Source: Litoreibacter arenae DSM 19593
Lineage (GTDB): Bacteria; Pseudomonadota; Alphaproteobacteria; Rhodobacterales; Rhodobacteraceae
Direction of reading: 5' to 3'
Assembly: GCF_000442275.2 (NCBI RefSeq)
Contig: NZ_KE557310.1
Coordinates: forward strand, 124,001-188,000
DNA length: 64,000 bases
The position numbers were made by a program, and so were the translations under genes. Below are positions 1 to 64,000 of the stretch, one piece after another (positions within the stretch are counted from its first letter, which is position 1; each line of letters begins with the position of its first letter). Under the pieces are notes generated by a model, which was given only the letters and a program-made list of their open reading frames with translations, was not told where the DNA came from and did not search any database.

Positions 1-271
1 GACGCAGCCCCGCCAGGTAGTGATACCAGACCGCCCAGAGCGAGCCGAACATGATCAGATCACCGAACCAGCCGGTGACAAACCCGTTCGCGGTGTTGAA
101 ATAATCCTCGCCGTAACTGGCGGCCAGAAGCCACCATACGACCAAAACCGACGCGACAATCAGCGCGTTGCCGGTCAGTCGCGTCAGAATGGACGTGATT
201 GAAGTCCATTGCGGGCGGTAGATGGAGATATGGGGGGAAAGAGGTCGTTTTCCCCGATTGACGTCAGCCAT
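1..271 (-). CDS. sdhC: Succinate dehydrogenase cytochrome b556 subunit (SdhC), partial
   Basis: About the first 90 codons of SdhC are visible; the rest lies beyond the left edge. The ATG is the complement of 269-271. The N-terminus reads RPLSPHISIYRP and then SILTRLTG, the SdhC family signature. A first membrane helix follows at about residues 35-52. The sequence stops at WYHYLAGLR, just where the family places its haem-b ligand histidine region. In the family this subunit, with SdhD, anchors the flavoprotein and iron-sulfur subunits in the inner membrane and binds haem and ubiquinone. sdhD, sdhA and sdhB would be expected further left (inference). The upstream region holds a paired GTGATCAC operator also found before sucC. 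Confidence 0.9.
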   Translation of the reverse strand, partial: MADVNRGKRPLSPHISIYRPQWTSITSILTRLTGNALIVASVLVVWWLLAASYGEDYFNTANGFVTGWFGDLIMFGSLWAVWYHYLAGLR

Positions 272-392
272 GGCGCGTCCTTCGTTTTGCTACGGTGTTT
301 GTGCATTATCATTAGACTATTAGCGCACCGAGTCACGCCCCATACGCGCCGAAATGCGCGGTGATTTGTAGCAATTTTGTAGAATTTTTGCT

Positions 393-427
393 TTTGTGAT
401 CACGCTATTCTAGCGCGTGATCACAAA
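393..427. promoter_or_regulatory. Paired GTGATCAC operator upstream of sdhC
   Basis: Two copies of the palindrome GTGATCAC lie at 396-403 and 417-424, centres 21 bp apart. Together they form a larger dyad: TTTGTGATCACG on the left and CGTGATCACAAA on the right, separated by an AT-rich centre. The site is about 125 bp upstream of the sdhC ATG, in the gap between sdhC and the DUF1194 gene. The same pair with the same spacing precedes sucC. The half-sites abut, unlike CRP sites, which have 6 bp between TGTGA and TCACA. The likely binder is the FCD-type GntR protein encoded at 18404-19069 (inference). Confidence 0.7.
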
Positions 428-443
428 TCAAAGCTTCCAGCGG

Positions 444-1106
444 CTACTCCAGAGACGCGACCTGTTTTGTGATCTCGCGCAACAACTTCTGGCGAATGCG
501 CTTCGGATAGTCCTCGAAAGTCAGCGCCTCCAGGGCAAAGCTCCCCGGGCCGACGATAAGATTTGCACGGTAGTAGTCGACCAACTTGTTTTCGGACTCC
601 GCGATCGCCAACCCGTTGATCGTCACGCCCTTGCGCAAAGCTGCCGACTTCATCTCCGCTGGCGGCACGCCCTCATTTGAAAAGCCGTCGCCCGAGACGT
701 CGATCACCCGCCGCTTGCACTCGGGCACAGCGTCGAACTCGATTAATGCACTGCCCACAGCTTCACCAATTGCCGTAGAAAAGTTGCGCCATTCCCGCGG
801 CGCACCACGCACGCGAAGGGCCAGTGCATCCGCAGCGTTCAGATCAGTCACATGCGTCCACGGCACCGAGACCCGTTGGCGCGAGATACCGGTCCATTGC
901 AAAAGCATCACCTTGGCTTGCGCGGCCACCAAGGCCTCCGTCACCGCACCGTCGGCCAGCGCCGCCCCGAGGCCGTCCATCTGAAGGCGGTATTCTATGT
1001 GATCCACTGAACCCGAGACATCCACCGCCAGCACCAGCGCCAGCTCACAGGCCTGCGCAGAGGCGCAGCCGACCCATGTGGCCATGATGAACGAGCAGGT
1101 TCGCAT
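444..1106 (-). CDS. DUF1194 family exported von Willebrand A-like protein
   Basis: Predicted exported protein of about 220 residues in the DUF1194 family, which has a von Willebrand factor A-like fold. A short hydrophobic signal peptide ends at about ASAQA. The metal-site motif DVSGS follows immediately (VLAVDVSGSVD), and a second conserved stretch VIDVSGDGFSNEG lies mid-protein. I chose the ATG at the complement of 1104-1106 because it gives the cleanest signal peptide; an ATG at 1136 would add ten residues. Neither has a convincing ribosome site. It lies between mch and sdhC on the same strand. Its function is unknown; a periplasmic metal-dependent binding role is plausible from the fold. 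Confidence 0.8.
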   Translation of the reverse strand: MRTCSFIMATWVGCASAQACELALVLAVDVSGSVDHIEYRLQMDGLGAALADGAVTEALVAAQAKVMLLQWTGISRQRVSVPWTHVTDLNAADALALRVRGAPREWRNFSTAIGEAVGSALIEFDAVPECKRRVIDVSGDGFSNEGVPPAEMKSAALRKGVTINGLAIAESENKLVDYYRANLIVGPGSFALEALTFEDYPKRIRQKLLREITKQVASLE

Positions 1107-1181
1107 ACAGGACACCATGCCCGATACGGCGCACATGGCACATCACGTTTTCGCGTGCTGGGTCGAGCCGGCCTTCAGACC

Positions 1182-2216
1182 CTAAACCGGCATCAACGCC
1201 CAGTAATCCAGATCAAGCAGGACATGAGGCAGATATTTCCCGTCCTCGCCTTTCAGCGTGAACGGATCGCCCTCCGCCTCATACGCCACCAGCCGCAGCC
1301 GGATCGCGCCAACGCCCTCGGCACCAGTCTCGGCCACATCCAACACCTCGGACCACGCCTTGACCGTGTCGCCAGCCCCGCAGGGGTTCGCATGCGCACC
1401 GGAATTCAGCCCGACAATGATCTGCGCATTGGCCAGCCCGTTGAACGACAGCGCCCGCGCCAGCGAGATCACATGACCGCCATAGATCAACCGCCCACCA
1501 TCCCGCGCCGTTGCGTCGAAATGCACCTTGGCCGTGTTCTGCCACAGGCGGGTGGCAAGCATATGCTCGGCCTCCTCAATGGTGACACCATCGACATGGT
1601 CGATCTTCTCACCCACTTTGTAGTCAGCCAGACGGTGCGGCTCCCCCGCTTGCACGAAGTCGTAATTCGCAAAGCTAAGCCCTTCCGGCACAACCAGATC
1701 ACCCGCCTTCACCGCATCTGCCAAATCAGGCACCACCGTCTCCGGCGCAGGTGCATCGACGTCGCCCTTGCGCACCATGACCCAACGAACGTAGCTCAGC
1801 ACATCCTCGCCCAACTGGTTGCTGCCCGTGGTACGGACCCAGACAACCCCGGTCTTGCCGTTGGAATTCTGCTTCAGCCCGATCACTTCGGAGCGCGACC
1901 GGATGGTGTCGCCCATATGCACGGGTTTCAGGAACCGCCCCTCGGCATAACCCAGATTGGCCACCGCGTTCAGCGAGATATCCGGCACCGTCTTGCCAAA
2001 CACAGTATGAAACGCGATCAAGTCATCCAGCGGAGCCTCGTGCAACCCGCAGTCACGGGCGAACTCGTCCGACGAATAAAACGCATGCCGCGCCGGATAA
2101 AGCGCGTGATACATCGCCCGCTCCCCGCCCGACAACGTGCGCGGCACCGCATGTTCGATCACCTCGCCGACGGTGTAATCCTCGAAAAACCGCCCTGCGT
2201 TGGTCTTGCTCATCAT
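1182..2216 (-). CDS. mch: Mesaconyl-CoA hydratase
   Basis: Interconverts mesaconyl-CoA and beta-methylmalyl-CoA in the ethylmalonyl-CoA pathway of acetyl-CoA assimilation, in the cytoplasm. The 343-344 residues carry two MaoC/hot-dog halves. The start GRFFEDYTVGEVIEHAVPRT, the VHFDAT stretch and RLIYGGHVISLARALSF match what I recall of the Rhodobacter enzyme. Two adjacent ATGs are possible (2216 or 2213); the DUF1737 stop overlaps both. Genes on either side (mcl2 upstream, sdhC downstream) match the known Rhodobacter locus and support the call. Confidence 0.93.
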   Translation of the reverse strand: MMSKTNAGRFFEDYTVGEVIEHAVPRTLSGGERAMYHALYPARHAFYSSDEFARDCGLHEAPLDDLIAFHTVFGKTVPDISLNAVANLGYAEGRFLKPVHMGDTIRSRSEVIGLKQNSNGKTGVVWVRTTGSNQLGEDVLSYVRWVMVRKGDVDAPAPETVVPDLADAVKAGDLVVPEGLSFANYDFVQAGEPHRLADYKVGEKIDHVDGVTIEEAEHMLATRLWQNTAKVHFDATARDGGRLIYGGHVISLARALSFNGLANAQIIVGLNSGAHANPCGAGDTVKAWSEVLDVAETGAEGVGAIRLRLVAYEAEGDPFTLKGEDGKYLPHVLLDLDYWALMPV

Positions 2217-2416
2217 TGCGCCCCCAGTTTCATGTCGGGGCTATAGCTGCCCTTAACTTCCTTGGTGACCGCCTGCCCGCAGCGCATGACGCCGTTGGAG
2301 GCATCGAACGCATAGGTCGGGTCACCGTAAAGCTCCCAGCCTTTCGACAGCGCCTCGGATACCTTGTGGCAAAAGGCGGAGGTATCGTCCTCGGTCAGCA
2401 AACGATAGAGCTTCAT
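2213..2416 (-). CDS. DUF1737 domain protein
   Basis: Small cytoplasmic protein of 67 residues beginning MKLYRLLTEDDTSAFCHKV. The pattern KLYRLLT...CHKVSEALSKGWELYGDPTYAFD is typical of DUF1737, a family without a known function. The start is the ATG at the complement of 2414-2416, which overlaps the NnrU stop in an ATGA; a longer in-frame reading from 2449 would run into NnrU and is unlikely. Its own stop overlaps the mch start. It is therefore translationally coupled to both neighbours in the mcl2-nnrU-mch operon. A link to acyl-CoA metabolism is only guilt by association. Confidence 0.85.
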   Translation of the reverse strand: MKLYRLLTEDDTSAFCHKVSEALSKGWELYGDPTYAFDASNGVMRCGQAVTKEVKGSYSPDMKLGAQ

Positions 2417-2988
2417 CACACACCTCCGAACGGGTTGACGCCGAGCCATGCATGGATCCCCGCGGTGACGCTAAACAGCACCAACGTGACCACGACCAGC
2501 ACGATTTCCTTCTTGACCGGCGCTTGCGGCGGCGGTGTCCACGGCCCTTCGGAGCGGTTGATCATGATGACCGAAATCACCGCCCATGCCAGCATCCCGC
2601 CGAACAGGATGATCGAGGCCAGATCACCATTCGACAGCAAATGCGCGAACGCCCAGATTTTGACCGCCGTCAGCTGCGGGTGGCGTATCTTGGTCCCAAG
2701 CCACACTTTGGCGGGCTTGGCCGCAGACGCGCCGAACACGTAGAAGGCCAGCAACATCAACAGGTTGTTGATATGCCCGGCGAAGCTGGGCGGGTACCAA
2801 ACGGGGATGAACTCGGCACTGCGATAACCGATCACCATCAACACGATGGACAGAACCAACAAGGCTGCAATTGCCCCCTTGGAGGCGTCTCCCATCCTGT
2901 CCTGCATGGCCTTGCGCATGTCAGGAACCAGCCGCTTCATCCAATGCGCAAACGCCCACAAAAGGACGCCGATAATAAGAAGTGTCAT
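2416..2988 (-). CDS. NnrU family membrane protein
   Basis: Integral membrane protein of 190 residues with about five hydrophobic segments (near residues 1-15, 40-58, 72-88, 118-140 and 158-178). The stretch AFAHWMKRL near the start and HPQLTAVKIWAFAHLLSNGD in the middle are the NnrU signature. NnrU was named in nitrite/nitric oxide reduction of Rhodobacter. Related membrane enzymes include short-chain isomerases, so a catalytic role is possible. The start overlaps the mcl2 stop by 4 nt and the end overlaps DUF1737. No denitrification genes are visible here, so the name does not fix the function. Confidence 0.88.
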   Translation of the reverse strand: MTLLIIGVLLWAFAHWMKRLVPDMRKAMQDRMGDASKGAIAALLVLSIVLMVIGYRSAEFIPVWYPPSFAGHINNLLMLLAFYVFGASAAKPAKVWLGTKIRHPQLTAVKIWAFAHLLSNGDLASIILFGGMLAWAVISVIMINRSEGPWTPPPQAPVKKEIVLVVVTLVLFSVTAGIHAWLGVNPFGGV

Positions 2989-3836
2989 GCACCCTCCACC
3001 AGTTTGATCGCGTCCGCCTTGGCCAAAAGCCGCGTCGCTGTCTCAACATGCAGGTTTTCCACGATTTTACCATCGACAACCGCAACGCCCTGCCCGTCGG
3101 CCTTGGCTTGCTCATACGCCTCGATCTGGCGGCGGGCCAGATCAAGCTCGTCCTCCGACGGCCCGAACACTTCGTTGGCGATGGCAACCTGAGCGGGGTG
3201 GATCAGCGTTTTGCCGTCAAACCCCATGTCGCGGCCTTCGTCACACTCGGCCCGCAACCCGTCTTCATCCTTGAAGGCGTTGTAGACGCCATCCACGCAA
3301 ACCAACCCCTCGGCTCGCGCCGCCAGCAGGCAAAGCTGCAAGCTCGTCAGCATCGCACCACGACCGCGAGAGCCCAAGTCCTTGGCGAGGTCGTTCGTCC
3401 CCATCACGAACCCCTCCATCTTCGGGGCAGCGGCGATAGCCGAAGCGTTCAGAATTCCCCGCGGTGTTTCCATCATCGCCCAAATCGTCGTGGCGCCTTT
3501 CAGCAGCCCCGAAAGCGCAGCGATGGTCGCAGGGTCTTCCACCTTCGGCAGCAAGATCGCGTCAGGCGCGACGTCGATAAACGTCGCCAGATCATCCGCG
3601 CCCCATTCGGTGTCACCGCCATTGACGCGCACGATCCGTTTGCGGGGGCCATAATCCGTCGTATTCAATGTCTTGGCCAACAATTGCCGCGCCGCGACCT
3701 TTTCATCCGGCGCGACAGCATCCTCCAGATCGAAGATAATTGCATCCACCGGAAGGCTCTGCGCTTTTTCCAAGGCCCGGGTCTTGGACCCTGGGATATA
3801 AAGCACCGAACGGTAAGGCTGCGCGACGTTTTGCAT
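2985..3836 (-). CDS. mcl2: (3S)-malyl-CoA thioesterase (Mcl2-type)
   Basis: Member of the CitE/malyl-CoA lyase family, 283 residues. It resembles the Rhodobacter Mcl2, which hydrolyses (3S)-malyl-CoA to malate and CoA at the end of the ethylmalonyl-CoA pathway, rather than the longer lyase Mcl1. Visible motifs are RSVLYIPGSK, IIFDLEDAVAPDEK with its metal-binding acidic residues, WAMMETPRGILN, VMGTNDLAK and GFDGKTLIHPAQ. The chosen ATG (complement of 3834-3836) has AGGAG nine bases upstream; an in-frame ATG 13 codons earlier lacks this. It is first in the mcl2-nnrU-DUF1737-mch run. A lyase activity cannot be excluded from sequence alone. Confidence 0.88.
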   Translation of the reverse strand: MQNVAQPYRSVLYIPGSKTRALEKAQSLPVDAIIFDLEDAVAPDEKVAARQLLAKTLNTTDYGPRKRIVRVNGGDTEWGADDLATFIDVAPDAILLPKVEDPATIAALSGLLKGATTIWAMMETPRGILNASAIAAAPKMEGFVMGTNDLAKDLGSRGRGAMLTSLQLCLLAARAEGLVCVDGVYNAFKDEDGLRAECDEGRDMGFDGKTLIHPAQVAIANEVFGPSEDELDLARRQIEAYEQAKADGQGVAVVDGKIVENLHVETATRLLAKADAIKLVEGA

Positions 3837-3936
3837 CGAATCCAACTCCTGTTTTGTTACTTTATGAGTCACCACACCGCACGCAGGGCCGCAACTGCTC
3901 TTTTGCGGCGTTGCAGAAAATTGCGTCGCAACCGGC

Positions 3937-5817
<1,881 letters not shown>

Positions 5818-5840
5818 GCCACCCGCCTCGACCAAAATCA

Positions 5841-5869
5841 AAGGCCCGCCCCACCCGGCGGGCCTTTTT
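5841..5869 (+). terminator. Rho-independent terminator after mdh
   Basis: A perfect 10-bp stem (AAGGCCCGCC at 5841-5850 pairing with GGCGGGCCTT at 5857-5866), a six-base loop CCACCC, and a run of five T ending at 5869. It starts 24 bp after the mdh stop. Confidence 0.9.
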
Positions 5870-5977
5870 GCGTCAACGGCCCCCTATGCCCCCACGTCAC
5901 GACTTGCCAGCACTGGAATGTGCTGCGTTGCAGCATTATATTCTGTTTTATAATCAGCAATATGGCAGTCATCGACC

Positions 5978-6550
5978 ATGACCCACCCCGTGAAACCTCA
6001 AAGTGATAAGCTGCACGCCGATATCAGACGGCTCCGCAACTCCGACCGGCAGGTGCTGGTCGATCACTTCCTCAGGCTCGACCCCGAGACACGTCGCCTC
6101 CGCTTCGGCGGGCTGGTCTCTGACGACTTCGTCAAAGACTACGCTGAAAATATCCTAAGCCTCGATTCCGTCGTCTTCGGGGCCTTCGTCGACGGCGACC
6201 TGCACGGTGTCGCCGAGCTGCGCGGTCTGCGCCAAACCTGGCCCGAAACCGCCGAGGTCGCCCTTTCGGTAGAGCCAACATGGCAGCACGAAGGCATCGG
6301 TGACGCCCTATTGAACCGCCTCATCGCGGCTGCGCAAAACCGTGGGGTGAAGTCGCTCCACATGCAATGTCTGCGTGAAAACCGGCAAATGCAGCACCTT
6401 GCCAAGAAGCACGACGCCGTTTTGCATTTCGACATGGGCGAGGTCGACGCAACGCTCGCGACCCCTTGGCCCACATTCCGTTCGGTCTGTGTCGAGCTGT
6501 TCGGCGACACCCGCCGCTACCTCGGCAAAGCCTTTCACCTGCCAGTCTAG
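5978..6550 (+). CDS. GNAT family N-acetyltransferase
   Basis: Predicted cytoplasmic acetyltransferase of 190 residues. The acetyl-CoA pyrophosphate loop is seen as QHEGIGDALLNRLI, after a beta strand EVALSVEP, in the usual GNAT order. The N-terminus (IRRLRNSDRQVLVDHFLRL) and the loop DPETRRLRFGG are common in acetyltransferases next to ATP-grasp or carbon-metabolism genes. The substrate is not evident. It is flanked by mdh and, ten bases away and convergent, a glycosyltransferase gene. An AT-rich stretch with a TGCTGC/GCAGCA dyad near 5920-5937 precedes it and may contain its promoter. Confidence 0.85.
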   Translation: MTHPVKPQSDKLHADIRRLRNSDRQVLVDHFLRLDPETRRLRFGGLVSDDFVKDYAENILSLDSVVFGAFVDGDLHGVAELRGLRQTWPETAEVALSVEPTWQHEGIGDALLNRLIAAAQNRGVKSLHMQCLRENRQMQHLAKKHDAVLHFDMGEVDATLATPWPTFRSVCVELFGDTRRYLGKAFHLPV

Positions 6551-6560
6551 GCTCGCCCCC

Positions 6561-7592
6561 CTAGGCCAGCGCGTCGAAAAACTCTGCCTTCTCCTCCCGC
6601 AGCCAGCGGTCGAACCCTGCCGCCGACAAGTCAAACGTCTCATGCGGCAGCAGTGCGCTGAGCCCGCGCGTGACGTCGAACGGCACCTCCAGCAGCAGAT
6701 CCTCCGCCCTCAGCGCCTCCGCCATCACGCCCAGCACCTTGATCCGGTCATGCAGCGCGTTCGCCGCCTCCATGTCGCCACCAGCGGCGTCAATCGCATC
6801 AATCTGCGCCTGCATCTGCTCTGTGATCGGCTGGCCCACCTGAATGCTGCGAAACAGCGCCTTGCGCAGCCGCTTGTAGACCCAATGCAGCCGCGTCATG
6901 CCGTCGAAATGCAGCACCACCGACGACCGCGACCGCTTTACCCCCGGAAAGGTCCACGGCCGCTCCGTATCGTGATGCGGCCGGTGTATCCCCAGCACGT
7001 AGTCGTATCCGGTGGGCGTGCACGCCTTGCCCTCGCTATGCCCCGTCAGCCCAAACCGCGTCAGCCCCTCGCCGTCCAGCACCAGCCGCGAGAAATCCGC
7101 TTCCAGCCGCTTGGTCGACGCGCGGAAGTTCCCGCTGAACATCGCATCCTGCGGCTCCCCCTCCAGCCAGACCCGCTCCAGATTGGGGATGCTCAGATAG
7201 TCGCCGGGCCGCATGCGTTGCAGCCGCATCAGTTCCTGCTCCAGAGGCTCGACCTGATGGATGAATTCGTCCGCGTCCAGATGCACCAGATAGTCCACGT
7301 CCGTGCGCCGATACGCCATCGTCGCATTCAAAGTCTGCCGCCGCTGATGCGTTTTGGGCACCTTGATATCCAGCTCCGACCGCCAATACGCTTCATCCGC
7401 CACCGTCACATGCACCGCTGCCAACGGCGCGAGAAGCGCCCGCGTGCGCGGGTTGTCGCGATCCAGATAGATATGCACCGCCGACGCCCCCGCCCACAGG
7501 TGATGGGCCGCGTAGGCTGCGACAAGCTCCGGCGGCTCGTCCATCGTGCCGACGACACCCCATTTAGGTGCGGGCATCAGGCAGGCTTTCAT
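6561..7592 (-). CDS. Glycosyltransferase family 2 protein
   Basis: Putative glycosyltransferase of 343 residues with a GT-A-like N-terminal half. The start PKWGVVGTMDEPPELVAAY, the AVHIYLDRDNP strand and the acidic metal-binding motif HLDADEFI at about residues 105-112 match the Glyco_tranf_2_4 family common in Rhodobacteraceae. No membrane segment is evident. Acceptor and donor are unknown; relatives often lie near surface polysaccharide genes, but none is visible here. Its promoter region is shared divergently with sucC and contains the paired GTGATCAC operator, so it may be co-regulated with the suc operon. Confidence 0.82.
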   Translation of the reverse strand: MKACLMPAPKWGVVGTMDEPPELVAAYAAHHLWAGASAVHIYLDRDNPRTRALLAPLAAVHVTVADEAYWRSELDIKVPKTHQRRQTLNATMAYRRTDVDYLVHLDADEFIHQVEPLEQELMRLQRMRPGDYLSIPNLERVWLEGEPQDAMFSGNFRASTKRLEADFSRLVLDGEGLTRFGLTGHSEGKACTPTGYDYVLGIHRPHHDTERPWTFPGVKRSRSSVVLHFDGMTRLHWVYKRLRKALFRSIQVGQPITEQMQAQIDAIDAAGGDMEAANALHDRIKVLGVMAEALRAEDLLLEVPFDVTRGLSALLPHETFDLSAAGFDRWLREEKAEFFDALA

Positions 7593-7673
7593 ATCTTCGA
7601 TTCTTCATATTTTATAAGTCCCAAGCCCCGCCCGCGCCGTCAATGACCAAGGCGATTCGTCCTTTCATTAGAA

Positions 7674-7707
7674 TTGTGATCACACGCTCAAATACTGTGA
7701 TCACAAA
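7674..7707. promoter_or_regulatory. Paired GTGATCAC operator between glycosyltransferase gene and sucC
   Basis: GTGATCAC occurs at 7676-7683 and 7697-7704, again with centres 21 bp apart, as upstream of sdhC. Flanks extend to TTGTGATCACA on the left and TGTGATCACAAA on the right. The site lies 95-128 bp upstream of the sucC start and 80-115 bp upstream of the divergent glycosyltransferase gene. Identical spacing at two TCA-cycle promoters argues for one cooperative regulator binding two sites on the same helix face. Confidence 0.72.
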
Positions 7708-7801
7708 TGTCGCTTTTCTGGCCCCTAGGTCAAATTCAACGTTTGCCCAACGCTTTTCCCATGTATCAAAGCCAAGAACCCCCTGACTCAAGGAGAGAGT
7801 T

Positions 7802-8995
7802 TTGAACATCCATGAATACCAAGCGAAGGCGCTCCTTCGCTCCTACGGTGCCCCCGTCTCGGACGGTCGCGTCGTCCTCGCCGCCGAAAACGCAAAATCA
7901 GCAGCAGGTGAACTGGACGGCCCGCTCTGGGTGGTCAAAGCTCAAATTCACGCAGGTGGCCGCGGCAAGGGCTCCTTCAAGGAAGCCGATGCAGGCGAAG
8001 CAGGCGGCGTCCGCCTTGCCAAATCCGTAGAAGAGGCCGCGACCGAAGCCAAGAAGATGCTGGGCCGCACGCTGGTCACGCACCAGACCGGCCCCGCAGG
8101 CAAACAGGTCAACCGCATCTATATCGAAGACGGCTCCGGCATCGAGACGGAACTCTATCTGGCTCTGCTCGTCGATCGCCAAACCTCCCGCGTCAGCTTC
8201 GTTTGCTCGACCGAGGGCGGCATGGACATCGAAGAGGTCGCCGCGTCGACCCCTGAAAAAATCCTCAGCTTCTCCGTTGATCCGGCCACCGGCTACCAAG
8301 CCTTCCACGGCCGCCGCATCGCCTTCTCGCTGGGCCTCAAGGGCGGCCAGATCAAGCAATGCGTCCAGCTGATGGGCATCCTCTACAAACTGTTCACCGA
8401 AAAAGACATGGAGATGCTGGAAATCAACCCGCTGATCGTGTCCGACAAGGGCGATCTGAAATGCCTCGACGCCAAGATGGGCTTCGACGGCAACGCCATC
8501 TACCGCCACTCCGACATCGCGGAGCTGCGCGACACCACCGAAGAAGACCCCAAAGAGCTGGCAGCGTCGAAATATGACCTGAACTACATCGCGCTGGACG
8601 GTGAAATCGGCTGCATGGTCAACGGCGCGGGCCTTGCCATGGCGACCATGGACATCATCAAGCTCTACGGCGCCGAGCCTGCCAACTTCCTTGACGTAGG
8701 CGGCGGTGCGACCAAGGAAAAGGTGACCGAGGCGTTCAAGATCATCACCTCCGACCCGAACGTGAAAGGCATCCTCGTCAACATCTTCGGCGGCATCATG
8801 CGCTGCGACGTCATCGCCGAGGGCGTCGTCGCCGCGGTGAAAGAAGTGGGCCTGAAGGTGCCGCTGGTCGTCCGTCTCGAAGGGACCAATGTTGAAGAGG
8901 GCAAGGCGATCATCAACAATTCCGACGTGGACATCATCGCCGCCGACGACCTGAAAGACGGCGCCGAGAAGATCGTGAAGGCGGTTAAGGGGTGA
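7802..8995 (+). CDS. sucC: Succinyl-CoA synthetase (ADP-forming) beta subunit
   Basis: Beta subunit, 397 residues, of the TCA enzyme that couples succinyl-CoA cleavage to nucleotide triphosphate formation; works with SucD. The N-terminus [12 protein letters not shown] is the family start and is read from a TTG codon (7802-7804) with AGGAG six bases upstream, so the TTG start is well supported. The ATP-grasp loop [21 protein letters not shown] and the C-terminal [13 protein letters not shown] and [13 protein letters not shown] stretches are present. First gene of the suc operon, under the paired GTGATCAC operator. Its TGA overlaps the GTG start of a zinc-ribbon microprotein gene. Confidence 0.97.
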
Positions 8996-9147
8996 GCGGG
9001 CAAGGCACGCCACTCACAAAGCAGTGTCAGCACTGTGGTGAGACTAAACGCTTAGACGAATTTTATCATAACGCAACTAAGGCCGATCATCACAATGGCA
9101 TCTGTAAAGTGTGCCAAGCTGAAGTTGACAAGAAAAATAGGGGCTAA
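8992..9147 (+). CDS. 51-residue zinc-ribbon microprotein between sucC and sucD
   Basis: Not previously obvious because it is so short. A GTG at 8992 overlaps the sucC stop (GTGA), and the frame runs to TAA at 9145-9147, one base before the sucD ATG. The product has two CxxC pairs: [19 protein letters not shown], then about ten residues, then ICKVCQAE. The layout C-X2-C-(G/E)xxKxxxxFYxN-...-C-K-X-C resembles the small zinc ribbons found at the N-termini of phage and HNH-nuclease proteins. The coding stretch is visibly more AT-rich than sucC and sucD. The AGGGG that would serve sucD lies inside its last codons, so the three genes look translationally coupled. Function unknown. Confidence 0.72.
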
Positions 9148-9148
9148 C

Positions 9149-10033
9149 ATGGCCATTCTCATCGACGAAAACACCAAGGTAATCTGTCAGGGCTTTACCG
9201 GCTCTCAAGGCACTTTCCACTCGGAACAAGCCATCGCCTACGGCACCAAAATGGTCGGCGGCGTGACCCCCGGCAAGGGCGGGCAAACCCATCTGGACCT
9301 GCCCGTGTTCGACAGCTGCCACGAGGCGGTAGAGCGCACCGGCGCGGATGCAACCGTGATCTACGTCCCGCCCCCCTTCGCGGCGGACTCGATCCTCGAA
9401 GCCATCGACGCCGAAATCCCCTTCATCTGCTGCATCACGGAAGGAATCCCCGTCCTCGACATGATGAAGGTCAAGCGCGCGCTGGAAGGCTCCAAGTCCC
9501 GCCTGATCGGCCCCAACTGCCCCGGCGTCATCACGCCGGATGCATGCAAGATCGGCATCATGCCCGGCCACATCCACAAGCGCGGCTCCGTTGGCGTGGT
9601 CTCGCGCTCCGGCACGCTGACCTATGAGGCGGTGAAGCAGACCACTGATAGCGGCCTTGGTCAGTCCACCGCCGTCGGCATCGGCGGCGACCCGATCAAA
9701 GGGACCGAGCATATCGACGTCCTCGAAATGTTCCTCGCCGACCCCGAGACCCAGTCCATCATCATGATCGGCGAAATTGGCGGCAGCGCGGAGGAAGAAG
9801 CCGCCCAGTTCCTCGCCGACGAGAAGAAGGCAGGCCGCTGGAAGCCAACCGCAGGCTTCATCGCAGGCCGCACCGCCCCTCCCGGCCGCCGCATGGGCCA
9901 TGCCGGTGCCATCGTGGCAGGCGGCAAAGGCGACGCGGAAAGCAAGATCGAGGCGATGAAATCCGCAGGCATCACCGTCGCTGAATCCCCCGCCGGACTG
10001 GGCGAGGCCGTGCTGAAAGCCATCGGCAAATGA
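9149..10033 (+). CDS. sucD: Succinyl-CoA synthetase (ADP-forming) alpha subunit
   Basis: Alpha subunit, 294 residues, carrying the CoA site and the phosphorylated histidine. The start [21 protein letters not shown] is the family start; ATG 9149 has AGGGG five bases upstream. An in-frame ATG at 9095 would lie inside the microprotein gene and is rejected. The nucleotide/CoA motifs GGVTPGKGG and [11 protein letters not shown], and [20 protein letters not shown] with the active-site histidine, are present. The stop overlaps the start of the next gene in an ATGA. Confidence 0.96.
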
Positions 10034-10710
10034 TCAAACCGGCCGCCATAGCTGCGTGCGTCAGCACCGCTTTGGCGGCCGGTTCAGCTATGGCAACCTC
10101 TGGCGATTTGGTGTCAAAAACCATCGAAATCTGTTCGCAGCCGACCGCTGATCTTTCCAAGAAACTCACGGAGCTTCGCGGCGTCGGTTGGGGCGGGCTG
10201 TCGGGCGACCTTCGGCCAATCGCGGAGACGTTCGCGAATGCAGCATATCTCACCGAACTCAAAACCGGCCTGACTGTCAGCGCCACAATCAGGCCAGATT
10301 ATTCTTGGTACGTGTCGAAAGAGCTGGAGATCCTAGACCAACTCGCCACATATGCTGACGCCGCTACACCCTATTTCGGCTATTTGACTGTGTCAGAGCC
10401 GCTTCCGGCAGCGCTTAACGTCAAGTGGGACGGCCCGTTCCTTTTGACCTGCATACTCGCTTGGAACGCGGATATTTCCGTCACGTCGATCGGAGCGGCC
10501 GAACATAACTTTTCGCGCCGCTGGAAGAACAACAACCCCAAGCTGATGCAGGTTGACCTGCGAGTCTGGAAACGGGACACATTCGGCACACACGTAGACC
10601 TCGACTTGCGCAGCGCTTTGGATCAAAGCTTAATGCCGTATCAAATCGTACCGGACGCTAAAACTTCCGTACTGGTCATCTCCACCAGTACTACGCAGGT
10701 GCCAAAATGA
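10030..10710 (+). CDS. Exported protein of unknown function, paralogue 1 in suc operon
   Basis: Protein of 226 residues with an N-terminal signal peptide (about residues 1-22, ending SAMA). I do not recognise a family. After the signal it reads [19 protein letters not shown], and the next gene product has IDACHQPTANVDDTVTSLA at the same place, followed in both by GW and GDL. A second cysteine occurs mid-protein in both. The two are therefore probably tandem paralogues, likely periplasmic with one disulfide. Overlaps sucD by 4 nt upstream and the paralogue by 4 nt downstream, so it is translated as part of the suc operon. Codon use is slightly less GC-rich than sucD. Confidence 0.75.
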
Positions 10711-11318
10711 TCCGTTCGCTCGCACTCTTGCTGTTGTCGACCCTCCCCGCCAGCGCCCAGACGCTCACCGAAATGTCCGGCTCCATCGACGCCTGCCACC
10801 AGCCGACCGCCAATGTCGACGACACCGTCACGTCACTCGCGCAGCAAGGCTGGGCGCTGGTCCCGCAAGGTGACCTCTCCCCCGAAACCATAGAGCTTCT
10901 GATCTGGCCCCAAGTGGCCTTCTACGCCACTGGCGACACGGGTGGTGAACAGATCAAGGCCATCGTGGATCTGCAACGCAAGACCGTCGCAGGGTTCGCC
11001 AAGAAAAAAGACATCCCCCAAAGCAAGACCCGCATCCTGACCCGCCAGATCGGTTCGGATACGGAGGCCGCTTTGGTCTTCTGGCTGCAACCCGACCCCG
11101 CGCAGACCAACATCATCTGCCGTTTCGCGCTGTCCTCCGCTTCGCTCTCGGGCCAACCAACCGAAGATTTTGCCGCCCCGCGGGTGGTCGAGACCTCGCC
11201 CACCCAACGCTTCGCCATCACGCCCATGAACGCCGCGAGCCTCGCGACTAAAATCGGCGCCCCAGTCACTGTCTCCGGCACGCTAGAGACACAAACCAGC
11301 TTCCCGTCCCAGGAGTAG
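10707..11318 (+). CDS. Exported protein of unknown function, paralogue 2 in suc operon
   Basis: Protein of 203 residues starting [18 protein letters not shown], a clear signal peptide. Post-signal sequence has the same C-x-QPTA...GW...GDLSP pattern as the preceding gene product, and a cysteine in NIICRFALS that aligns roughly with LLTCILAW of its neighbour. No catalytic motif is recognised. It sits between its paralogue (ATGA overlap) and sucA (five-base gap). A periplasmic protein co-transcribed with cytosolic TCA enzymes is unexpected; I cannot propose a function. Confidence 0.78.
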   Translation: MIRSLALLLLSTLPASAQTLTEMSGSIDACHQPTANVDDTVTSLAQQGWALVPQGDLSPETIELLIWPQVAFYATGDTGGEQIKAIVDLQRKTVAGFAKKKDIPQSKTRILTRQIGSDTEAALVFWLQPDPAQTNIICRFALSSASLSGQPTEDFAAPRVVETSPTQRFAITPMNAASLATKIGAPVTVSGTLETQTSFPSQE

Positions 11319-11323
11319 CACCA

Positions 11324-14278
11324 ATGACCGAACACTCCCCCAACGACCAGTTCCACGCGTCTTCCTTCATGCAAGGCCACAACGCCGAGTATCTGGAGCA
11401 GCTTTATGCGCGTTACGCCAAAGACCCCAACGCGGTCGATCAGGGCTGGCAGGACTTCTTCAAAGCCCTGGGCGACGCCGACACCGATGTGACTGCCGAG
11501 GCCGCCGGCCCAAGCTGGGCGCGCGCTGACTGGCCGCCGCAGCCCAATGACGACCTGACGCAGGCGCTGGACGGCCAATGGGCGGAGCCGGAAAAAGCCG
11601 CCGACAAGATCAAGGCCAAGGCCGCCGAGAAGGGTGTCCCTGTCTCCGACGACCAGATCAAGCAGGCGGTGCTGGATTCCATCCGCGCCATCATGATCAT
11701 CCGCGCCTACCGTATCCGCGGCCACCTTGCCGCCGATCTGGACCCGCTGGGTATGCGCGAGATCACCGAACACCCGGAATTGGAGCCGAAGAACTACGGC
11801 TTCACCGAGGCCGACATGGACCGCCCGATCTTCATCGACAACGTGCTGGGGCTGGAAACCGCCTCCATGCGCGAAATCGTGGCCATCCTGAAACGCACCT
11901 ATTGCGGCACCTTTGCGCTGCAATTCATGCATATCTCCGACCCCGAACAGGCGGGCTGGCTGAAGGAACGCATCGAAGGCTGGGACAAGGAAATTACCTT
12001 CACGCAGGAAGGCCGCAAGGCGATCCTGAACAAGCTGGTCGAGGCCGAGGGCTTCGAGAAGTTCCTGCACGTCAAATACATGGGCACCAAGCGCTTCGGC
12101 CTTGATGGCGGCGAAAGCCTCGTGCCCGCGATGGAGCAGATCATCAAACGTGGCGGTAGCCTTGGCGTAAAAGACATCGTCATCGGCATGCCCCACCGTG
12201 GTCGCCTGTCGGTCCTCGCCAACGTGATGAGCAAGCCCTACAAGGCGATCTTCAACGAATTTCAGGGCGGCAGCTTCAAGCCCGAAGATGTCGACGGCTC
12301 CGGCGACGTGAAATACCACCTCGGCGCGTCGTCCGACCGCACCTTTGACGGCAACGAGGTCCACCTGTCCCTGACCGCCAACCCCTCCCACCTCGAGGCG
12401 GTGAACCCCGTCGTGCTGGGCAAGGCCCGCGCCAAGCAGGACCAGAACAACGACCCCGACCGCACGACCGTCATGCCGATCCTGCTGCACGGCGATGCGG
12501 CCTTCGCGGGTCAGGGCGTCGTGGCGGAAGGCTTCGGCCTGTCCGGCCTCAAGGGCCACAAGACCGGCGGCACAATGCATATCGTGGTGAACAACCAGAT
12601 CGGGTTTACCACCGCGCCGCATTTCTCGCGCTCCTCGCCCTACCCGACCGACATCGCGCTGATGGTCGAGGCGCCGATTTTCCACGTCAATGGCGACGAC
12701 CCCGAAGCCGTGGTCCACGCCGCCAAGATCGCCACCGAATTCCGTCAGAAGTTCCACAAGGACGTGGTGATCGACATCATCTGCTACCGCCGGTTCGGCC
12801 ATAACGAGGGCGACGAGCCCATGTTCACCAACCCGCTGATGTATAAGAAAATCAAGCAGCAGAAGACCACGCTGACCCTTTATACCGAACGTCTGGTGCG
12901 CGACGGGCTGATCCCCGAGGGCGAGATCGACGACATGAAGGAGACCTTCCAGAACCATCTGAGCGAGGAGTTCGAGGCCGGCAAGGACTACAAGCCCAAC
13001 AAGGCCGACTGGCTCGACGGCAAATGGTCCCATCTGGACCGCCGCGCGGAGGACGACTACCAGCGCGGGCAGACCTCCATCTCCAAGGAAACTTTCGATC
13101 AGGTGGGCCGCGCGCTGACCAAGGCCCCCGACGGCTTCCCGCTGCACAAGACCGTGGGCCGCCTGCTGGAAACCAAGGCCGAAATGTTCAAATCCGGCGA
13201 AGGCTTCGACTGGGCCACCGGCGAGGCGCTGGCCTTCGGCTCGCTCTTGACGGAAGGCTATCCGGTTCGCTTGTCGGGGCAGGACAGCACCCGTGGCACA
13301 TTCTCGCAGCGCCATTCCGGCCTGATCAATCAGGACACCGAGGAACGCTACTACCCCCTCAACCACATCCGCGAGGGCCAGTCGCATTACGAGGTGATCG
13401 ACTCGATGCTGTCGGAATACGCGGTGCTGGGCTTTGAATACGGCTACTCGCTGGCAGAGCCCAACGCGCTGGTCCTTTGGGAAGCGCAGTTCGGTGACTT
13501 CGCCAACGGGGCGCAGATCATGTTCGACCAGTTCATCTCGTCGGGCGAGTCCAAGTGGCTGCGCATGTCCGGTCTCGTCTGCCTGCTGCCCCACGGCTAT
13601 GAAGGCCAAGGCCCCGAACACTCCTCCGCGAGGCTGGAACGCTTCCTGACCATGTGCGGCGGCGACAACTGGATCGTGGCGAACTGCACAACGCCCGCCA
13701 ACTACTTCCACATCCTGCGCCGCCAGCTGCACCGCGACTTCCGCAAGCCGCTGATCCTGATGACGCCGAAATCGCTCCTGCGCCACAAGCTGGCCGTCTC
13801 CAAGGCCGAGGAATTCCAAGACGGCTCAAGCTTCCACCGCGTCCTCTGGGACGACGCGCAGCACGGCAACTCCGACACCGAGCTGGTGTCGGACGACAAG
13901 ATCAAACGGGTCGTCATGTGCTCCGGCAAGGTCTATTTCGACCTGCTGGAGGAACGCGACGCCCGCGGCATCGACGACATCTACCTGATGCGGTTCGAGC
14001 AGTTCTACCCCTTCCCCGCCATCTCCGCGGTGGGCGAGCTGGAGCGCTTCAAGAACGCCGAAATGGTCTGGTGTCAGGAAGAGCCGAAGAACCAGGGTGG
14101 CTGGACCTTCATGGAGCCCAATATTGAATGGGTCCTGACCCGCATCAAAGCCAAGCATACGCGTCCGACCTATATCGGTCGCGCCGCTGCTGCCTCCCCC
14201 GCCACGGGTCTGGCCAGCCAGCACAAAGCACAACAAGCCGCGCTCGTGAACGACGCGCTGACACTCGAAGGAAACTGA
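11324..14278 (+). CDS. sucA: 2-oxoglutarate dehydrogenase E1 component
   Basis: Thiamine-diphosphate-dependent E1 of the 2-oxoglutarate dehydrogenase complex, 984 residues, the usual size. It decarboxylates 2-oxoglutarate and transfers the succinyl group to the lipoyl domain of SucB. Seen in order: the N-terminal helix for E2 binding ([18 protein letters not shown]), [28 protein letters not shown], the diphosphate site [14 protein letters not shown] with [19 protein letters not shown], and the C-terminal transketolase-like region with [13 protein letters not shown] and start at 11324 follow the upstream gene by five bases. The 965-codon open frame on the other strand is a composition artefact. 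Confidence 0.97.
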
Positions 14279-14279
14279 T

Positions 14280-15812
14280 ATGTCTGAGATTCGCGTCCCA
14301 ACCCTTGGCGAAAGCGTCACCGAGGCCACCGTGGCCACATGGTTCAAAAAGCCCGGCGACACCGTCGCCGTCGATGAAATGCTGTGCGAACTGGAAACCG
14401 ACAAAGTCACCGTAGAGGTGCCGTCCCCCGTCGCAGGCACCCTGTCGGAAATCGTCGCCCAGGAAGGCGAAACCGTCGGCGTCGACGCCCTGCTGGCGCA
14501 GGTCACCGAAGGCGATGCGAAGACCGACGACGCCGCCAAGCCCAAGCAAAACGATCCCAAGGCCGAGCCGGACAAGGCCATCGACGCAGGCCCAACCGAC
14601 GTCAAACCACGCGACGAAGGCGGCGAGAGCATCGACGTCATGGTCCCCACCTTGGGCGAGAGCGTGACTGAGGCGACCGTCTCCACATGGTTCAAGAAGG
14701 TCGGCGACACCGTCGCGCAGGACGAAATGCTGTGCGAGTTGGAGACCGACAAGGTCTCCGTCGAGGTCCCCGCCCCCGCCGCCGGCACGATCACCGAAAT
14801 TCTGGCCGAGGAAGGCACCACGGTCGAGGCATCCGCCAAACTGGCCGTCCTGTCCTCGGGTGGCGGCGCGGCTGCATCCGCCTCCGCCGCACCTGCCGCC
14901 AGCGCGCCTGCGCCCGCATCCAGCGGCGACAAGGACGTCGAAAACGCCCCCTCAGCCAACAAGATCATGGCTGAAAAAGGCATCGACCCCGCCACCGTCC
15001 AAGGCTCCGGCCGCGACGGGCGCATCATGAAGGAAGACGTGCAAAACGCCACGGCCTCCGCCCCTGCCCCCGCCGCGCAGGCCCCCCGTGCGCCCGTCTC
15101 CGCTGATGACGAGCCACGCGAGGAACGGGTCAAGATGACCCGCCTGCGCCAGACCATCGCGCGCCGCCTGAAGGAAAGCCAGAACACCGCCGCCATGCTG
15201 ACCACCTATAACGAGGTGGACATGGGCGCGGTCATGGACCTGCGCAACGAATACAAGGACCTGTTCCTGAAGAAACACGGCGTGAAACTCGGCTTCATGT
15301 CCTTCTTCACCAAGGCCTGCGTCCACGCGCTGAAGGAAGTCCCCGAGGTCAACGCCGAGATCGACGGCACCGATGTGGTCTACAAGAACTACGTCCACAT
15401 GGGCATCGCCGCAGGCACGCCCACCGGCCTCGTCGTCCCCGTGATCCGCGACGCGGACTCCATGAGCTTCGCCGAGATCGAGAAAGCCATCGCCGAAAAA
15501 GGCGCCAAGGCCCGCGACGGCAAACTGTCGATGGAAGAAATGCAGGGCGGCTCGTTCACCATCTCCAACGGCGGTGTCTACGGCTCGCTCATGTCCTCGC
15601 CGATCCTCAACCCGCCCCAATCCGGCATCCTCGGCATGCACAAAATCCAGGACCGCCCGATGGCGATCAACGGCGAGGTCGTCATCCGCCCGATGATGTA
15701 TCTGGCGCTCAGCTACGACCACCGCATCGTAGACGGCAAAGGCGCCGTGACGTTCCTCGTGCGCGTGAAAGAGGCGTTGGAAGATCCGCGTAGGCTGTTG
15801 ATGGATTTGTGA
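14280..15812 (+). CDS. sucB: 2-oxoglutarate dehydrogenase E2 component with two lipoyl domains
   Basis: Dihydrolipoyl succinyltransferase, 510 residues, longer than the roughly 400 of enterobacterial SucB because the lipoyl domain is duplicated. Lipoyl domain 1 spans about residues 1-77 (lysine 42 in ETDKVTVEV), domain 2 about 117-192 (lysine 158 in ETDKVSVEV). Ala/Pro linkers follow, then the peripheral subunit-binding domain ([19 protein letters not shown], about 224-255) and the catalytic domain, with histidine 481 in YDHRIVDG. It starts one base after the sucA stop. Two lipoyl domains are, as far as I recall, common in Rhodobacterales. Confidence 0.95.
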
Positions 15813-15828
15813 AAGGGGATCTGAGCCG

Positions 15829-16326
15829 GTGGCCCGTCGGTCCAAGGAAGAACTGATCGCCGAATTCCATCGGCTCTATGACGTTTTCGAAACGCTGAAG
15901 GCATCTATGGAGCCGCTATACGGTCCTGAGTTTTTCAAGATCATGCAAGAAGGTGTTGTCACTCGTGAACGCATGTTGCGTTTGCTCACCAATGGAACCG
16001 CGAATGCGAGCGAACTCTTAGGAGGTGTTCAGCAAGGTCTGAACGATTTGCTCGAGACGATGATGATAGCCTTGGAAGATACACCCGCGAATGCGAACCT
16101 CGTTCTCGCTGCATACAAGGAGCAAACAGGAAGAAACCTTTTCGACGACGCCGGAAATCCTCAGAAGGTCGCCAAGGCAATCGTCAAACGAGGAGCGATC
16201 GAAAACGATACCGAATTTTACCTGCTCAAAGAGGTGATGAGCAACGTGGACCAGACCGTTTTCAAGGAATCGCAAACCGAAAAGGCTGGCGCCATGCTGG
16301 ACGACTATGAATTTAGCAAACCGTAG
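15829..16326 (+). CDS. Hypothetical helical protein between sucB and lpd
   Basis: Cytoplasmic protein of 165 residues beginning at GTG 15829 (MARRSKEELIAEFHRLYDVF), with AAGGGG about ten bases upstream. The composition is rich in leucine, glutamate and lysine and looks helical throughout; no signal peptide, membrane segment or cysteine-rich motif is seen. I recognise no family. It follows sucB by 16 bp on the same strand and is followed by a hairpin repeat, so it is probably read with the suc operon. Its codon use is less GC-rich than sucB, which suggests a more recent arrival. Confidence 0.7.
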   Translation: MARRSKEELIAEFHRLYDVFETLKASMEPLYGPEFFKIMQEGVVTRERMLRLLTNGTANASELLGGVQQGLNDLLETMMIALEDTPANANLVLAAYKEQTGRNLFDDAGNPQKVAKAIVKRGAIENDTEFYLLKEVMSNVDQTVFKESQTEKAGAMLDDYEFSKP

Positions 16327-16400
16327 GGTGGGTGGTTCTTCGCCAAAGGCGAACGGTTCACCCACCACACCCCCGTAGGGCGGAGTTCACCCCGCCACAC
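16323..16400. repeat. Intergenic hairpin repeat (GTAGGGTGGGT type)
   Basis: Two adjacent hairpins. The first pairs GGTGGGTG near 16328-16336 with CACCCACC near 16360-16366 around an inner CGCC/GGCG stem. The second pairs GGCGG (16379-16383) with CCGCC (16392-16396). Both begin with CGTAGGG. This resembles short interspersed hairpins common between genes in Rhodobacteraceae. It overlaps the stop of the preceding gene. Confidence 0.6.
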
Positions 16401-16425
16401 CGCCACCCCACACGAAAGCCCGTAC

Positions 16426-16815
16426 ATGACCCCCGAACTCACCATCCTGACCTACGCGGCCCTTTTGCAAGTCGTGCAATTCCTGATCTACTCGGTCACC
16501 GCACAAATGCAGGTCGGCACCAAGGCCGCGCTGTCCCCCCGCGACCGCAAGATTGAACTCACCGGCACCGCAGGCCGCCTGCAACGCGCGATGAACAACC
16601 ATTTCGAGGGCCTCATTTTGTTCACCATCGCCGCCGTCGTGATCTCGGTCAGCGGCCAGTCCACTCCCGTCACCGCGACCTGCGCCTGGCTCTACCTCAT
16701 CGCGCGCGTGCTCTACATTCCCGCCTACGCCTTCGGGTTGACCCCTTGGCGCTCACTCATCTGGGGGGTAGGCTTCCTCGCAACCGTCACCATGCTCGTC
16801 GCAGCCGTGCTCTGA
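16426..16815 (+). CDS. MAPEG family membrane protein
   Basis: Four-helix membrane protein of 129 residues in the MAPEG superfamily (eicosanoid/glutathione metabolism proteins). The conserved loop after helix 1 reads GRLQRAMNNHFEGLILF, which carries the family's ExxxNxxE-like glutathione-contact pattern in bacterial form. Membrane spans are about residues 5-25, 57-75, 80-97 and 108-128. Bacterial members are mostly uncharacterised; some have glutathione transferase or peroxidase activity. It sits between the unknown protein and lpd in the suc operon. Confidence 0.85.
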   Translation: MTPELTILTYAALLQVVQFLIYSVTAQMQVGTKAALSPRDRKIELTGTAGRLQRAMNNHFEGLILFTIAAVVISVSGQSTPVTATCAWLYLIARVLYIPAYAFGLTPWRSLIWGVGFLATVTMLVAAVL

Positions 16816-16900
16816 CACCATGCCCGACAAAAGTCCGACGCTTTGCCGACGGATCGTAGACACAGAAAAACACGCCTATCCAAGGTAAGGAGATACCCCA

Positions 16901-18289
16901 ATGTCCAGCTATGACGTCATCATCATCGGTTCCGGCCCCGGCGGCTACGTCTGCGCCATCCGCTGCGCGCAACTTGGCCTGAAAGTGGCCTGCGTGGAGG
17001 GCCGCGAAACCCTTGGCGGCACCTGCCTGAACGTCGGCTGCATCCCCTCCAAGGCCCTGCTGCACGCCTCGCACCAACTGCACGAGGCAGAGCATAATTT
17101 CGCCAAGATGGGCCTGAAGGGCAAGGCCCCGTCCGTCGACTGGAAACAGATGCTGTCCTACAAGGACGACGTCATATCCGGCAACACCTCCGGCATCGAA
17201 TTTCTGTTCAAAAAGAACAAGATAGACTGGATCAAAGGCTGGGCCTCCATCCCCGAGGCAGGCAAGGTCAAGGTCGGTGACGAGGTCCATGAAGCCAAGA
17301 ATATCGTCATCGCTTCCGGCTCCGAAGTCGCCACCCTGCCCGGCGTAGAGATCGACGAGAAGACCATCGTTTCCTCCACCGGCGCGCTGGAATTGGGCAA
17401 GGTTCCGAACAAGCTCGTCGTCATCGGCGCAGGCGTGATCGGGCTGGAACTGGGCTCGGTCTACAAGCGTCTGGGCGCCGAAGTGAAGGTGATCGAATTC
17501 CTCGACACAATCACCCCCGGCATGGACGCCGAAGTGTCCAAGAGCTTCCAGAAACTACTGAAAAAACAAGGCCTTGAGTTCCAACTCGGCGCCGCCGTGC
17601 AAGGCGTAGACGTCAAGAACAACAAGGCCAAAGTCACCTACAAGCTGCGTAAGGACGATAGCGAACACACCGAAGACGCCGACGTCGTGCTGGTCGCTAC
17701 GGGCCGCAAGCCCTACACCGACGGCCTTGGCCTCGAAGCTCTTGGAATCGCTATGGAAAAACGCGGCCAGATCAAGACCGACGCCCATTGGGCCACGTCC
17801 GTGAAAGGCATCTACGCCATCGGCGACGCGATCACCGGCCCCATGCTGGCCCATAAGGCCGAGGACGAAGGCATGGCCGTCGCCGAGGTCCTCGCAGGGC
17901 AAAAAGGCCATGTAAATTATAACGTTATCCCCGGCGTGATCTACACCCACCCCGAGGTCGCCAGCGTCGGCGCCACCGAAGAACAGCTCAAAGAGGCAGG
18001 CCGAAACTACAAGGTCGGCAAGTTTTCCTTCATGGGCAACGGCCGCGCCAAGGCCAACTTCGCCGCCGACGGGTTCGTCAAAATCCTAGCCGACAAGGAC
18101 ACTGACCGCATCCTCGGCGCACATATCATCGGCCCAATGGCGGGCGATCTCATCCACGAGATCTGCGTCGCCATGGAGTTCGGTGCCGCCGCCGAGGACC
18201 TCGCCCGCACCTGCCACGCGCACCCGACCTACTCGGAAGCCGTACGCGAGGCAGCGCTGGCCTGCGGCGACGGCGCCATCCACAGCTAA
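16901..18289 (+). CDS. lpdA: Dihydrolipoyl dehydrogenase (E3)
   Basis: FAD-dependent E3, 462 residues, which reoxidises the dihydrolipoyl groups of SucB with NAD. The FAD loop [13 protein letters not shown], the redox-active disulfide [13 protein letters not shown] (cysteines 42 and 47), the NAD loop [14 protein letters not shown] and the C-terminal catalytic HAHPTYSEA are all present. AAGGAG lies about nine bases upstream of ATG 16901. It closes the sucCD-sucAB-lpd set. Being next to sucB, it most likely serves the 2-oxoglutarate complex. Confidence 0.96.
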
Positions 18290-18308
18290 CTGCCCATCAT
18301 TGCTTGAT

Positions 18309-18395
18309 AAATACCTCGGGGTGTGGGGCAGAGCCCCACTAAAACCGGGGGTGCGGGGGCAGTGCCCCCGCGCGTCGGCGGGCCGTAAGGCCCGG
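18309..18395. repeat. Dispersed triple-hairpin repeat, copy A
   Basis: Begins AAATACCTCGGGGTGTGGGG. Three consecutive hairpins: GTGGGGC/GCCCCAC (18323-18339), GCGGGGGC/GCCCCCGC (18353-18371) and CGGGCC/GGCCCG (18379-18394). The first about 60 bases recur almost exactly at 44041-44102. It lies between the convergent lpd and GntR genes and could serve as a transcription stop for both. Confidence 0.8.
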
Positions 18396-18403
18396 CGAAA
18401 TCG

Positions 18404-19069
18404 CTATTGCGCCAGCATCCGCAGCCCTTGGGTGACATCCGCGCGCACCGCCAGCCGCAACCCCGGCTCGTCGCCCGCTTTCAACGCTGCAACGATCAGA
18501 CGGTGATGCTGCGGTATCTCGGTGCGGCGCAGCTTCTCGTACAGACTGCGCATGGTCGGCCCCATTTGGAGCCAGACCGTTTCTGCCATGGCCAGCATGG
18601 CGGGGGCCTGCGCCCGCAGGTAGAGCGTCCGGTGGAATTCCAGATTGGTGCGAATGTAGCCCACGGCATCCTGCCGCGCGATAGCCTGCCCGATCACCCC
18701 GTTGATTGCCTGCAAGCGGTCAATCAGCGCAAAATGCGCGCGTGGCAAGGCCCGTGCTGCTAGCTCCGGTTCCAGCAACGCACGCAGCGCGGCAAGCTCT
18801 TCTATCCGGTCGTTGGAGAGCTCCGGCGTCGAAATGCGCCCCGATGAGGACAGCGAAAACGCCCCCTCCGCCACCAGCCGCCGCATCGCCTCGCGGGCGG
18901 GGGTCATGGACACGCCGAATTCCTTGCCGATCCCGCGCAAGGTCTTGGCAGAGCCGGGTAAAATTTCGCCATGCATGATCTGCGACCGCAGGCGGCGGTA
19001 CACCATATCATTGGCCGCACCTGTCGCGGCGGTGCCTGTCGGCTCGGGTTTGGGTGAGTTCAGCAGCAT
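18404..19069 (-). CDS. GntR family regulator, FCD (FadR-type) subfamily
   Basis: Transcription regulator of 221 residues. The winged-helix domain is at about residues 20-88 (LRGIGKEFGVSMTPAREAM is the recognition region), and the helical FCD ligand-binding domain at about 95-215. The FCD histidines LEFHRTLY and HHRLIVAALKAGD, which coordinate metal and bind carboxylate ligands in the family, are visible. A GTGATCAC palindrome lies 10-17 bp upstream of its ATG, over the ribosome-binding region, which suggests autoregulation. It is the last gene downstream of the TctABC operon and convergent with lpd, so the effector may be a TCA intermediate such as citrate (inference). Confidence 0.88.
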   Translation of the reverse strand: MLLNSPKPEPTGTAATGAANDMVYRRLRSQIMHGEILPGSAKTLRGIGKEFGVSMTPAREAMRRLVAEGAFSLSSSGRISTPELSNDRIEELAALRALLEPELAARALPRAHFALIDRLQAINGVIGQAIARQDAVGYIRTNLEFHRTLYLRAQAPAMLAMAETVWLQMGPTMRSLYEKLRRTEIPQHHRLIVAALKAGDEPGLRLAVRADVTQGLRMLAQ

Positions 19070-19077
19070 GGCGGGAC

Positions 19078-19087
19078 TGTGATCACA
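19078..19087. promoter_or_regulatory. Single TGTGATCACA site before the GntR gene
   Basis: One perfect palindrome TGTGATCACA, nine bases before the GntR ATG, in the 39-bp gap between the GntR and DUF4387 genes. It matches the cores of the paired sites upstream of sdhC and sucC, but no partner is seen 21 bp away on either side. The position over the ribosome-binding region fits autorepression. Confidence 0.6.
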
Positions 19088-19108
19088 AAGCCCCGCGCGG
19101 TCAAGATG

Positions 19109-19408
19109 TCAGACGTCCAGCTCCGCCACCAGCGCGGCGAAGGACGCGCCGTGCATGTCCCGGTCTTCGCGCGTGCCCTGCACTGCAGGGCGCGGCAGGC
19201 TGAATTTCACCACGTTGAGCGACGCCATTTCGTACCGGTCCACGGTGTCGGGCGACACCTTGAACAATGCCGCGACGCGGTCCCCGGTGACCGAGGCGCA
19301 GACCTGCGCATAGGCATCGGGCGTGCCGCAGAAGATATCGACCGTTAGCCAGAACGGTCCCGCATTCTTTGACCGTACTTTCAAGACCATGTCGCCAAGC
19401 CTGCTCAT
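19109..19408 (-). CDS. DUF4387 domain protein
   Basis: Cytoplasmic protein of 99 residues starting MSRLGDMVLKVRSKNAGPFW; the ATG overlaps the stop of the AtuA-family gene (ATGA). KVRSKNAGPFWLTVDIFC is the DUF4387 signature. As I recall, this domain is often fused to the C-terminus of AtuA-family proteins or encoded directly after them, as here, so the two probably form one enzyme complex. No reaction is established to my knowledge. Confidence 0.85.
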   Translation of the reverse strand: MSRLGDMVLKVRSKNAGPFWLTVDIFCGTPDAYAQVCASVTGDRVAALFKVSPDTVDRYEMASLNVVKFSLPRPAVQGTREDRDMHGASFAALVAELDV

Positions 19409-20754
19409 GCGCCCAGATCCTCGACCGTCAAGCTGAACGCTTCCATCGGATCGTCTAGTTCCAGCACGTGGTTCAGGCAAAACTCGTAGACGGCACCACG
19501 GCTCATTTCCGGCGGCGAGAACGGGAAGGCGAAGGTGGGCATTTCTTCATCCTCGGTCAGGGGATGGTGCAACAGGTAGGGGTTCAAAACCTTGGCCACG
19601 TCGCGCGACAACGCCTCGGTTGGCGCGGTGATCAACGCCAGCACGCCGACTTCCGTGCCCACCTGCGCGTCTGTGTCCAACGCGCCAAGCGTGGCGTCCA
19701 GCCCAATCACGCGCAGCTCGATCTCGAAGTCTTCACCCACGCGGGCGCGGGCTTTCTCGGTGGCTTTGGTCACGATGTCGTCGCACCATGCGCGGATGTT
19801 CGCGACGTAGCGCGGGTCGCGCACGGTGACCAGCGACACGGTCTGGAAGCCAGCCAACCGAGCGCCTTCCAACTTAACCGTGTAGCGGTCGGAGACGACC
19901 CATTCGCTGCCGGTGACCCGCACACGCTTGTCGTCCAGCGCCGTGTAGACGGCATGGGTCACGTCCAGATGCCCGCCCGGCTCGTACAAGATGTTCGGGT
20001 TGGAGTTCTCGTACAGCATGTGCGCGGAAACAGTGTGTGCCGTCGCGCGAGCGGCTGCGCCCATGGGCGTGATCGTGAATCCCTCCGCATCGAACTCGAC
20101 CAGAATTGTGCCGGAGTTCGGTGCTGTCGTCGCCAACGCGCCGCATTCCCCGATCTTGGCACCATGCCATGCCGCCCCGGCATGGCATCCCCGCGCCAGT
20201 GGCAAGGCAGAGATGATCGCCGTGTCCGTCGTCCGCCCGGCGATGACGATATCGGCGCCCGTTTCCAGCGCCGCCTGTATCTGCTCCGCGCCCGCCAGTG
20301 CCACGATGTTCGAGCAGGAGGCCAACACATCCTCCGAAATATCCGGCGCGGGGGACAGCGGGGAAATCTTGCCCTGCCCCAACGCGTCGATCATTGCATC
20401 CGGCCTCTGCCCGCTTTTCAGCACCGCCAGCTTCAGGGTCATGCCAAGCTCGCCCGCGATTTCGCGGGTGATCTCCGCCAACCAATCCACAGCGCTATTA
20501 GCCCCGCAGGTGCCTGCGGTGCCGATCACCAACGGCACGCCAGCCTCGGCGCGGGCCTGCATCAACTCGCGCCACTCCGCCTTTGTGGAGCCGCGCGCGT
20601 ATTTGGAGGTACCGGTGCCAAGGTAATGCGGCCCGCTATCGGTGGAGCCGCCGTCGATGGCGATAATATCAGGCCGCTCGGAAATGCCCCGCGCAAGTGC
20701 AGCGCGGTCATAGCCAAGGCCCAAAGCGCCCGAGGGGATCAACACCTTCACCAT
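19405..20754 (-). CDS. AtuA family (DUF1446) acyclic terpene utilization-like protein
   Basis: Protein of 449 residues in the AtuA/DUF1446 family, starting MVKVLIPSGALGLGYDRAAL at the ATG (complement of 20752-20754) that overlaps the tctA stop. The motif IIAIDGGSTDSGPHYLG and the HAMLYEN-like stretch later are characteristic; no signal peptide or membrane segment is seen. The family is named for Pseudomonas acyclic terpene catabolism but is widespread next to tricarboxylate transporters. With DUF4387 it probably forms a hydratase- or isomerase-like enzyme for the substrate brought in by TctABC (inference). I would not assign terpene breakdown: no other atu or liu genes are visible. Confidence 0.82.
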   Translation of the reverse strand: MVKVLIPSGALGLGYDRAALARGISERPDIIAIDGGSTDSGPHYLGTGTSKYARGSTKAEWRELMQARAEAGVPLVIGTAGTCGANSAVDWLAEITREIAGELGMTLKLAVLKSGQRPDAMIDALGQGKISPLSPAPDISEDVLASCSNIVALAGAEQIQAALETGADIVIAGRTTDTAIISALPLARGCHAGAAWHGAKIGECGALATTAPNSGTILVEFDAEGFTITPMGAAARATAHTVSAHMLYENSNPNILYEPGGHLDVTHAVYTALDDKRVRVTGSEWVVSDRYTVKLEGARLAGFQTVSLVTVRDPRYVANIRAWCDDIVTKATEKARARVGEDFEIELRVIGLDATLGALDTDAQVGTEVGVLALITAPTEALSRDVAKVLNPYLLHHPLTEDEEMPTFAFPFSPPEMSRGAVYEFCLNHVLELDDPMEAFSLTVEDLGA

Positions 20755-22259
20755 CAGTCTGTGATCGCTTGCGGCTTGCGCAGGATGTTGCGCAGGAACA
20801 TTGGCGCCACGAAGCCCGCGATTGCCGCCACCCATAGACCGATCGCAATCGGGCTGGAGAACAGGTAGGTCACGTCGCCGTCCGACAAGGTCATGGCACG
20901 GCGCAGCGCGTCTTCCATATTGCCGCCCAGCAGGATCCCAAGGATCACCGGCACCGTGGGGATATCGAGTTTGCGCAGGATGTATCCCAGAACGCCGAAG
21001 CCCACCATCATCAGCAGATCAAAATAGCTGCCGGACAGCGAATAGATGCCCACGAAAGAGATCATCGTCACGCCCGGAAGTAGTATCCACGCAGGCACCA
21101 TCAGGACCTTTACGAAGATTTTGACCATCGGCACGTTCATCAGCAGCAGCACGACATTGGCGATCAGCAGCGATGCGATAAGGCCCCATACGACCTCTGG
21201 CCGCTCGGTGAACAATGTCGGGCCGGGGGTGATGTTAAGCGTCATCAGCAGCGCCAAGAGCACGGCCGTGGTGCCCGAGCCGGGCACACCGAGCGTCAGC
21301 ATCGGCACCAGCGCGCCACCTGCGGCGGCGTTGTTGCCAGCCTCCGGCGCGGCTACGCCTTTGGGCACGCCCGTGCCGAAGCCGCCTTTTTCACCGGCGA
21401 TGGACTTCTCGGACATATAGGCCATGAAAGACCCCAGCGACGCCCCCGCACCCGGCAGAATCCCCGCGATAAAGCCCACACCGGAGGCCCTCAGCATGGT
21501 CCACTTGGTAGACCAGATGTCGCCCCACGGAATACCCACCTTTTCGAGTTTGACCCCGATGGACGAGCCCTTGCCATGGCTTTCGATGAAGAAGAACACC
21601 TCGGCAATTGCGAAGAGGCCGACGATGGCGACAAGGAAGTCGACGCCATCATACAGGTGCAAATTGCCGCCGGTCAGGCGCGGCAGGCCGGAGGACGAGT
21701 CCACACCGATCATGGCAATTCCCAGCCCGATACAGGCCGCCAGCGCGGCCTTGGCCTGATTGTTGGAGGCCATGCCGCCAAGGGTGCAGAAGGCCAGCAA
21801 GTAAAGGGCGAAATATTCGGCTGGGCCGAACAGGAACGCCACCCGCGCCAGCGACGGGGCCAGCAGCATCAGCCCGATGGTGGCCAGAAACGCGCCGACA
21901 AAAGAGGCGACACCTGACAGCACCAGCGCGTCGCCCGCGCGGCCTTGCTTGGCCATCGGATAGCCGTCGAGGGTGGTCATCAGCGCAGGCTCGTCACCGG
22001 GAATGTTCAGCAGGATCGACGAAATCCGCCCGCCATACATCGCGCCGTAATAAACGGACGTCATCAGCACCAAGGCGCTGGTAGCATCAAGTCCAAGTGT
22101 GAAGGTGATCGGGATCAGGATCGCCACGCCGTTCGACGGGCCAAGGCCAGGAAGCGCACCGATGATGGTGCCAAGGAAGCAGCCGCAGACTGCGAGAAAC
22201 AGAGTGTAGGGCGACAGCGCCACACCGAAGCCGAGCGCGAGGTTGGATAGAATGTCCAT
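20754..22259 (-). CDS. tctA: Tripartite tricarboxylate transporter large permease TctA
   Basis: Inner-membrane permease of 501 residues with about twelve hydrophobic segments. The start is MDILSNLALGFGVALSP. Signature stretches are GTIIGALPGLGPSNGVAIL, YYGAMYGGRISSILLNIPG and the second-repeat GAGASLGSFMAYMSEK, with LGVPGSGTTAVLLALLM. TctA is the translocating subunit, driven by the proton or sodium gradient. The ATG (complement of 22257-22259) follows the tctB stop by one base; a longer reading to 22346 would run into tctB. Confidence 0.93.
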   Translation of the reverse strand: MDILSNLALGFGVALSPYTLFLAVCGCFLGTIIGALPGLGPSNGVAILIPITFTLGLDATSALVLMTSVYYGAMYGGRISSILLNIPGDEPALMTTLDGYPMAKQGRAGDALVLSGVASFVGAFLATIGLMLLAPSLARVAFLFGPAEYFALYLLAFCTLGGMASNNQAKAALAACIGLGIAMIGVDSSSGLPRLTGGNLHLYDGVDFLVAIVGLFAIAEVFFFIESHGKGSSIGVKLEKVGIPWGDIWSTKWTMLRASGVGFIAGILPGAGASLGSFMAYMSEKSIAGEKGGFGTGVPKGVAAPEAGNNAAAGGALVPMLTLGVPGSGTTAVLLALLMTLNITPGPTLFTERPEVVWGLIASLLIANVVLLLMNVPMVKIFVKVLMVPAWILLPGVTMISFVGIYSLSGSYFDLLMMVGFGVLGYILRKLDIPTVPVILGILLGGNMEDALRRAMTLSDGDVTYLFSSPIAIGLWVAAIAGFVAPMFLRNILRKPQAITD

Positions 22260-22260
22260 A

Positions 22261-22749
22261 TCAGTGCCCCACGAACGGAATGAGAATAGAGATCGCGTCC
22301 CAGAGCTTTGCAGGCGTCGGGATGCGGTAGGCAACGATGTTGCCAAGGCCCAGCGCGAACTTGAACAGAACGAACAGACCCAGCGACAGGCCGACGCCGG
22401 AAAGGGCCGCGTTCCGCGCGTTCGGCGAAATCTGATAGCTCAGGATGCCCGCGGCGAAAATAGTGGGTAGGATAAATCCCAGAGGCTTCAACAGCACAGC
22501 GTAGATCGCCAACACGATCACGGCGACGCCCATGGAAATCCATGAACCGGCGGCGGGCCAGTCAGGCTCGGGGTCCGGCTTGAACAGCATGAACAGCGAA
22601 CAGATTGCCGCCACCCCGCCAATCAGCAGCGGAAACAGCTTCGGCAGGTATTCGCCCGAAAAAAGGTTCGTCTGAATCTGGGTGGCGGCCGCGATATACG
22701 CGACCGCCGTGATCAGCGCGACCAGACCAAATATCCGGTCGGAAGCCAT
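22261..22749 (-). CDS. tctB: Tripartite tricarboxylate transporter small permease TctB
   Basis: Small membrane subunit of 162 residues with four hydrophobic segments (about residues 5-22, 40-57, 75-108, 118-140), typical of TctB. It starts MASDRIFGLVALITAVAY at the ATG that overlaps the tctC stop (TAATG). The family is poorly conserved, so the call rests on topology, size and position between tctC and tctA. Confidence 0.88.
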   Translation of the reverse strand: MASDRIFGLVALITAVAYIAAATQIQTNLFSGEYLPKLFPLLIGGVAAICSLFMLFKPDPEPDWPAAGSWISMGVAVIVLAIYAVLLKPLGFILPTIFAAGILSYQISPNARNAALSGVGLSLGLFVLFKFALGLGNIVAYRIPTPAKLWDAISILIPFVGH

Positions 22750-23717
22750 TACTGGGTAACCCCCAGCTCTTTGGACATTGCGGCAATATCCGCGACAAGG
22801 CCGTCGACATAGGACTGGAAGTCGCCGCCCACTTTGGTGAACGGGGCCAAGCCGTTGTCTTTCATCGCCTGCGCCCACTCGTCGCTATCGGCAACCTGTT
22901 GCAGCTTGGCGGCCCACTCGTCAAAGCGCTCGTCAGAGATACCCTTGGGCACATAGAGACCGCGCCAGTTCACCGCGACCACGTCGTAGCCCTGCTCTTT
23001 GGCGGTCGGGATGTCGTCGAAGCCCGGCACACGCTCGTCAGTCAGAACCGCAATGACGCGAATGTCGCCATTGGCAAGAAAGGACACGACTTCGGACATA
23101 TCGCCGGTCATCGCCTGCGTGAACCCACCCACAGTTTGCGTGATCGCATCCGCGCCGCCGTCGACACCGATATACTTGATCTTGGTGATGTCGTTGAAGT
23201 CGGCCTTTTGCAGGATCATCAGCGGCTTCATATGGTCGAACCCGCCAACGGCAGAGCCGCCAGCGAAGGCCACGGAACCCGGATCAGCCTTGATGGCCTC
23301 CACCAGATCGCCGAGGCTTTGGTACGGGCTGTCAGCCGCAACCACGATGACGCCCGGGTCGGCACCGATGGCACCGACGAAGCGCACTTGGTCGGCGGTC
23401 ATTCCAGCATAGGCGTTTTGCGCCAGACGGGTTGTTGTGGCAGAGGATGCGGCCACGATCAGGTCGGCATCGTCGCTACGCTCGGTGACCACGTGGTTAT
23501 AGGCCAGACCACCGCCTGCGCCTGGCATGTTCGTGACTTGCACAGGAGTATCGACCGCGCCGATGTCATACATGATCTTGCCGATCTGGCGGCAGGTGAA
23601 GTCCCAGCCGCCGCCGGGGTTGGCTGGCGCGATGCACTCGGCAGCGGACAGCGCGGTGGTGGCCCCAAGGCCCAGAACGGCACTCGTCATGAGCGCCTTG
23701 AAAAGACGGTTCGTCAT
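22749..23717 (-). CDS. tctC: Tripartite tricarboxylate transporter substrate-binding protein TctC
   Basis: Periplasmic binding protein of 322 residues. It starts MTNRLFKALMTSAVLGLG, with GGGAGGAATCT immediately upstream of the ATG (complement of 23715-23717), and has a signal peptide to about ALSAAE. APANPGGGWDFTCRQI and VTNMPGAGGGLAYNHVV are the TctC hallmarks that form the carboxylate-binding loops. It is first in tctCBA-AtuA-DUF4387. Substrate unknown: citrate, tricarballylate and many other carboxylates are carried by the family. Confidence 0.93.
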   Translation of the reverse strand: MTNRLFKALMTSAVLGLGATTALSAAECIAPANPGGGWDFTCRQIGKIMYDIGAVDTPVQVTNMPGAGGGLAYNHVVTERSDDADLIVAASSATTTRLAQNAYAGMTADQVRFVGAIGADPGVIVVAADSPYQSLGDLVEAIKADPGSVAFAGGSAVGGFDHMKPLMILQKADFNDITKIKYIGVDGGADAITQTVGGFTQAMTGDMSEVVSFLANGDIRVIAVLTDERVPGFDDIPTAKEQGYDVVAVNWRGLYVPKGISDERFDEWAAKLQQVADSDEWAQAMKDNGLAPFTKVGGDFQSYVDGLVADIAAMSKELGVTQ

Positions 23718-23851
23718 AGATTCCTCCCAATTGACACGGCGGGTTACCCCGCACTTTGTCCCGGCTATCAGCCGGAACCTGTACGAACCTGTCACGACGC
23801 TTGGATTCCATCAAGCCATAAGGTGTTGATGGGGCGAGGAAGTATGCAACT

Positions 23852-24634
23852 TCATGCGAAGCGGATCGTCGCCGACCTTTCCCGGACCGCTGCAACGACG
23901 CTCATCGCCGCAAGAGCAGAGCTGCGCGGGTTTTCCGGCATTCCCTTGCCAGTGATGGTGAAAGTCAGCTCGCCGAAAGCGCCTTGCGCCGTGATCTCGT
24001 GGGTGTTGCCCTTGGCGTCAGGGTCGGCGATCAACGCAACCGTTGTGTCGTCCAGTCCGATACCGGCCAAGGCCACTGCCGCGGCCACATTGGCGTTCTT
24101 GGGGTACTGCAACGCCGCCTGCCGCGCCGATCCGGTGAAATGCGCGACCGCTGTGCCCAGCGGTTTGGACAGGTCCACGACCTCCTCGGCCGGAGAGCCA
24201 CGCCACCCTGCTGGCGGCTTGCGTCCGGTGTAGGTGACGCTTTGCAACTCCCCGACGCGCGCACCGCGCAAGGCATCGAGCGCACCAATCGCACCGCTCG
24301 CCAGCAGCAAAGCCCCACCGCCCTTTGCGGCCGCTTCGGTTAAGCTCTTAGCAATATCCTCGTCCGCCAGCGCCCCGACGGAAACTGTCAGTACGTCAAT
24401 CCCCCGCGCCAACGCGGTTGGGCCGTGCTCGGCCAAGCCGACGTGACCGGAGCAGTCGATCAGCAGGTTCGTGCCTTCAGGCAAGTCTTTGGCGGAGCCC
24501 ACGCAGGTCAGCCCTGTCTCGACCTGAAGCTCGGACACCCGCTCCGGACGGGTCAGGATCGTGGTGATCTTGCCACCGGTGTTGGCCCGCACGTAGTTGC
24601 CGATGGCGCCTGTGCCTAGAATTGCAATGCTCAT
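23852..24634 (-). CDS. Aspartate dehydrogenase (NadX/DUF108 family)
   Basis: Predicted L-aspartate dehydrogenase of 260 residues, NAD(P)-dependent, interconverting aspartate and oxaloacetate plus ammonia through iminosuccinate. The Rossmann loop AILGTGAIGNYV is at the N-terminus. The C-terminal DUF108 part has YPKNANVAAAVALAGIGLD and VALIADP, the family signature around the substrate site. It is 134 bp upstream of tctC on the same strand and 76 bp downstream of the MauG-like gene. In Roseobacter genomes such enzymes may feed oxaloacetate into the TCA cycle rather than quinolinate synthesis; no nadA or nadC is visible here. Confidence 0.85.
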   Translation of the reverse strand: MSIAILGTGAIGNYVRANTGGKITTILTRPERVSELQVETGLTCVGSAKDLPEGTNLLIDCSGHVGLAEHGPTALARGIDVLTVSVGALADEDIAKSLTEAAAKGGGALLLASGAIGALDALRGARVGELQSVTYTGRKPPAGWRGSPAEEVVDLSKPLGTAVAHFTGSARQAALQYPKNANVAAAVALAGIGLDDTTVALIADPDAKGNTHEITAQGAFGELTFTITGKGMPENPRSSALAAMSVVAAVRERSATIRFA

Positions 24635-24710
24635 ATCCGTCTCCGTTTGTCTTCGGGATCAAGCGTAGAGCGCCTGTCGTCCGGCCACCAGCCTCTGTTT
24701 GGCAAAGCCG

Positions 24711-26003
24711 CTAGTCCACCGGCAACCCGCTTGGCACCTTCTCGGGCACACCAAACATGGGCCGGTCCAGTGAAGTCCCCGTCAACGCGTGCAGAAAGGC
24801 GGTCAGGTCTGCGATTTCAGCCTCCGAAAGGGGCGGGCCGCTTGCGGCCACATTGCGCCGTTGCCGCGCAATCTCGGCACGGTCCTGCCAGATGACGTAG
24901 TCCACCTGATGCAACCACGGCGCGTCCGGCAGTTTGGCCTTCGCAGGCGTCCAGCGATCGAACATGCCCTCTGGGTCAAGATGATGCCGGATCATATCCG
25001 CCAGATCCTGATACGCCCCGTTGTGCCCATATGGCGCCGTCAGCGCGACGTTGCGCAGCATCGGCGTGCGGAAGCGGTATGCGTCCTCCAGCCGGTCGCT
25101 TTCCCCCATCCGCCCGACATCACGGGCGATCAGATCGAAGCGGCGCGTGCGACCAGGGCCGAAAGGCGGAAGGCCAAGGGCATGAAACTGCTGGTCGCTC
25201 AATAGAGGTCCGCTATGGCATGAGGCGCAACCGGCCTTGCCGTAGAATAGATCCAACCCGCGTTCTTGGCTGGCGTCCAAAGCATCCACCGCGCCGCCCA
25301 GATACAGGTCAAACGGGCTGTCGAAGCTGCGGAACTCCAGTGCCTGAAAGGCGGCAAGCGCGTTGGCGACATCGACGATGGTGACCTGCTCCGGCGCGTC
25401 GATGTGGTCGAACGCCTCGACGAAGCGCCGCCCGTATTCGGGGATCGCGCGTACCCGTTTGGCGACGATGGGCCAGCCCTTGTCGATCCGGTCGTTGACC
25501 GCGCCGGACACCTCGTTCTCGTGCGAGCCGCCCGCCATCTCCGCCTCCGACGTCAGGGGAAACAACGCCTGCGCGGCCAACAGCGAGTTCAACCCGTTGG
25601 GCAGCCACTCCTCCGCAGGTGTGTTAAAGCCGTTTTCATAGGTGTCGGCGATGCTGACGCGCCCGTCATGCATCAACGTGTGAACGTCGCGGGCACCCAA
25701 GTTCCACAGGGCCGGCGCGTTGCGCGGGACGCGCTTTTCGATGCGGGAGTGATCCTGCCCAGCGTTCCGGTCCGGCCCGAGCCCGACACCGCCTTCACCT
25801 ATGCCAAGCGACCATCCGTCAGAGGTGCCGAACTTGGGATGATGGCAGGTGGCACAGCTGATATTTCTGTTCCCGGACAGGATTTTGTCATAGAAAAGAA
25901 GCTGGCCAAGCGCCGCCTGATCTTTGTCCACTGACGCGAAATCCGCCTCGGTCAGTGGCGCAGGCTCAGCCAGAGCGGCTTGAGCCATGACAACCGTGAA
26001 CAT
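24711..26003 (-). CDS. Dihaem cytochrome c peroxidase/MauG family protein
   Basis: Periplasmic protein of about 430 residues with two c-type haem motifs: SCATCHHPKFG (cysteines near residues 50 and 53 from the chosen ATG) and GCASCHSGPLL in the second half. NAPALWNLG, HDGR and RTPMLRNVALTAPYGHNGAY are typical of the bacterial cytochrome c peroxidase/MauG family. The likely start (complement of 26001-26003) gives a hydrophobic signal ending at ALAEPAP, but with no basic n-region. The frame is open upstream with lysines (GKKWLHR), so a non-standard upstream start is possible. The reaction could be peroxide reduction or oxidation of a partner protein. Confidence 0.85.
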   Translation of the reverse strand: MFTVVMAQAALAEPAPLTEADFASVDKDQAALGQLLFYDKILSGNRNISCATCHHPKFGTSDGWSLGIGEGGVGLGPDRNAGQDHSRIEKRVPRNAPALWNLGARDVHTLMHDGRVSIADTYENGFNTPAEEWLPNGLNSLLAAQALFPLTSEAEMAGGSHENEVSGAVNDRIDKGWPIVAKRVRAIPEYGRRFVEAFDHIDAPEQVTIVDVANALAAFQALEFRSFDSPFDLYLGGAVDALDASQERGLDLFYGKAGCASCHSGPLLSDQQFHALGLPPFGPGRTRRFDLIARDVGRMGESDRLEDAYRFRTPMLRNVALTAPYGHNGAYQDLADMIRHHLDPEGMFDRWTPAKAKLPDAPWLHQVDYVIWQDRAEIARQRRNVAASGPPLSEAEIADLTAFLHALTGTSLDRPMFGVPEKVPSGLPVD

Positions 26004-26018
26004 GAAAGCCAATACCCG

Positions 26019-26486
26019 ATGAAGCCATTTCTTGCCCTGCTTGTGATGCTGACGCCCGCTCTTGCGGATATCGAGACTGCCCGCGACCTGATGGAGAACA
26101 GCGATTTTGAGGCGGCCTACACGGAACTGGTCCCTGCCGCCCGTGCCGGAAATGCCGACGCGGAGGAGTTGATCGGGATCATGTATGCGATGGGTCTGGG
26201 TGTCGAGCGCGACGACGTGCGGGCGTTCGAGTGGTATTTGCGCAGCTCCATGAAGGGACATCCGGGGTCGCAATCGGCTGTCGGCTGGTATTACGAAGTC
26301 GGTCGCGGCATGCCCGCGCCGGACCTGACCCGAGCTTATATGTGGTACACGCTGTCGGCCATTGGCGGCGACCCTGACGCGGCGATCAGTCTGGAAGAAG
26401 TGGTCAAGAAAATGACCCCTGAGATGATCGAGAAAGCCCATGTGCTGGTCACTGACTACAAAGGTTGGATGTATCCGTTCCGCTAG
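26019..26486 (+). CDS. Exported Sel1-repeat protein
   Basis: Protein of 155 residues starting MKPFLALLVMLTPALADIE (signal peptide to about residue 16), at ATG 26019. It contains three Sel1-like (TPR-type) repeats: GNADAEELIGIMYAMGLGV, then GHPGSQSAVGWYYEVGRGM, then MWYTLSAIGGDPDA. Such proteins act as periplasmic scaffolds. It is divergent from the MauG-like gene with only 15 bp between the two starts, so its promoter must lie inside the MauG-like reading frame or vice versa. Confidence 0.85.
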   Translation: MKPFLALLVMLTPALADIETARDLMENSDFEAAYTELVPAARAGNADAEELIGIMYAMGLGVERDDVRAFEWYLRSSMKGHPGSQSAVGWYYEVGRGMPAPDLTRAYMWYTLSAIGGDPDAAISLEEVVKKMTPEMIEKAHVLVTDYKGWMYPFR

Positions 26487-26525
26487 GGACAGGCAGCGCG
26501 GATCGTCCCGCGCTGCCCTTTCGTT

Positions 26526-27581
26526 TTAGTTCAGGTCGCTTTCATAGGCCGCGTTTAGCTCGGCCTCGGCTTCATCCACCGCCGCGATCAACGCGTCTAG
26601 GATTTCGCTGCCGCCGTCGACGTTTTCACGAAACCACTCCTGCACAGGGGCCGCTGCTTCGGCAAAGGCAGCTTTTTCTTCAGGCGTCGGCACGTAGAGG
26701 TCGCCGCCACCCGCGACAAAGGCCTCGTAGGCTTCGATAGACTTGCGCTTGGGTGACGCGAAGGTGGCCTGCTGAAGCTGGCTGAACCCGTCCACGACGA
26801 CGCGGCGCAGGTCTTCGGGCATCGCCATGAAGTTGGCGTTCGACATCCACCACAGCGCACCCATATAGGCGTGGCCGTCCAGCGTCAGGTATTGCAATCC
26901 GGCATCGGGGAATTTCATCCCCATGATGTCGGTGATGCCGTTCTTGGAACCTTCCACAACACCCGTCTGGAACGAGGTGAACAGTTCCGGCCACGGGATC
27001 GGGGTTGGCGATGCGCCCATCGCGCGGACCAGTTCTTGCGGCAGGTCGGCGACTACGGTGCGAATCTTCAGGCCCTCCATGTCGGACGGCTTGGCGATGC
27101 GGCGCTGCGTGTTGGCGAAGTTGCGCCAGCCGCCGGTGTTGCCGATAGTCATCAAACGGATCGCGCCGTCCGATGTCTCCAGCGCCATGTCGCGCATCTT
27201 GCGCGTGAAGTCGCCGGTCAGCACGGCTTCGGCCACGCGGTCATTGGCCATCAGATATGGCAGGTCAAGAACCTGCACATAGGGGAAGATGCCAGCGGCG
27301 CCGCCGGAGGTCGAAATATAAACGTCGATCGACCCTTCCGCTACGCCCTCAAGGCATTCCGCCCCTGTCGCGCAAAGCTGGGTGCCAATGAACAACTCCA
27401 CCGCGATACGCCCGTTGGAGGCTGCTTCCACGTAATTTTTGAACACGACGAGGCCGTCATAATCCTCGTCGTTCTCGTTGGAGTTGGCCGTGGCGCGGAT
27501 GGTGAAATCCTGCGCCCATGTGGCAAGCGGCGTCGCGAGAAGTGCGGCGGTCAGCGCCACTTTGGTTAGGTTTTTCAGCAT
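26526..27581 (-). CDS. dctP: TRAP transporter substrate-binding protein (DctP type)
   Basis: Periplasmic binding protein of 351 residues with a signal peptide ending ATWAQD. GGAGG precedes the ATG by about six bases. The DctP core is present: LKIRTVVADLPQELVRAMG with the carboxylate-binding arginine, then ASPTPIPWPELFTSFQTGVV and VEGSKN. It is the last gene of the six-gene operon with the monooxygenase, so the ligand is plausibly the organosulfonate degraded by that operon (inference). Two cysteines (QLCATGAEC) early in the mature protein may form a disulfide. Confidence 0.92.
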   Translation of the reverse strand: MLKNLTKVALTAALLATPLATWAQDFTIRATANSNENDEDYDGLVVFKNYVEAASNGRIAVELFIGTQLCATGAECLEGVAEGSIDVYISTSGGAAGIFPYVQVLDLPYLMANDRVAEAVLTGDFTRKMRDMALETSDGAIRLMTIGNTGGWRNFANTQRRIAKPSDMEGLKIRTVVADLPQELVRAMGASPTPIPWPELFTSFQTGVVEGSKNGITDIMGMKFPDAGLQYLTLDGHAYMGALWWMSNANFMAMPEDLRRVVVDGFSQLQQATFASPKRKSIEAYEAFVAGGGDLYVPTPEEKAAFAEAAAPVQEWFRENVDGGSEILDALIAAVDEAEAELNAAYESDLN

Positions 27582-27606
27582 TGTATCCTCCCTATGGATG
27601 CTGTTG

Positions 27607-29136
27607 TCACGGCGATGGACTTATGCATGCCGCAAAACCGACCTCCGGACCGCAGCCCAGGAAACCGGCAAGATATGGCACCGTCATCGAGATGGCGGGG
27701 ACATAGGTGATTAGAAAAATAACAAAAACCTCAACCGCCAGAAACGGCAGGATCGCTTTGGAGATGGTCTCGACCTTCTCCCCCGACACCGTAGACGCCA
27801 CGAACAACACCAGCCCCATGGGCGGGGTGGCGAGGCCAACGGTCAGGTTGACCGACATGATGATGGCGAAATGGACGGGATGCACGCCAAGGTCGACGAA
27901 GATCGGGCCAAGGATCGGCCCGAGGATGATGATCGCGGGCCCCGCATCCAGAAACATGCCGACGATGAACAGCAGCAGGTTGATCAGGAACAGCAGCACC
28001 AGCGGGTTGTTGGACAGCGACAGGATGTAGTCCGACAGAATTTCCGGCGCGTGGGACAGCGACACCACGGTCTTGAACGACACCGCCGCGCCGACCAGAA
28101 ACAGCACCGCCGATGTCGACACCGCCGAGCGTGTCAGCACGTCGATCAGGTCGCGCCCGTTCATTGAGCGCAGCACGAAAAAGCTGACGATCAGTGCGTA
28201 TGCCACTGCCACCGCCGACGCCTCGGTCGGGGTGAACACGCCAATCAGGATGCCGCCCAGAATGATGATCGGGGTTTGCAGCGGCGCCACCGCTTTCTTG
28301 CACACCAGCCGGAAGTCGTTGGATACCCGTGCCTTGATCGCCTGCACGATCACATGCGCGACGGGCAGCGTCACCAAAAAGACCAGCCAGCCGTTGACGT
28401 GCTGCGGGATCACCCATGTCACCAAGCCAGACACCGCATAAAGCAGACCTGCCACGTTGATGCGGATCAGCACGAAGCTCACGGCGGATTCCAGCGGCGT
28501 GATGGTCTGGTCCTTGCGCACGATACGCTCCGCCTTGGGCAGGTCGTAGCGGTCCGCCATCAGGCGCACCATGACCATCAAACCGACGCCCACCAGAACC
28601 CCCGGCACGATCCCCGCAAGAAACAGCGCCGCCACGCTTTCGCCCATCACGTAGGCGTAAATAATCATGATGCCCGATGGCGGAATGATCGGCCCGATAA
28701 CGGAACTCGCCGCCGTGATCGCCGCAGCAAACTTGCGGGTGTAGCCGTTCTTCTCCATCGCGGGGATCAGGGTGGAGCCAAGCGCCGACGTATCCGCTAC
28801 GGCCGAGCCGGACAGTCCCGCGAACAGGATTGACGCAAGGATATTCACATGCGCCAGCCCGCCCCTTAGATGCCCCATGAAGGCTTGCGAGAACTCCACC
28901 AGCCGCAGCGTGATGCCGCCCCTGTTCATGATCTCGCCCGCCAGCATGAAGAACGGCAGCGCCATCAGGGGGAAGCTGTCCATGCCGTTGTAGAGGTTGC
29001 GGTAGAGGCCCGCGACCACGTTGCGCTGGTCGCCTTCCAGCATGACCAGCACGATAGGCGAAGCCAGCAGCGCGAAGACCACCGGCAGGCCGACCATGAT
29101 CAACAGCAAGAAGAGAGGCAGGAACCAAAGCAGCAT
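27607..29136 (-). CDS. dctM: TRAP transporter large permease (DctM type)
   Basis: Membrane permease of 509 residues; typical DctM is about 430. The start ATG (complement of 29134-29136) overlaps the dctQ stop. FAGLSGSAVADTSALGSTLIP, GPIIPPSGIMIIYAYVMG and GVFTPTEASAVAVAYALI are the DctM signatures. The extra length is an insertion of about 80 residues between the two halves (INVAGLLYAVSGLVTWVIP and following) with two further hydrophobic segments. It couples substrate import to a sodium gradient together with DctQ and DctP. Confidence 0.92.
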   Translation of the reverse strand: MLLWFLPLFLLLIMVGLPVVFALLASPIVLVMLEGDQRNVVAGLYRNLYNGMDSFPLMALPFFMLAGEIMNRGGITLRLVEFSQAFMGHLRGGLAHVNILASILFAGLSGSAVADTSALGSTLIPAMEKNGYTRKFAAAITAASSVIGPIIPPSGIMIIYAYVMGESVAALFLAGIVPGVLVGVGLMVMVRLMADRYDLPKAERIVRKDQTITPLESAVSFVLIRINVAGLLYAVSGLVTWVIPQHVNGWLVFLVTLPVAHVIVQAIKARVSNDFRLVCKKAVAPLQTPIIILGGILIGVFTPTEASAVAVAYALIVSFFVLRSMNGRDLIDVLTRSAVSTSAVLFLVGAAVSFKTVVSLSHAPEILSDYILSLSNNPLVLLFLINLLLFIVGMFLDAGPAIIILGPILGPIFVDLGVHPVHFAIIMSVNLTVGLATPPMGLVLFVASTVSGEKVETISKAILPFLAVEVFVIFLITYVPAISMTVPYLAGFLGCGPEVGFAACISPSP

Positions 29137-29732
29137 CAATCAGCCCCCGCCACGATTTCCTCGCGCAGGGGCGGCAGGCCGTCACCGCGCCCCAGTAACG
29201 TCGCGACCTGACGAACGATAAGTTCGATATTCACAAGGATCAGCAGGTTAATACCGACCCAAAGCGCCGCATATTGGTAGTTATTCTGGAACTTCGCGCC
29301 GCATTTGCCGATCTCGATCCCGAACGGCCAGCGCAGTGAAGACGAGCACCCACGCCCCGACAATGTATCGACATGGTTATTCAACCCGCGATCCCACGCG
29401 ACGAATAGCACCCACAGCGAAATGCCCAGCAGCAGCAGGCCCAGCAGACCCGCCAGCACCCGTGGCAGTGCCTGCTCGACCATGTCGATGGCGACGAACC
29501 CACCCATCCGGTAGGCCATCGGCGCGACGAGGCCGGTCATCCACAACATGCCGAACCGGGCACCCTCCTCGGTCCAGTTGGGCGCGTCGTTCAGCAGGTA
29601 ACGGAAGAAGACCTGCCCGAGGATCAGGCACACCATGATCGCCAATGCGGTGATCCCGATCCAGCGGCCGACGGACAGAATCCGGCTATTGACCCAATGG
29701 AGCAACCGGGCTGCGGACAGTAACACCTGCAT
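29136..29732 (-). CDS. dctQ: TRAP transporter small permease (DctQ type)
   Basis: Small membrane subunit of 198 residues with four hydrophobic segments. GQVFFRYLLNDAPNWTEEGAR in the first loop is the DctQ signature. Between the third and fourth helix lies an unusual loop of about 45 residues with two cysteines (GRGCSSS, GKCGAKF), longer than in typical DctQ. GGAGGAAAAG precedes the ATG. It follows the flavin reductase gene by 51 bp. Confidence 0.9.
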   Translation of the reverse strand: MQVLLSAARLLHWVNSRILSVGRWIGITALAIMVCLILGQVFFRYLLNDAPNWTEEGARFGMLWMTGLVAPMAYRMGGFVAIDMVEQALPRVLAGLLGLLLLGISLWVLFVAWDRGLNNHVDTLSGRGCSSSLRWPFGIEIGKCGAKFQNNYQYAALWVGINLLILVNIELIVRQVATLLGRGDGLPPLREEIVAGAD

Positions 29733-29783
29733 CTTTTCCTCCCCCCTTCCGAGACACCTCGCGACCTCCCCGCCGCGATGCGC

Positions 29784-30302
29784 TCACTGCGCCGTAAAAC
29801 GCCCCATCTGTCCCTTGTAGAAAGCGAGCGGATCGCCCTCTTCCCGCATCGCCGCACGGTTCACCTGTCCCAGCATGATGACATGATCCCCGCCTTCGTA
29901 GACTGCGGTTTTCGTGCATTCGAACCGCGCCAGACAACCTTCCAATACCGGCACGCCCTCGGCGTTTCGACGCAGGTCACGGTCGCGCAAAGCATAGACG
30001 TCTTTCGCGACCGCCCAGCATAAATCGTCCTGATCCGTCGACAAAACATGTACGGCGTAATGTGTGGCAGCCTCGAAATAGGAAAACCTGCGCGAGGTTT
30101 TATCGGGCGACCACAGCACCAAAGGCGGTGATAGCGACACGGACGAAAAGCTGTTTGCCGTGATCGCGGCGACGCCGTTTTCCGTGGCCGCGGTCACGAT
30201 GGTCACCCCCGTCGCGAACCGCCCGAACGCATCGCGCAGCAGGCGGGTGTTGTCCTCGTCCGGCACAAACAGATTGGTGGTGGTGCGGTCATGGACCGAC
30301 AT
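29784..30302 (-). CDS. smoA: Flavin reductase, candidate partner of the sulfonate monooxygenase (SmoA-like)
   Basis: NAD(P)H:flavin oxidoreductase of 172 residues with the FMN-binding split-barrel fold. FGRFATGVTIVTAATENGVA and ITANSFSSVSLSPPLVLWSP are the family hallmarks. It would supply reduced FMN to the adjacent LLM-type monooxygenase. The start ATG (complement of 30300-30302) overlaps the aldo-keto reductase stop. The symbol is by analogy with the sulfoquinovose monooxygenase cluster of Agrobacterium, where a flavin reductase, an aldo-keto reductase and an SsuD-like enzyme sit together. Confidence 0.8.
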   Translation of the reverse strand: MSVHDRTTTNLFVPDEDNTRLLRDAFGRFATGVTIVTAATENGVAAITANSFSSVSLSPPLVLWSPDKTSRRFSYFEAATHYAVHVLSTDQDDLCWAVAKDVYALRDRDLRRNAEGVPVLEGCLARFECTKTAVYEGGDHVIMLGQVNRAAMREEGDPLAFYKGQMGRFTAQ

Positions 30303-31192
30303 CACGCGACCTCCCGACCGAGGGCGGCCTCATACAGCTCGAACCACGTCTGGCGGTCCAGTTCGACCTTCATCGCGTCGGAAATTTTGGCGATCCGGTC
30401 CAGGTTGTTCGTCCCCAGCACTGGCAGGATCTTCGCCGGATGGCGCAGCAGGAACGCTACGGCCACCGCCGCACGGTCCACGCCTTGCTCGGCAGCGATA
30501 GCATCCAGACGATCCACAACTGCGCCCGTTCCGGTCATCAGATCACCACCCCCCAAAGGCGACCACGCCATCAGCGCGTGGTCGTGGCGTTGGTGGAAGG
30601 CTATGTCGCCATTTGTGAAGGGCGCGATCTCGGCCAGCGAGATTTCGATCTGGTTGGTTGCCAGTTGGGTCTTCATGCCCGATTGCAGCAACTCCCAATC
30701 ATAGGGCCGGAAGTTCGACACGCCGACGCTGCGCACCTTGCCGCTTGCCACGAGATCGTCCAGCGCCGCACCCGTCTCTTGATGGTCCATTAAGGGGTCG
30801 GGCCGGTGGATCAATAGCAAGTCGATATGATCAATCGCCATGTCGCGTAACGAGCAGTCGACCGAGTATTCGATATGCTTGCGTGAAGTGTCATAGTGTT
30901 TCACCCGCTTGTCCGCATAGCGGCCAGCGGGGGCGACGATGTCGCATTTGGTGACGATCTCCATCTGCGGGCGCAGGGACGGGTTGGCTTTCAACGCCGC
31001 GCCAAGCACACCCTCGGCCACGTAGCCGCCATATATATCGGCTTGGTCGAACGTGGTGATGCCCTGATCCAGACACGCCTGAATCTTCGCCTCTACATGC
31101 GGAGGGGAAGTGTCCGCATCATCGGCCACGCGCCACATACCGTAGACAAGGCGGCTGAAGGACAGGTCGGCGGTTAGCGAGACACGGTCCAT
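30302..31192 (-). CDS. smoB: Aldo-keto reductase, candidate 6-oxo-glucose reductase (SmoB-like)
   Basis: NADPH-dependent aldo-keto reductase of 296 residues. The catalytic tetrad is visible: aspartate 49 and tyrosine 54 in FDQADIYGG, lysine 82 in IVTKCDI and histidine 129 in LLLIHRPDP. The C-terminal cofactor region has LLRHPAKILPVLGTNNLDRI. In the SMO pathway SmoB reduces 6-dehydro-glucose, released after sulfite removal, to glucose. From memory of the Agrobacterium protein, the N-terminus (VYGMWR...DADTSP..V.AKI.ACL.QGITT) looks closely related, but I could not align it. Start and stop overlap both neighbours in ATGA motifs. Confidence 0.78.
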   Translation of the reverse strand: MDRVSLTADLSFSRLVYGMWRVADDADTSPPHVEAKIQACLDQGITTFDQADIYGGYVAEGVLGAALKANPSLRPQMEIVTKCDIVAPAGRYADKRVKHYDTSRKHIEYSVDCSLRDMAIDHIDLLLIHRPDPLMDHQETGAALDDLVASGKVRSVGVSNFRPYDWELLQSGMKTQLATNQIEISLAEIAPFTNGDIAFHQRHDHALMAWSPLGGGDLMTGTGAVVDRLDAIAAEQGVDRAAVAVAFLLRHPAKILPVLGTNNLDRIAKISDAMKVELDRQTWFELYEAALGREVA

Positions 31193-32346
31193 CAGCGGCG
31201 CTCCCCTGCGGCAAGCGGCGTGGCGGGCGGCTGCGACGGAACGCGACCGTAAGCGTGGGGCAAGGAGCAGGTTTTCATCTGCGGCAACACGCGGTTGCCG
31301 AAATGCTTGGCCTCGTCGATATGCGGGTAGCCCGACAGGATGAACGCGCGGATGCCCATCTCCTGGTAAGCCTCCAGCTTGCTGAGAACCTGATCGGTCG
31401 ACCCCACGATCGCGGCCCCGCAGCCGGAGCGTGCGCGGCCCACGCCCGTCCACATGTGCGGCTCGATATAGCCGTGATCATCGGCCACGTCGCGGTTCTT
31501 TGCTTGGTGGCTGACGCCCAAGGACTTGGCGTCCAAAGCGCGATCCCGAATGGCGGTGCCTTGCGCGTCGTCCAGCTTGGAGACGATGTATTCCGCGTAT
31601 TCCTTCGCCTCAGCCTCGGTGTCGCGCACAATGACATGCGTGCGCAGCCCGTAGTCCAGCGTACGGTCGTGCCGCGCGGCGGCCTCGTTGGCGGCTTTCA
31701 TGCGGCCCTCAAGTTCCTCTATTTTCTCGGGCCACATCAGGTAGACGTCGCAATACTCGCCGCACAACTCCAGCGCGTCGGGGGAGTAGCCGCCGAAATA
31801 CAGCAGCGGCCCGCCGGTCTGGTAGGGGCGCACGGGGTCGGTCGTCAGGCCCTTGAAGTCATAGATCTCACCAGTGTGATTGATCTCATCCCGCGTCCAT
31901 GCCTGTTTGAGGATTTGCACAACCTCGCGCGACCGTTGGTAGCGGTAGGGACTCGGCTCTGTCTGGCCGGGGAAGTCGGAGGAGATGATGTTCACCGTCA
32001 GCCGCCCTTCCAGCATGTGATCGAGCGTAGCGAGCGTGCGGGCCAGCATGATCGGTTGCATCTCGCCGCAACGCACGGCTGCCAGCAGGTTGATCTTTGA
32101 CGTGATCGGGGCGCATCCCGCGACGAAGCTCAGCGTGTCCTGACCAACCTGATAGGAAGACGGGCAAAGGATGTTGCGAAAGCCCTGAGCTTCGGCGGTT
32201 TTGACAATGTCGGAACAATGCGCCCATGAGGAGCGCAGATCACCATCCGGCACACCCAGAAACTGGTAATCGTCGGAGCACAACGCCGAGAACCACGAGA
32301 CCTCTGCCGCGTCCAAATCTGGTGACGTAACCGGAACAACTGTCAT
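31192..32346 (-). CDS. smoC: FMN-dependent sulfonate monooxygenase, SsuD/SmoC family (candidate sulfoquinovose monooxygenase)
   Basis: LLM-type flavin monooxygenase of 384 residues. GGGAGGAATCAC precedes the ATG (complement of 32344-32346). It aligns with SsuD along its length: LYFGGYSPDALEL, YGLRTHVIVRDT, WTGVGRARSGCG and FILSGYPHIDEA. The SsuD sulfonate-site residues Arg226, His228, Arg297 and Tyr331 are matched by Arg235, His237, Arg306 and Tyr340 with identical spacings (2, 71, 34). It should therefore cleave a C-S bond with FMNH2 and oxygen, releasing sulfite. Neighbouring SmoB- and SmoA-like genes point to sulfoquinovose rather than simple alkanesulfonates. First gene of the operon. Confidence 0.82.
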   Translation of the reverse strand: MTVVPVTSPDLDAAEVSWFSALCSDDYQFLGVPDGDLRSSWAHCSDIVKTAEAQGFRNILCPSSYQVGQDTLSFVAGCAPITSKINLLAAVRCGEMQPIMLARTLATLDHMLEGRLTVNIISSDFPGQTEPSPYRYQRSREVVQILKQAWTRDEINHTGEIYDFKGLTTDPVRPYQTGGPLLYFGGYSPDALELCGEYCDVYLMWPEKIEELEGRMKAANEAAARHDRTLDYGLRTHVIVRDTEAEAKEYAEYIVSKLDDAQGTAIRDRALDAKSLGVSHQAKNRDVADDHGYIEPHMWTGVGRARSGCGAAIVGSTDQVLSKLEAYQEMGIRAFILSGYPHIDEAKHFGNRVLPQMKTCSLPHAYGRVPSQPPATPLAAGERR

Positions 32347-32396
32347 GTGATTCCTCCCAAAACCCATTCGCAATTTCTTCTTGCGTAGCCTTGTCT

Positions 32397-32410
32397 TTGA
32401 TGTAGATCAA
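32397..32410. promoter_or_regulatory. Candidate operator for the divergent UTRA regulator
   Basis: Perfect dyad TTGAT-GTAG-ATCAA in the 102-bp gap between the divergent monooxygenase and UTRA-GntR genes, with a further GTATCAAT about 10 bp downstream. Position and form fit a local GntR/HutC-type operator controlling both directions. Confidence 0.5.
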
Positions 32411-32448
32411 TAGGGTATCAATTTTTTGCACAGAGAGGCTGGCGGCAA

Positions 32449-33159
32449 ATGTACGAGCGGCAAGACAGCCCTGCGGCGCTTCCGATTTACGCGCAGGTGA
32501 GCGAGCTTCTGATCCGTGAAATTGCGTCCGGACGACTTGCCGATGGCGCTCGCCTGCCGCCAGAGCGGCAGCTCGCGGCCACGCATCAAGTGACCGTGCG
32601 AACATTACGCAAATCTCTGAAGATACTTGAAGAAAAGGGCCTTCTCGAACGGATTCAAGGGTCTGGAAACTATGTCCGCTCCAACCCCGCCGCGCAAAGC
32701 ATCTATTCGATGTTCCGTATCGAGTTGTTGGAGGGCGGTGGGCTTCCGACCGCTAAGTTTCTCGACATATCCGAGCACACAAAGCCCGGCGATCTGCCTG
32801 CTTTTGGTAGTTCCCCGCGAGGAACCCGCATGCGCCGCCTGCGCTTTCTCAACAAGAAGCCCGCCGCGGTGGAGGAAATCTGGCTCGACGCGGACAGCGG
32901 CACGGTGGACCCAGCTCAGGTCTCGGATTCGCTGTATCGCTATTACCAGATGAAGCTTGGCTTCTGGATCACCCGTGCCGAGGATTACGTCAGTATCGGC
33001 AAGACCCCCGACTGGGCGCCGCCGGAATTCGGCCCCCAAGCCGGACAGATGACAGGCTATATCGAGCGGCTGAGTTGGGAGCAGAAACCCCATCCGGTCG
33101 AATACTCGCGAACATGGTTCGACACCGACATCGCCCGCTATGTACAGCGGCTAAAATAG
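32449..33159 (+). CDS. GntR family regulator with UTRA domain (HutC subfamily, SmoD-like)
   Basis: Regulator of 236 residues. The winged-helix domain is at about residues 10-78 (LPPERQLAATHQVTVRTLRKSL is interrupted here: recognition helix TVRTLRKSLKIL; wing RIQGSGNYV). The UTRA effector domain is at about 95-230, with VEEIWLDAD and the final EYSRTWFDTD typical. It is divergent from the six-gene monooxygenase-TRAP operon and most likely represses it until the sulfosugar or a product binds (inference). The Agrobacterium smo cluster also carries a GntR-type regulator. Confidence 0.88.
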   Translation: MYERQDSPAALPIYAQVSELLIREIASGRLADGARLPPERQLAATHQVTVRTLRKSLKILEEKGLLERIQGSGNYVRSNPAAQSIYSMFRIELLEGGGLPTAKFLDISEHTKPGDLPAFGSSPRGTRMRRLRFLNKKPAAVEEIWLDADSGTVDPAQVSDSLYRYYQMKLGFWITRAEDYVSIGKTPDWAPPEFGPQAGQMTGYIERLSWEQKPHPVEYSRTWFDTDIARYVQRLK

Positions 33160-33170
33160 GACAAAAAGAC

Positions 33171-34283
33171 ATGGGTCAACACGTCAGATACGGGCTTATC
33201 GGGTGCGGCATGATGGGACAGGAACACCTACGCAACATTGCACTTTTGCCCGACACCAGCGTCGGCGCAATTTTCGAGCCGGACGCGGGTATGGCGGCGC
33301 AGGCGTTGGTTTTCGCACCGAATGCCGCGCTGGTCGATAGCGTGGAAGCCTTGCTGGAGGTCGAAGACCTCGACTGCATCCTGATCGTCAGCCCAAATTT
33401 CCGCCACGTCGAACAGCTTGAGACCCTTGCCCAAAAACGCCCCCTGCCCGTGCTGGTGGAAAAGCCCCTGTTCACTGAGCCGCAGCACATCCCCCGTATG
33501 GAGGCGTTTGCGCAGAGCTATCCCGCCCCTGTCTGGGTCGCGATGGAATACCGGTACATGCCACCCATCGCCGCGTTTCTGTCTGAGGCGGAGGTGGCCA
33601 CCGGCGGGGTCAAGATGCTTACCATCCGAGAACATCGCTTTCCGTTCCTGCCCAAGGTGGGCGACTGGAACCGCTTCAACCGCGACACCGGCGGCACCTT
33701 CGTGGAGAAATGCTGCCATTTCTTCGACCTGATGCGCCTTGTGATGCGGTCCGAACCGGTCCGGGTGATGGCATCGGGCGGGCAAGACGTGAACCATCTG
33801 GATGAGAGCTATGACGGCGAGACGCCGGACATTTTCGACAACGGTTACGTGATTGTCGATTTCGCTTCAGGCACCCGCGCCGTGCTGGAATTGTGCATGT
33901 TCGCCGAAGGCGCCCGCTATCAGGAAGAGGTCAGCGCCGTCGGCCCGAACGGCAAGATCGAGGCTTTGGTGCCCGGTCCCGGCCGCTTCTGGCCGCCGCA
34001 TCTGGGCGACGCGCCAGTGCCGCAGGTGATCGTCAGCCCACGTCACCCCAAAGGACCGTTCGTGCGCGAGGTGCCGGTCGATCCGACCATTCTGGACGCG
34101 GGCGACCACAACGGCTCGACCTTCTACCAGCATCAGGGCTTCGTCGATCTGGTACGCGGCAACCGCGACGCGCCCGAAGTCGGGTTGCGTGACGGTATGA
34201 TGTCCGTCCTCATGGGCATGGCCGCGCAACGCTCGATGCTGGAACACCGCGCGGTGCGCATCGACGAGATGACCGCGCTCTAG
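33171..34283 (+). CDS. Gfo/Idh/MocA family oxidoreductase, candidate NAD-dependent sulfoquinovosidase
   Basis: NAD(P)-dependent protein of 370 residues starting MGQHVRYGLIGCGMMGQEHL at ATG 33171. The Rossmann loop is at residues 8-16, the EKP motif at 97-99 (VLVEKPL), and the active-site region GGTFVEKCCHFFDLMRL has histidine 183 and aspartate 186. It follows the UTRA regulator by 11 bp and belongs to the same locus as the SMO-type operon. A Gfo/Idh/MocA family of NAD-dependent sulfoquinovosidases (GH188, SqgA) has been described at such loci. No GH31 sulfoquinovosidase is visible here, so this gene is the best candidate. A simple sugar dehydrogenase is the alternative. Confidence 0.8.
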   Translation: MGQHVRYGLIGCGMMGQEHLRNIALLPDTSVGAIFEPDAGMAAQALVFAPNAALVDSVEALLEVEDLDCILIVSPNFRHVEQLETLAQKRPLPVLVEKPLFTEPQHIPRMEAFAQSYPAPVWVAMEYRYMPPIAAFLSEAEVATGGVKMLTIREHRFPFLPKVGDWNRFNRDTGGTFVEKCCHFFDLMRLVMRSEPVRVMASGGQDVNHLDESYDGETPDIFDNGYVIVDFASGTRAVLELCMFAEGARYQEEVSAVGPNGKIEALVPGPGRFWPPHLGDAPVPQVIVSPRHPKGPFVREVPVDPTILDAGDHNGSTFYQHQGFVDLVRGNRDAPEVGLRDGMMSVLMGMAAQRSMLEHRAVRIDEMTAL

Positions 34284-34308
34284 CGCAAGGTTCTGGCAAG
34301 GGGGTGTT

Positions 34309-34384
34309 TGGTGGAGCCTAGCGGGATCGAACCGCTGACCTCCTGCATGCCATGCAGGCGCTCTCCCAGCTGAGCTAAGGCCCC
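34309..34384 (-). tRNA. tRNA-Ala (anticodon GGC)
   Basis: The complement folds as a 76-nt tRNA. The acceptor stem GGGGCCT pairs with AGGCTCC (one G-T pair), the D arm is GCTCAGCTGGGAGAGC, the anticodon stem-loop CCTGC-ATGGCAT-GCAGG places GGC at 34-36, and the T arm is AGCGGTTCGATCCCGCT. CCA is encoded (TGG at 34309-34311 on the plus strand). GGC reads alanine GCC/GCT codons. Confidence 0.95.
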
Positions 34385-34468
34385 AAACGGCAACCTTGCG
34401 GCTGCGAAGTGGTATCTAGAAGGGCGCGAGGATCAGTTCAAGTGAAAAATCCAACCGCGCCCGACTAA

Positions 34469-34804
34469 TTAGCTTTCGTCATCATCCGACGCAACATCGG
34501 CCAACTCGTCCAGGCTGACGGTGTCGTCGTCGTCATCATCTTCAAGAACGTCGTCGCCCAAATCGGCATCTACGTCATCTTCATCATCCTCAAGCACGAC
34601 CTCGTCGGCGTCATCCTTGACGATGTCTTTGTTCTGCGCATCAGCCTTATCGGCCTGCATAGTGCGGGATTTGTTGCCGGTGATGCTCTCGAGCGTGAAC
34701 TCGTGGGCGCATGACGGGCAAGTCATCGGATCGTTCCGCAGGTCGTAGAACCGTGTCGAGCAGCTTGGGCAAACGCGTTTAACGCCCCATTCTTCCTTGG
34801 GCAT
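34469..34804 (-). CDS. TIGR02300 family protein (FYDLN acid domain)
   Basis: Small protein of 111 residues. The N-terminal zinc-ribbon-like part has two CxxC pairs (VCPSCSTRFYDLRNDPMTCP, then SC) with the family hallmark FYDL-N-DP. The C-terminal 55 residues are almost entirely Asp, Glu, Val and Ala, encoded by a run of GAC/GAT codons, and are surely disordered. It is conserved in Alphaproteobacteria, often near a tRNA gene and aroA/cmk, but its function is unknown. Confidence 0.92.
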   Translation of the reverse strand: MPKEEWGVKRVCPSCSTRFYDLRNDPMTCPSCAHEFTLESITGNKSRTMQADKADAQNKDIVKDDADEVVLEDDEDDVDADLGDDVLEDDDDDDTVSLDELADVASDDDES

Positions 34805-34980
34805 AATCGTCCTCTTTCATCGGTGCAGCCATCGCGGCGCACATACGGTTGAATCTCAGAATTGCAGCCAGTTGCCACATGGGGAAAGGCGTGTCAAAGG
34901 CTTTCCCCCCAATGTAGCTTCCCATGGCCTATTGGCCGCGCTAACTTGGACATAAGCAGCAAAATGCAGGCACGCAACCA

Positions 34981-35667
34981 ATGGCAGAGACGATTCAACT
35001 GGGGCAGCCCCCGATTGACGTGACGTTGAAACACTCGACGCGGGCGCGGCGGTTGTCCTTGCGCGTGTCTGGCGTCGACGGCCGCGTGTCCCTGACCTTA
35101 CCCCGCCGCGCCTCCATGCGTGAGGCGCAGGCGTTTCTGCGCGCCAAGGAGGACTGGATACGCGGCCATCTGGACCGACAGCCGGACGCCACATCGGTAG
35201 CGCCCGGCGCGGTGATCCCCATTGAAGGCCACCCACGGCTGATTGCAGAGACACACACCAAGTCGGTCAGACTGATGCAGGACCATCTTCTCATTCCGAA
35301 GGGTTCGGACAAAGCCGGTGTGCGGGTGCGTGCGTTTCTCAAGACGTTGGCGCGGGACCGTCTGGCCGAGGCCAGCGCGCGCTACGCCACCCAGTTGGGG
35401 CGACCGTTTGTCAAGATCACCTTACGGGACACGCGGTCACGTTGGGGGTCCTGCACGTCAGAGGGAAACCTGATGTATTCATGGCGGCTGATCCTTGCCC
35501 CCGCGCAGGTACTCGACTACGTAGCCGCGCATGAAGTCGCGCATCTGGCCGAGATGAACCACAGCGCTGCATTCTGGACCGAGGTCGGCAAGCTGATGCC
35601 CGATTACCAACACCCGCGCAAATGGCTGCGCGACGAAGGCAGAAGTCTTCACCGTTATCAATTCTAG
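34981..35667 (+). CDS. M48-like metallopeptidase (YgjP/DUF45 family)
   Basis: Predicted zinc metalloprotein of 228 residues. The HExxH motif is VAAHEVAHLAEMNHSAAFW with the third ligand downstream, preceded by the family stretch RDTRSRWGSCTSEGNLMYSW. No signal peptide. The ATG at 34981 gives MAETIQLGQPPIDVTLKHS. Members are related to SprT and to UTP pyrophosphatase-type YgjP. The substrate is unknown. Confidence 0.9.
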   Translation: MAETIQLGQPPIDVTLKHSTRARRLSLRVSGVDGRVSLTLPRRASMREAQAFLRAKEDWIRGHLDRQPDATSVAPGAVIPIEGHPRLIAETHTKSVRLMQDHLLIPKGSDKAGVRVRAFLKTLARDRLAEASARYATQLGRPFVKITLRDTRSRWGSCTSEGNLMYSWRLILAPAQVLDYVAAHEVAHLAEMNHSAAFWTEVGKLMPDYQHPRKWLRDEGRSLHRYQF

Positions 35668-35810
35668 GGAAAAAGAGCGCACGGGGTTGCACTGATAAGC
35701 GCTGCGCCCTGCTGAAAGCCACAGCTCACTGGGTAATCCACCCCGAACGCCCTTCCCTCATACCAGCCAGTGCCAGTATGATCTCTTAGGCGAGTTTCCG
35801 TCGCCACCAT

Positions 35811-37940
35811 TTATCCACCGGCCCACAGAGGCGCAGCCTTGAAGCTACCCAGTCGGGCCTGCTTGTGCGCATCTTCCAGCGGATTGCCAGATGTGTAGGT
35901 TTGCGGCTCCAGTCCTGCAAACGCATCCTTCCCGTCGGCCAACGCCCGCACCATCTTGCGCGCAACCTGCGGGGACGCGCCGGATGTGCCAACCAGCAAC
36001 GACCGCGACCCGCTGCGCACCCCCTGCCCGAGCGAGCCGGGACGGTTGGGGCTGCGGTCGGACACCGCGCAGACATCCACCGCGCTGCCCCATGGCTCGG
36101 GCCCGGTGCTGCCATTGCGCAGGCCCCCTGCCGAAGAATACGCGGCCGGGCTTCCGGTGCATTGCGTATAGCCCGCCACGCGCGTCGTCAGGGCGGCATT
36201 TGCCACGCCGTTCAGGCTGCCGAACCCGCGCACCGTTCCCAACGGATGCAGGTAGCGCGGCAGGGACGGATCGTTCGTGGCGACCCTGTCCAACTCCTCC
36301 AGGTAGCTTTGCTTGCCACCGGTCTTCAGCTCTGACGGATCGTCGTCGCGCTGGACCCATATATTGATATTGGCACCATCCGGCAGCCGGGCCGCTGTGG
36401 GCGAGCGGCGCAACGTCACGGTCCACTGCCCCGACGATGCCCATCTACGTTGAAAACCGGGCAGGTCCACGTCAAGCGGCAACGTCGGTGCCAGTGCCAG
36501 CATCGCCCGCCAGCGAGACCCGCGGTTGCGGTCCACCGATATCTGTCCAATCGCCGCACCACCCACGCGAAGGTCCGCGAAATTTCGCTCGTCGCCGCGT
36601 GGGAAGTGCGGGTCGCCCCGCAAAGCCAGGGAAGGCACGGTATCAAGCGAGACACCGCGTGGCGGGGTAACTTCAAAACTGTAATCTTCGACGTCGAGTT
36701 CTTCGGGCAACCAGACCTCCAGATAGCTGGAGGTGCGGTCGTCAGGCTGCACCTTCCAGCCGATGGAGACCGAGTCGTCGGTGAAACTTGCCTCGTCCAA
36801 CTGCGCGTGAAGCTTGTCGTCATAGGTATTGCCCGCTGGCATCACCAAGTAAGTCGGCGCCAGTTTCCGGCGTTCTTCGAGCAGTTCCTGAATGGCTGCG
36901 TCCATCTCGGATTTGCCGTCATGACGCCCGCCGGACCAGCCGTAGGAGAAATTGATGACCACAGGTATCTCGTCCACCCCGGCGGCGTCGGCAATGCGCT
37001 TGGCCCGCTCGAATATGTAGTGGATGGCCGAGAGCATATACATCTCCTTGCCAAAGCCCGACGTGTCCCACGCGATGGTGTTGGGAAGTTGCACGGCGAT
37101 GATCCCGATATCGTCCTGATCCGGCTCCTCCACCCCGGCAAGTGATGCGCCTGCGGCGAGCGATAGCACATGTGCGCCGTGGGTCGTGCCGCGTGCAATA
37201 TAAGTGCCAAGCTCCGGCAGCGCTGCATCAACCGCACCCGACATGCGGTAGAGCGTGTCCTCGTCACCGCCGTGATCTGCGATCAGATCGTCGATCTGGC
37301 CATTGCTATATTCGCGCCCGAAAGGCACCGTGCCCGCACCGGGACTGCGAGCCGATTGCAGCCAACAATGGCTGATGCGGGTTTTGCCGGCGGTGTCGAG
37401 ATAAGTCCGGTTGGCGAACGGTATACCGTCATCAATCACGCCGATAATGGCCTTGGGAGGCGTCGTCCGCGCGGTGTAGCCCGCCACATCCCGTTTGGCG
37501 TCGTAATCTTTCGTCCATGACGCCGGATTGATTGGAAAGTTGACACGGTATCGCGGCCTCTTGCGCAGCGCATCGGGGTCGTTGGCTTGCAAAAACTGGT
37601 CGAACAGTTCCAGAAGTTCCGCCAGCAACACCTGCAAATCGGTAAGCGCAGGGTCTTCAATATCATCGGGGTCAAAGAAGCAGAATGGCCTGACCTTCAG
37701 GGCATTACCATCGTTCCACAGCGGGGGATAGCGCAGCGCAATACGCTCTATCGGCGCTCCAGCCTCGGCACGATATATCAGCTTGGAGACATCAGGCAGT
37801 TTTGTGTCGCTATCCATCAGCGCGGTGAAGTAGCTCGACGTCCGGTCCCTGATCGCCGGAAATGAAAACGGACGGCCCAGATCATCTCCATAGACCCAAC
37901 GCTCGTATGGGCCGGTATATTGGTCAATGCGCCTGCGCAT
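35811..37940 (-). CDS. S8 family (subtilisin-like) serine peptidase, apparently cytosolic
   Basis: Peptidase of 709 residues. The triad is visible: aspartate 170 in GVIDDGIPFANR, histidine 254 in GTTHGAHVLSL and serine 653 in VGTSGASPQVAR. Asp and His are about 84 residues apart, more than in classical subtilisin. The first 160 residues form an uncharacterised N-terminal region, and about 300 residues separate the NFSYGWSGG region from the serine. No signal peptide or propeptide is recognised, so it is probably cytoplasmic or secreted by another route. The ATG (complement of 37938-37940) is one base after the haloperoxidase-like stop; a longer frame reading back to 38309 lies inside that gene. 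Confidence 0.85.
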   Translation of the reverse strand: MRRRIDQYTGPYERWVYGDDLGRPFSFPAIRDRTSSYFTALMDSDTKLPDVSKLIYRAEAGAPIERIALRYPPLWNDGNALKVRPFCFFDPDDIEDPALTDLQVLLAELLELFDQFLQANDPDALRKRPRYRVNFPINPASWTKDYDAKRDVAGYTARTTPPKAIIGVIDDGIPFANRTYLDTAGKTRISHCWLQSARSPGAGTVPFGREYSNGQIDDLIADHGGDEDTLYRMSGAVDAALPELGTYIARGTTHGAHVLSLAAGASLAGVEEPDQDDIGIIAVQLPNTIAWDTSGFGKEMYMLSAIHYIFERAKRIADAAGVDEIPVVINFSYGWSGGRHDGKSEMDAAIQELLEERRKLAPTYLVMPAGNTYDDKLHAQLDEASFTDDSVSIGWKVQPDDRTSSYLEVWLPEELDVEDYSFEVTPPRGVSLDTVPSLALRGDPHFPRGDERNFADLRVGGAAIGQISVDRNRGSRWRAMLALAPTLPLDVDLPGFQRRWASSGQWTVTLRRSPTAARLPDGANINIWVQRDDDPSELKTGGKQSYLEELDRVATNDPSLPRYLHPLGTVRGFGSLNGVANAALTTRVAGYTQCTGSPAAYSSAGGLRNGSTGPEPWGSAVDVCAVSDRSPNRPGSLGQGVRSGSRSLLVGTSGASPQVARKMVRALADGKDAFAGLEPQTYTSGNPLEDAHKQARLGSFKAAPLWAGG

Positions 37941-37941
37941 G

Positions 37942-39054
37942 TCAGGAACCTGGGTCCGAATGGGTGTGCGACTCCTTCGCCGCCTTGTCCCAAAGCCATG
38001 TGAAAACATCCGACTGGGTGGACTGTACAGCCGCGCCGACGGTGATGCCGTAGTCGGCTGCCACAGTCTCGCCCTTGATGAGACGGTCCAACTCGTCGCC
38101 AAAGAAATCCGTATCTGTCGGCGCGTAGGTGATCTGCTTGGCCGTATGCGCGACGCCGCAGCGGCCCAGAATCGCGCCGCCAATAGCCTGCCCCAGAGCC
38201 GCGCCTGCCCAGCTGTCCATGGGATAGTGGACACCCGCGACCGTGCGGTTGACGGTGATCCGCTCCGCCAGTTTGCGCAGCAGTTTGCCCCTGTCGTCAT
38301 TGTCGGCATGGCTCGCCCAAGCCTCCATCAGGGCCAGAAGCACCGTCAGTACCGAATGAGCCTCGGTCGCGTGCGCGGAGGGAAACGCGCCGTGCCCGGG
38401 TGTTGCGATCATCGGCAGGATGCGGGTGTCGACCTGATCGGGGCGGCGGATCGCAAGCGCGTGCTTGACCATCATCGCCACATGGGCCGACAGAACCTGC
38501 GTCGCCGTGATCAACTCCAGCGTGTGGCGGCTTTGCGCAGGGTGCAGCGCGAGGATCATGGCGAAATACTCGGTCGGGAACCCAAGCTGTGACTGGATTT
38601 CCGCGCCGCGATCCGCCCTGAGGTCGGCATAGTCGCGCACCCATTTGGCCTGCGCCGCCATCAGCGCCTCGGTCGGGCGGGTAATCTTCACGAGCGTGCT
38701 AGTCTCGAAGCCGAGCGTGGTGTCGTCACCTGAAACGCTAATGTCGAGGTCTTTGATAAAGTCCGTCAGGTAGAGCGATGCCCGAACCCAGTCGGCGGAT
38801 CTTTTCATGTTTTTCTTGGAGTTCGCAGGCAGATGCGTGGGCTGGGGCGCGTCGCCCGAGCCGGCCACGTGCGCGATACCTTCCGCCGTGGTCTGAAGTC
38901 CAATAGCGGTCAGCGGATCATACGGGCCTACCGCCCCTGCGCCCAGAAAGTCGCCAAGACCGGTGCTGCCTACGCCACCAACACCTCCGACGCCGCCAAC
39001 ACCACCTACTCCGCCGACGCCACCAACGCCCCCTACCCCGCCATATCGCGCCAT
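37942..39054 (-). CDS. Vanadium-dependent haloperoxidase/PAP2 phosphatase family protein with GGV-repeat N-terminus
   Basis: Protein of 370 residues. All three motifs of the vanadate/phosphate site are seen: K197-x6-R204-P205 (KHALAIRRP), PSAH at 225-228 and NR270-x5-H276-x3-D280 (NRTVAGVHYPMD). These occur in both acid phosphatases and vanadium haloperoxidases; the soluble character and the ALHPAQSRHTLEL segment favour the haloperoxidase-like branch. Residues 5-28 are eight tandem Gly-Gly-Val units, which look like a flexible or aggregating tag. It lies between the SARP/TPR regulator (14 bp) and the S8 peptidase (1 bp). Confidence 0.82.
   Translation of the reverse strand: MARYGGVGGVGGVGGVGGVGGVGGVGGVGSTGLGDFLGAGAVGPYDPLTAIGLQTTAEGIAHVAGSGDAPQPTHLPANSKKNMKRSADWVRASLYLTDFIKDLDISVSGDDTTLGFETSTLVKITRPTEALMAAQAKWVRDYADLRADRGAEIQSQLGFPTEYFAMILALHPAQSRHTLELITATQVLSAHVAMMVKHALAIRRPDQVDTRILPMIATPGHGAFPSAHATEAHSVLTVLLALMEAWASHADNDDRGKLLRKLAERITVNRTVAGVHYPMDSWAGAALGQAIGGAILGRCGVAHTAKQITYAPTDTDFFGDELDRLIKGETVAADYGITVGAAVQSTQSDVFTWLWDKAAKESHTHSDPGS
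38971..39042. repeat. 9-bp minisatellite encoding (Gly-Gly-Val)8
   Basis: Eight 9-bp units of the form GGCGTTGGT/GGTGGAGTA on the minus strand, each encoding Gly-Gly-Val at the N-terminus of the haloperoxidase-like protein. Third positions vary between units, so the protein repeat is better conserved than the DNA repeat. The copy number is likely to vary between strains. Confidence 0.85.
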
Positions 39055-39068
39055 TCGCTTAACCTTCC

Positions 39069-40709
39069 TTATGAAATACCCGCAGCCTCAAGAGCTGCAA
39101 TAACCTTTAACCCCAAAGCGGCTTTCGCGACCGGATGGGCACTCTTGTAGTTGGTAAGACTGAAGCCGGGCGCCCTGCGCAGCAGTTCTGCGCCAGCGGT
39201 CTGAGCCTCCTCGCCGCGTCCCAGAAAATGCAGCGCCGTAATCTTGGCGCGCAATGTGGACAGGTGGCGGTCGTTAAAGGCCAGCGACCGTTCCGCCAGT
39301 TCCAGCGCACGCTGGTAATCCTCGGCGGCCAGATAGGCCGTGCTGGACAGGCTGTCGTAGTAATACCCGAACGGGTCGATCGGGGAGAGGTTGCGCGCCT
39401 GCTCGGCGGCGGCGATGGCGTCGATGCCCTCGTCCTGGAACGCCAGCAAGGCCCCGCGCAGCAGCCATGACAGGCTTTCATTGGGATTGATATCGATGGC
39501 CGTGTCGTAGCGCTGGCTGGCCACGTCCATGCGTTGCATCAGGTTGTTATGCGCGAACCCGTCGATCACCAGCGAGAATGAGCTGTCGGGGTTGATATCA
39601 AGCGCCCGGGACGACGAATCCAACGCCTTTTGCGTGTCGCCCTTCTGGTCGGTCGTCCAGCCGTTGAACACGCTCAGCACATACCACTTGGCCAACCATG
39701 CATGGGTTTCGGCAACCATGGGCGCACGCAATACCGCCTCTTCCAGAAGTGTGCGGGATTTGGCGAAGTCGCGGAAGGTCGGGCGGTGCATCAGGGACAC
39801 CCCACCAATGACGAGGTGGTGATCCTCCAGCTCCGGCAATGGTCGGTCGTTGACATAGGCAATCGCCTCGTCGGCGATGGAGCGGCCAATGGCGCGCACG
39901 ACACCGTCGAGGCCGCTTGTCACATTATCCCAGAAATTCGACTGTGGCCCGGCGATCTGCCGTGTCCAGAGGATATTGCCGTCGCGGGCATCAACAAAGT
40001 CCATGTCCACCACAATGCGCCCGCCCATATCGCGGATCGAACCTGTCACGAAATAGTCCACATCCAGTTCGCGACGCACATCCAGCGTGTCCGTGGTGCG
40101 TGCCGCCAGCGCACGGCTGGACAGGTGCGAAATCACCGACAACAGGTTGGAGCGGGACAGGGAACGACAGACCTCTTCGGCCAGCCAGTCGCCCAGAACG
40201 CTCAGATCGTCGCCGCCCACGATCCGCTGAAACGGCAGCGCGGTGATGCGCGGCAACGGGCGGCCTAATTCCGTGCGCGGCGTCGTACGGTACAGCGCGG
40301 CAATCTGGCTCTCGTCGGCACGCATCGACGCGACCCACTCCTCGAAACCCTTGTCCCGAATGCCGGTCCCTTCCATGAACGTCCCGGTGCCGGGGGCGCC
40401 TAGGAAGTTCACCAGCGACAGGTCAAGTTCGACATCGCTGTTGGTGCATTTGATGAAACGGTCGAAATCCGCGCCCAGAAGGTTGCGAAGATCAGACAAC
40501 GCACGACGCAGGTTCTGCCGCCCGCCATCGTAGCACGACGACCCCCACAAAGTGCGCTGAAGATACGACCGCGTACGACGCCCGAGCGGCGCAGTTGCCA
40601 GCAAGGCAAACAGCGCACGATGCTTCGCACCCTTGATCTCGACACCATCTGCGCCGTCCACACGGACTACGCAGGAGCCGAATAACGATATGTTAATCTT
40701 TTCTGCCAA
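39069..40709 (-). CDS. SARP/BTAD-type transcriptional regulator with TolB-like and TPR regions
   Basis: Protein of 546 residues read from a TTG (complement of 40707-40709); no ATG is available before the first domain. An OmpR-like winged-helix region is at about residues 4-95 (LFGSCVVRVDG, LQRTLWGSS, RQNLRRALSDLRNLLG). The middle part resembles the TolB-like domain of adenylate-cyclase-associated regulators (RELDVDYFVTGSIRDMGGRI, ARDGNILWTRQIAG). The C-terminal 270 residues are TPR-like (ALDINPDSSFSL, AIDINPNESLSWLLRGALL, RALELAERSLAFND). It is the first gene of a three-gene unit with the haloperoxidase-like and S8 genes and probably controls them. Confidence 0.8.
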   Translation of the reverse strand: MAEKINISLFGSCVVRVDGADGVEIKGAKHRALFALLATAPLGRRTRSYLQRTLWGSSCYDGGRQNLRRALSDLRNLLGADFDRFIKCTNSDVELDLSLVNFLGAPGTGTFMEGTGIRDKGFEEWVASMRADESQIAALYRTTPRTELGRPLPRITALPFQRIVGGDDLSVLGDWLAEEVCRSLSRSNLLSVISHLSSRALAARTTDTLDVRRELDVDYFVTGSIRDMGGRIVVDMDFVDARDGNILWTRQIAGPQSNFWDNVTSGLDGVVRAIGRSIADEAIAYVNDRPLPELEDHHLVIGGVSLMHRPTFRDFAKSRTLLEEAVLRAPMVAETHAWLAKWYVLSVFNGWTTDQKGDTQKALDSSSRALDINPDSSFSLVIDGFAHNNLMQRMDVASQRYDTAIDINPNESLSWLLRGALLAFQDEGIDAIAAAEQARNLSPIDPFGYYYDSLSSTAYLAAEDYQRALELAERSLAFNDRHLSTLRAKITALHFLGRGEEAQTAGAELLRRAPGFSLTNYKSAHPVAKAALGLKVIAALEAAGIS

Positions 40710-40853
40710 AGCTTATCCAAACGCCTTCCCTAAAGGTAAGTTTAACAACCTAACCCGAATTGCTCCAAGACCTTCACGTTTTTTTCACATGTCGGCTTGC
40801 TTAAGCGTTGATACTTTGAAGAAATTCACAGTCGTCGAACACCGGAGCACCGC

Positions 40854-41042
40854 ATGATGCCATTAAAAAAAGGTCCAGAGCCTATTACAGACCTGCTCGA
40901 TTTCTATGACCGCTGGCCGTTATTGCGAGTCGAGATGAAGGCGCTCAGCGAGGGAAACCTGCTGAACGAGGATGAACGAGAGACGTTGTCCTGGCTTATT
41001 TTGCTGGCAGATCGCGTCGGCCCGGCGGACCTGCGCGACTGA
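40854..41042 (+). CDS. Small hypothetical protein
   Basis: Possible 61-62 residue cytoplasmic protein (starts MPLKKGPEPITDLLDFYDRW), from one of two adjacent ATGs (40854 or 40857), with GGAG about eight bases upstream. The composition is balanced and helical (RVEMKALSEGNLLNEDERE), unlike chance frames here. The preceding 145 bp is AT-rich and may hold the promoters of this gene and the divergent SARP-type regulator. No family is recognised. Confidence 0.5.
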   Translation: MMPLKKGPEPITDLLDFYDRWPLLRVEMKALSEGNLLNEDERETLSWLILLADRVGPADLRD

Positions 41043-41086
41043 TCCCCGCCCTTGCTGGACAGGACCGCTCGGGCTAAGGCTCGCAG

Positions 41087-41977
41087 ATGTCTATCACCTT
41101 GCTCCGGACCCTGATCGCAGTCGCTGAAACCGGCAGCTTTGTCGCAGCATCTGGCCGCGTACATGTCTCGCAAGCCGCAGTGGGCCAGCAAATGAGGCGT
41201 CTCGAAGAAATTACGGGCGCAATGTTGTTCAACCGTCAAGCCAAACCACCGACCCTGACGCCCTTGGCACTGTCACTCATATCTCAGGCCCGCGAGGTGG
41301 TTGCCGCCTATGACAGCCTGTTGACAGAGGCCGGAGGTGACACCGCCCTGACCGGCAGCCTGACCTTGGGCGCGGTCCCATCAAGCCTGCACGGCCTCGT
41401 CCCCAAATCGCTGAAACGTCTGATCCAGAGCACTCCGCAGTTGCAGGTTCGCGTATTGCCCGGCTTGTCGGACGAGTTGAAAGATATGGTCGAACGAGGC
41501 GCAGTGGACGCGGCTATCACCTCCGCCCTGCCGATCCCTTCGCCGCGCTTTCGCACCTACCATATCGCGCATGAACCGCTGGTCCTGATCACAGCGCCCG
41601 ACGCGGCTCAGGACACGCCGGAAAATCTGCTGCGCGCGCTGCCCTATATCCGCCATACCAGACGGGCGGCTGCGGGCAGGATTGCTGAGGACTGGCTTGC
41701 CCGAAACGGCATCGAAGTGCAAAGCAGCATGGAGCTGGAATCGCTTGAAACGGTCGCAAGCGTGGTTGCGCACGGGCTGGGCATTTCGGTCGTGCCGGAC
41801 ATTTGCGTGCCGGATGCTGTGTTTGCGAGCCTGCGCCGCGTGCCGCTCGACACGTCGGGGCGCAACCTTTGCATGCTAACGCGGGCCGATTGCCCGAAAA
41901 CCCCTTTGATAGAACGCCTGATGGAGGAGGTCACCGCGACGGTTGCGGAATATAAAGAAAAACTTCAGTCACACTAA
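41087..41977 (+). CDS. LysR family transcriptional regulator
   Basis: Regulator of 296 residues. The winged-helix domain is at about residues 1-60 (TLIAVAETGSFVAASGRVHV, then SQAAVGQQMRRLEE as recognition helix), followed by a periplasmic-binding-like effector domain (GSLTLGAVPSSLHGLVPKSL; ELKDMVERGAVDAAITSAL). It lies 72 bp upstream of comD in the same direction and is the likely activator of comDE-slcC, with a sulfonate as possible inducer (inference). Confidence 0.9.
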   Translation: MSITLLRTLIAVAETGSFVAASGRVHVSQAAVGQQMRRLEEITGAMLFNRQAKPPTLTPLALSLISQAREVVAAYDSLLTEAGGDTALTGSLTLGAVPSSLHGLVPKSLKRLIQSTPQLQVRVLPGLSDELKDMVERGAVDAAITSALPIPSPRFRTYHIAHEPLVLITAPDAAQDTPENLLRALPYIRHTRRAAAGRIAEDWLARNGIEVQSSMELESLETVASVVAHGLGISVVPDICVPDAVFASLRRVPLDTSGRNLCMLTRADCPKTPLIERLMEEVTATVAEYKEKLQSH

Positions 41978-42049
41978 AGTCGATATGGTTTGACCGCAGG
42001 CTGTCTTTAGGTCAATTGCATGTCTGACAGGATTTAAGGGAGCCGACAC

Positions 42050-42547
42050 ATGTCAGTCAATGACGTCATCATAGATGGCTTTGTGAGCAACAAAGTTGAA
42101 TTCATCACGACCGTGCCGTGCAAACAGCTGGGCGGCGTTATTGAGGCTGCGGAAGCGCATCCCGACATCTACCACATCCCCTCCAACAAGGAGGACGAGG
42201 GCATGGGCCTGTGCGCCGGTGCTTTCATGGGCGGCAAGCGTTCCGCCATTATCATGCAAAACACCGCCATCGGAGTGACGATCAACACGCTGGTCACCCT
42301 GACGCAATTCTACCGGATGCCCCTGCCGATGCTGATCTCATATCGCGGCGAGTTGAGAGAACCTGTCGCCTGTCAGGCCGAAATGGCCGTGCACACAAAA
42401 GCGCTGCTGGCGCAGATCAACATTCCGACATACCATTTCCACCGCCAATCCGACGTGGAAGAGTTCGACGACATCCTGAAATACACGTTCATGTGCAACA
42501 AACCGGTCGCCATCCTGACGGATGCAACATTCTGGGGAGGCTACTAG
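42050..42547 (+). CDS. comD: Sulfopyruvate decarboxylase alpha subunit
   Basis: Pyrimidine-binding half of a thiamine-diphosphate decarboxylase, 165 residues, encoded separately from the other half (comE). The catalytic glutamate region is IPSNKEDEGMGLCAGAFMGG; IMQNTAIGVTINTLVTL is also typical. In bacteria ComDE converts sulfopyruvate to sulfoacetaldehyde, which Xsc then splits to sulfite and acetyl phosphate. AAGGGAG precedes the ATG. In archaea the same enzyme serves coenzyme M synthesis. Phosphonopyruvate decarboxylase is a related alternative, but the split form and the slcC neighbour favour sulfopyruvate. Confidence 0.87.
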   Translation: MSVNDVIIDGFVSNKVEFITTVPCKQLGGVIEAAEAHPDIYHIPSNKEDEGMGLCAGAFMGGKRSAIIMQNTAIGVTINTLVTLTQFYRMPLPMLISYRGELREPVACQAEMAVHTKALLAQINIPTYHFHRQSDVEEFDDILKYTFMCNKPVAILTDATFWGGY

Positions 42548-42548
42548 T

Positions 42549-43112
42549 ATGATCCGTTCCGACATAATCAAAGAACTGGCCCCGACCATCAAGGACACGC
42601 TGACCGTGTGCAATATCGGGCTTCCCAGCCAGGAAATGCACATGATCGACGACCAGCCGTCCAACTTCTACATGCTGGGCACCATGGGGCTGGCATCCTC
42701 CATCGGCCTCGGGCTGGCCCTTGCGCAGAAATCCAAGGTGCTCGTCATCGACGGCGACGGCTCGGTGCTGACCAATCTGGGCACACTGCCCACCATCGCC
42801 AACAATGTGGCCGACAACTACGTGCTGCTGATCATCGACAACGGCTCCTACGGCTCCACCGGCGACCAGCCTACCTATGCAGGCAAGAAGACCTCCCTGA
42901 CCGCCGTGGCGAAAGCCTGCGGCTGCGAAAACGTGATCGAGTGCAAGGCCGAAGACACCGTACAGGTCGTCAAGGATGCGCTGGCAGGCGACAAGATGAC
43001 CGTGATCGTGTCCAAATGTGAAAGCGGCAACATCAAAGTGCCGGTGATCACGATGGACCCGGTGGTGATCCGTGACCGCTTCATGAAGACGGTTGCTGCC
43101 CAGAACGCATGA
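42549..43112 (+). CDS. comE: Sulfopyruvate decarboxylase beta subunit
   Basis: Diphosphate-binding half, 187 residues, starting MIRSDIIKELAPTIKD at ATG 42549, one base after the comD stop. The thiamine-diphosphate motif is IDGDGSVLTNLG with IDNGSYGSTGDQP about 25 residues later, as required for Mg and diphosphate binding; NIGLPSQEMHMI is the substrate-side loop. The stop overlaps the slcC start in an ATGA. Confidence 0.87.
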   Translation: MIRSDIIKELAPTIKDTLTVCNIGLPSQEMHMIDDQPSNFYMLGTMGLASSIGLGLALAQKSKVLVIDGDGSVLTNLGTLPTIANNVADNYVLLIIDNGSYGSTGDQPTYAGKKTSLTAVAKACGCENVIECKAEDTVQVVKDALAGDKMTVIVSKCESGNIKVPVITMDPVVIRDRFMKTVAAQNA

Positions 43113-44023
43113 CGAAACTCGTCATAGCCGAGTTCATGGACGAGGCCGCCGTGGATGATCTCCGCCGCGACTTCGACGTGGTCTATGATGCCGGCTTGGT
43201 GGACGATCCGGCGCGGTTGATGCGCGAAATCTCCGATGCCGCCGCGCTGGTCGTCCGAAACCGCACACAAGTGCGCGTCGCCCTGCTCGACGCCGCGCCA
43301 AACCTGAAGGCTTTGGGGCGTCTCGGCGTTGGCCTCGACAACATCGACCTCGACGCCTGCGCCGCGCGCGATATCAAGGTGCTCCCGGCCACGGGCGCCA
43401 ACGACGTGTCGGTCGCGGAATATGTCCTGACCAGTGCCATGATGCTTCTGCGCGGCGCATATTTCGGCGCAGACCGAATGATGCGCGGCGACTGGCCCAG
43501 AGAAGACATGTGCGGCCGCGAGCTGTCCGGCAAGATCCTGGGGCTTCTCGGCTACGGCTCCGTCGCCCGCGAGACGGCCAAGCGCGCACGGCTGATGGGG
43601 ACGGAGGTTCTCGCGCACGATCCTTTTGCCAGAAATTTCGACGGGGCAACGCGCGTGGATACGCTGGCCGGACTTTTGGCGACTGCAGATATCGTCAGCC
43701 TCCACGTCCCGCTTACCGACGGCACCCGCCACATTATCGACGAAAGCGCATTGGCACGAATGAAACCAACTGCGATCCTCATCAATGCGGCCCGTGGCGG
43801 AGTGGTAGACGAGACCGCGCTGACCGCCGCGCTCAAAGCTGGCACGCTCCATGGCGCAGCTCTGGATGTTTTCGAAACAGAACCCATGACCCTTGAAAGC
43901 GGCCAAGCCTTCGCGGGCATTACGAACCTGATCCTGACCCCGCATATCGCAGGCGTCACGCAGGAGGCCAATGCCAGAGTCTCCGCGCTTACAGCGGACA
44001 ACATCCGCAAGGCGCTCGGCTAG
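43109..44023 (+). CDS. slcC: (S)-sulfolactate dehydrogenase (D-2-hydroxyacid dehydrogenase family)
   Basis: NAD-dependent dehydrogenase of 304 residues. The Rossmann motif is LGLLGYGSVARETAKRA. The catalytic Arg, Glu and His are visible in INAARGGVVDE, DVFETEPM and LTPHIAGVTQEA. Its position directly after comDE (4-nt overlap) indicates that it oxidises (S)-sulfolactate to sulfopyruvate, the ComDE substrate. By sequence alone it could be called 3-phosphoglycerate dehydrogenase-like, but it lacks the C-terminal ACT domain of SerA. Confidence 0.82.
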   Translation: MTKLVIAEFMDEAAVDDLRRDFDVVYDAGLVDDPARLMREISDAAALVVRNRTQVRVALLDAAPNLKALGRLGVGLDNIDLDACAARDIKVLPATGANDVSVAEYVLTSAMMLLRGAYFGADRMMRGDWPREDMCGRELSGKILGLLGYGSVARETAKRARLMGTEVLAHDPFARNFDGATRVDTLAGLLATADIVSLHVPLTDGTRHIIDESALARMKPTAILINAARGGVVDETALTAALKAGTLHGAALDVFETEPMTLESGQAFAGITNLILTPHIAGVTQEANARVSALTADNIRKALG

Positions 44024-44040
44024 TCATTTCTTTTTTCCCG

Positions 44041-44102
44041 AAATACCTCGGGGTGTGGGGCAGAGCCCCACTTAAATTCGGGGGTGCGGGGGCAGCGCCC
44101 CC
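44041..44102. repeat. Dispersed hairpin repeat, copy B
   Basis: Starts AAATACCTCGGGGTGTGGGG and continues with the GTGGGGC/GCCCCAC and GGGGGC/GCCCCC hairpins of the copy at 18309, with only a few changes. A third local hairpin (CTGCC/GGCAG, 44113-44125) follows but differs in sequence from copy A. It lies between the convergent slcC and AhpD-like genes. Confidence 0.8.
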
Positions 44103-44138
44103 GACGTGGCGACTGCCGAAGGCAGGCGCAAAACCTCT

Positions 44139-44471
44139 TCAGGAAAACTCCTCAAACGCCTTTAGTGCCTTGGCCGAATAGGCATAGGACGGCCCGCCGC
44201 CCATATAGGTTGCCATCGCCAGCGCCTCGACCAATTCGTCCCGAGTAATGCCCAGACGGATCAGGGATTTCACGTGGAAGCCGATGCAACTGTCGCACCG
44301 CGTCGCAATCGCGATGCCGAGCGCCATCAACTCCTTCGTCTTCTCGTCCAGCGCACCGGATTTCTTGGCGAAGGTTCCCATCGTCGTGAAGGCCTTAGCC
44401 GTCTCCGGCATCTCCTTGGCCAGCACGCCGATATTCTCAACGGTCTCGTCCATGAATTCAGTCCAGTTCAT
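44139..44471 (-). CDS. Carboxymuconolactone decarboxylase (AhpD-like) family protein
   Basis: Protein of 110 residues with the AhpD-like redox motif RCDSCIGFHVKSLIRLG (CxxC followed by a histidine four residues on). LDEKTKELMALGIAIA precedes it, as in the family. Members are alkylhydroperoxidases or lactone decarboxylases. It is six bases downstream of the ABC permease gene, so it is the last member of that operon. Confidence 0.88.
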   Translation of the reverse strand: MNWTEFMDETVENIGVLAKEMPETAKAFTTMGTFAKKSGALDEKTKELMALGIAIATRCDSCIGFHVKSLIRLGITRDELVEALAMATYMGGGPSYAYSAKALKAFEEFS

Positions 44472-44476
44472 GTCAC

Positions 44477-45235
44477 TTATCCTCTCTCATCCGATCCCAT
44501 TTTTCGTTCCAGCCAGCGCACGCCAGCGCTGATCAGCAGCACCAGCACGAGGTATTCCACAATCAAAAGTGTGTAGATTTCCAGCGGCCGGTATTCCGTC
44601 ACCACCAACTCGTTCGCGCGGCGGGTCAATTCCTGCATGCCGATCACGGAGGCAAAGGCAGACATCTTCACGATGTAGATAAACTGGTTCGCCAAAGGCG
44701 GCAGAATACGCCGGATGGCCTGAGGCAGGATCACGTAACGCATGGTTTGTATGTAGCTCAGGCCAATGGTCTTGGCGGCCTCGGTCTGGCCTTTCGCGAT
44801 GCTCTGGATTCCAGCCCGGTAGATTTCGGCGGTAAAGGCACTATCCGACAAAGCCAGCGTGATGATCGCCCCCCAGAACGGGTCAATCTGGATGTTCAGC
44901 CCCATGGACTTGAACACGATGGGCAGGCCGTAAAATACCCAGAACAACATCGGCAGCAGCGGGATGGCGCGGATGAACTCGACATAGACGCGGTTGATCA
45001 CACGGATGCCCCGCCGCTCCGACAGGCCGGGCAAGGCGACGATCAATCCCAACACCATCGAGATCGACGCGGCGATCAGCGAGAGCAGGATTGTCGCCCC
45101 CATGCCATTCACCAGAAACTTGATGTTGGTCCATCCGGCGGGGGTCATGGGATTGACTACATACCATCCCCAAATGTCGGAGGAGCCGCAGCCGGACAGC
45201 ACCAGCAGCGCCGCTAGGGAGAAAAGGACCCGCAT
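44477..45235 (-). CDS. Polar amino acid ABC transporter permease
   Basis: Membrane permease of 252 residues (HisM/GlnP family) with five membrane segments and the EAA-type loop GQTEAAKTIGLSYIQTMRYV, where the ATPase docks. VEFIRAIPLLPMLFWVFYGL is the family signature. The start [20 protein letters not shown] overlaps the ATPase stop. This start resembles a lipoprotein signal (LVLSGC), which is odd for a permease; a later start is possible. Confidence 0.88.
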   Translation of the reverse strand: MRVLFSLAALLVLSGCGSSDIWGWYVVNPMTPAGWTNIKFLVNGMGATILLSLIAASISMVLGLIVALPGLSERRGIRVINRVYVEFIRAIPLLPMLFWVFYGLPIVFKSMGLNIQIDPFWGAIITLALSDSAFTAEIYRAGIQSIAKGQTEAAKTIGLSYIQTMRYVILPQAIRRILPPLANQFIYIVKMSAFASVIGMQELTRRANELVVTEYRPLEIYTLLIVEYLVLVLLISAGVRWLERKMGSDERG

Positions 45236-45975
45236 CAGTGTGACAATATCTGTTTGAGGAAGGTCTGTGTGCGCTGCGATTTGGGCGCGGTGAAGAACTC
45301 TTCCGGCGTGCCGGTTTCCACTATTTCGCCTTCGTCCATGAACACCATCTGATCGGCCACCTTGCGGGCAAACCCCATCTCGTGGGTGACGACCACCATG
45401 GTCATGCCTTCCACCGCCAACTCGACGATCACGTCCAGCACTTCGGAGATCATTTCGGGGTCCAGAGCCGACGTCGGTTCGTCGAACAGCATCACCTTCG
45501 GCTCCATACACAGGCTCCGCGCGATGGCGACGCGTTGCTGCTGGCCGCCTGATAGCTGGCCAGGCCGCTTGTGCGCCTGCTCTGGGATGCGGACCCGCTC
45601 AAGGTATTTCATAGCCCGCGCCTCGGCGTCCTTGCGCGACAGGCCGCGCGCCTTCATCGGGCCAAGCAATAAGTTTTCCATCACCGTCAGATGCGGGAAC
45701 AGGTTGAACTGTTGGAAGACCATCCCGACCTCGGACCGGATCGCCTCCAACGCCTTGGCGCTGCCGTCCTGCACCACGCCGCCGATCCTGATCACGCCCT
45801 TTTGATGCGTCTCAAGCCGGTTGATGCATCGCACCACGGTGGATTTCCCGGAGCCCGACGGCCCGCAAATCACCACCCGGTCGCCCGGCTTCACGTTTAG
45901 ATTAATGCCTTTGAGAACCTGAAAGTCGCCAAACCACTTGTCCACATCGATCATCTCGATCGCGTCTTGTGTCAC
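45235..45975 (-). CDS. Polar amino acid ABC transporter ATP-binding protein
   Basis: ATPase of 246 residues. Walker A is [13 protein letters not shown], the signature [15 protein letters not shown], Walker [15 protein letters not shown] and the switch histidine VVTHEMGFA, all intact. The start is a GTG (complement of 45973-45975); an ATG eight codons in ([11 protein letters not shown]) is an alternative. It works with the permease downstream and probably the divergent binding protein at 46112. Confidence 0.94.
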
Positions 45976-46111
45976 ACTTGCGCCCTTCCGGCCTTGCCAT
46001 CTATTACCTTGAGGTTATGTGGCAAGTGATCGAAACTTCAAGTCACGATCATTCGTGATCTTGCAAACGCAACGACAAGGTCACCTGTCCAACACCGGAG
46101 AAACTTCCAAG

Positions 46112-46882
46112 ATGAAACAATTTGCAAACGCCCTCGCGGCGCTGGCTTTCGGCGCGGTCATGAGCACCGCCGCCTTTGCCCAATCCGCCCTGAACGAAAT
46201 CCTTGACGGTGGCGTGCTTAAAGTCGGCACCACCGGCGACTGGAACCCGATGTCCGTGCGCGACCCCGCCACCAACAGCTACAAGGGCTACGACATCGAC
46301 ATTATGACCGAGCTTGCCAAAGATCTTGGCGTCGAGGTCGAGTTCGTCCCAACCGATTGGAAAACGCTTGTGAATGGCGTGTCGGCTGGCAGCTACCACA
46401 TGACCGGCTCCGCTTCCATTTCGCCTGCACGCATGAAAGTTGCAGGCTTCTCGGAGAGCTATATCGCGGTCGAAATATTCCCCTTCACCCTGAAGGAAAA
46501 CGCCGACAAGTTTGACGGCTATGAGAGCATCAACAAGCCCGAAGTGACAGTGGCCACGACCCTTGGCACCACGTTTGAGGGGCTTGCCCGCGAATGGTTC
46601 CCGAATGCCACGATCAAGGTCGTCGAGGCGCCTGCACGCGGCTATCAGGAAGTGATCGCGGGCCGCGCCGATGTGTTCATTACCTCCAACATCGAAGGCT
46701 CCACGCTGGACGACAAATTCCCCGTCGTGCGTGTCCCCGGAACCGAGCCGCGCGCGCCCTCGCCTATTGCTATGCTGCTGCCGCAAGGCGACCAGATCTG
46801 GATCAACTACGTAAACAACTGGATCAAGGTGAAGCAAGCTGGCGGGTTTTTCGAAACCACCGCGGCGAACTGGGGCCTTTAA
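46112..46882 (+). CDS. ABC transporter substrate-binding protein (cyclohexadienyl-dehydratase-like fold)
   Basis: Periplasmic binding protein of 256 residues (SBP family 3), starting MKQFANALAALAFGAVMS with a signal peptide ending AAFAQ. LKVGTTGDWNPMSVRDPATN and YKGYDIDIMTELAKDLGVEV are the ligand-binding core. Sequences of this type are often labelled PheC/arogenate dehydratase because of shared ancestry; adjacency to the ABC genes supports transport. The upstream gap has a CACGA-TCAT-TCGTG dyad (46044-46057). Confidence 0.88.
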   Translation: MKQFANALAALAFGAVMSTAAFAQSALNEILDGGVLKVGTTGDWNPMSVRDPATNSYKGYDIDIMTELAKDLGVEVEFVPTDWKTLVNGVSAGSYHMTGSASISPARMKVAGFSESYIAVEIFPFTLKENADKFDGYESINKPEVTVATTLGTTFEGLAREWFPNATIKVVEAPARGYQEVIAGRADVFITSNIEGSTLDDKFPVVRVPGTEPRAPSPIAMLLPQGDQIWINYVNNWIKVKQAGGFFETTAANWGL

Positions 46883-46902
46883 GTTCTTAGTGACATTCTT
46901 TG

Positions 46903-46934
46903 AAAAGGCCGCCGCACATGCAGCGGCCTTTTTT
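46903..46934. terminator. Rho-independent terminator
   Basis: A 10-bp stem (AAAAGGCCGC 46903-46912 with GCGGCCTTTT 46923-46932) followed by TT, 20 bp after the binding-protein stop. It lies between convergent genes; the A-run at its left side may also let it serve the gph gene on the minus strand. Confidence 0.88.
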
Positions 46935-46952
46935 CATGGCAAAACGCTAGGT

Positions 46953-47591
46953 TTAAGCGTACCGCGACAGGTCAAGCCCGTGCCATGTGTCGAAACACTC
47001 CTCCGGCCGCAAGCCTTCCACCGGCGTTGGTTGGTAACCGCCAGTGAAGTAGGCGAAAGACATCTCCGCCGCGCGGGCGGTGCGGAAATCGGTGACGCTG
47101 TCCCCGACATAGAGACATTCCTCGACGGTCAACCCCAACGCGACTGTTGTATGCACTAATGGCAGCGGATCGGGCTTCTTCGCGGGTGTGCTGTCCCCAC
47201 CGGTTATCACGTCGAAATAACGCGTCAGATCAAGCTGGTCGCACAGGTCGCGGGCCGGGATTTCCGGCTTGTTGGTGCAAAGCGCCATCGGCAAATCCAG
47301 CATATCGAGCGTTTCGCGCACCCCGTCGAAAAGCCGCGTCAGCGTGGTCAGGTCCCTGGCATAGGCGCGGTTCATCTGCGCGTAATGCGGGGTCAGGTCG
47401 TCCGGTACGCCGCCGGTCGCGCGAAGGCAACGCTCCACCAGTTTCTCGATGCCGTTGCCGACGAAGCCGATCACCTGTTCCAAGGTCACAGGATCGCGGC
47501 CCGCATGGGACAGCATCACATTCGCCGCCGCATGAATGTCAGGTGCGGAATGGACGAGCGTCCCGTCGAGGTCGAAAATTACAGCCTTCAT
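46953..47591 (-). CDS. gph: Phosphoglycolate phosphatase (HAD family)
   Basis: HAD hydrolase of 212 residues, starting MKAVIFDLDGTLVHSAPDI with the nucleophile aspartate in FDLDGT. Motif III is KKPDPLPL and motif IV YVGDSVTDFRTA. IGFVGNGIEKLVERCL is typical of Gph. It dephosphorylates 2-phosphoglycolate produced by DNA repair or carbon metabolism. It is convergent with the binding-protein gene; the downstream TRAP operon reads towards it on the same strand. Confidence 0.85.
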   Translation of the reverse strand: MKAVIFDLDGTLVHSAPDIHAAANVMLSHAGRDPVTLEQVIGFVGNGIEKLVERCLRATGGVPDDLTPHYAQMNRAYARDLTTLTRLFDGVRETLDMLDLPMALCTNKPEIPARDLCDQLDLTRYFDVITGGDSTPAKKPDPLPLVHTTVALGLTVEECLYVGDSVTDFRTARAAEMSFAYFTGGYQPTPVEGLRPEECFDTWHGLDLSRYA

Positions 47592-47629
47592 CCGACCAAA
47601 GCTAAGCCCGTTCAGAGATGTCCGCCAGC

Positions 47630-49024
47630 CTATTTTACGATGATCTCCGGCCCCATCATCAGAGTCGGCAGCCATGTCGAGATGAACGGCACATAGGTGA
47701 CGATGATCAGGAACACGAACAGCACGGCCAGGAATGGCAGCGCCGCGCGTACCACGGCCATCATCGGCATCTGCGCCACGCCCGAAGTCACGAATAGGTT
47801 GAGGCCCACGGGCGGCGTAATCATCCCGATTTCCATGTTCACCACCATGATAATGCCGAGATGGATCGGGTCGATACCCAGCTCGATCGCGATCGGGAAC
47901 ACCAACGGGGCCACGATGACGATCAGGCCGGACGGCTCCATGAATTGCCCACCGATGAGCAGGATGATGTTGACCATCACAAGGAACATCACCGGCCCCA
48001 GCCCCGCCGCCAGCATCGCATCCGCGATGTGTTGCGGGATTTGCTCGTCGGTGAGGACGTGTTTCAGGATCAGCGCGTTGGCGATGATGAACATGAGCAT
48101 CACCGTCAGCTTGCCTGCATCAAATAACGTCGCAAACGTGTCCCGGTGGAAGAACGCCGTGACCAATGCGATGGGGCGGTCCAGCAGCGTCAGGTTGCGC
48201 TGCCCGTCAATGGTCTTGAGCGGCCCCATGTCACGGTAAATGAACGTCGCCACGAAGAACGCATAGACGGACGCGACGGCGGCCGCTTCTGTCGGCGTAA
48301 AGATCGCGCCGGTCAGGCCGGGGATGCCGTAGATGCCGACCATGATGATGATGATGAGCATCAAACCCCAGAAGGCGTCTCGGAAGCTCTCGAATATCTC
48401 GCCCCAGCCCTGCCATTCACCTTTTGGCAGGTTTTTGATGCGGGCCATGACGTAGATGGTAATCATCAGCATCGTACCGGCCAATATGCCCGGCAGCACG
48501 CCTGCCAAGAACATCCGGCCCACCGACACGTCGGTGGCGGAAGCGTAAACCACCATCACGATGGAAGGCGGGATCAGGATGCCCAGCGTGCCTGCGTTAC
48601 AGATCACACCTGCGGCGAAGTCCTTGGTGTAGCCGACCTTGACCATCGCCGCGATAACGATGGAGCCGATGGCAACCACGGTGGCGGGCGACGAGCCGGA
48701 GAGGGCAGCGAAGATCATACAGGCAAGCACGCCTGCAATCGCCAAACCGCCGCGCAAGTGACCAACGCAAGCGATGGAGAACCGGATGATCCGTGCCGCC
48801 ACACCACCCGTCGACATGAAACTCGACGCGAGGATGAAGAACGGGATGGCCAGCAGGGTGTAGTGGCCCGCCATGGCCTGAAACAAGGACGCTGCAATGG
48901 AGGCCAGAGATGTGTCGCTGAACATCAGCAGGAACAGCATGGACGATAGACCAAGAGAGACAGCGATCGGGACACCGATCATCAGCATGCCGACAATCAG
49001 CACAAAAAGCAGAACCACATCCAT
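47630..49024 (-). CDS. dctM: C4-dicarboxylate-type TRAP transporter large permease
   Basis: Permease of 464 residues with about twelve membrane segments. FAALSGSSPATVVAIGSIVI, LGILIPPSIVMVVYASAT and GAIFTPTEAAAVASVYAFF are DctM signatures; the C-terminal half has GMITPPVGLNLFVTS. It follows dctQ by four bases. A dicarboxylate substrate is suggested by the adjacent dctBD genes. Confidence 0.94.
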   Translation of the reverse strand: MDVVLLFVLIVGMLMIGVPIAVSLGLSSMLFLLMFSDTSLASIAASLFQAMAGHYTLLAIPFFILASSFMSTGGVAARIIRFSIACVGHLRGGLAIAGVLACMIFAALSGSSPATVVAIGSIVIAAMVKVGYTKDFAAGVICNAGTLGILIPPSIVMVVYASATDVSVGRMFLAGVLPGILAGTMLMITIYVMARIKNLPKGEWQGWGEIFESFRDAFWGLMLIIIIMVGIYGIPGLTGAIFTPTEAAAVASVYAFFVATFIYRDMGPLKTIDGQRNLTLLDRPIALVTAFFHRDTFATLFDAGKLTVMLMFIIANALILKHVLTDEQIPQHIADAMLAAGLGPVMFLVMVNIILLIGGQFMEPSGLIVIVAPLVFPIAIELGIDPIHLGIIMVVNMEIGMITPPVGLNLFVTSGVAQMPMMAVVRAALPFLAVLFVFLIIVTYVPFISTWLPTLMMGPEIIVK

Positions 49025-49028
49025 TGAC

Positions 49029-49712
49029 TTAAGTCCCTTGCTTATGTGTCGCGGTGAGGTCCTCTATGGCCTCCTCCGCTTCATGGCTGACAATCATCGT
49101 GTGCTGCGTGCCGCGCAGCACCTTGATGAAAGCCTGCACAAAGCGCAGCAGGATAAGCGCGCAGGCGAATGGCAGCATGGTGTAGGGGACGAAATCCGGC
49201 AGCTTGGAGTAGCTGTCACCGTCGTTGATCAAGTCCGCCAGAAAATTCAGGAAGAACGGCATGGGCACCTGATCGGTTTCCATGAAAGCACGGCTACGGG
49301 TCTCGATGAAGCCTGTCGGGAACCAGCGGCCCGACGTCACATCCAGCCCCGCGAACGGTGCCCAGTAATCGTAGGCCCCTTTCATCAAAAGCACGGCATA
49401 GACGACACAGATCAGGGCAGAGACGATCAGCACGCCCTTGCGTGGCCCCTTGGGCAACACGTTGGTCAGCGCGTCGACGCCCAGATGGGTATTCTTCTTG
49501 ATGCCGTAGCTGATGCCCAGAAGGACCATCCAGGCAAACAGCATCAACACCACCTCAAGGCTCCAGATCAGGGAGGCGTTGAAAACGTAGCGGCGGATCA
49601 CGTTGACGAATGTCAGGATCACCATGATGCCGAGCATGAGCGCGATCGCGTTTTCCTCAAGCCGGTCGATGAAGCGCCCAACGGCGCTTGGCTCGTCTTC
49701 TTGGTGGTGCAC
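49029..49712 (-). CDS. dctQ: C4-dicarboxylate-type TRAP transporter small permease
   Basis: Membrane protein of 227 residues starting at GTG (complement of 49710-49712) with GGAGGAAG upstream. Four membrane segments; VIRRYVFNASLIWSLEVVL is the DctQ signature. It has a large loop (about residues 115-165, GLDVTSGRWFPTGF and following) before the last helix, as in the C4-dicarboxylate DctQ branch. Confidence 0.92.
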   Translation of the reverse strand: MHHQEDEPSAVGRFIDRLEENAIALMLGIMVILTFVNVIRRYVFNASLIWSLEVVLMLFAWMVLLGISYGIKKNTHLGVDALTNVLPKGPRKGVLIVSALICVVYAVLLMKGAYDYWAPFAGLDVTSGRWFPTGFIETRSRAFMETDQVPMPFFLNFLADLINDGDSYSKLPDFVPYTMLPFACALILLRFVQAFIKVLRGTQHTMIVSHEAEEAIEDLTATHKQGT

Positions 49713-49799
49713 GTGACTTCCTCCCCGAAATCAGACGTCTTCTTTTTGCAGGCAGGCGCGACCACAAAGCCGCGCCTGCCCGTTTTTGTTATAGCCCGA

Positions 49800-50801
49800 T
49801 TAGTTCTGGGCGTTGATCTCTTGCGCGGCGGCGATGTTCTCAGCACCAACGTCGCCTTCAAACTGCGCCCAGACGGGCTTCATGGCTTCGACCCAAGCAG
49901 TCCGCTGCTCAGGGGTCAGTTCCCGCACTGTGCCACCGGCGTCGAGGATGGCCTGCTTGGCCTCTTCGTTTACCTTGGTGGAATCGGCGTTGCGTTCGAC
50001 AGTGACCTCTTCGAGGATCGTCAGGAACTGTTCGCGCACGTCTGCGTCAAGGCTATCCAGCCAGTCGACGGAAGCCACGACCATGTAGTCGATGATGCCG
50101 TGGTTGGTCTCGGTGATGCCGTCCTGCACTTCGAAGAATTTCTGGCCGTAGATGTTGGACCAGGTGTTTTCCTGACCGTCGACAACACCGGTTTGCAGCG
50201 CGCCATAGACCTCTGCAAATGCCATTGGTTGCGGCGACGCGTCCAAAGCCTGCATCTGGGCGACCAGCACGTCAGAGGGCTGCACGCGGAATTTCAGTCC
50301 GGCGGCGTCGGAGGGCATCAGCAGTGGCTTGTTGGCAGAGATTTGCTTCATGCCGTTATGCCAGAATTGCAGACCTTGAAGACCACGCTTGGCCATAACG
50401 CCTTTCATGGCCTCGCCGGCTTCCGAAGTCTGGAAAGCGTCCACCGCGTTGATGTTCTTGAACATAAACGGCAGGTCGAACAGGCGGTATTGCTTGGTGA
50501 AGCTCTCGAACAGGGACAGCGACGGTGCACCCAGCTGAACGTCGCCTTGCAGAATGGCCTCAAGGACTTGCTCGTCCTTATAGAGTGTCGAGTTCGGAAA
50601 CACTTCCATGCAGGCCTTGCCTTGCATCTCGTCATTCACGCGCTGCTCCAGCAGCGAGGCAGCGATGCCTTTTGGGTGTTTATCGGTGTTGGTGACGTGG
50701 CTGAACTTGATGACCACTTCGCCGTCGTCGCACGCAGCAGCAGCGACACCCGGGACAAGAGCGACAGCGGCGACGCAAGCCGCCTTAAGAATAGATTTCA
50801 T
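49800..50801 (-). CDS. dctP: C4-dicarboxylate-type TRAP substrate-binding protein
   Basis: Periplasmic protein of 333 residues, starting MKSILKAACVAAVALVPGVA with GGGAGGAAACC just upstream. IKFSHVTNTDKHPKGIAASL near the mature start, LKFRVQPSDVLVAQMQALDA with the ligand arginine, and VYGALQTGVVDGQENTWSNI match the malate/succinate/fumarate-binding DctP branch. It is divergent from dctB, the usual arrangement of a dct locus. Confidence 0.94.
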   Translation of the reverse strand: MKSILKAACVAAVALVPGVAAAACDDGEVVIKFSHVTNTDKHPKGIAASLLEQRVNDEMQGKACMEVFPNSTLYKDEQVLEAILQGDVQLGAPSLSLFESFTKQYRLFDLPFMFKNINAVDAFQTSEAGEAMKGVMAKRGLQGLQFWHNGMKQISANKPLLMPSDAAGLKFRVQPSDVLVAQMQALDASPQPMAFAEVYGALQTGVVDGQENTWSNIYGQKFFEVQDGITETNHGIIDYMVVASVDWLDSLDADVREQFLTILEEVTVERNADSTKVNEEAKQAILDAGGTVRELTPEQRTAWVEAMKPVWAQFEGDVGAENIAAAQEINAQN

Positions 50802-50912
50802 GGTTTCCTCCCATTGGAATTTCAATCGGACGGGAAGCCCCGCCGGACGCTGCGAGCATTGCAAGAAGGGTGATAGCCGCGCAAGGGACTCCTTCGTCGA
50901 ATGTTTTCCTTT

Positions 50913-51017
50913 TATATATCAAATATATACGCGTTTTTTACACTGCCGATAATCAAGAAATTCTGAAATCTCGCACTTTTTAGCAATGCCGCACCCTGAA
51001 AATTGCGGTATTTCGCA
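50913..51017. promoter_or_regulatory. Divergent dctP/dctB control region
   Basis: The 242-bp gap between dctP and dctB contains a perfect dyad TATATAT-CAA-ATATATA (50913-50929) and, nearer dctB, TGCG-GTATTT-CGCA (51004-51017). The AT-rich part contrasts with the rest of the window and probably includes the dctP promoter. I do not see a clear GG-N10-GC sigma-54 element. Confidence 0.45.
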
Positions 51018-51043
51018 CTAATCCCGCCACGATTCGAGACCTC

Positions 51044-52798
51044 ATGATCGCCCCCCTGTTCCCCAAAACGCTGCGATATCCGGTGATCGCTTTTCTGGTT
51101 CTCAGCCTCGCGCTTGTGACCGCCAGCTATAATTTCAGCTTGAGGTCAGGGCTCGACCGACTTGCCCGCTCCGGCAGCGTTGTCGTGGCTCAGTCCGCCG
51201 ATCGCCTGATCGCGCAGTTGGAAAGCTACCGCGAGCTGACGGACCTGATGTCACGACACCCGCAAGTCGCTGCACTCATCGAGAACCGCTCGACCGTGCC
51301 GCGCACCTCGGAGTTTCTGTTACGCATCGCGCTGACCACCGGAGCGAAGGAAATCCACACCTTGGACGCAGAGGGCAAAGTGCTGGCGTCATCAACGTTC
51401 GACGACAACGCGCAGATCATCGGCACGGACTGGTCGCAGCGGGCCGACGTCATGGCTGCCAAGACGCGCCGTATGGGCGTGTTTCACTCTGCGGATGTTT
51501 ACGGCAGGCGCAGCTATTACTTCGCGCGCAGCGTTTTGGCGGATGACGGGCAACCGCAGGGATACGTGGTCGTCAAAGTAAACATGGACGAGTTGGAGGC
51601 GGAGTGGCGCATTGACGAGAATGTGGTGACTTTCTTCGACGACGCGGGGATCGGGTTCGTCTCAAACCGCCTTGCAGTGGCTCTGATGCGCGACGAAACC
51701 ATTGCGCAAGTTCCGCCAACAGCATTCGACTATCCACTGGCCTTGGTGACGACGTTTCCGGAATACGAAATCCATCACGCCGGCGGGCACGCGCTCTGGC
51801 AGTTTCAGGACGCGGCAGAGATGCCAAAGCGTGCTTTGGTGATCTCCCAGGATGTGCCGCTGATTGAGATGACAGCGCGGGCATTCATGGACGCCGAACC
51901 GGCGCTCTCTGACGCGCGCCTCTTGGCAGCCTTGACCGCGGCGATGCTATCGCTGTTCGGGTTGGGCGTCGCCATCTTCGTGCAAAGCCGCGCAAGACTG
52001 GCTGACCGGTTGCGGCTGGAGGAAGAAGCCAACTCGCAGCTTGAAGCCCGCGTCGCCAAACGCAACGCGCAACTGCAAAAAGCGCAGGACGACCTGATCC
52101 ACGCGAGCAAGCTAACGGCGTTGGGGCAAATGTCGGCGGGGATCAGCCACGAGTTGAACCAGCCCCTCTCTGCCATCCAGAACTACGCCGAGAATGCGAA
52201 GAAGCTGATAGAGCTGGGACGTGATCCCGATGCCCGCGAAAACCTGACGTTAATCTCGGAGCAGACGCAGCGTATGGGGCGCATCATCCACAACCTGCGC
52301 GGGTTTGCCCGAAAGGAAACCGAACCGCTTGAGCGCGTGAATGTGGCCGACGTGCTGGAGGCGTCTCTGGGCTTGGCCGCGCAACGGGCTGTGTCAGAAG
52401 GTATCGTGTTCAAGGTTGACACGATCACGGACGCATGGGTCGATGCAGGCCACGTCCGGTTGCAGCAGGTAATCGTTAACCTCTTATCAAACGCCATGGA
52501 CGCGTTGGGCGATAGCGCGGTCAAGGAAATCTCTGTGTCGCTGACCCGGCGACGCGGGCAGGTCCAGCTTGTCATCGCCGACACCGGCCCGGGATTGGCG
52601 GACATCGACCGGGCTTTTGAGCCATTCTACACCACCAAGGAAATCGGGGCTTCGAAGGGTATGGGCCTCGGGTTGTCTATTTCCTATGGAATTATAGGCA
52701 GCTTTGGCGGCCTGATCAGCGTTGAAAATCTGGAAGGCTCGGGTGCCGCGTTCACGGTCACCCTACCAGCCCTGACCCTACAAGAGGCCGAAGAATGA
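51044..52798 (+). CDS. dctB: C4-dicarboxylate sensor histidine kinase DctB
   Basis: Membrane kinase of 584 residues. Membrane helices are at about residues 12-30 and 293-314, enclosing a periplasmic double-Cache sensor domain (for example SYYFARSVLADDGQPQGYVV). Then a coiled linker, the phospho-acceptor histidine 369 in GISHELNQPLSAIQN and the ATPase motifs NLLSNAMDAL, ADTGPGL and GMGLGLSISYGI. It senses periplasmic dicarboxylates and phosphorylates DctD. The stop overlaps dctD in an ATGA. Confidence 0.94.
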   Translation: MIAPLFPKTLRYPVIAFLVLSLALVTASYNFSLRSGLDRLARSGSVVVAQSADRLIAQLESYRELTDLMSRHPQVAALIENRSTVPRTSEFLLRIALTTGAKEIHTLDAEGKVLASSTFDDNAQIIGTDWSQRADVMAAKTRRMGVFHSADVYGRRSYYFARSVLADDGQPQGYVVVKVNMDELEAEWRIDENVVTFFDDAGIGFVSNRLAVALMRDETIAQVPPTAFDYPLALVTTFPEYEIHHAGGHALWQFQDAAEMPKRALVISQDVPLIEMTARAFMDAEPALSDARLLAALTAAMLSLFGLGVAIFVQSRARLADRLRLEEEANSQLEARVAKRNAQLQKAQDDLIHASKLTALGQMSAGISHELNQPLSAIQNYAENAKKLIELGRDPDARENLTLISEQTQRMGRIIHNLRGFARKETEPLERVNVADVLEASLGLAAQRAVSEGIVFKVDTITDAWVDAGHVRLQQVIVNLLSNAMDALGDSAVKEISVSLTRRRGQVQLVIADTGPGLADIDRAFEPFYTTKEIGASKGMGLGLSISYGIIGSFGGLISVENLEGSGAAFTVTLPALTLQEAEE

Positions 52799-54027
52799 CG
52801 CCCAGTTTGCTTTTGATTGAGGACGACGCAGCTTTGCGGCGATCGCTTGCGCAAAGCTTCGAGTTGGCCGACTTCACGGTAATCGCCGCGTCCAGCTACG
52901 TCATGGCCAAGCCGCACATCACCCGCGACTTCGAAGGGGTGATCCTGTCCGATATCCGCATGCCGGGCAAAGACGGATTCGATGTGCTTGCCCGGGCGCG
53001 AGAGGTCGATCCCGACTTGCCGGTGGTTCTATTGACTGGGCAAGCTGACGTCCCCATGGCGGTGCGTGCCATGGCGGAGGGTGCCTATGATTTCCGCCAA
53101 AAACCCTGCCCGCCGGAGCAACTGATAGAGGTCGTAAACCGCGCAATGGAACATCGCGGCCTCGTCCTGCGATCGCGCAACATGGAGCGGCAGTTGCAAG
53201 CAGGCGATGCGGCGGCGTCGAACTTTCCGGGCAGTTGCAGGGCGGTGCAGCGACTGCGAGAAGCGCTACGGCAGGCCGCCGGACTGCCTGTTCACATCTA
53301 CCTGCACGGGCCAGCAGGTGCAGGCAAACGGCTGGCTGCACACACTATCCACGCCTTGTCCACCGACAGGCAACGCTTCATTTCGCTGTCCCTGCGTGAC
53401 ACCAGTGCAGAGGCGCTCAGAGAGTTGGACCTGACGTCCCAACCGACCGACCTTTCGGTCAAATCGCTGGGCGTCGCCACATCCGCGCAGCAGGCCGCCT
53501 TGCTGGGATTGATGGAGCGGTTCCCCGAGCTGCGCGTAATCGCTTCATCCCCAGAGCAGCTTCAACATCTGCGCGAAAACGGACTTAGGGACGATCTGTT
53601 CTACGCCTTGGACGTTATGCAAATCGCCATACCCACCCTCGCCGACCGGCGCAAGGATCTCGCCGTGATCTTCGAAGCGCTGGTCCGTCAGACCGTGCGC
53701 GGCATGAACGGCGATATGCCGGAAATCCCCGAAAGCCTCTATGCCTCTGTGATCGCGCGAGACTGGCCGGACAACCTGCCCGAATTGCGCAACTTCGCGC
53801 GCAGCTTCGCGCTTGGCTTAAACGTCCAGAAAGCCGCATCCATCGGGGCGGAACTTACTTTGAACGATCAGATGAGCGCGTTTGAGAAACTGGTGCTGAC
53901 CGATACTTTGCGTCGCCTGGGCGGCAAGACCGCCGATGTGGCCGATGCTCTCGGCCTGCCACGTAAGACATTGTATGACAAGCTTACCAAGCACGATTTG
54001 AAGGCTAAGGACTTCCGGAAGCCCTAA
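52795..54027 (+). CDS. dctD: DctD-type response regulator with degenerate AAA+ domain
   Basis: Response regulator of 410 residues. The receiver is at 1-118 with aspartate 53 (LSDIRMPGKDGF), threonine 81 and lysine 103. The central region retains a Walker-A-like GPAGAGKR (172-179, Arg instead of Ser/Thr) and the later LRDDLFYALDVMQIAIPTL. It is about 80 residues shorter than in sigma-54 activators and lacks both the GAFTGA sigma-54 contact loop and a Walker B. A Fis-type helix-turn-helix closes the protein (371-402, TADVADALGLPRKTLYDKL). It most likely controls sigma-70 promoters of the dct genes. Confidence 0.9.
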   Translation: MTPSLLLIEDDAALRRSLAQSFELADFTVIAASSYVMAKPHITRDFEGVILSDIRMPGKDGFDVLARAREVDPDLPVVLLTGQADVPMAVRAMAEGAYDFRQKPCPPEQLIEVVNRAMEHRGLVLRSRNMERQLQAGDAAASNFPGSCRAVQRLREALRQAAGLPVHIYLHGPAGAGKRLAAHTIHALSTDRQRFISLSLRDTSAEALRELDLTSQPTDLSVKSLGVATSAQQAALLGLMERFPELRVIASSPEQLQHLRENGLRDDLFYALDVMQIAIPTLADRRKDLAVIFEALVRQTVRGMNGDMPEIPESLYASVIARDWPDNLPELRNFARSFALGLNVQKAASIGAELTLNDQMSAFEKLVLTDTLRRLGGKTADVADALGLPRKTLYDKLTKHDLKAKDFRKP

Positions 54028-54569
54028 CCTGTCTTCAGCCCGCCCAAGGCTTCGGACAATCCGGACACCAGGTCCGGTGCAATCAACTGGCCCTGCTCCT
54101 TGTCAAACGTCTCGCCGAAACGGCCCACGGACAAGCTGCCTTTCAGGTCTGCACCAAAGAAGCCTGCCGAAGTCTTGGCTGCGGCCATCACGCTCGCGCC
54201 ACCACCCTTGCCCGGGGAAGCAGACAGGATGACCATCGGCTTGCCTTGGAACACTTCCTTGTTGATGCGCGACAGCCAGTCGAAGATGTTCTTCCACGCC
54301 GCTGTGTAATGCCCGTTATGCTCCGCGTAAGAGATCAGCAGCGCATCGGAATCGCCGATCTTAGCGTAGAACTTTCGGGCCAGATCAGGGACGCCGCCCT
54401 CTGCTTCGCGTTCCGGGCTGTAGATGGGCATCTCGTAGTCGTGGATGTCCAGCATCTCGACAGTAGCCTCGGGCAGGATGTCCCGTATAAGAACCTCGCT
54501 GGCGTGCGTCACCAGACGCTTGTTGATGGAGTTGCCGCTGTTCGAGGCGGCAAAGGCTAGTACTTTCAT
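54024..54569 (-). CDS. NAD(P)H-dependent FMN reductase family protein
   Basis: Flavodoxin-like oxidoreductase of 181 residues. The FMN phosphate loop is VLAFAASNSGNSINKRLV and the second contact ISYAEHNGHYTAAWKNIFDW; PMVILSASPGKGGG is typical. Related enzymes reduce quinones, chromate or azo dyes. It is convergent with dctD, overlapping its end by 4 nt. Confidence 0.88.
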   Translation of the reverse strand: MKVLAFAASNSGNSINKRLVTHASEVLIRDILPEATVEMLDIHDYEMPIYSPEREAEGGVPDLARKFYAKIGDSDALLISYAEHNGHYTAAWKNIFDWLSRINKEVFQGKPMVILSASPGKGGGASVMAAAKTSAGFFGADLKGSLSVGRFGETFDKEQGQLIAPDLVSGLSEALGGLKTG

Positions 54570-54659
54570 GTTTCAGGCTCGTTTGGTTATATCAATTTGA
54601 AAGCAATGTGACGCATTGCAAAATTACACGCAACACCGCCTCACGCGCAGGTTCTGTGC

Positions 54660-54692
54660 AAAAATAAAGCCCGGCGCTGTGGCCGGGCTTTT
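54660..54692 (-). terminator. Rho-independent terminator after the universal stress gene
   Basis: A 10-bp stem, AAAGCCCGGC (54666-54675) with GCCGGGCTTT (54682-54691), loop of six. Read on the minus strand the stem is followed by TTTATTTTT, giving a good terminator 24 bp after the universal stress protein stop. Confidence 0.85.
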
Positions 54693-54715
54693 GAGAGTGC
54701 ATCTATTGGCCAGTG

Positions 54716-55147
54716 CTATCGCACGACATAAACCGAACAGGTTGCATGTCGAACAATCCGTGCTGCGTTAGGCCCAAGCAGATAATCAGCGAAATCCGCC
54801 TTGCTGGCACCGACCACGATCAGTTCCGGGTCGGATTTCTTGGCCAGCTTCAACACCTGCTCGTAAGCCCGGCCAGTTGACACGATATGGCGCACCTTGG
54901 CGTTTTGTGTGTCGTCGAGCGCCCCGGTCACCAGTTCGTTTAGCTGCTTTTTCGCCTCTTCCACCATCTTGTCATGGTGATCCTTGCTGAAAAAGCTACC
55001 CACCGAACTCATGCCATAGTCAGGTACAACAGCGATCACATCAAGCTGCGCGCCGTCAAGCGCCGCCATGCGGGCGGCGGTCTGGATGGTTTTGACGTCG
55101 TCCTGACCGTTGCTGATGTCAACTGCGCATAGAACCGATTTCGTCAT
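54716..55147 (-). CDS. Universal stress protein family protein
   Basis: UspA-fold protein of 143 residues. VLCAVDISNGQDD opens the fold, and LIVVGASKADFADYLLGP with RIVRHATCSVYVVR closes it. The usual nucleotide motif Gx2Gx9G(S/T) is incomplete (no second glycine), so ATP binding is uncertain. Usp proteins are common last genes of TRAP operons and may tune transport, as with TeaD. It overlaps the TRAP permease stop by 4 nt. Confidence 0.9.
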   Translation of the reverse strand: MTKSVLCAVDISNGQDDVKTIQTAARMAALDGAQLDVIAVVPDYGMSSVGSFFSKDHHDKMVEEAKKQLNELVTGALDDTQNAKVRHIVSTGRAYEQVLKLAKKSDPELIVVGASKADFADYLLGPNAARIVRHATCSVYVVR

Positions 55148-57759
55148 GCGGGAACTCCTTCACGAGAGGTGCGGGCACGGCCGCGTTGCAACAGTGCGAC
55201 CAGCCCCAAGAGGATCAGGGCCGGAATGAAGACCCACTCTTTCGCCATCTGGTTCGACGGCGCTTTTGCCGTGACGATCTGCACCGGTTCGTCGGCGTAG
55301 AAGTCGAAGCTGCTCATCGTGTCAGAGAACGGCGTGCCAAACATCGGCTCATCCATTTTGACGACCCCGTCCTGTTCAAGCAGCATAATGCCAAACTCGT
55401 CCAGCCGCTCTTGCTCGGTGCCGTCGCCAGTGATCGGCATAACCAGAGTCGTCTCCTTGCTCTCGCCTGTGTCGAAGTCCGGTCCGGAAACGATGATCCG
55501 CAGCTCTTGCCCATCCGAGGCCTCACCAACAGCGGTTGCAAACCCAGCCGGCTCGATGATCTTGAACGGTGGCTGGATGCGGTCCATCACGAAGTCCGGT
55601 CGGAACAGCGCGAAGGCGATGAGGATCAACGCGACGCTCTCGTAGATGCGGCTTTTGGTTAAGAACCAGCCCATGGTCCCCGCAGTGAACACAAGGATCG
55701 CGATGGAGGCAGTTATGAAGACCAGAATGCCCTGCGCCCATCCGACATCAATCAACAACAAATCGGTGTTGAAGATGAACACGAACGGCAACGCCACGGT
55801 GCGCAAGCTGTAGAAAAATGCCACAAAACCGGTCTTGATCGCGTCCCCGCCCGATACAGCAGCGGCGGCAAAGCTGGCAAGGCCCACCGGCGGCGTCACA
55901 TCGGCCATGATGCCGAAGTAGAACACGAACAGGTGCACCGCGATCAGCGGCACGATCAGGCCCGATTGCGCGCCCAACTCCACCACGACACCCGCCATGA
56001 GCGAGGAAACCACGATGTAGTTCGCCGTCGTCGGCAGCCCCATCCCGAGGATCAGGCTAAGCAGCCCCACCATCACCAGCATCAAGATCAGGTTCCCGCC
56101 GGACAGGAACTCGACCAGATCGGCCATCACCTGCCCCACACCCGTCAACGTAACGGTGCCGACGATCACGCCAGCGGTTGCGGTCGCAAGACCGATACCG
56201 ATCATATTGCGGGCACCGTCGATCAATCCCTGGATCAGGTCCAAGACACCCGCTTTGATGGCATTGGCAGTGTCGCTCTCACCACGGAAGATCGCCTTCA
56301 GCGGGCGTTGGGTCAGCAGAATGACGAACAGCAACATCGTTGCCCAGAAAGCCGACAGGCCGGGGGACTTTTGCTCGATCATCAGGAAGTAGACCAACAC
56401 GATGATCGGCAGCAGATAGTAGAGGCCGGATTTGTAGATTTCGCCCACGACGGGCAGTTCCACTTCTTCCGCGTTGGGGTCGTCCGGCTCCAGATCGGGA
56501 ACACTCGACGCCAACCACAACAGCGCGACATATGTTGCGAAGATCAGCAGCGACATGACCGTGCCGGAGGCGTCCGGCATCGCGGACACGATCCACCCGA
56601 CCGGATATTGAACCCCGTAGCACAAACCCGCGAACCCGAAGAAAAACAACGCCATGCCGCCGATGGTCTTGCCCATCGACACGACGCGGTTACCAAGGAC
56701 CGGCATGTTGCTCTTCACCGCTTCGAGGTGAACGATATAGACCAGCGCGATGTAGGAAATCGTCGCGGGCAAGAAGGCGTGGGTGATAACTTCCACGTAG
56801 GAAATGCCCACATATTCCACCATCAGGAAGGCCGCAGCCCCCATGACGGGCGGCATGATCTGCCCGTTGACGGAGCTTGCCACTTCCACAGCGCCGGCTT
56901 TCTCGGAAGAGAAACCCACACGCTTCATCAACGGGATAGTGAACGTGCCGGTGGTGACCACGTTTGCGATGGACGAGCCGGAGATCAGGCCCGTCGCGGC
57001 AGAGCCGACAACCGCAGCCTTCGCAGGCCCACCCTTGAGGTGGCCCAAAGCGCCAAACGCCATTTTGATGAAGTAGTTGCCCGCGCCAGCCTTATCCAGC
57101 AGCGCGCCGAACAGCACGAACAGGAAGACAAACTTGGTCGACACGCCAAGCGCGATACCGAACACACCTTCGGATGTGATCCACATGTGGCTCATAGCTT
57201 TCTTAAGCGACGCGCCCTTCCAGCGGATCACGTCAGGCACCAAGTCCGACGCGCCGAAGAAGACATATGCGAGGAATATCGTGGCGATGATCGCCATGGC
57301 CGGGCCGAGCGCCCGACGCGCACCTTCGAAAAGGATCAGCAGACCAGCGAGCGCGAACCACTTGTCCACGTCGTCGGCCAGACCGCCAGCATCGACGATC
57401 TTCTGATAGAAAACGAAGCCATACATCGCGATGAACGCGCCCAGCAAGGCCAGTATCCAATCCGCGATGGGAATGTAGTGGCGCGGGCTCGACTTGAACG
57501 CGGGATAGGCCATAAACGCCAGGAATATGGCGAAAGCCAAATGAACCTGCCGCGAATTGTTGATGATGTCGCCGGGCAGGATGTAGTTCGACAAGGGCGA
57601 CGCCAGAAGGACCTGAAACAGGGACCAGACGACTGCAACGACGGCGAGAAGAAGGCCAACTGCCCCGGCCGGGGATCGTGCGCCGGCGTCGGAGGAGGCC
57701 ACGAGATCCTGTAGCTCTTCCTCGCTCAAGGCGCGGTTCTGAGATTGATTGTCTGTCAT
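55144..57759 (-). CDS. TAXI-type TRAP transporter fused 4TM/12TM permease
   Basis: Fused DctQ-DctM membrane protein of 871 residues. The N-terminal four-helix part covers about residues 25-150. The DctM-like core follows, with GSAATGLISGSSIANVVTTG, GQIMPPVMGAAAFLMVEYVG and LGMGLPTTANYIVVSSLMAG, and near 600 DVTPPVGLASFAAAAVSGGD. The C-terminal 180 residues include the DUF3394 domain (DFVMDRIQPPF, FDFYADEPVQ) and a last helix. It works with the TAXI binding protein upstream. Confidence 0.94.
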   Translation of the reverse strand: MTDNQSQNRALSEEELQDLVASSDAGARSPAGAVGLLLAVVAVVWSLFQVLLASPLSNYILPGDIINNSRQVHLAFAIFLAFMAYPAFKSSPRHYIPIADWILALLGAFIAMYGFVFYQKIVDAGGLADDVDKWFALAGLLILFEGARRALGPAMAIIATIFLAYVFFGASDLVPDVIRWKGASLKKAMSHMWITSEGVFGIALGVSTKFVFLFVLFGALLDKAGAGNYFIKMAFGALGHLKGGPAKAAVVGSAATGLISGSSIANVVTTGTFTIPLMKRVGFSSEKAGAVEVASSVNGQIMPPVMGAAAFLMVEYVGISYVEVITHAFLPATISYIALVYIVHLEAVKSNMPVLGNRVVSMGKTIGGMALFFFGFAGLCYGVQYPVGWIVSAMPDASGTVMSLLIFATYVALLWLASSVPDLEPDDPNAEEVELPVVGEIYKSGLYYLLPIIVLVYFLMIEQKSPGLSAFWATMLLFVILLTQRPLKAIFRGESDTANAIKAGVLDLIQGLIDGARNMIGIGLATATAGVIVGTVTLTGVGQVMADLVEFLSGGNLILMLVMVGLLSLILGMGLPTTANYIVVSSLMAGVVVELGAQSGLIVPLIAVHLFVFYFGIMADVTPPVGLASFAAAAVSGGDAIKTGFVAFFYSLRTVALPFVFIFNTDLLLIDVGWAQGILVFITASIAILVFTAGTMGWFLTKSRIYESVALILIAFALFRPDFVMDRIQPPFKIIEPAGFATAVGEASDGQELRIIVSGPDFDTGESKETTLVMPITGDGTEQERLDEFGIMLLEQDGVVKMDEPMFGTPFSDTMSSFDFYADEPVQIVTAKAPSNQMAKEWVFIPALILLGLVALLQRGRARTSREGVPA

Positions 57760-57857
57760 GTGTCCCCCGGTCGGAATGGCCGAATTTTATCGACGCTTTT
57801 TGTTCTATTGAGGTCGTGTGGGAGGGGCGTTGCCGCCCGCTCCCGTCAGGTCGATGA

Positions 57858-58826
57858 TTACTCGATCCAACCTTGCTCTTTGTAGTATTTCGCAGCGCCG
57901 TCATGCAGCGGAGCGGACAAACCGGCGGTCGCCATTTCTTCCGGCTTCAGGTTCGCGAACGCAGGATGCAGCTTTTTGAAGTCCTCGAAGTTCTCGAAAA
58001 CCGCGCTGACCACGGCATAGACCGCATCTTCAGATACCGCAGTGGATGTCACGAAGGTTGCGCCGACACCGAACGTATTCACGTCGTTGTCGTTCCCGCG
58101 GTACATTCCGCCCGGAACGGTGGCCGTCCGGTAGAACGAGTTGTCCGCGATCAGACTGTCGACCACGTCGCCGTCAACAGCCACCAGCACCGAGTCACAA
58201 GCGGTCGTCGCTTCCTGAATGGTGCCCGACGGGTGACCAACGGTGAACACCATCGCGTCAATCTGGTTGTCGCACAGAGCGGCCGACTGTTCTGCAGGCT
58301 TCAACTCGGAGGCCAGCGTGAAATCGTCGGTAGTCCAGCCCTTGGCTTCCATCAGCACTTCCATGGTGCCGCGTGCGCCCGACCCGGGGTTGCCGATATT
58401 GACGCGCTTGCCTTTCAGATCGTCGAAGTTGCTGATTCCTGAGTCAGCGCGTGCCACGACCGTGAACGGCTCCGGATGGACGGAGAACACTGCGCGCAGA
58501 TCTTCGAACGGCCCTGCTTCTTCGAATTGCGAGCTGCCGTTATACGCGTGGTACTGCCAGTCGGACTGAGCCACACCAAATTCCAGCTCGCCTTCACGGA
58601 TGGTGTTGATGTTGTAGACCGAGCCGCCGGTGGATTCGACCGAGCAGCGGATTCCGTGCTCTTTGCGGCCCTTGTTCACCAGACGGCAAATCGCGCCGCC
58701 GGTCGGGTAATACACGCCGGTCACACCGCCGGTGCCGATGGTGATGAACTCCTCAGCGAAAGCTGCCGGTGCCATCATGGCCCCTACGGCAAAGCCTGCG
58801 ACGGAAAGTTTCAGGTTAATGGACAT
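57858..58826 (-). CDS. TAXI family TRAP substrate-binding protein
   Basis: Periplasmic protein of 322 residues with signal peptide to about [26 protein letters not shown] is the TAXI family signature; [20 protein letters not shown] and [19 protein letters not shown] follow as in glutamate/2-oxoglutarate binders. The ATG (complement of 58824-58826) has AGGAG eight bases upstream. It is 40 bp downstream of the rpiR-type gene. Confidence 0.93.
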
Positions 58827-58866
58827 CAATATTCTCCTCTTTTTGATGTTCGTTTCGGCTTGGGGT

Positions 58867-59730
58867 CTAACGATCCCAAACCTCGTTCAATGTGCGGTTC
58901 CGGTCCTCGACCAACGCAATTCTATCCCTTGCTTCGGTTCCCCCGCGACCGGCCAACATGCCGATCATGATCTCAACAAGCACAAGAGTCGACGCATAAG
59001 ACGAAAAGAAATGCGGACTCTGCGTGGGTACGATGAAACTTGCAGACGCGAAGATCAAGGCGGGGCAGGTGTGGGTGTCGGTAATCACGATGACGAAAGC
59101 GCCCGAGGCTGACGCTTCCTTGGCCGCATTAATTGTCAATTTCGCAAAGGGGGGCTTGGTGATGACGACCAGGACATCCTTGTCGGAGATGCCGACCAGC
59201 CCGCTTGCCATCGACGCCCCCATCCGGTGCGCCATCGACCAGTTGTCAGCGATGAAACTGGCCATGTAAGTCAGATATTCAGCTATACCTGTTGACCCCA
59301 ACGCCCCCGCAACCAACACGCGCCGCGCAATGTGCAGGCGGTCCACACACATCTCAATCGTGGGGATGTCCAGATGGGTGCCCATCGCTTCAAGATTGGT
59401 TGAGCACGCAAGCAGATGGCTATTGAGAAAACTTTGATCGCCATGATCATGACGCTTTTGCAGATCCTCGACACGGCTTGAAAACGACCCGGCGTGCCGC
59501 TCCATGCTACGGCGGAGCACCTCGCGCAGGGCGTCGTAACCGTCATAGCCCAAGGCTGTCGACATCCGCGAAAAGGTGGCCGGAGACAGCTTTGCATCCT
59601 TGGATACCGCCCGCAAACTGCGCGTAGCGACATCGACGGGGTTCGCGACCACGAAATCCGCAGCCTCTTTCAACTTAGCGCTGAGGGTCGCGTATCTTCC
59701 CGCAAGCTGCTGTTCGAACGAATGCTGCAA
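58867..59730 (-). CDS. MurR/RpiR family transcriptional regulator
   Basis: Regulator of 287 residues with an HTH_6 domain at about residues 1-77 ([20 protein letters not shown], then [13 protein letters not shown]) and a SIS sugar-phosphate-type domain at about 120-260 ([32 protein letters not shown]). The start is TTG (complement of 59728-59730) with GGGAGG upstream. It precedes the TAXI operon and is divergent from the aminotransferase, so it probably controls both. SIS domains can also bind non-sugar ligands. Confidence 0.9.
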
Positions 59731-59765
59731 AAACCGCCCTCCCAGTCGATCTTCTGACCAACATG

Positions 59766-59812
59766 TGTTTCATCTGTTTCATATCTAGTCAATAATTGAA
59801 TCGTGTGTTTCA
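59766..59812. promoter_or_regulatory. TGTTTCA repeats in the RpiR/aminotransferase gap
   Basis: TGTTTCA occurs at 59766-59772, 59775-59781 (9 bp apart) and 59806-59812, all in one orientation, in the 115-bp gap between the divergent genes. On the other strand they read TGAAACA, similar to half-sites of RpiR-type regulators. Likely operator of the adjacent regulator. Confidence 0.55.
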
Positions 59813-59845
59813 GTGCTTCGCGTCACCCAGCACAGGATCAATACC

Positions 59846-61165
59846 GTGTCACACATATTCCCACGCCATACCAAAGCCAGCCTACCCACCGTCGCGCGCG
59901 GCGAGGGCGTTTATCTTTACGATCAAAGCGGTAAGGCCTATTTCGACGGCTCCGGCGGCGCTGCTGTTTCGTGTCTTGGGCATGGTGACAAAGAGGTCAC
60001 CGACGCCATCAAGACCCAGCTCGATTCGGTCGCCTTCGCCCATACCAGCTTTTTCACCTCCGATCCGGCGGAGCGACTGGCCGACAAACTGATCGAACAC
60101 GCACCAGAGGGTATCGACCGCGTCTACCTCGTCTCCGGCGGATCGGAGGCAATGGAAGCCGCCCTGAAACTTGCACGTCAGTATTTCGTCGAAACCGGCC
60201 AGCCCCAGCGGCGGCATGTCATTGCACGACGGCAAAGCTATCACGGGAACACCCTTGGCGCCTTGGCGACGGGCGGCAACGAGTGGCGCCGCGCGCCCTT
60301 CGCGCCGATGCTGGTTGAGACCACGCACATCTCACCGTGCTTCGAATATCGCGGCAAGCGCGATGAAGAAACGACCGTCGAATACGGCCTACGCGTCGCG
60401 AACGAGCTGGAGACAGAAATCCAGCGGCTTGGCGAGGATAGCGTCATCGCATTTGTCGCGGAGCCTGTCGTGGGGGCCACCGCCGGGGCCGTGCCCGCCG
60501 TGGAAGGGTATTTCAAGCGCATACGCGAGATTTGTGACCAATACGGCGTCCTGCTGATCCTTGATGAAGTCATGTGCGGCATGGGCCGAACCGGCACGCT
60601 GTTCGCCTCAGAACAGGAAGGCATCACCCCCGACATCGTCGCAATCGCCAAGGGGCTTGGCGCGGGATATCAGCCGATTGGCGCTATGCTATGCTCGGCC
60701 AAGATTTACGAGGCTATCGAATCTGGCAGTGGCTTTTTCCAACACGGGCACACCTATGTAGGCCACCCGACCGCCAGCGCGGCCGCGTTGGCGGTGCTGA
60801 CCAAGCTGACCGATGGCGGCTTGGTGGATCGCTGCGCGGTGATGGGCGACAAGTTGCAAGACGCGTTGCAACAGGCCTTCGGACAACACCCGAATATCGG
60901 CGATATTCGCGGGCGCGGGCTGTTCAGGGCGCTGGAGTTCGTCGAGGATCGTGAGACGAAAGCCCCCTTTGCCCCCGACCAGGCGCTCCACAAGACATTG
61001 AAGAAAGAGGCGTTTGAGGCTGGCCTGATCTGCTATCCTATGGGTGGCACGATAGACGGCAAACGGGGCGATCATATCCTGCTCGCCCCGCCGTTCATCA
61101 TGGAAGACGCCCATCTGGACGAAATCGTCACCAAGTTGCAAACAGCGATCGACCGCACATTATGA
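59846..61165 (+). CDS. Class III aminotransferase (omega-amino acid type)
   Basis: PLP-dependent aminotransferase of 439 residues. The likely start is GTG 59846 (MSHIFPRHTKASLP), with AGGA ten bases upstream; the frame is open from a GTG at 59813. GGSEAMEAALKLARQY binds the cofactor phosphate. LLILDEVMCGMGRTG holds the PLP-contact aspartate, and DIVAIAKGLGAGYQPIGAM the Schiff-base lysine. It overlaps the BKACE gene by 4 nt. The product would be a keto acid or aldehyde; a beta-keto acid fits the BKACE partner. Confidence 0.9.
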   Translation: MSHIFPRHTKASLPTVARGEGVYLYDQSGKAYFDGSGGAAVSCLGHGDKEVTDAIKTQLDSVAFAHTSFFTSDPAERLADKLIEHAPEGIDRVYLVSGGSEAMEAALKLARQYFVETGQPQRRHVIARRQSYHGNTLGALATGGNEWRRAPFAPMLVETTHISPCFEYRGKRDEETTVEYGLRVANELETEIQRLGEDSVIAFVAEPVVGATAGAVPAVEGYFKRIREICDQYGVLLILDEVMCGMGRTGTLFASEQEGITPDIVAIAKGLGAGYQPIGAMLCSAKIYEAIESGSGFFQHGHTYVGHPTASAAALAVLTKLTDGGLVDRCAVMGDKLQDALQQAFGQHPNIGDIRGRGLFRALEFVEDRETKAPFAPDQALHKTLKKEAFEAGLICYPMGGTIDGKRGDHILLAPPFIMEDAHLDEIVTKLQTAIDRTL

Positions 61166-61926
61166 CGCCCCTGCCCCGCCTCATGGTGGCACCGACGGGC
61201 GCACGCCGAACCAAGGCGGACCATCCGGCGCTGCCGATCACCCTGCCGGAAATCATCGCTACTGCCAAAGCCTGCCACGCCGCTGGCGCGGACGGGCTAC
61301 ATCTGCATGTGCGGGATGCCGAGGGGCGCCATAGTTTGGATGCGGGCCTGTATAGCGAGGCGTTAGCAGCCCTCGCGGAGATCGTGCCTGAGATGTCGGT
61401 GCAGATCACGACCGAGGCGGTCGGCATCTATTCACCGGCGGAGCAACGCGCGGTGGTCGAGACTGTGCAACCAAGCCTCGTCTCGGTTTCCCTGGCAGAG
61501 ATAACAGGAGACGGCGATCTGGACACCGCGTTAGAATTCTACACCAACTGCCGGACCTCCGGCATCGCTGTGCAGCATATCCTCTACAGCGAGGGCGACC
61601 TGCGCCTCATGTCGCAGTTGCTGGACAGCGGGAAACTGCACGCAAGCGACTTGCAACTGATCTTTGTCCTTGGCCGCTACACCAAAGGCCAGACCAGCGC
61701 GCCCGAAGACCTTCAGCCGTTCACCGACTGGCTGGCGGCAAGTGACCTTGACGCCGATTGGGCGGTCTGCGCCTTCGGCCCGCGCGAAACAGATTGCCTC
61801 GTCGCGGCCCATCGCCAAGGTGGCAAGCTGCGCGTCGGGTTCGAAAACTCACTTTGGAACAGCGACGGCTCGCTGGCGAAAGACAACGCCGAGCGCGTGG
61901 CCGAGGTTGTCCGGGCCATCGCCTGA
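61162..61926 (+). CDS. Beta-keto acid cleavage enzyme (BKACE, DUF849 family)
   Basis: Zinc-dependent BKACE of 254 residues, somewhat shorter than the usual 270-310. GADGLHLHVRDAEGRHSLD holds the metal histidines near the N-terminus, and GKLRVGFENSLWNSDG the glutamate ligand. The family condenses a beta-keto acid with acetyl-CoA to give acetoacetate and a new CoA ester, as in 3-keto-5-aminohexanoate cleavage. Co-translated with the aminotransferase, it probably cleaves that enzyme's product (inference). Confidence 0.88.
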   Translation: MTPLPRLMVAPTGARRTKADHPALPITLPEIIATAKACHAAGADGLHLHVRDAEGRHSLDAGLYSEALAALAEIVPEMSVQITTEAVGIYSPAEQRAVVETVQPSLVSVSLAEITGDGDLDTALEFYTNCRTSGIAVQHILYSEGDLRLMSQLLDSGKLHASDLQLIFVLGRYTKGQTSAPEDLQPFTDWLAASDLDADWAVCAFGPRETDCLVAAHRQGGKLRVGFENSLWNSDGSLAKDNAERVAEVVRAIA

Positions 61927-61932
61927 ATATGG

Positions 61933-64000
61933 CTAGACGAAGTCGATATGTTTGTTGAAAGGCATCTCGCGAATGCGCTGCCCCGTCGCCGCGAAAATCG
62001 CATTCGCCAAGGCCGGTGCAGCGGGTGGCACGGGCGGCTCCCCGATGCCTTTGACGGCGCTGCCGTTCTCCAGACCCTTCACGAAAATCTCGGGGCACTG
62101 AGCAAGCCGCATCCCCTCGTGGGTATAAAAATTCGACTGCTCCGCCATGCCGTCCGAGTAGGTGATCTCGCTGTTCATCGCGTGGCCCAGCCCCCAGATC
62201 ACGCCACCTTTCATCAGATTGTCAAAGTTGATGGGGTCGATCACACGACCCACATCGGCGGCGACCCATACCTTGTCAATCTTGATGCCACTGTCGGTAT
62301 TGGTGACCTCCACGACCTCCGCCACGGGCACGCCAAAGGACAAGACAAACGCCACACCACGACCCCGATTTGGTCCGAGGTCACTGCCCCAGCCCGACAT
62401 CTCGCCCACCGCCTCCAGAACCTTGCGCGAAACATCGTGGTTCATTAGCCGAAGCCGTTCCTCCAAGGGGTCAGCTCCTGCGGCGTGGATCAACTCGTCC
62501 AAAGCGCAATCCGAGAAGAACCCGCCGCTTGACGCCCCGACCGCCCGCCAAGATGAGGTCGGCGCAAGCTCCGGCACCGCATAGCCACGCACGCGGAAGT
62601 TGGGGATCGCGTAAGGTTGCTCCCAAGCGCCCGCGACGATCTGGCTGTCGGCGCCGGGGACCGATTGACCAAGCCGCCCCATCTGGGAGCGGGACGAGGA
62701 CACGGTCGCGATCTGCAAGTCATGCGCGACCACCTTGCCGTCTTTCACAGCACCCTTGCTGCGGCTCATACCGATCTGACGGGTGAAGTCCTGCGCGAAA
62801 TCCTCTTCGCGGCTGAAGGTGATCTTGACCGGCGTCCCGCGCATCTGGTTCGCGGCCTCGACCGTTGCCGTGATGTTCAAGAACTCCAGACGGTGGCCGA
62901 AACTGCCGCCGCCATACTGGCTATGGAAGTGGATTTGCGCCGTCTTGTGGCCTGTTATCGCGGCAATTTTATCGACGGCGAAGCGCGGCATTTGGTGCGT
63001 CGCCCAGACGTCCACGCGATCATCGGTAACCTTAGCGACAGCGCTCAACGGCTCCAGCGGTTGGTGCGCAACATAAGGCGCGCGGTATTCGAGTTCGAGC
63101 GTTTCGGCTCCCTCCATCACTGCGTCCACGTCGCCCTCATTGCGCCACTCGGAATCCAAGCGCTCCTCGGTGAACGAGGCCGCGACCTCCGCCCAATGCC
63201 CGTCCTGCTCTGCCGGATAGGGGGCAGCGGCCCAGTCGTATTCAATCGCATCGGCAGCCTGGAACGCAGTCCACGTATTGTCAGCCAGAACCGCCACCCC
63301 GTTGGTGATTGGCACTACCTTGCGGACGCCTTTCATGGCCTCCGCCGCGCTGGCGTCATAGCTGTTGAGTGCCGCACCCTTGCGCGGGTTCATGCGCACG
63401 GTGCCGTTGACCATCCCGTCCAGATACAGGTCGATGCCGTAGGTCATCGTGCCAGTGGACTTGGCGACCACATCCAGCCGCTGCATGTTACGTCCCACCA
63501 TCCGCCATGTGCTGGGGTCACGCAGAGGGACGTCGGTGACGGGATCAAGTGTAGCGGCATCCGCCGCCAGTTCAGTGTATTTTAACTCAGTGCCGTCAGG
63601 CAATTGCACCGCGCCACCCGCCGTTTTCAGCTGCTCCACCGGAACGCCCGTTCTTTGTGACGCGGCCAGCTTCAGCGTTTCACGCGCCGATGCACCCGCC
63701 GCGCGCAGCTTCTCGTAACTGTCAGGCGTGGAGCTTGAACCGCCCGTCACCTGAGCGCCAAGAACCTTGATCGCCGCCCCCATGGCCGAGCGCATTGTCT
63801 CTGCCGCGAACCCCTTGTCGGTGGGCATGAACGGCACAGCTTCACTCGCCATAGCGGTGTTGTAATAGGCAGCACTCGGGACGCCGAAACTGGTCTCGAA
63901 CTGGCCGAATTCAATGTCCAATTCTTCCGCGATCAACGCGGCTTGCATGGACGCGACCCCCTGCCCCGTATCCGCGTGCGGCACGATCAGGGTTACCGCG
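61933..64000 (-). CDS. Xanthine dehydrogenase family molybdopterin-binding large subunit (IorB-like), partial
   Basis: About 688 residues of a molybdenum hydroxylase large subunit; the reading frame is still open at the right edge (VTLIVPHADTGQG lies just inside it), so the N-terminus is outside the window. GGGSFGHRLEF, WRAVGASSGGFFSDCALDEL and the C-terminal VKGIGEPPVPPAAPALANAI with the catalytic glutamate match the isoquinoline 1-oxidoreductase beta-subunit group of periplasmic aldehyde/N-heterocycle oxidising enzymes. Its small iron-sulfur subunit would be expected to the right. It is convergent with the BKACE gene, six bases apart. Confidence 0.9.
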   Translation of the reverse strand, partial: AVTLIVPHADTGQGVASMQAALIAEELDIEFGQFETSFGVPSAAYYNTAMASEAVPFMPTDKGFAAETMRSAMGAAIKVLGAQVTGGSSSTPDSYEKLRAAGASARETLKLAASQRTGVPVEQLKTAGGAVQLPDGTELKYTELAADAATLDPVTDVPLRDPSTWRMVGRNMQRLDVVAKSTGTMTYGIDLYLDGMVNGTVRMNPRKGAALNSYDASAAEAMKGVRKVVPITNGVAVLADNTWTAFQAADAIEYDWAAAPYPAEQDGHWAEVAASFTEERLDSEWRNEGDVDAVMEGAETLELEYRAPYVAHQPLEPLSAVAKVTDDRVDVWATHQMPRFAVDKIAAITGHKTAQIHFHSQYGGGSFGHRLEFLNITATVEAANQMRGTPVKITFSREEDFAQDFTRQIGMSRSKGAVKDGKVVAHDLQIATVSSSRSQMGRLGQSVPGADSQIVAGAWEQPYAIPNFRVRGYAVPELAPTSSWRAVGASSGGFFSDCALDELIHAAGADPLEERLRLMNHDVSRKVLEAVGEMSGWGSDLGPNRGRGVAFVLSFGVPVAEVVEVTNTDSGIKIDKVWVAADVGRVIDPINFDNLMKGGVIWGLGHAMNSEITYSDGMAEQSNFYTHEGMRLAQCPEIFVKGLENGSAVKGIGEPPVPPAAPALANAIFAATGQRIREMPFNKHIDFV

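Follow-up and report, generated by a model that had tools for sequence, protein, structure and literature searches.

The window, a 64,000-nucleotide stretch of the Litoreibacter arenae DSM 19593 genome, carries a compact minus-strand gene cluster that opens with smoC (31192..32346), predicted to encode an FMNH2-dependent sulfoquinovose (SQ) monooxygenase of the SsuD-like family (Pfam Bac_luciferase). It is followed by smoB (30302..31192) for an aldo/keto reductase expected to act as a 6-oxo-glucose reductase (Aldo_ket_red) and smoA (29784..30305) for a flavin reductase (Flavin_Reduct, E 2.5e-34). The strand continues with the genes of a TRAP transporter, namely dctQ (29136..29732; small permease, Pfam DctQ), dctM (27607..29139; large permease, Pfam DctM, E 1.6e-109) and dctP (26526..27581; substrate-binding protein, Pfam DctP, a putative receptor for SQ or SQ-glycerol). 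smoC and smoB overlap by 1 base, and overlaps of 4 bases each are found between smoB and smoA and between dctQ and dctM. A regulator gene with GntR and UTRA domains is transcribed divergently (32449..33159, plus strand) and precedes sqgA on the same strand (33171..34283), whose product was assigned to the GH188 NAD-dependent sulfoquinovosidases by PDB matches and nine kept residues. Every named product exceeded the Pfam gathering score, for eight families from Bac_luciferase to UTRA. With DctP, DctQ and DctM all recognised by Pfam, the full set of TRAP components is present, and neither Pfam nor the gene calls gave an ABC component among the eight genes of 26526-34283. The operon is real: the smoC-smoB-smoA core, the divergent UTRA-type GntR regulator and an import system of the TRAP rather than the ABC type all lie where the original prediction had placed them. 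Its extent of 26526-33159 encloses the right genes and was drawn too narrowly at the ends, since SqgA and a di-haem cytochrome belong to the neighbourhood as well. The latter, a MauG/CCP-like di-haem cytochrome c associated with SQ clusters (24711..~26006, minus strand; Pfam CCP_MauG), has an uncertain start codon, position 26006 not being a start and the open frame beginning at 26441. Between it and dctP, a small Sel1-repeat protein (26019..26486; Pfam Sel1) is encoded on the opposite (plus) strand, and such a protein occupies a like position in some relatives.

The gap between smoC and the regulator gene measures 102 bases and contains a putative operator at 32397..32422 (assigned to neither strand), which consists of a direct repeat of ATTGAT and the inverted repeat TTGAT-N4-ATCAA. 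Of 81 gap sequences, 72 could be located; ATTGATAC is present in 53 of these 72, and exact 5-base arms at a spacing of 4 occur in 33. Within the genome, TTGATNTACATCAA has a single exact match, which is the gap itself, and two other places match with one mismatch. A GntR homologue was detected near SmoC in all 80 of the closest SmoC loci. The repeat is considered a conserved, putative operator through which the GntR/UTRA protein may govern both divergent promoters.

Relatives of the SMO enzymes and of SqgA

The best PDB matches of SmoC were 7olf and 7oh2 (693 and 672 bits; E 1e-207 and 2e-201), entries with generic names which we take to be SmoC. The next three, the alkanesulfonate monooxygenase structures 7jv3, 1nqk and 1m41, reached only 175-180 bits. 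SmoC is 76% identical to its counterpart in Rhizobium sp. SL42, a strain in which the locus shows synteny with that of the window, versus 31% to E. coli SsuD. Five residues of E. coli SsuD that presumably bind the sulfonate, W197, R227, H229, R298 and Y332 (Met1 counted), align to W205, R235, H237, R306 and Y340 of SmoC, and the offset of 8 is constant across all five positions, which bears out the exact SsuD spacing claimed beforehand. These residues are identical in all 16 alignment rows and therefore do not separate SmoC from SsuD; it is by whole-protein identity that the two are told apart. At the position of SsuD Cys55, the window SmoC has Val. A sulfur-scavenging enzyme acting on alkanesulfonates (SsuD) or methanesulfonate (MsuD) would share the Pfam family, and the NCBIfam alkanesulfonate monooxygenase model does give 224 bits. 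However, this score is far below the model cut-off of 518, the alkanesulfonate monooxygenase structures score far below 7olf and 7oh2, and the neighbouring SmoB and GH188 have no role in alkanesulfonate scavenging, which leaves such an enzyme extremely improbable. Grouping with SsuD or MsuD, which had been named as the outcome contrary to the original prediction, was thus not observed when judged by similarity.

For SmoB, 7bbz and 7bby, presumably SmoB structures, scored 430 and 426 bits and the next match 216 bits. These comparisons support the grouping of SmoC and SmoB with the enzymes of the SQ monooxygenase pathway and place SmoC far from SsuD. The Flavin_Reduct domain of SmoA and the adjacent, overlapping position of its gene next to smoB mark it as the probable flavin reductase of the SMO set.

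The sequence identifies the product of the gene that follows gntR as an NAD-dependent sulfoquinovosidase of family GH188. SqgA matched 8zn9 (E 5e-163) as well as 8qc3 and 8qc2 (E 3e-108 and 1e-107), the latter two being named SqgA in PMC10755693. The same source lists Lys107, Tyr136, Arg166, Leu170, Lys172, Glu189, His193 and His321 as substrate residues in the numbering of the Arthrobacter SqgA. Their counterparts were placed by motif in an alignment, with the Glu two before Arg166 as a ninth residue, and all nine are kept in the window protein (K98, Y127, E154, R156, L160, K162, E179, H183 and H313); the counterpart of His321 and the equation of the ninth residue with Glu163 of PMC10755693 are our own assignments. 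The N-terminus, MGQHVRYGLIGCG, displays no signal peptide by eye. A search of the Litoreibacter arenae genome, positive controls included, gave no GH31 protein, matching the published replacement of GH31 by GH188 in clusters of this kind (PMC10755693).

A proposed route and the known systems

SQ is an abundant sulfosugar of plants and algae. Its production is put at approximately 10 billion tons per year (PMC10755693), and the marine SQ degraders reported in PMC13372026 include bacteria of the Roseobacter clade. SMO enzymes together with NAD-dependent SqgA have been published as near-universal in the Roseobacter clade (Kaur et al. 2023, PMC10755693), and the operon of the window is a member of these clusters. 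A word search of the main text of PMC10755693, the supplementary tables lying outside it, returned no TRAP, transporter, permease, importer or cytochrome. In the public annotation of the Ruegeria sp. TM1040 megaplasmid (NC_008043), the same order SqgA-GntR / SmoC-SmoB-SmoA-DctQ-DctM-DctP is found, and DctP is followed by a Dabb protein, a TPR protein, a 'cytochrome c peroxidase' and a 'putative sulfate exporter'. In contrast to Ruegeria sp. TM1040, no sulfate exporter accompanies the cytochrome of the window, and PF03601 finds its best match on a different contig. The sulfo-SMO (sulfo-ASMO) system described for Agrobacterium tumefaciens combines SmoABC with an SQ-glycerol ABC transporter (PMC9594981, PMC12890257), and the ABC type is the one characterised for uptake in an SMO bacterium (PMC9594981). 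This system shares with the window homologues of SmoC and SmoB as well as a flavin reductase. Its sulfoquinovosidase is, we assume, of family GH31, and the two differ in the pairing of ABC with GH31 there and of TRAP with GH188 in the window.

The locus is very probably a sulfolytic SQ monooxygenase (sulfo-SMO) operon of the Roseobacter type with TRAP uptake, SqgA and the SmoABC route, the enzyme activities being assigned from close characterised relatives. DctPQM would bring SQ-glycerol and/or SQ over the inner membrane, and cytoplasmic SqgA, with NAD+ as catalytic cofactor, would then split SQ-glycerol into SQ and glycerol. SmoA would provide FMNH2, SmoC together with O2 would break the C-S bond to yield sulfite and 6-oxo-glucose, and SmoB would turn 6-oxo-glucose into glucose for phosphorylation by a glucokinase encoded elsewhere in the genome, in which a glucokinase was indeed found. 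The gene content and its order, the family assignments, the SqgA active-site residues, the conservation and the linkage are shown by the sequences; the transport substrate, the regulation and the fate of the sulfite, which would be exported or oxidised by proteins encoded outside the operon, are the parts of this route that we infer. Read in this way, a marine bacterium carries a complete gene set for SQ use with a TRAP-type importer.

The TRAP importer in related genomes

The transporter type was recorded for the 80 closest SmoC loci, which divide into 57 with TRAP, 8 with ABC and 15 with neither. A TRAP transporter in place of the Agrobacterium ABC system is thus no special trait of the Litoreibacter arenae genome; it is shared by most close SmoC loci and by Ruegeria sp. 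TM1040. Among 295 genomes of the family, SmoC was detected in 124 (in one of them, G275, the match is partial and contains an in-frame stop), DctP at E<=1e-100 in 102 and both in 76 (Fisher p 3e-16, uncorrected for kinship). In 72 of these 76 genomes, dctP and smoC share a strand and are no more than 10 kb apart, and in the remaining 4 the two genes are on different contigs. As this DctP is absent from 48 of the 124 genomes with SmoC and the close loci include those with ABC or neither type, the TRAP transporter is not required by the pathway.

The 26 family genomes with DctP and without SmoC are informative about its substrate. In 18 of them, DctP is encoded 2.7-6.5 kb from a GH188 gene, and each of these 18 loci also contains a PfkB kinase resembling sulfofructose kinase and a fucose-isomerase-like protein. 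An aldolase of the DeoC/LacD family is present in 15 of the 18 loci, and a mutarotase and an aldehyde dehydrogenase in 10 each. Their GH188 proteins keep all nine checked residues, and the PfkB kinase, in the one example searched, has sulfofructose kinase as its best PDB match; the fucose-isomerase-like protein gave no PDB match at E<=1e-10. By sequence, these clusters are recognised as sulfo-EMP type, a different SQ pathway. Two more genomes (L106 and L115) carry SqgA of the window type, raising the linkage to GH188 to 20 of 26, and in 4 (L104, L107, L116 and L120) neither GH188 nor SmoB nor SmoC was found in the stretch around DctP. Two of the 26 DctPs (L116 and L121) are only about 51% identical. 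At least 97% conservation in both the SmoC-linked and the SmoC-less set was observed for 102 of 351 DctP positions, and no position separates the two sets at thresholds of 90% and 80%. On the DctP tree, a minimum of 8 changes from one pathway context to the other is needed, with 33 of 77 inner branches open and many forks weak. Because the same DctP adjoins a second, unrelated SQ pathway in relatives, the importer is regarded as an uncharacterised SQ uptake route; genomic context lends good support to TRAP import of SQ or its glycoside, and SQ or SQ-glycerol is, judged from this linkage, the most likely cargo.

DctP itself has no close solved relative, its best PDB match reaching only 113 bits, and its AlphaFold model, built with 34 close homologues, is poor (mean pLDDT 61.7). 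The third-best match is the isethionate-binding DctP 8t9t with 104 bits, and a putative sulfolactate importer in Taurinivorans is also a TRAP system (PMC10507020). The DctPQM architecture is common to these transporters and that of the window, which could, like them, import C2/C3 sulfonates (sulfolactate, DHPS, isethionate) and owe its place in the SMO operon to shared regulation. The window transporter differs from them in reaching only 104 bits to the isethionate DctP and in its linkage to a C6 sulfosugar pathway. The C2/C3 reading is unlikely, as the linked genes serve SQ and SQ glycosides (a GH188 is present in 75 of the 80 SmoC loci and in the SmoC-less loci counted above), import of a C3 sulfonate is needed by neither pathway, and the same place is taken by ABC systems in 8 of the 80 loci.

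Uptake of free SQ only, with SqgA acting on glycosides that arrive by another route, is possible though rather doubtful. It draws on the 5 of 80 SmoC loci without SqgA, so that SmoC clusters do occur without a linked GH188. Against this, SqgA depends on NAD+ and shows no signal peptide by eye, and glycosides must therefore get into the cell; moreover, the operon has no other sugar importer, and a genome search at E<=1e-10 with the ABC binding protein from related loci, run without a positive control, gave no match. Because GH188 lacks a visible signal peptide, SQ-glycerol is the likelier imported form. If SQ-glycerol is the cargo of the TRAP transporter, the most frequent SMO arrangement among the close relatives analysed would use an uncharacterised ion-driven route, dctP would be a usable marker of SQ uptake for ocean data and the di-haem cytochrome a concrete target for study. 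Among the matches listed in literature searches, which covered sources other than Sharma et al. 2022 and Liu et al. 2023 (the latter reportedly on Roseobacter growth on SQ), no paper described a TRAP route for SQ.

The di-haem cytochrome

An orthologue of the cytochrome was detected in 83 of the 295 family genomes, 77 of which have this DctP, and in 64 of these 77 the two are adjacent. Two CXXCH haem sites, CATCH and CASCH, are present, in which the C, C and H show conservation of at least 95% across 53 aligned rows, and by these features the protein is classed as a CCP_MauG family di-haem cytochrome. At the variable axial position, the ligand is Met (Met275) in CCP and Tyr in MauG. One His, kept in at least 95% of the 53 rows (H342 in the 431-aa numbering) and invariant in a 17-row alignment (there numbered H331), falls at the expected place of CCP Met275, which lies immediately beyond the stretch covered by the printed alignment. 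A viral scan gave no viral relatives.

Two functions considered for the cytochrome were weakened. Oxidation of sulfite became less convincing because the same orthologue occurs in the sulfo-EMP-type clusters, from which no direct release of sulfite is expected; it was weakened further by the presence of a sulfate-exporter-like gene at ABC-type loci that lack the cytochrome. Modification of DctP lost support because, in four genomes devoid of this DctP, the cytochrome gene immediately follows smoCBA. The next cytochrome subfamily adjoins xylose-type ABC import genes in 13 of the 15 genomes looked at, which hints at a class of di-haem cytochromes linked to sugar import in the family, whose members may act in the periplasm by oxidising the sugar or a partner protein. 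It is tentatively proposed, as a plausible reading somewhat short of probable, that the TRAP transporter for sulfoquinovosides moves as a module between SMO and sulfo-EMP-type pathways together with a periplasmic di-haem cytochrome dedicated to SQ use. The genes for TctABC and an aspartate dehydrogenase beside the cytochrome were left out of the system, as they found no match in the SmoC loci searched. One further SmoC locus (L140) contains a TctA-like gene at 34%.

Gene content of the SMO operon

Eight genes in two divergent groups occupy 26526-34283 in this 3.68 Mb genome. The plus strand carries gntR (32449-33159) followed by sqgA (33171-34283), while smoC, smoB, smoA, dctQ, dctM and dctP run on the minus strand down to 26526, with three gene pairs overlapping by 1 to 4 bases each. 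The operon of the original prediction was borne out. SmoC matched the PDB entries 7olf (693 bits) and 7oh2 (672 bits), which we take to be SmoC under generic names, and the other six PDB sequences listed at E<=1e-10 scored 180 bits or less. SmoB matched 7bbz at 430 bits (7bbz and 7bby, also generically named, are presumably SmoB) and the next group reached 216 bits. The predicted SsuD-type residues at exact spacing are present, all five with constant spacing relative to SsuD, but do not place the monooxygenase because they are shared by all 16 alignment rows. Its assignment as SmoC rather than SsuD was supported by 76% identity to SmoC of Rhizobium sp. SL42 versus 31% to E. coli SsuD; identity was 83% to SmoC of Ruegeria sp. 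TM1040 and 51-54% to five remoter relatives, one from Novosphingobium. Among the matches listed, the closest named relatives by SmoC were Litoreibacter species (94-95%), and a short contig binned as Sulfitobacter likewise reached 95%.

Overlooked in the original prediction, sqgA, which follows gntR, is by its sequence the predicted GH188 sulfoquinovosidase gene. Pfam reads its product only as a Gfo/Idh/MocA oxidoreductase. The PDB matches were 8zn9 (E 5e-163) and the SqgA structures 8qc3 and 8qc2 (E 3e-108 and 1e-107), for which Kaur et al. (PMC10755693) give the SQ-holding residues. All nine of those checked are kept in the window SqgA and in every lettered row of a 108-row alignment (89 SMO-type, 19 EMP-type), in which two rows are gapped at one position and some genomes occur repeatedly. 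SMO enzymes and GH188 in Roseobacter are already published, and GH188 is near-universal in Roseobacter SMO clusters according to the same paper (PMC10755693), so the pairing is not new. No GH31 was found in the own genome.

The TRAP importer and its predicted substrate

The TRAP transporter genes of the original prediction were found, as dctPQM beside smoCBA. Among the best 80 of at least 584 confirmed SmoC loci on genome contigs, a sample biased to close relatives, the adjoining transport genes were TRAP in 57, ABC in 8 and neither in 15, four of which end less than 6 kb downstream of SmoC. All 80 had GntR close to SmoC, and 75 had SqgA there as well. In a survey of 295 family genomes, almost one per genus, 124 carried SmoC and 102 carried DctP, with 76 having the two together (Fisher p 3e-16, computed without regard to kinship). 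In 72 of these 76 both genes share a strand, with DctP 2.1-6.0 kb downstream of SmoC, and the remaining four have the two genes on separate contigs. The TRAP arrangement is visible in public annotation of Ruegeria sp. TM1040, Rhizobium sp. SL42 and Salipiger. Among the papers searched, mostly at title and abstract level, none described a TRAP route for SQ or an SQ-linked di-haem cytochrome.

The 26 family genomes with DctP and without SmoC revealed a second context. An SQ-type gene was near DctP in 22 of them, and in 18 a GH188 (43-54% to the window SqgA) was located 2.7-6.5 kb from DctP. These 18 loci encode a PfkB kinase (18/18), a fucose-isomerase-like protein (18/18), a DeoC/LacD-family aldolase (15/18), a mutarotase (10/18) and an aldehyde dehydrogenase (10/18). 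In the representative locus L122, sulfofructose kinase was the top PDB match of the kinase (181 bits), the aldolase matched 8tnf and tagatose-bisphosphate aldolases, and no PDB entry matched the isomerase at E<=1e-10. Judged from gene content, the 18 loci look like the sulfo-EMP type of SQ pathway. Four TRAP loci (L106, L113, L115, L123) retained SmoB and/or SqgA, with no SmoC detected; they have either lost the monooxygenase or use a different enzyme for C-S cleavage. Locus L107 retained a flavin reductase alone, and none of GH188, SmoA, SmoB and SmoC was found in the stretch around DctP in L104, L116 and L120.

The SMO- and EMP-linked DctP sets have 102 of 351 positions in common at 97% or more, and no position separated them at the thresholds used. 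Both kinds are interleaved in the DctP tree, where support is weak for 33 of the 77 inner branches; parsimony requires at least eight context switches, and well-supported branches force at least three for the EMP label. The window DctP falls inside a group of 12, seven of them EMP-linked (SH-aLRT 89). As an importer common to two pathways whose joint substrate is SQ or its glycoside, it would most simply carry SQ or its glycoside. SqgA works with NAD+, and inspection of its sequence by eye gave no sign of a signal peptide, so the glycoside has to enter whole; it would be imported intact by TRAP and then split by SqgA inside the cell.

Some loci differ in setting. A Rhizobium sp. SL42 plasmid (L144) carries the entire TRAP-type SMO cluster with a sulfate-exporter gene and a Gfo/Idh/MocA gene at the SqgA place, which suggests transfer between Rhodobacterales and rhizobia. 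A second ABC type adjoins the SMO genes in Marinovum algicola pMaD9 (L145) and in L136, and the pMaD9 operon has an extra esterase and a second dehydrogenase.

A di-haem cytochrome next to the importer

Downstream of dctP, beyond the gene of a small Sel1 protein on the opposite strand, comes the gene of a CCP/MauG-like protein that carries a pair of CXXCH sites. Three of its features are noted tentatively: a leader-like N-terminus, a conserved His near the expected place of the CCP axial Met, and HDGR where CCP/MauG proteins typically have WDGR. The cytochrome was detected in 37 of the best 80 of at least 584 SmoC loci, all 37 being TRAP loci. Orthologues (450 bits or more) occur in 83 of 295 family genomes, 77 of which have DctP, adjacent in 64; in four of the six without DctP the cytochrome comes straight after smoCBA. 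With moderate confidence, it is putatively assigned a part in SQ use. The nearest paralogues share 47-52% with the window protein. In 13 of 15 genomes picked, paralogous CCP-like cytochromes (L151, L152-L166) lie beside XylF/XylH-like ABC, ROK and CRTAC1-like genes, as exemplified by the XylF/XylH-like and CRTAC1-like neighbors on Phaeobacter inhibens plasmid pPGA1_262.

A PhyH-family dioxygenase gene is located between DctP and the cytochrome in loci L104, L109, L112, L120 and L030, and a YdjC-like gene is present in L104, L112 and L119. In the window, the cytochrome has as neighbours on its own strand a tripartite tricarboxylate transporter resembling TctABC and an aspartate dehydrogenase (20754-24634, minus strand). 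The SmoC loci compared held no match to them, and one further SmoC locus, L140, has a TctA-like gene (34%).

Putative regulatory repeats and genes elsewhere

Two repeats, one direct (ATTGAT-type) and one inverted (TTGAT-N4-ATCAA), lie at 32397-32422 in the smoC-gntR gap. The gap could be located in 72 of 81 sequences, close relatives being kept in the counts, and ATTGATAC was present in 53 and exact 5-base arms in 33 of these 72. The single exact genomic match of TTGATNTACATCAA is this gap, with two further places at one mismatch. Elsewhere in the genome are a glucokinase gene, one clear exporter-like PF03601 gene and genes for two Oxidored_molyb proteins; the latter two kinds may be candidates for sulfite handling. 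An open frame at 37942-39054 (minus strand) starts with a GGV repeat run, and its later stretch resembles by eye a PAP2-type phosphatase or haloperoxidase.
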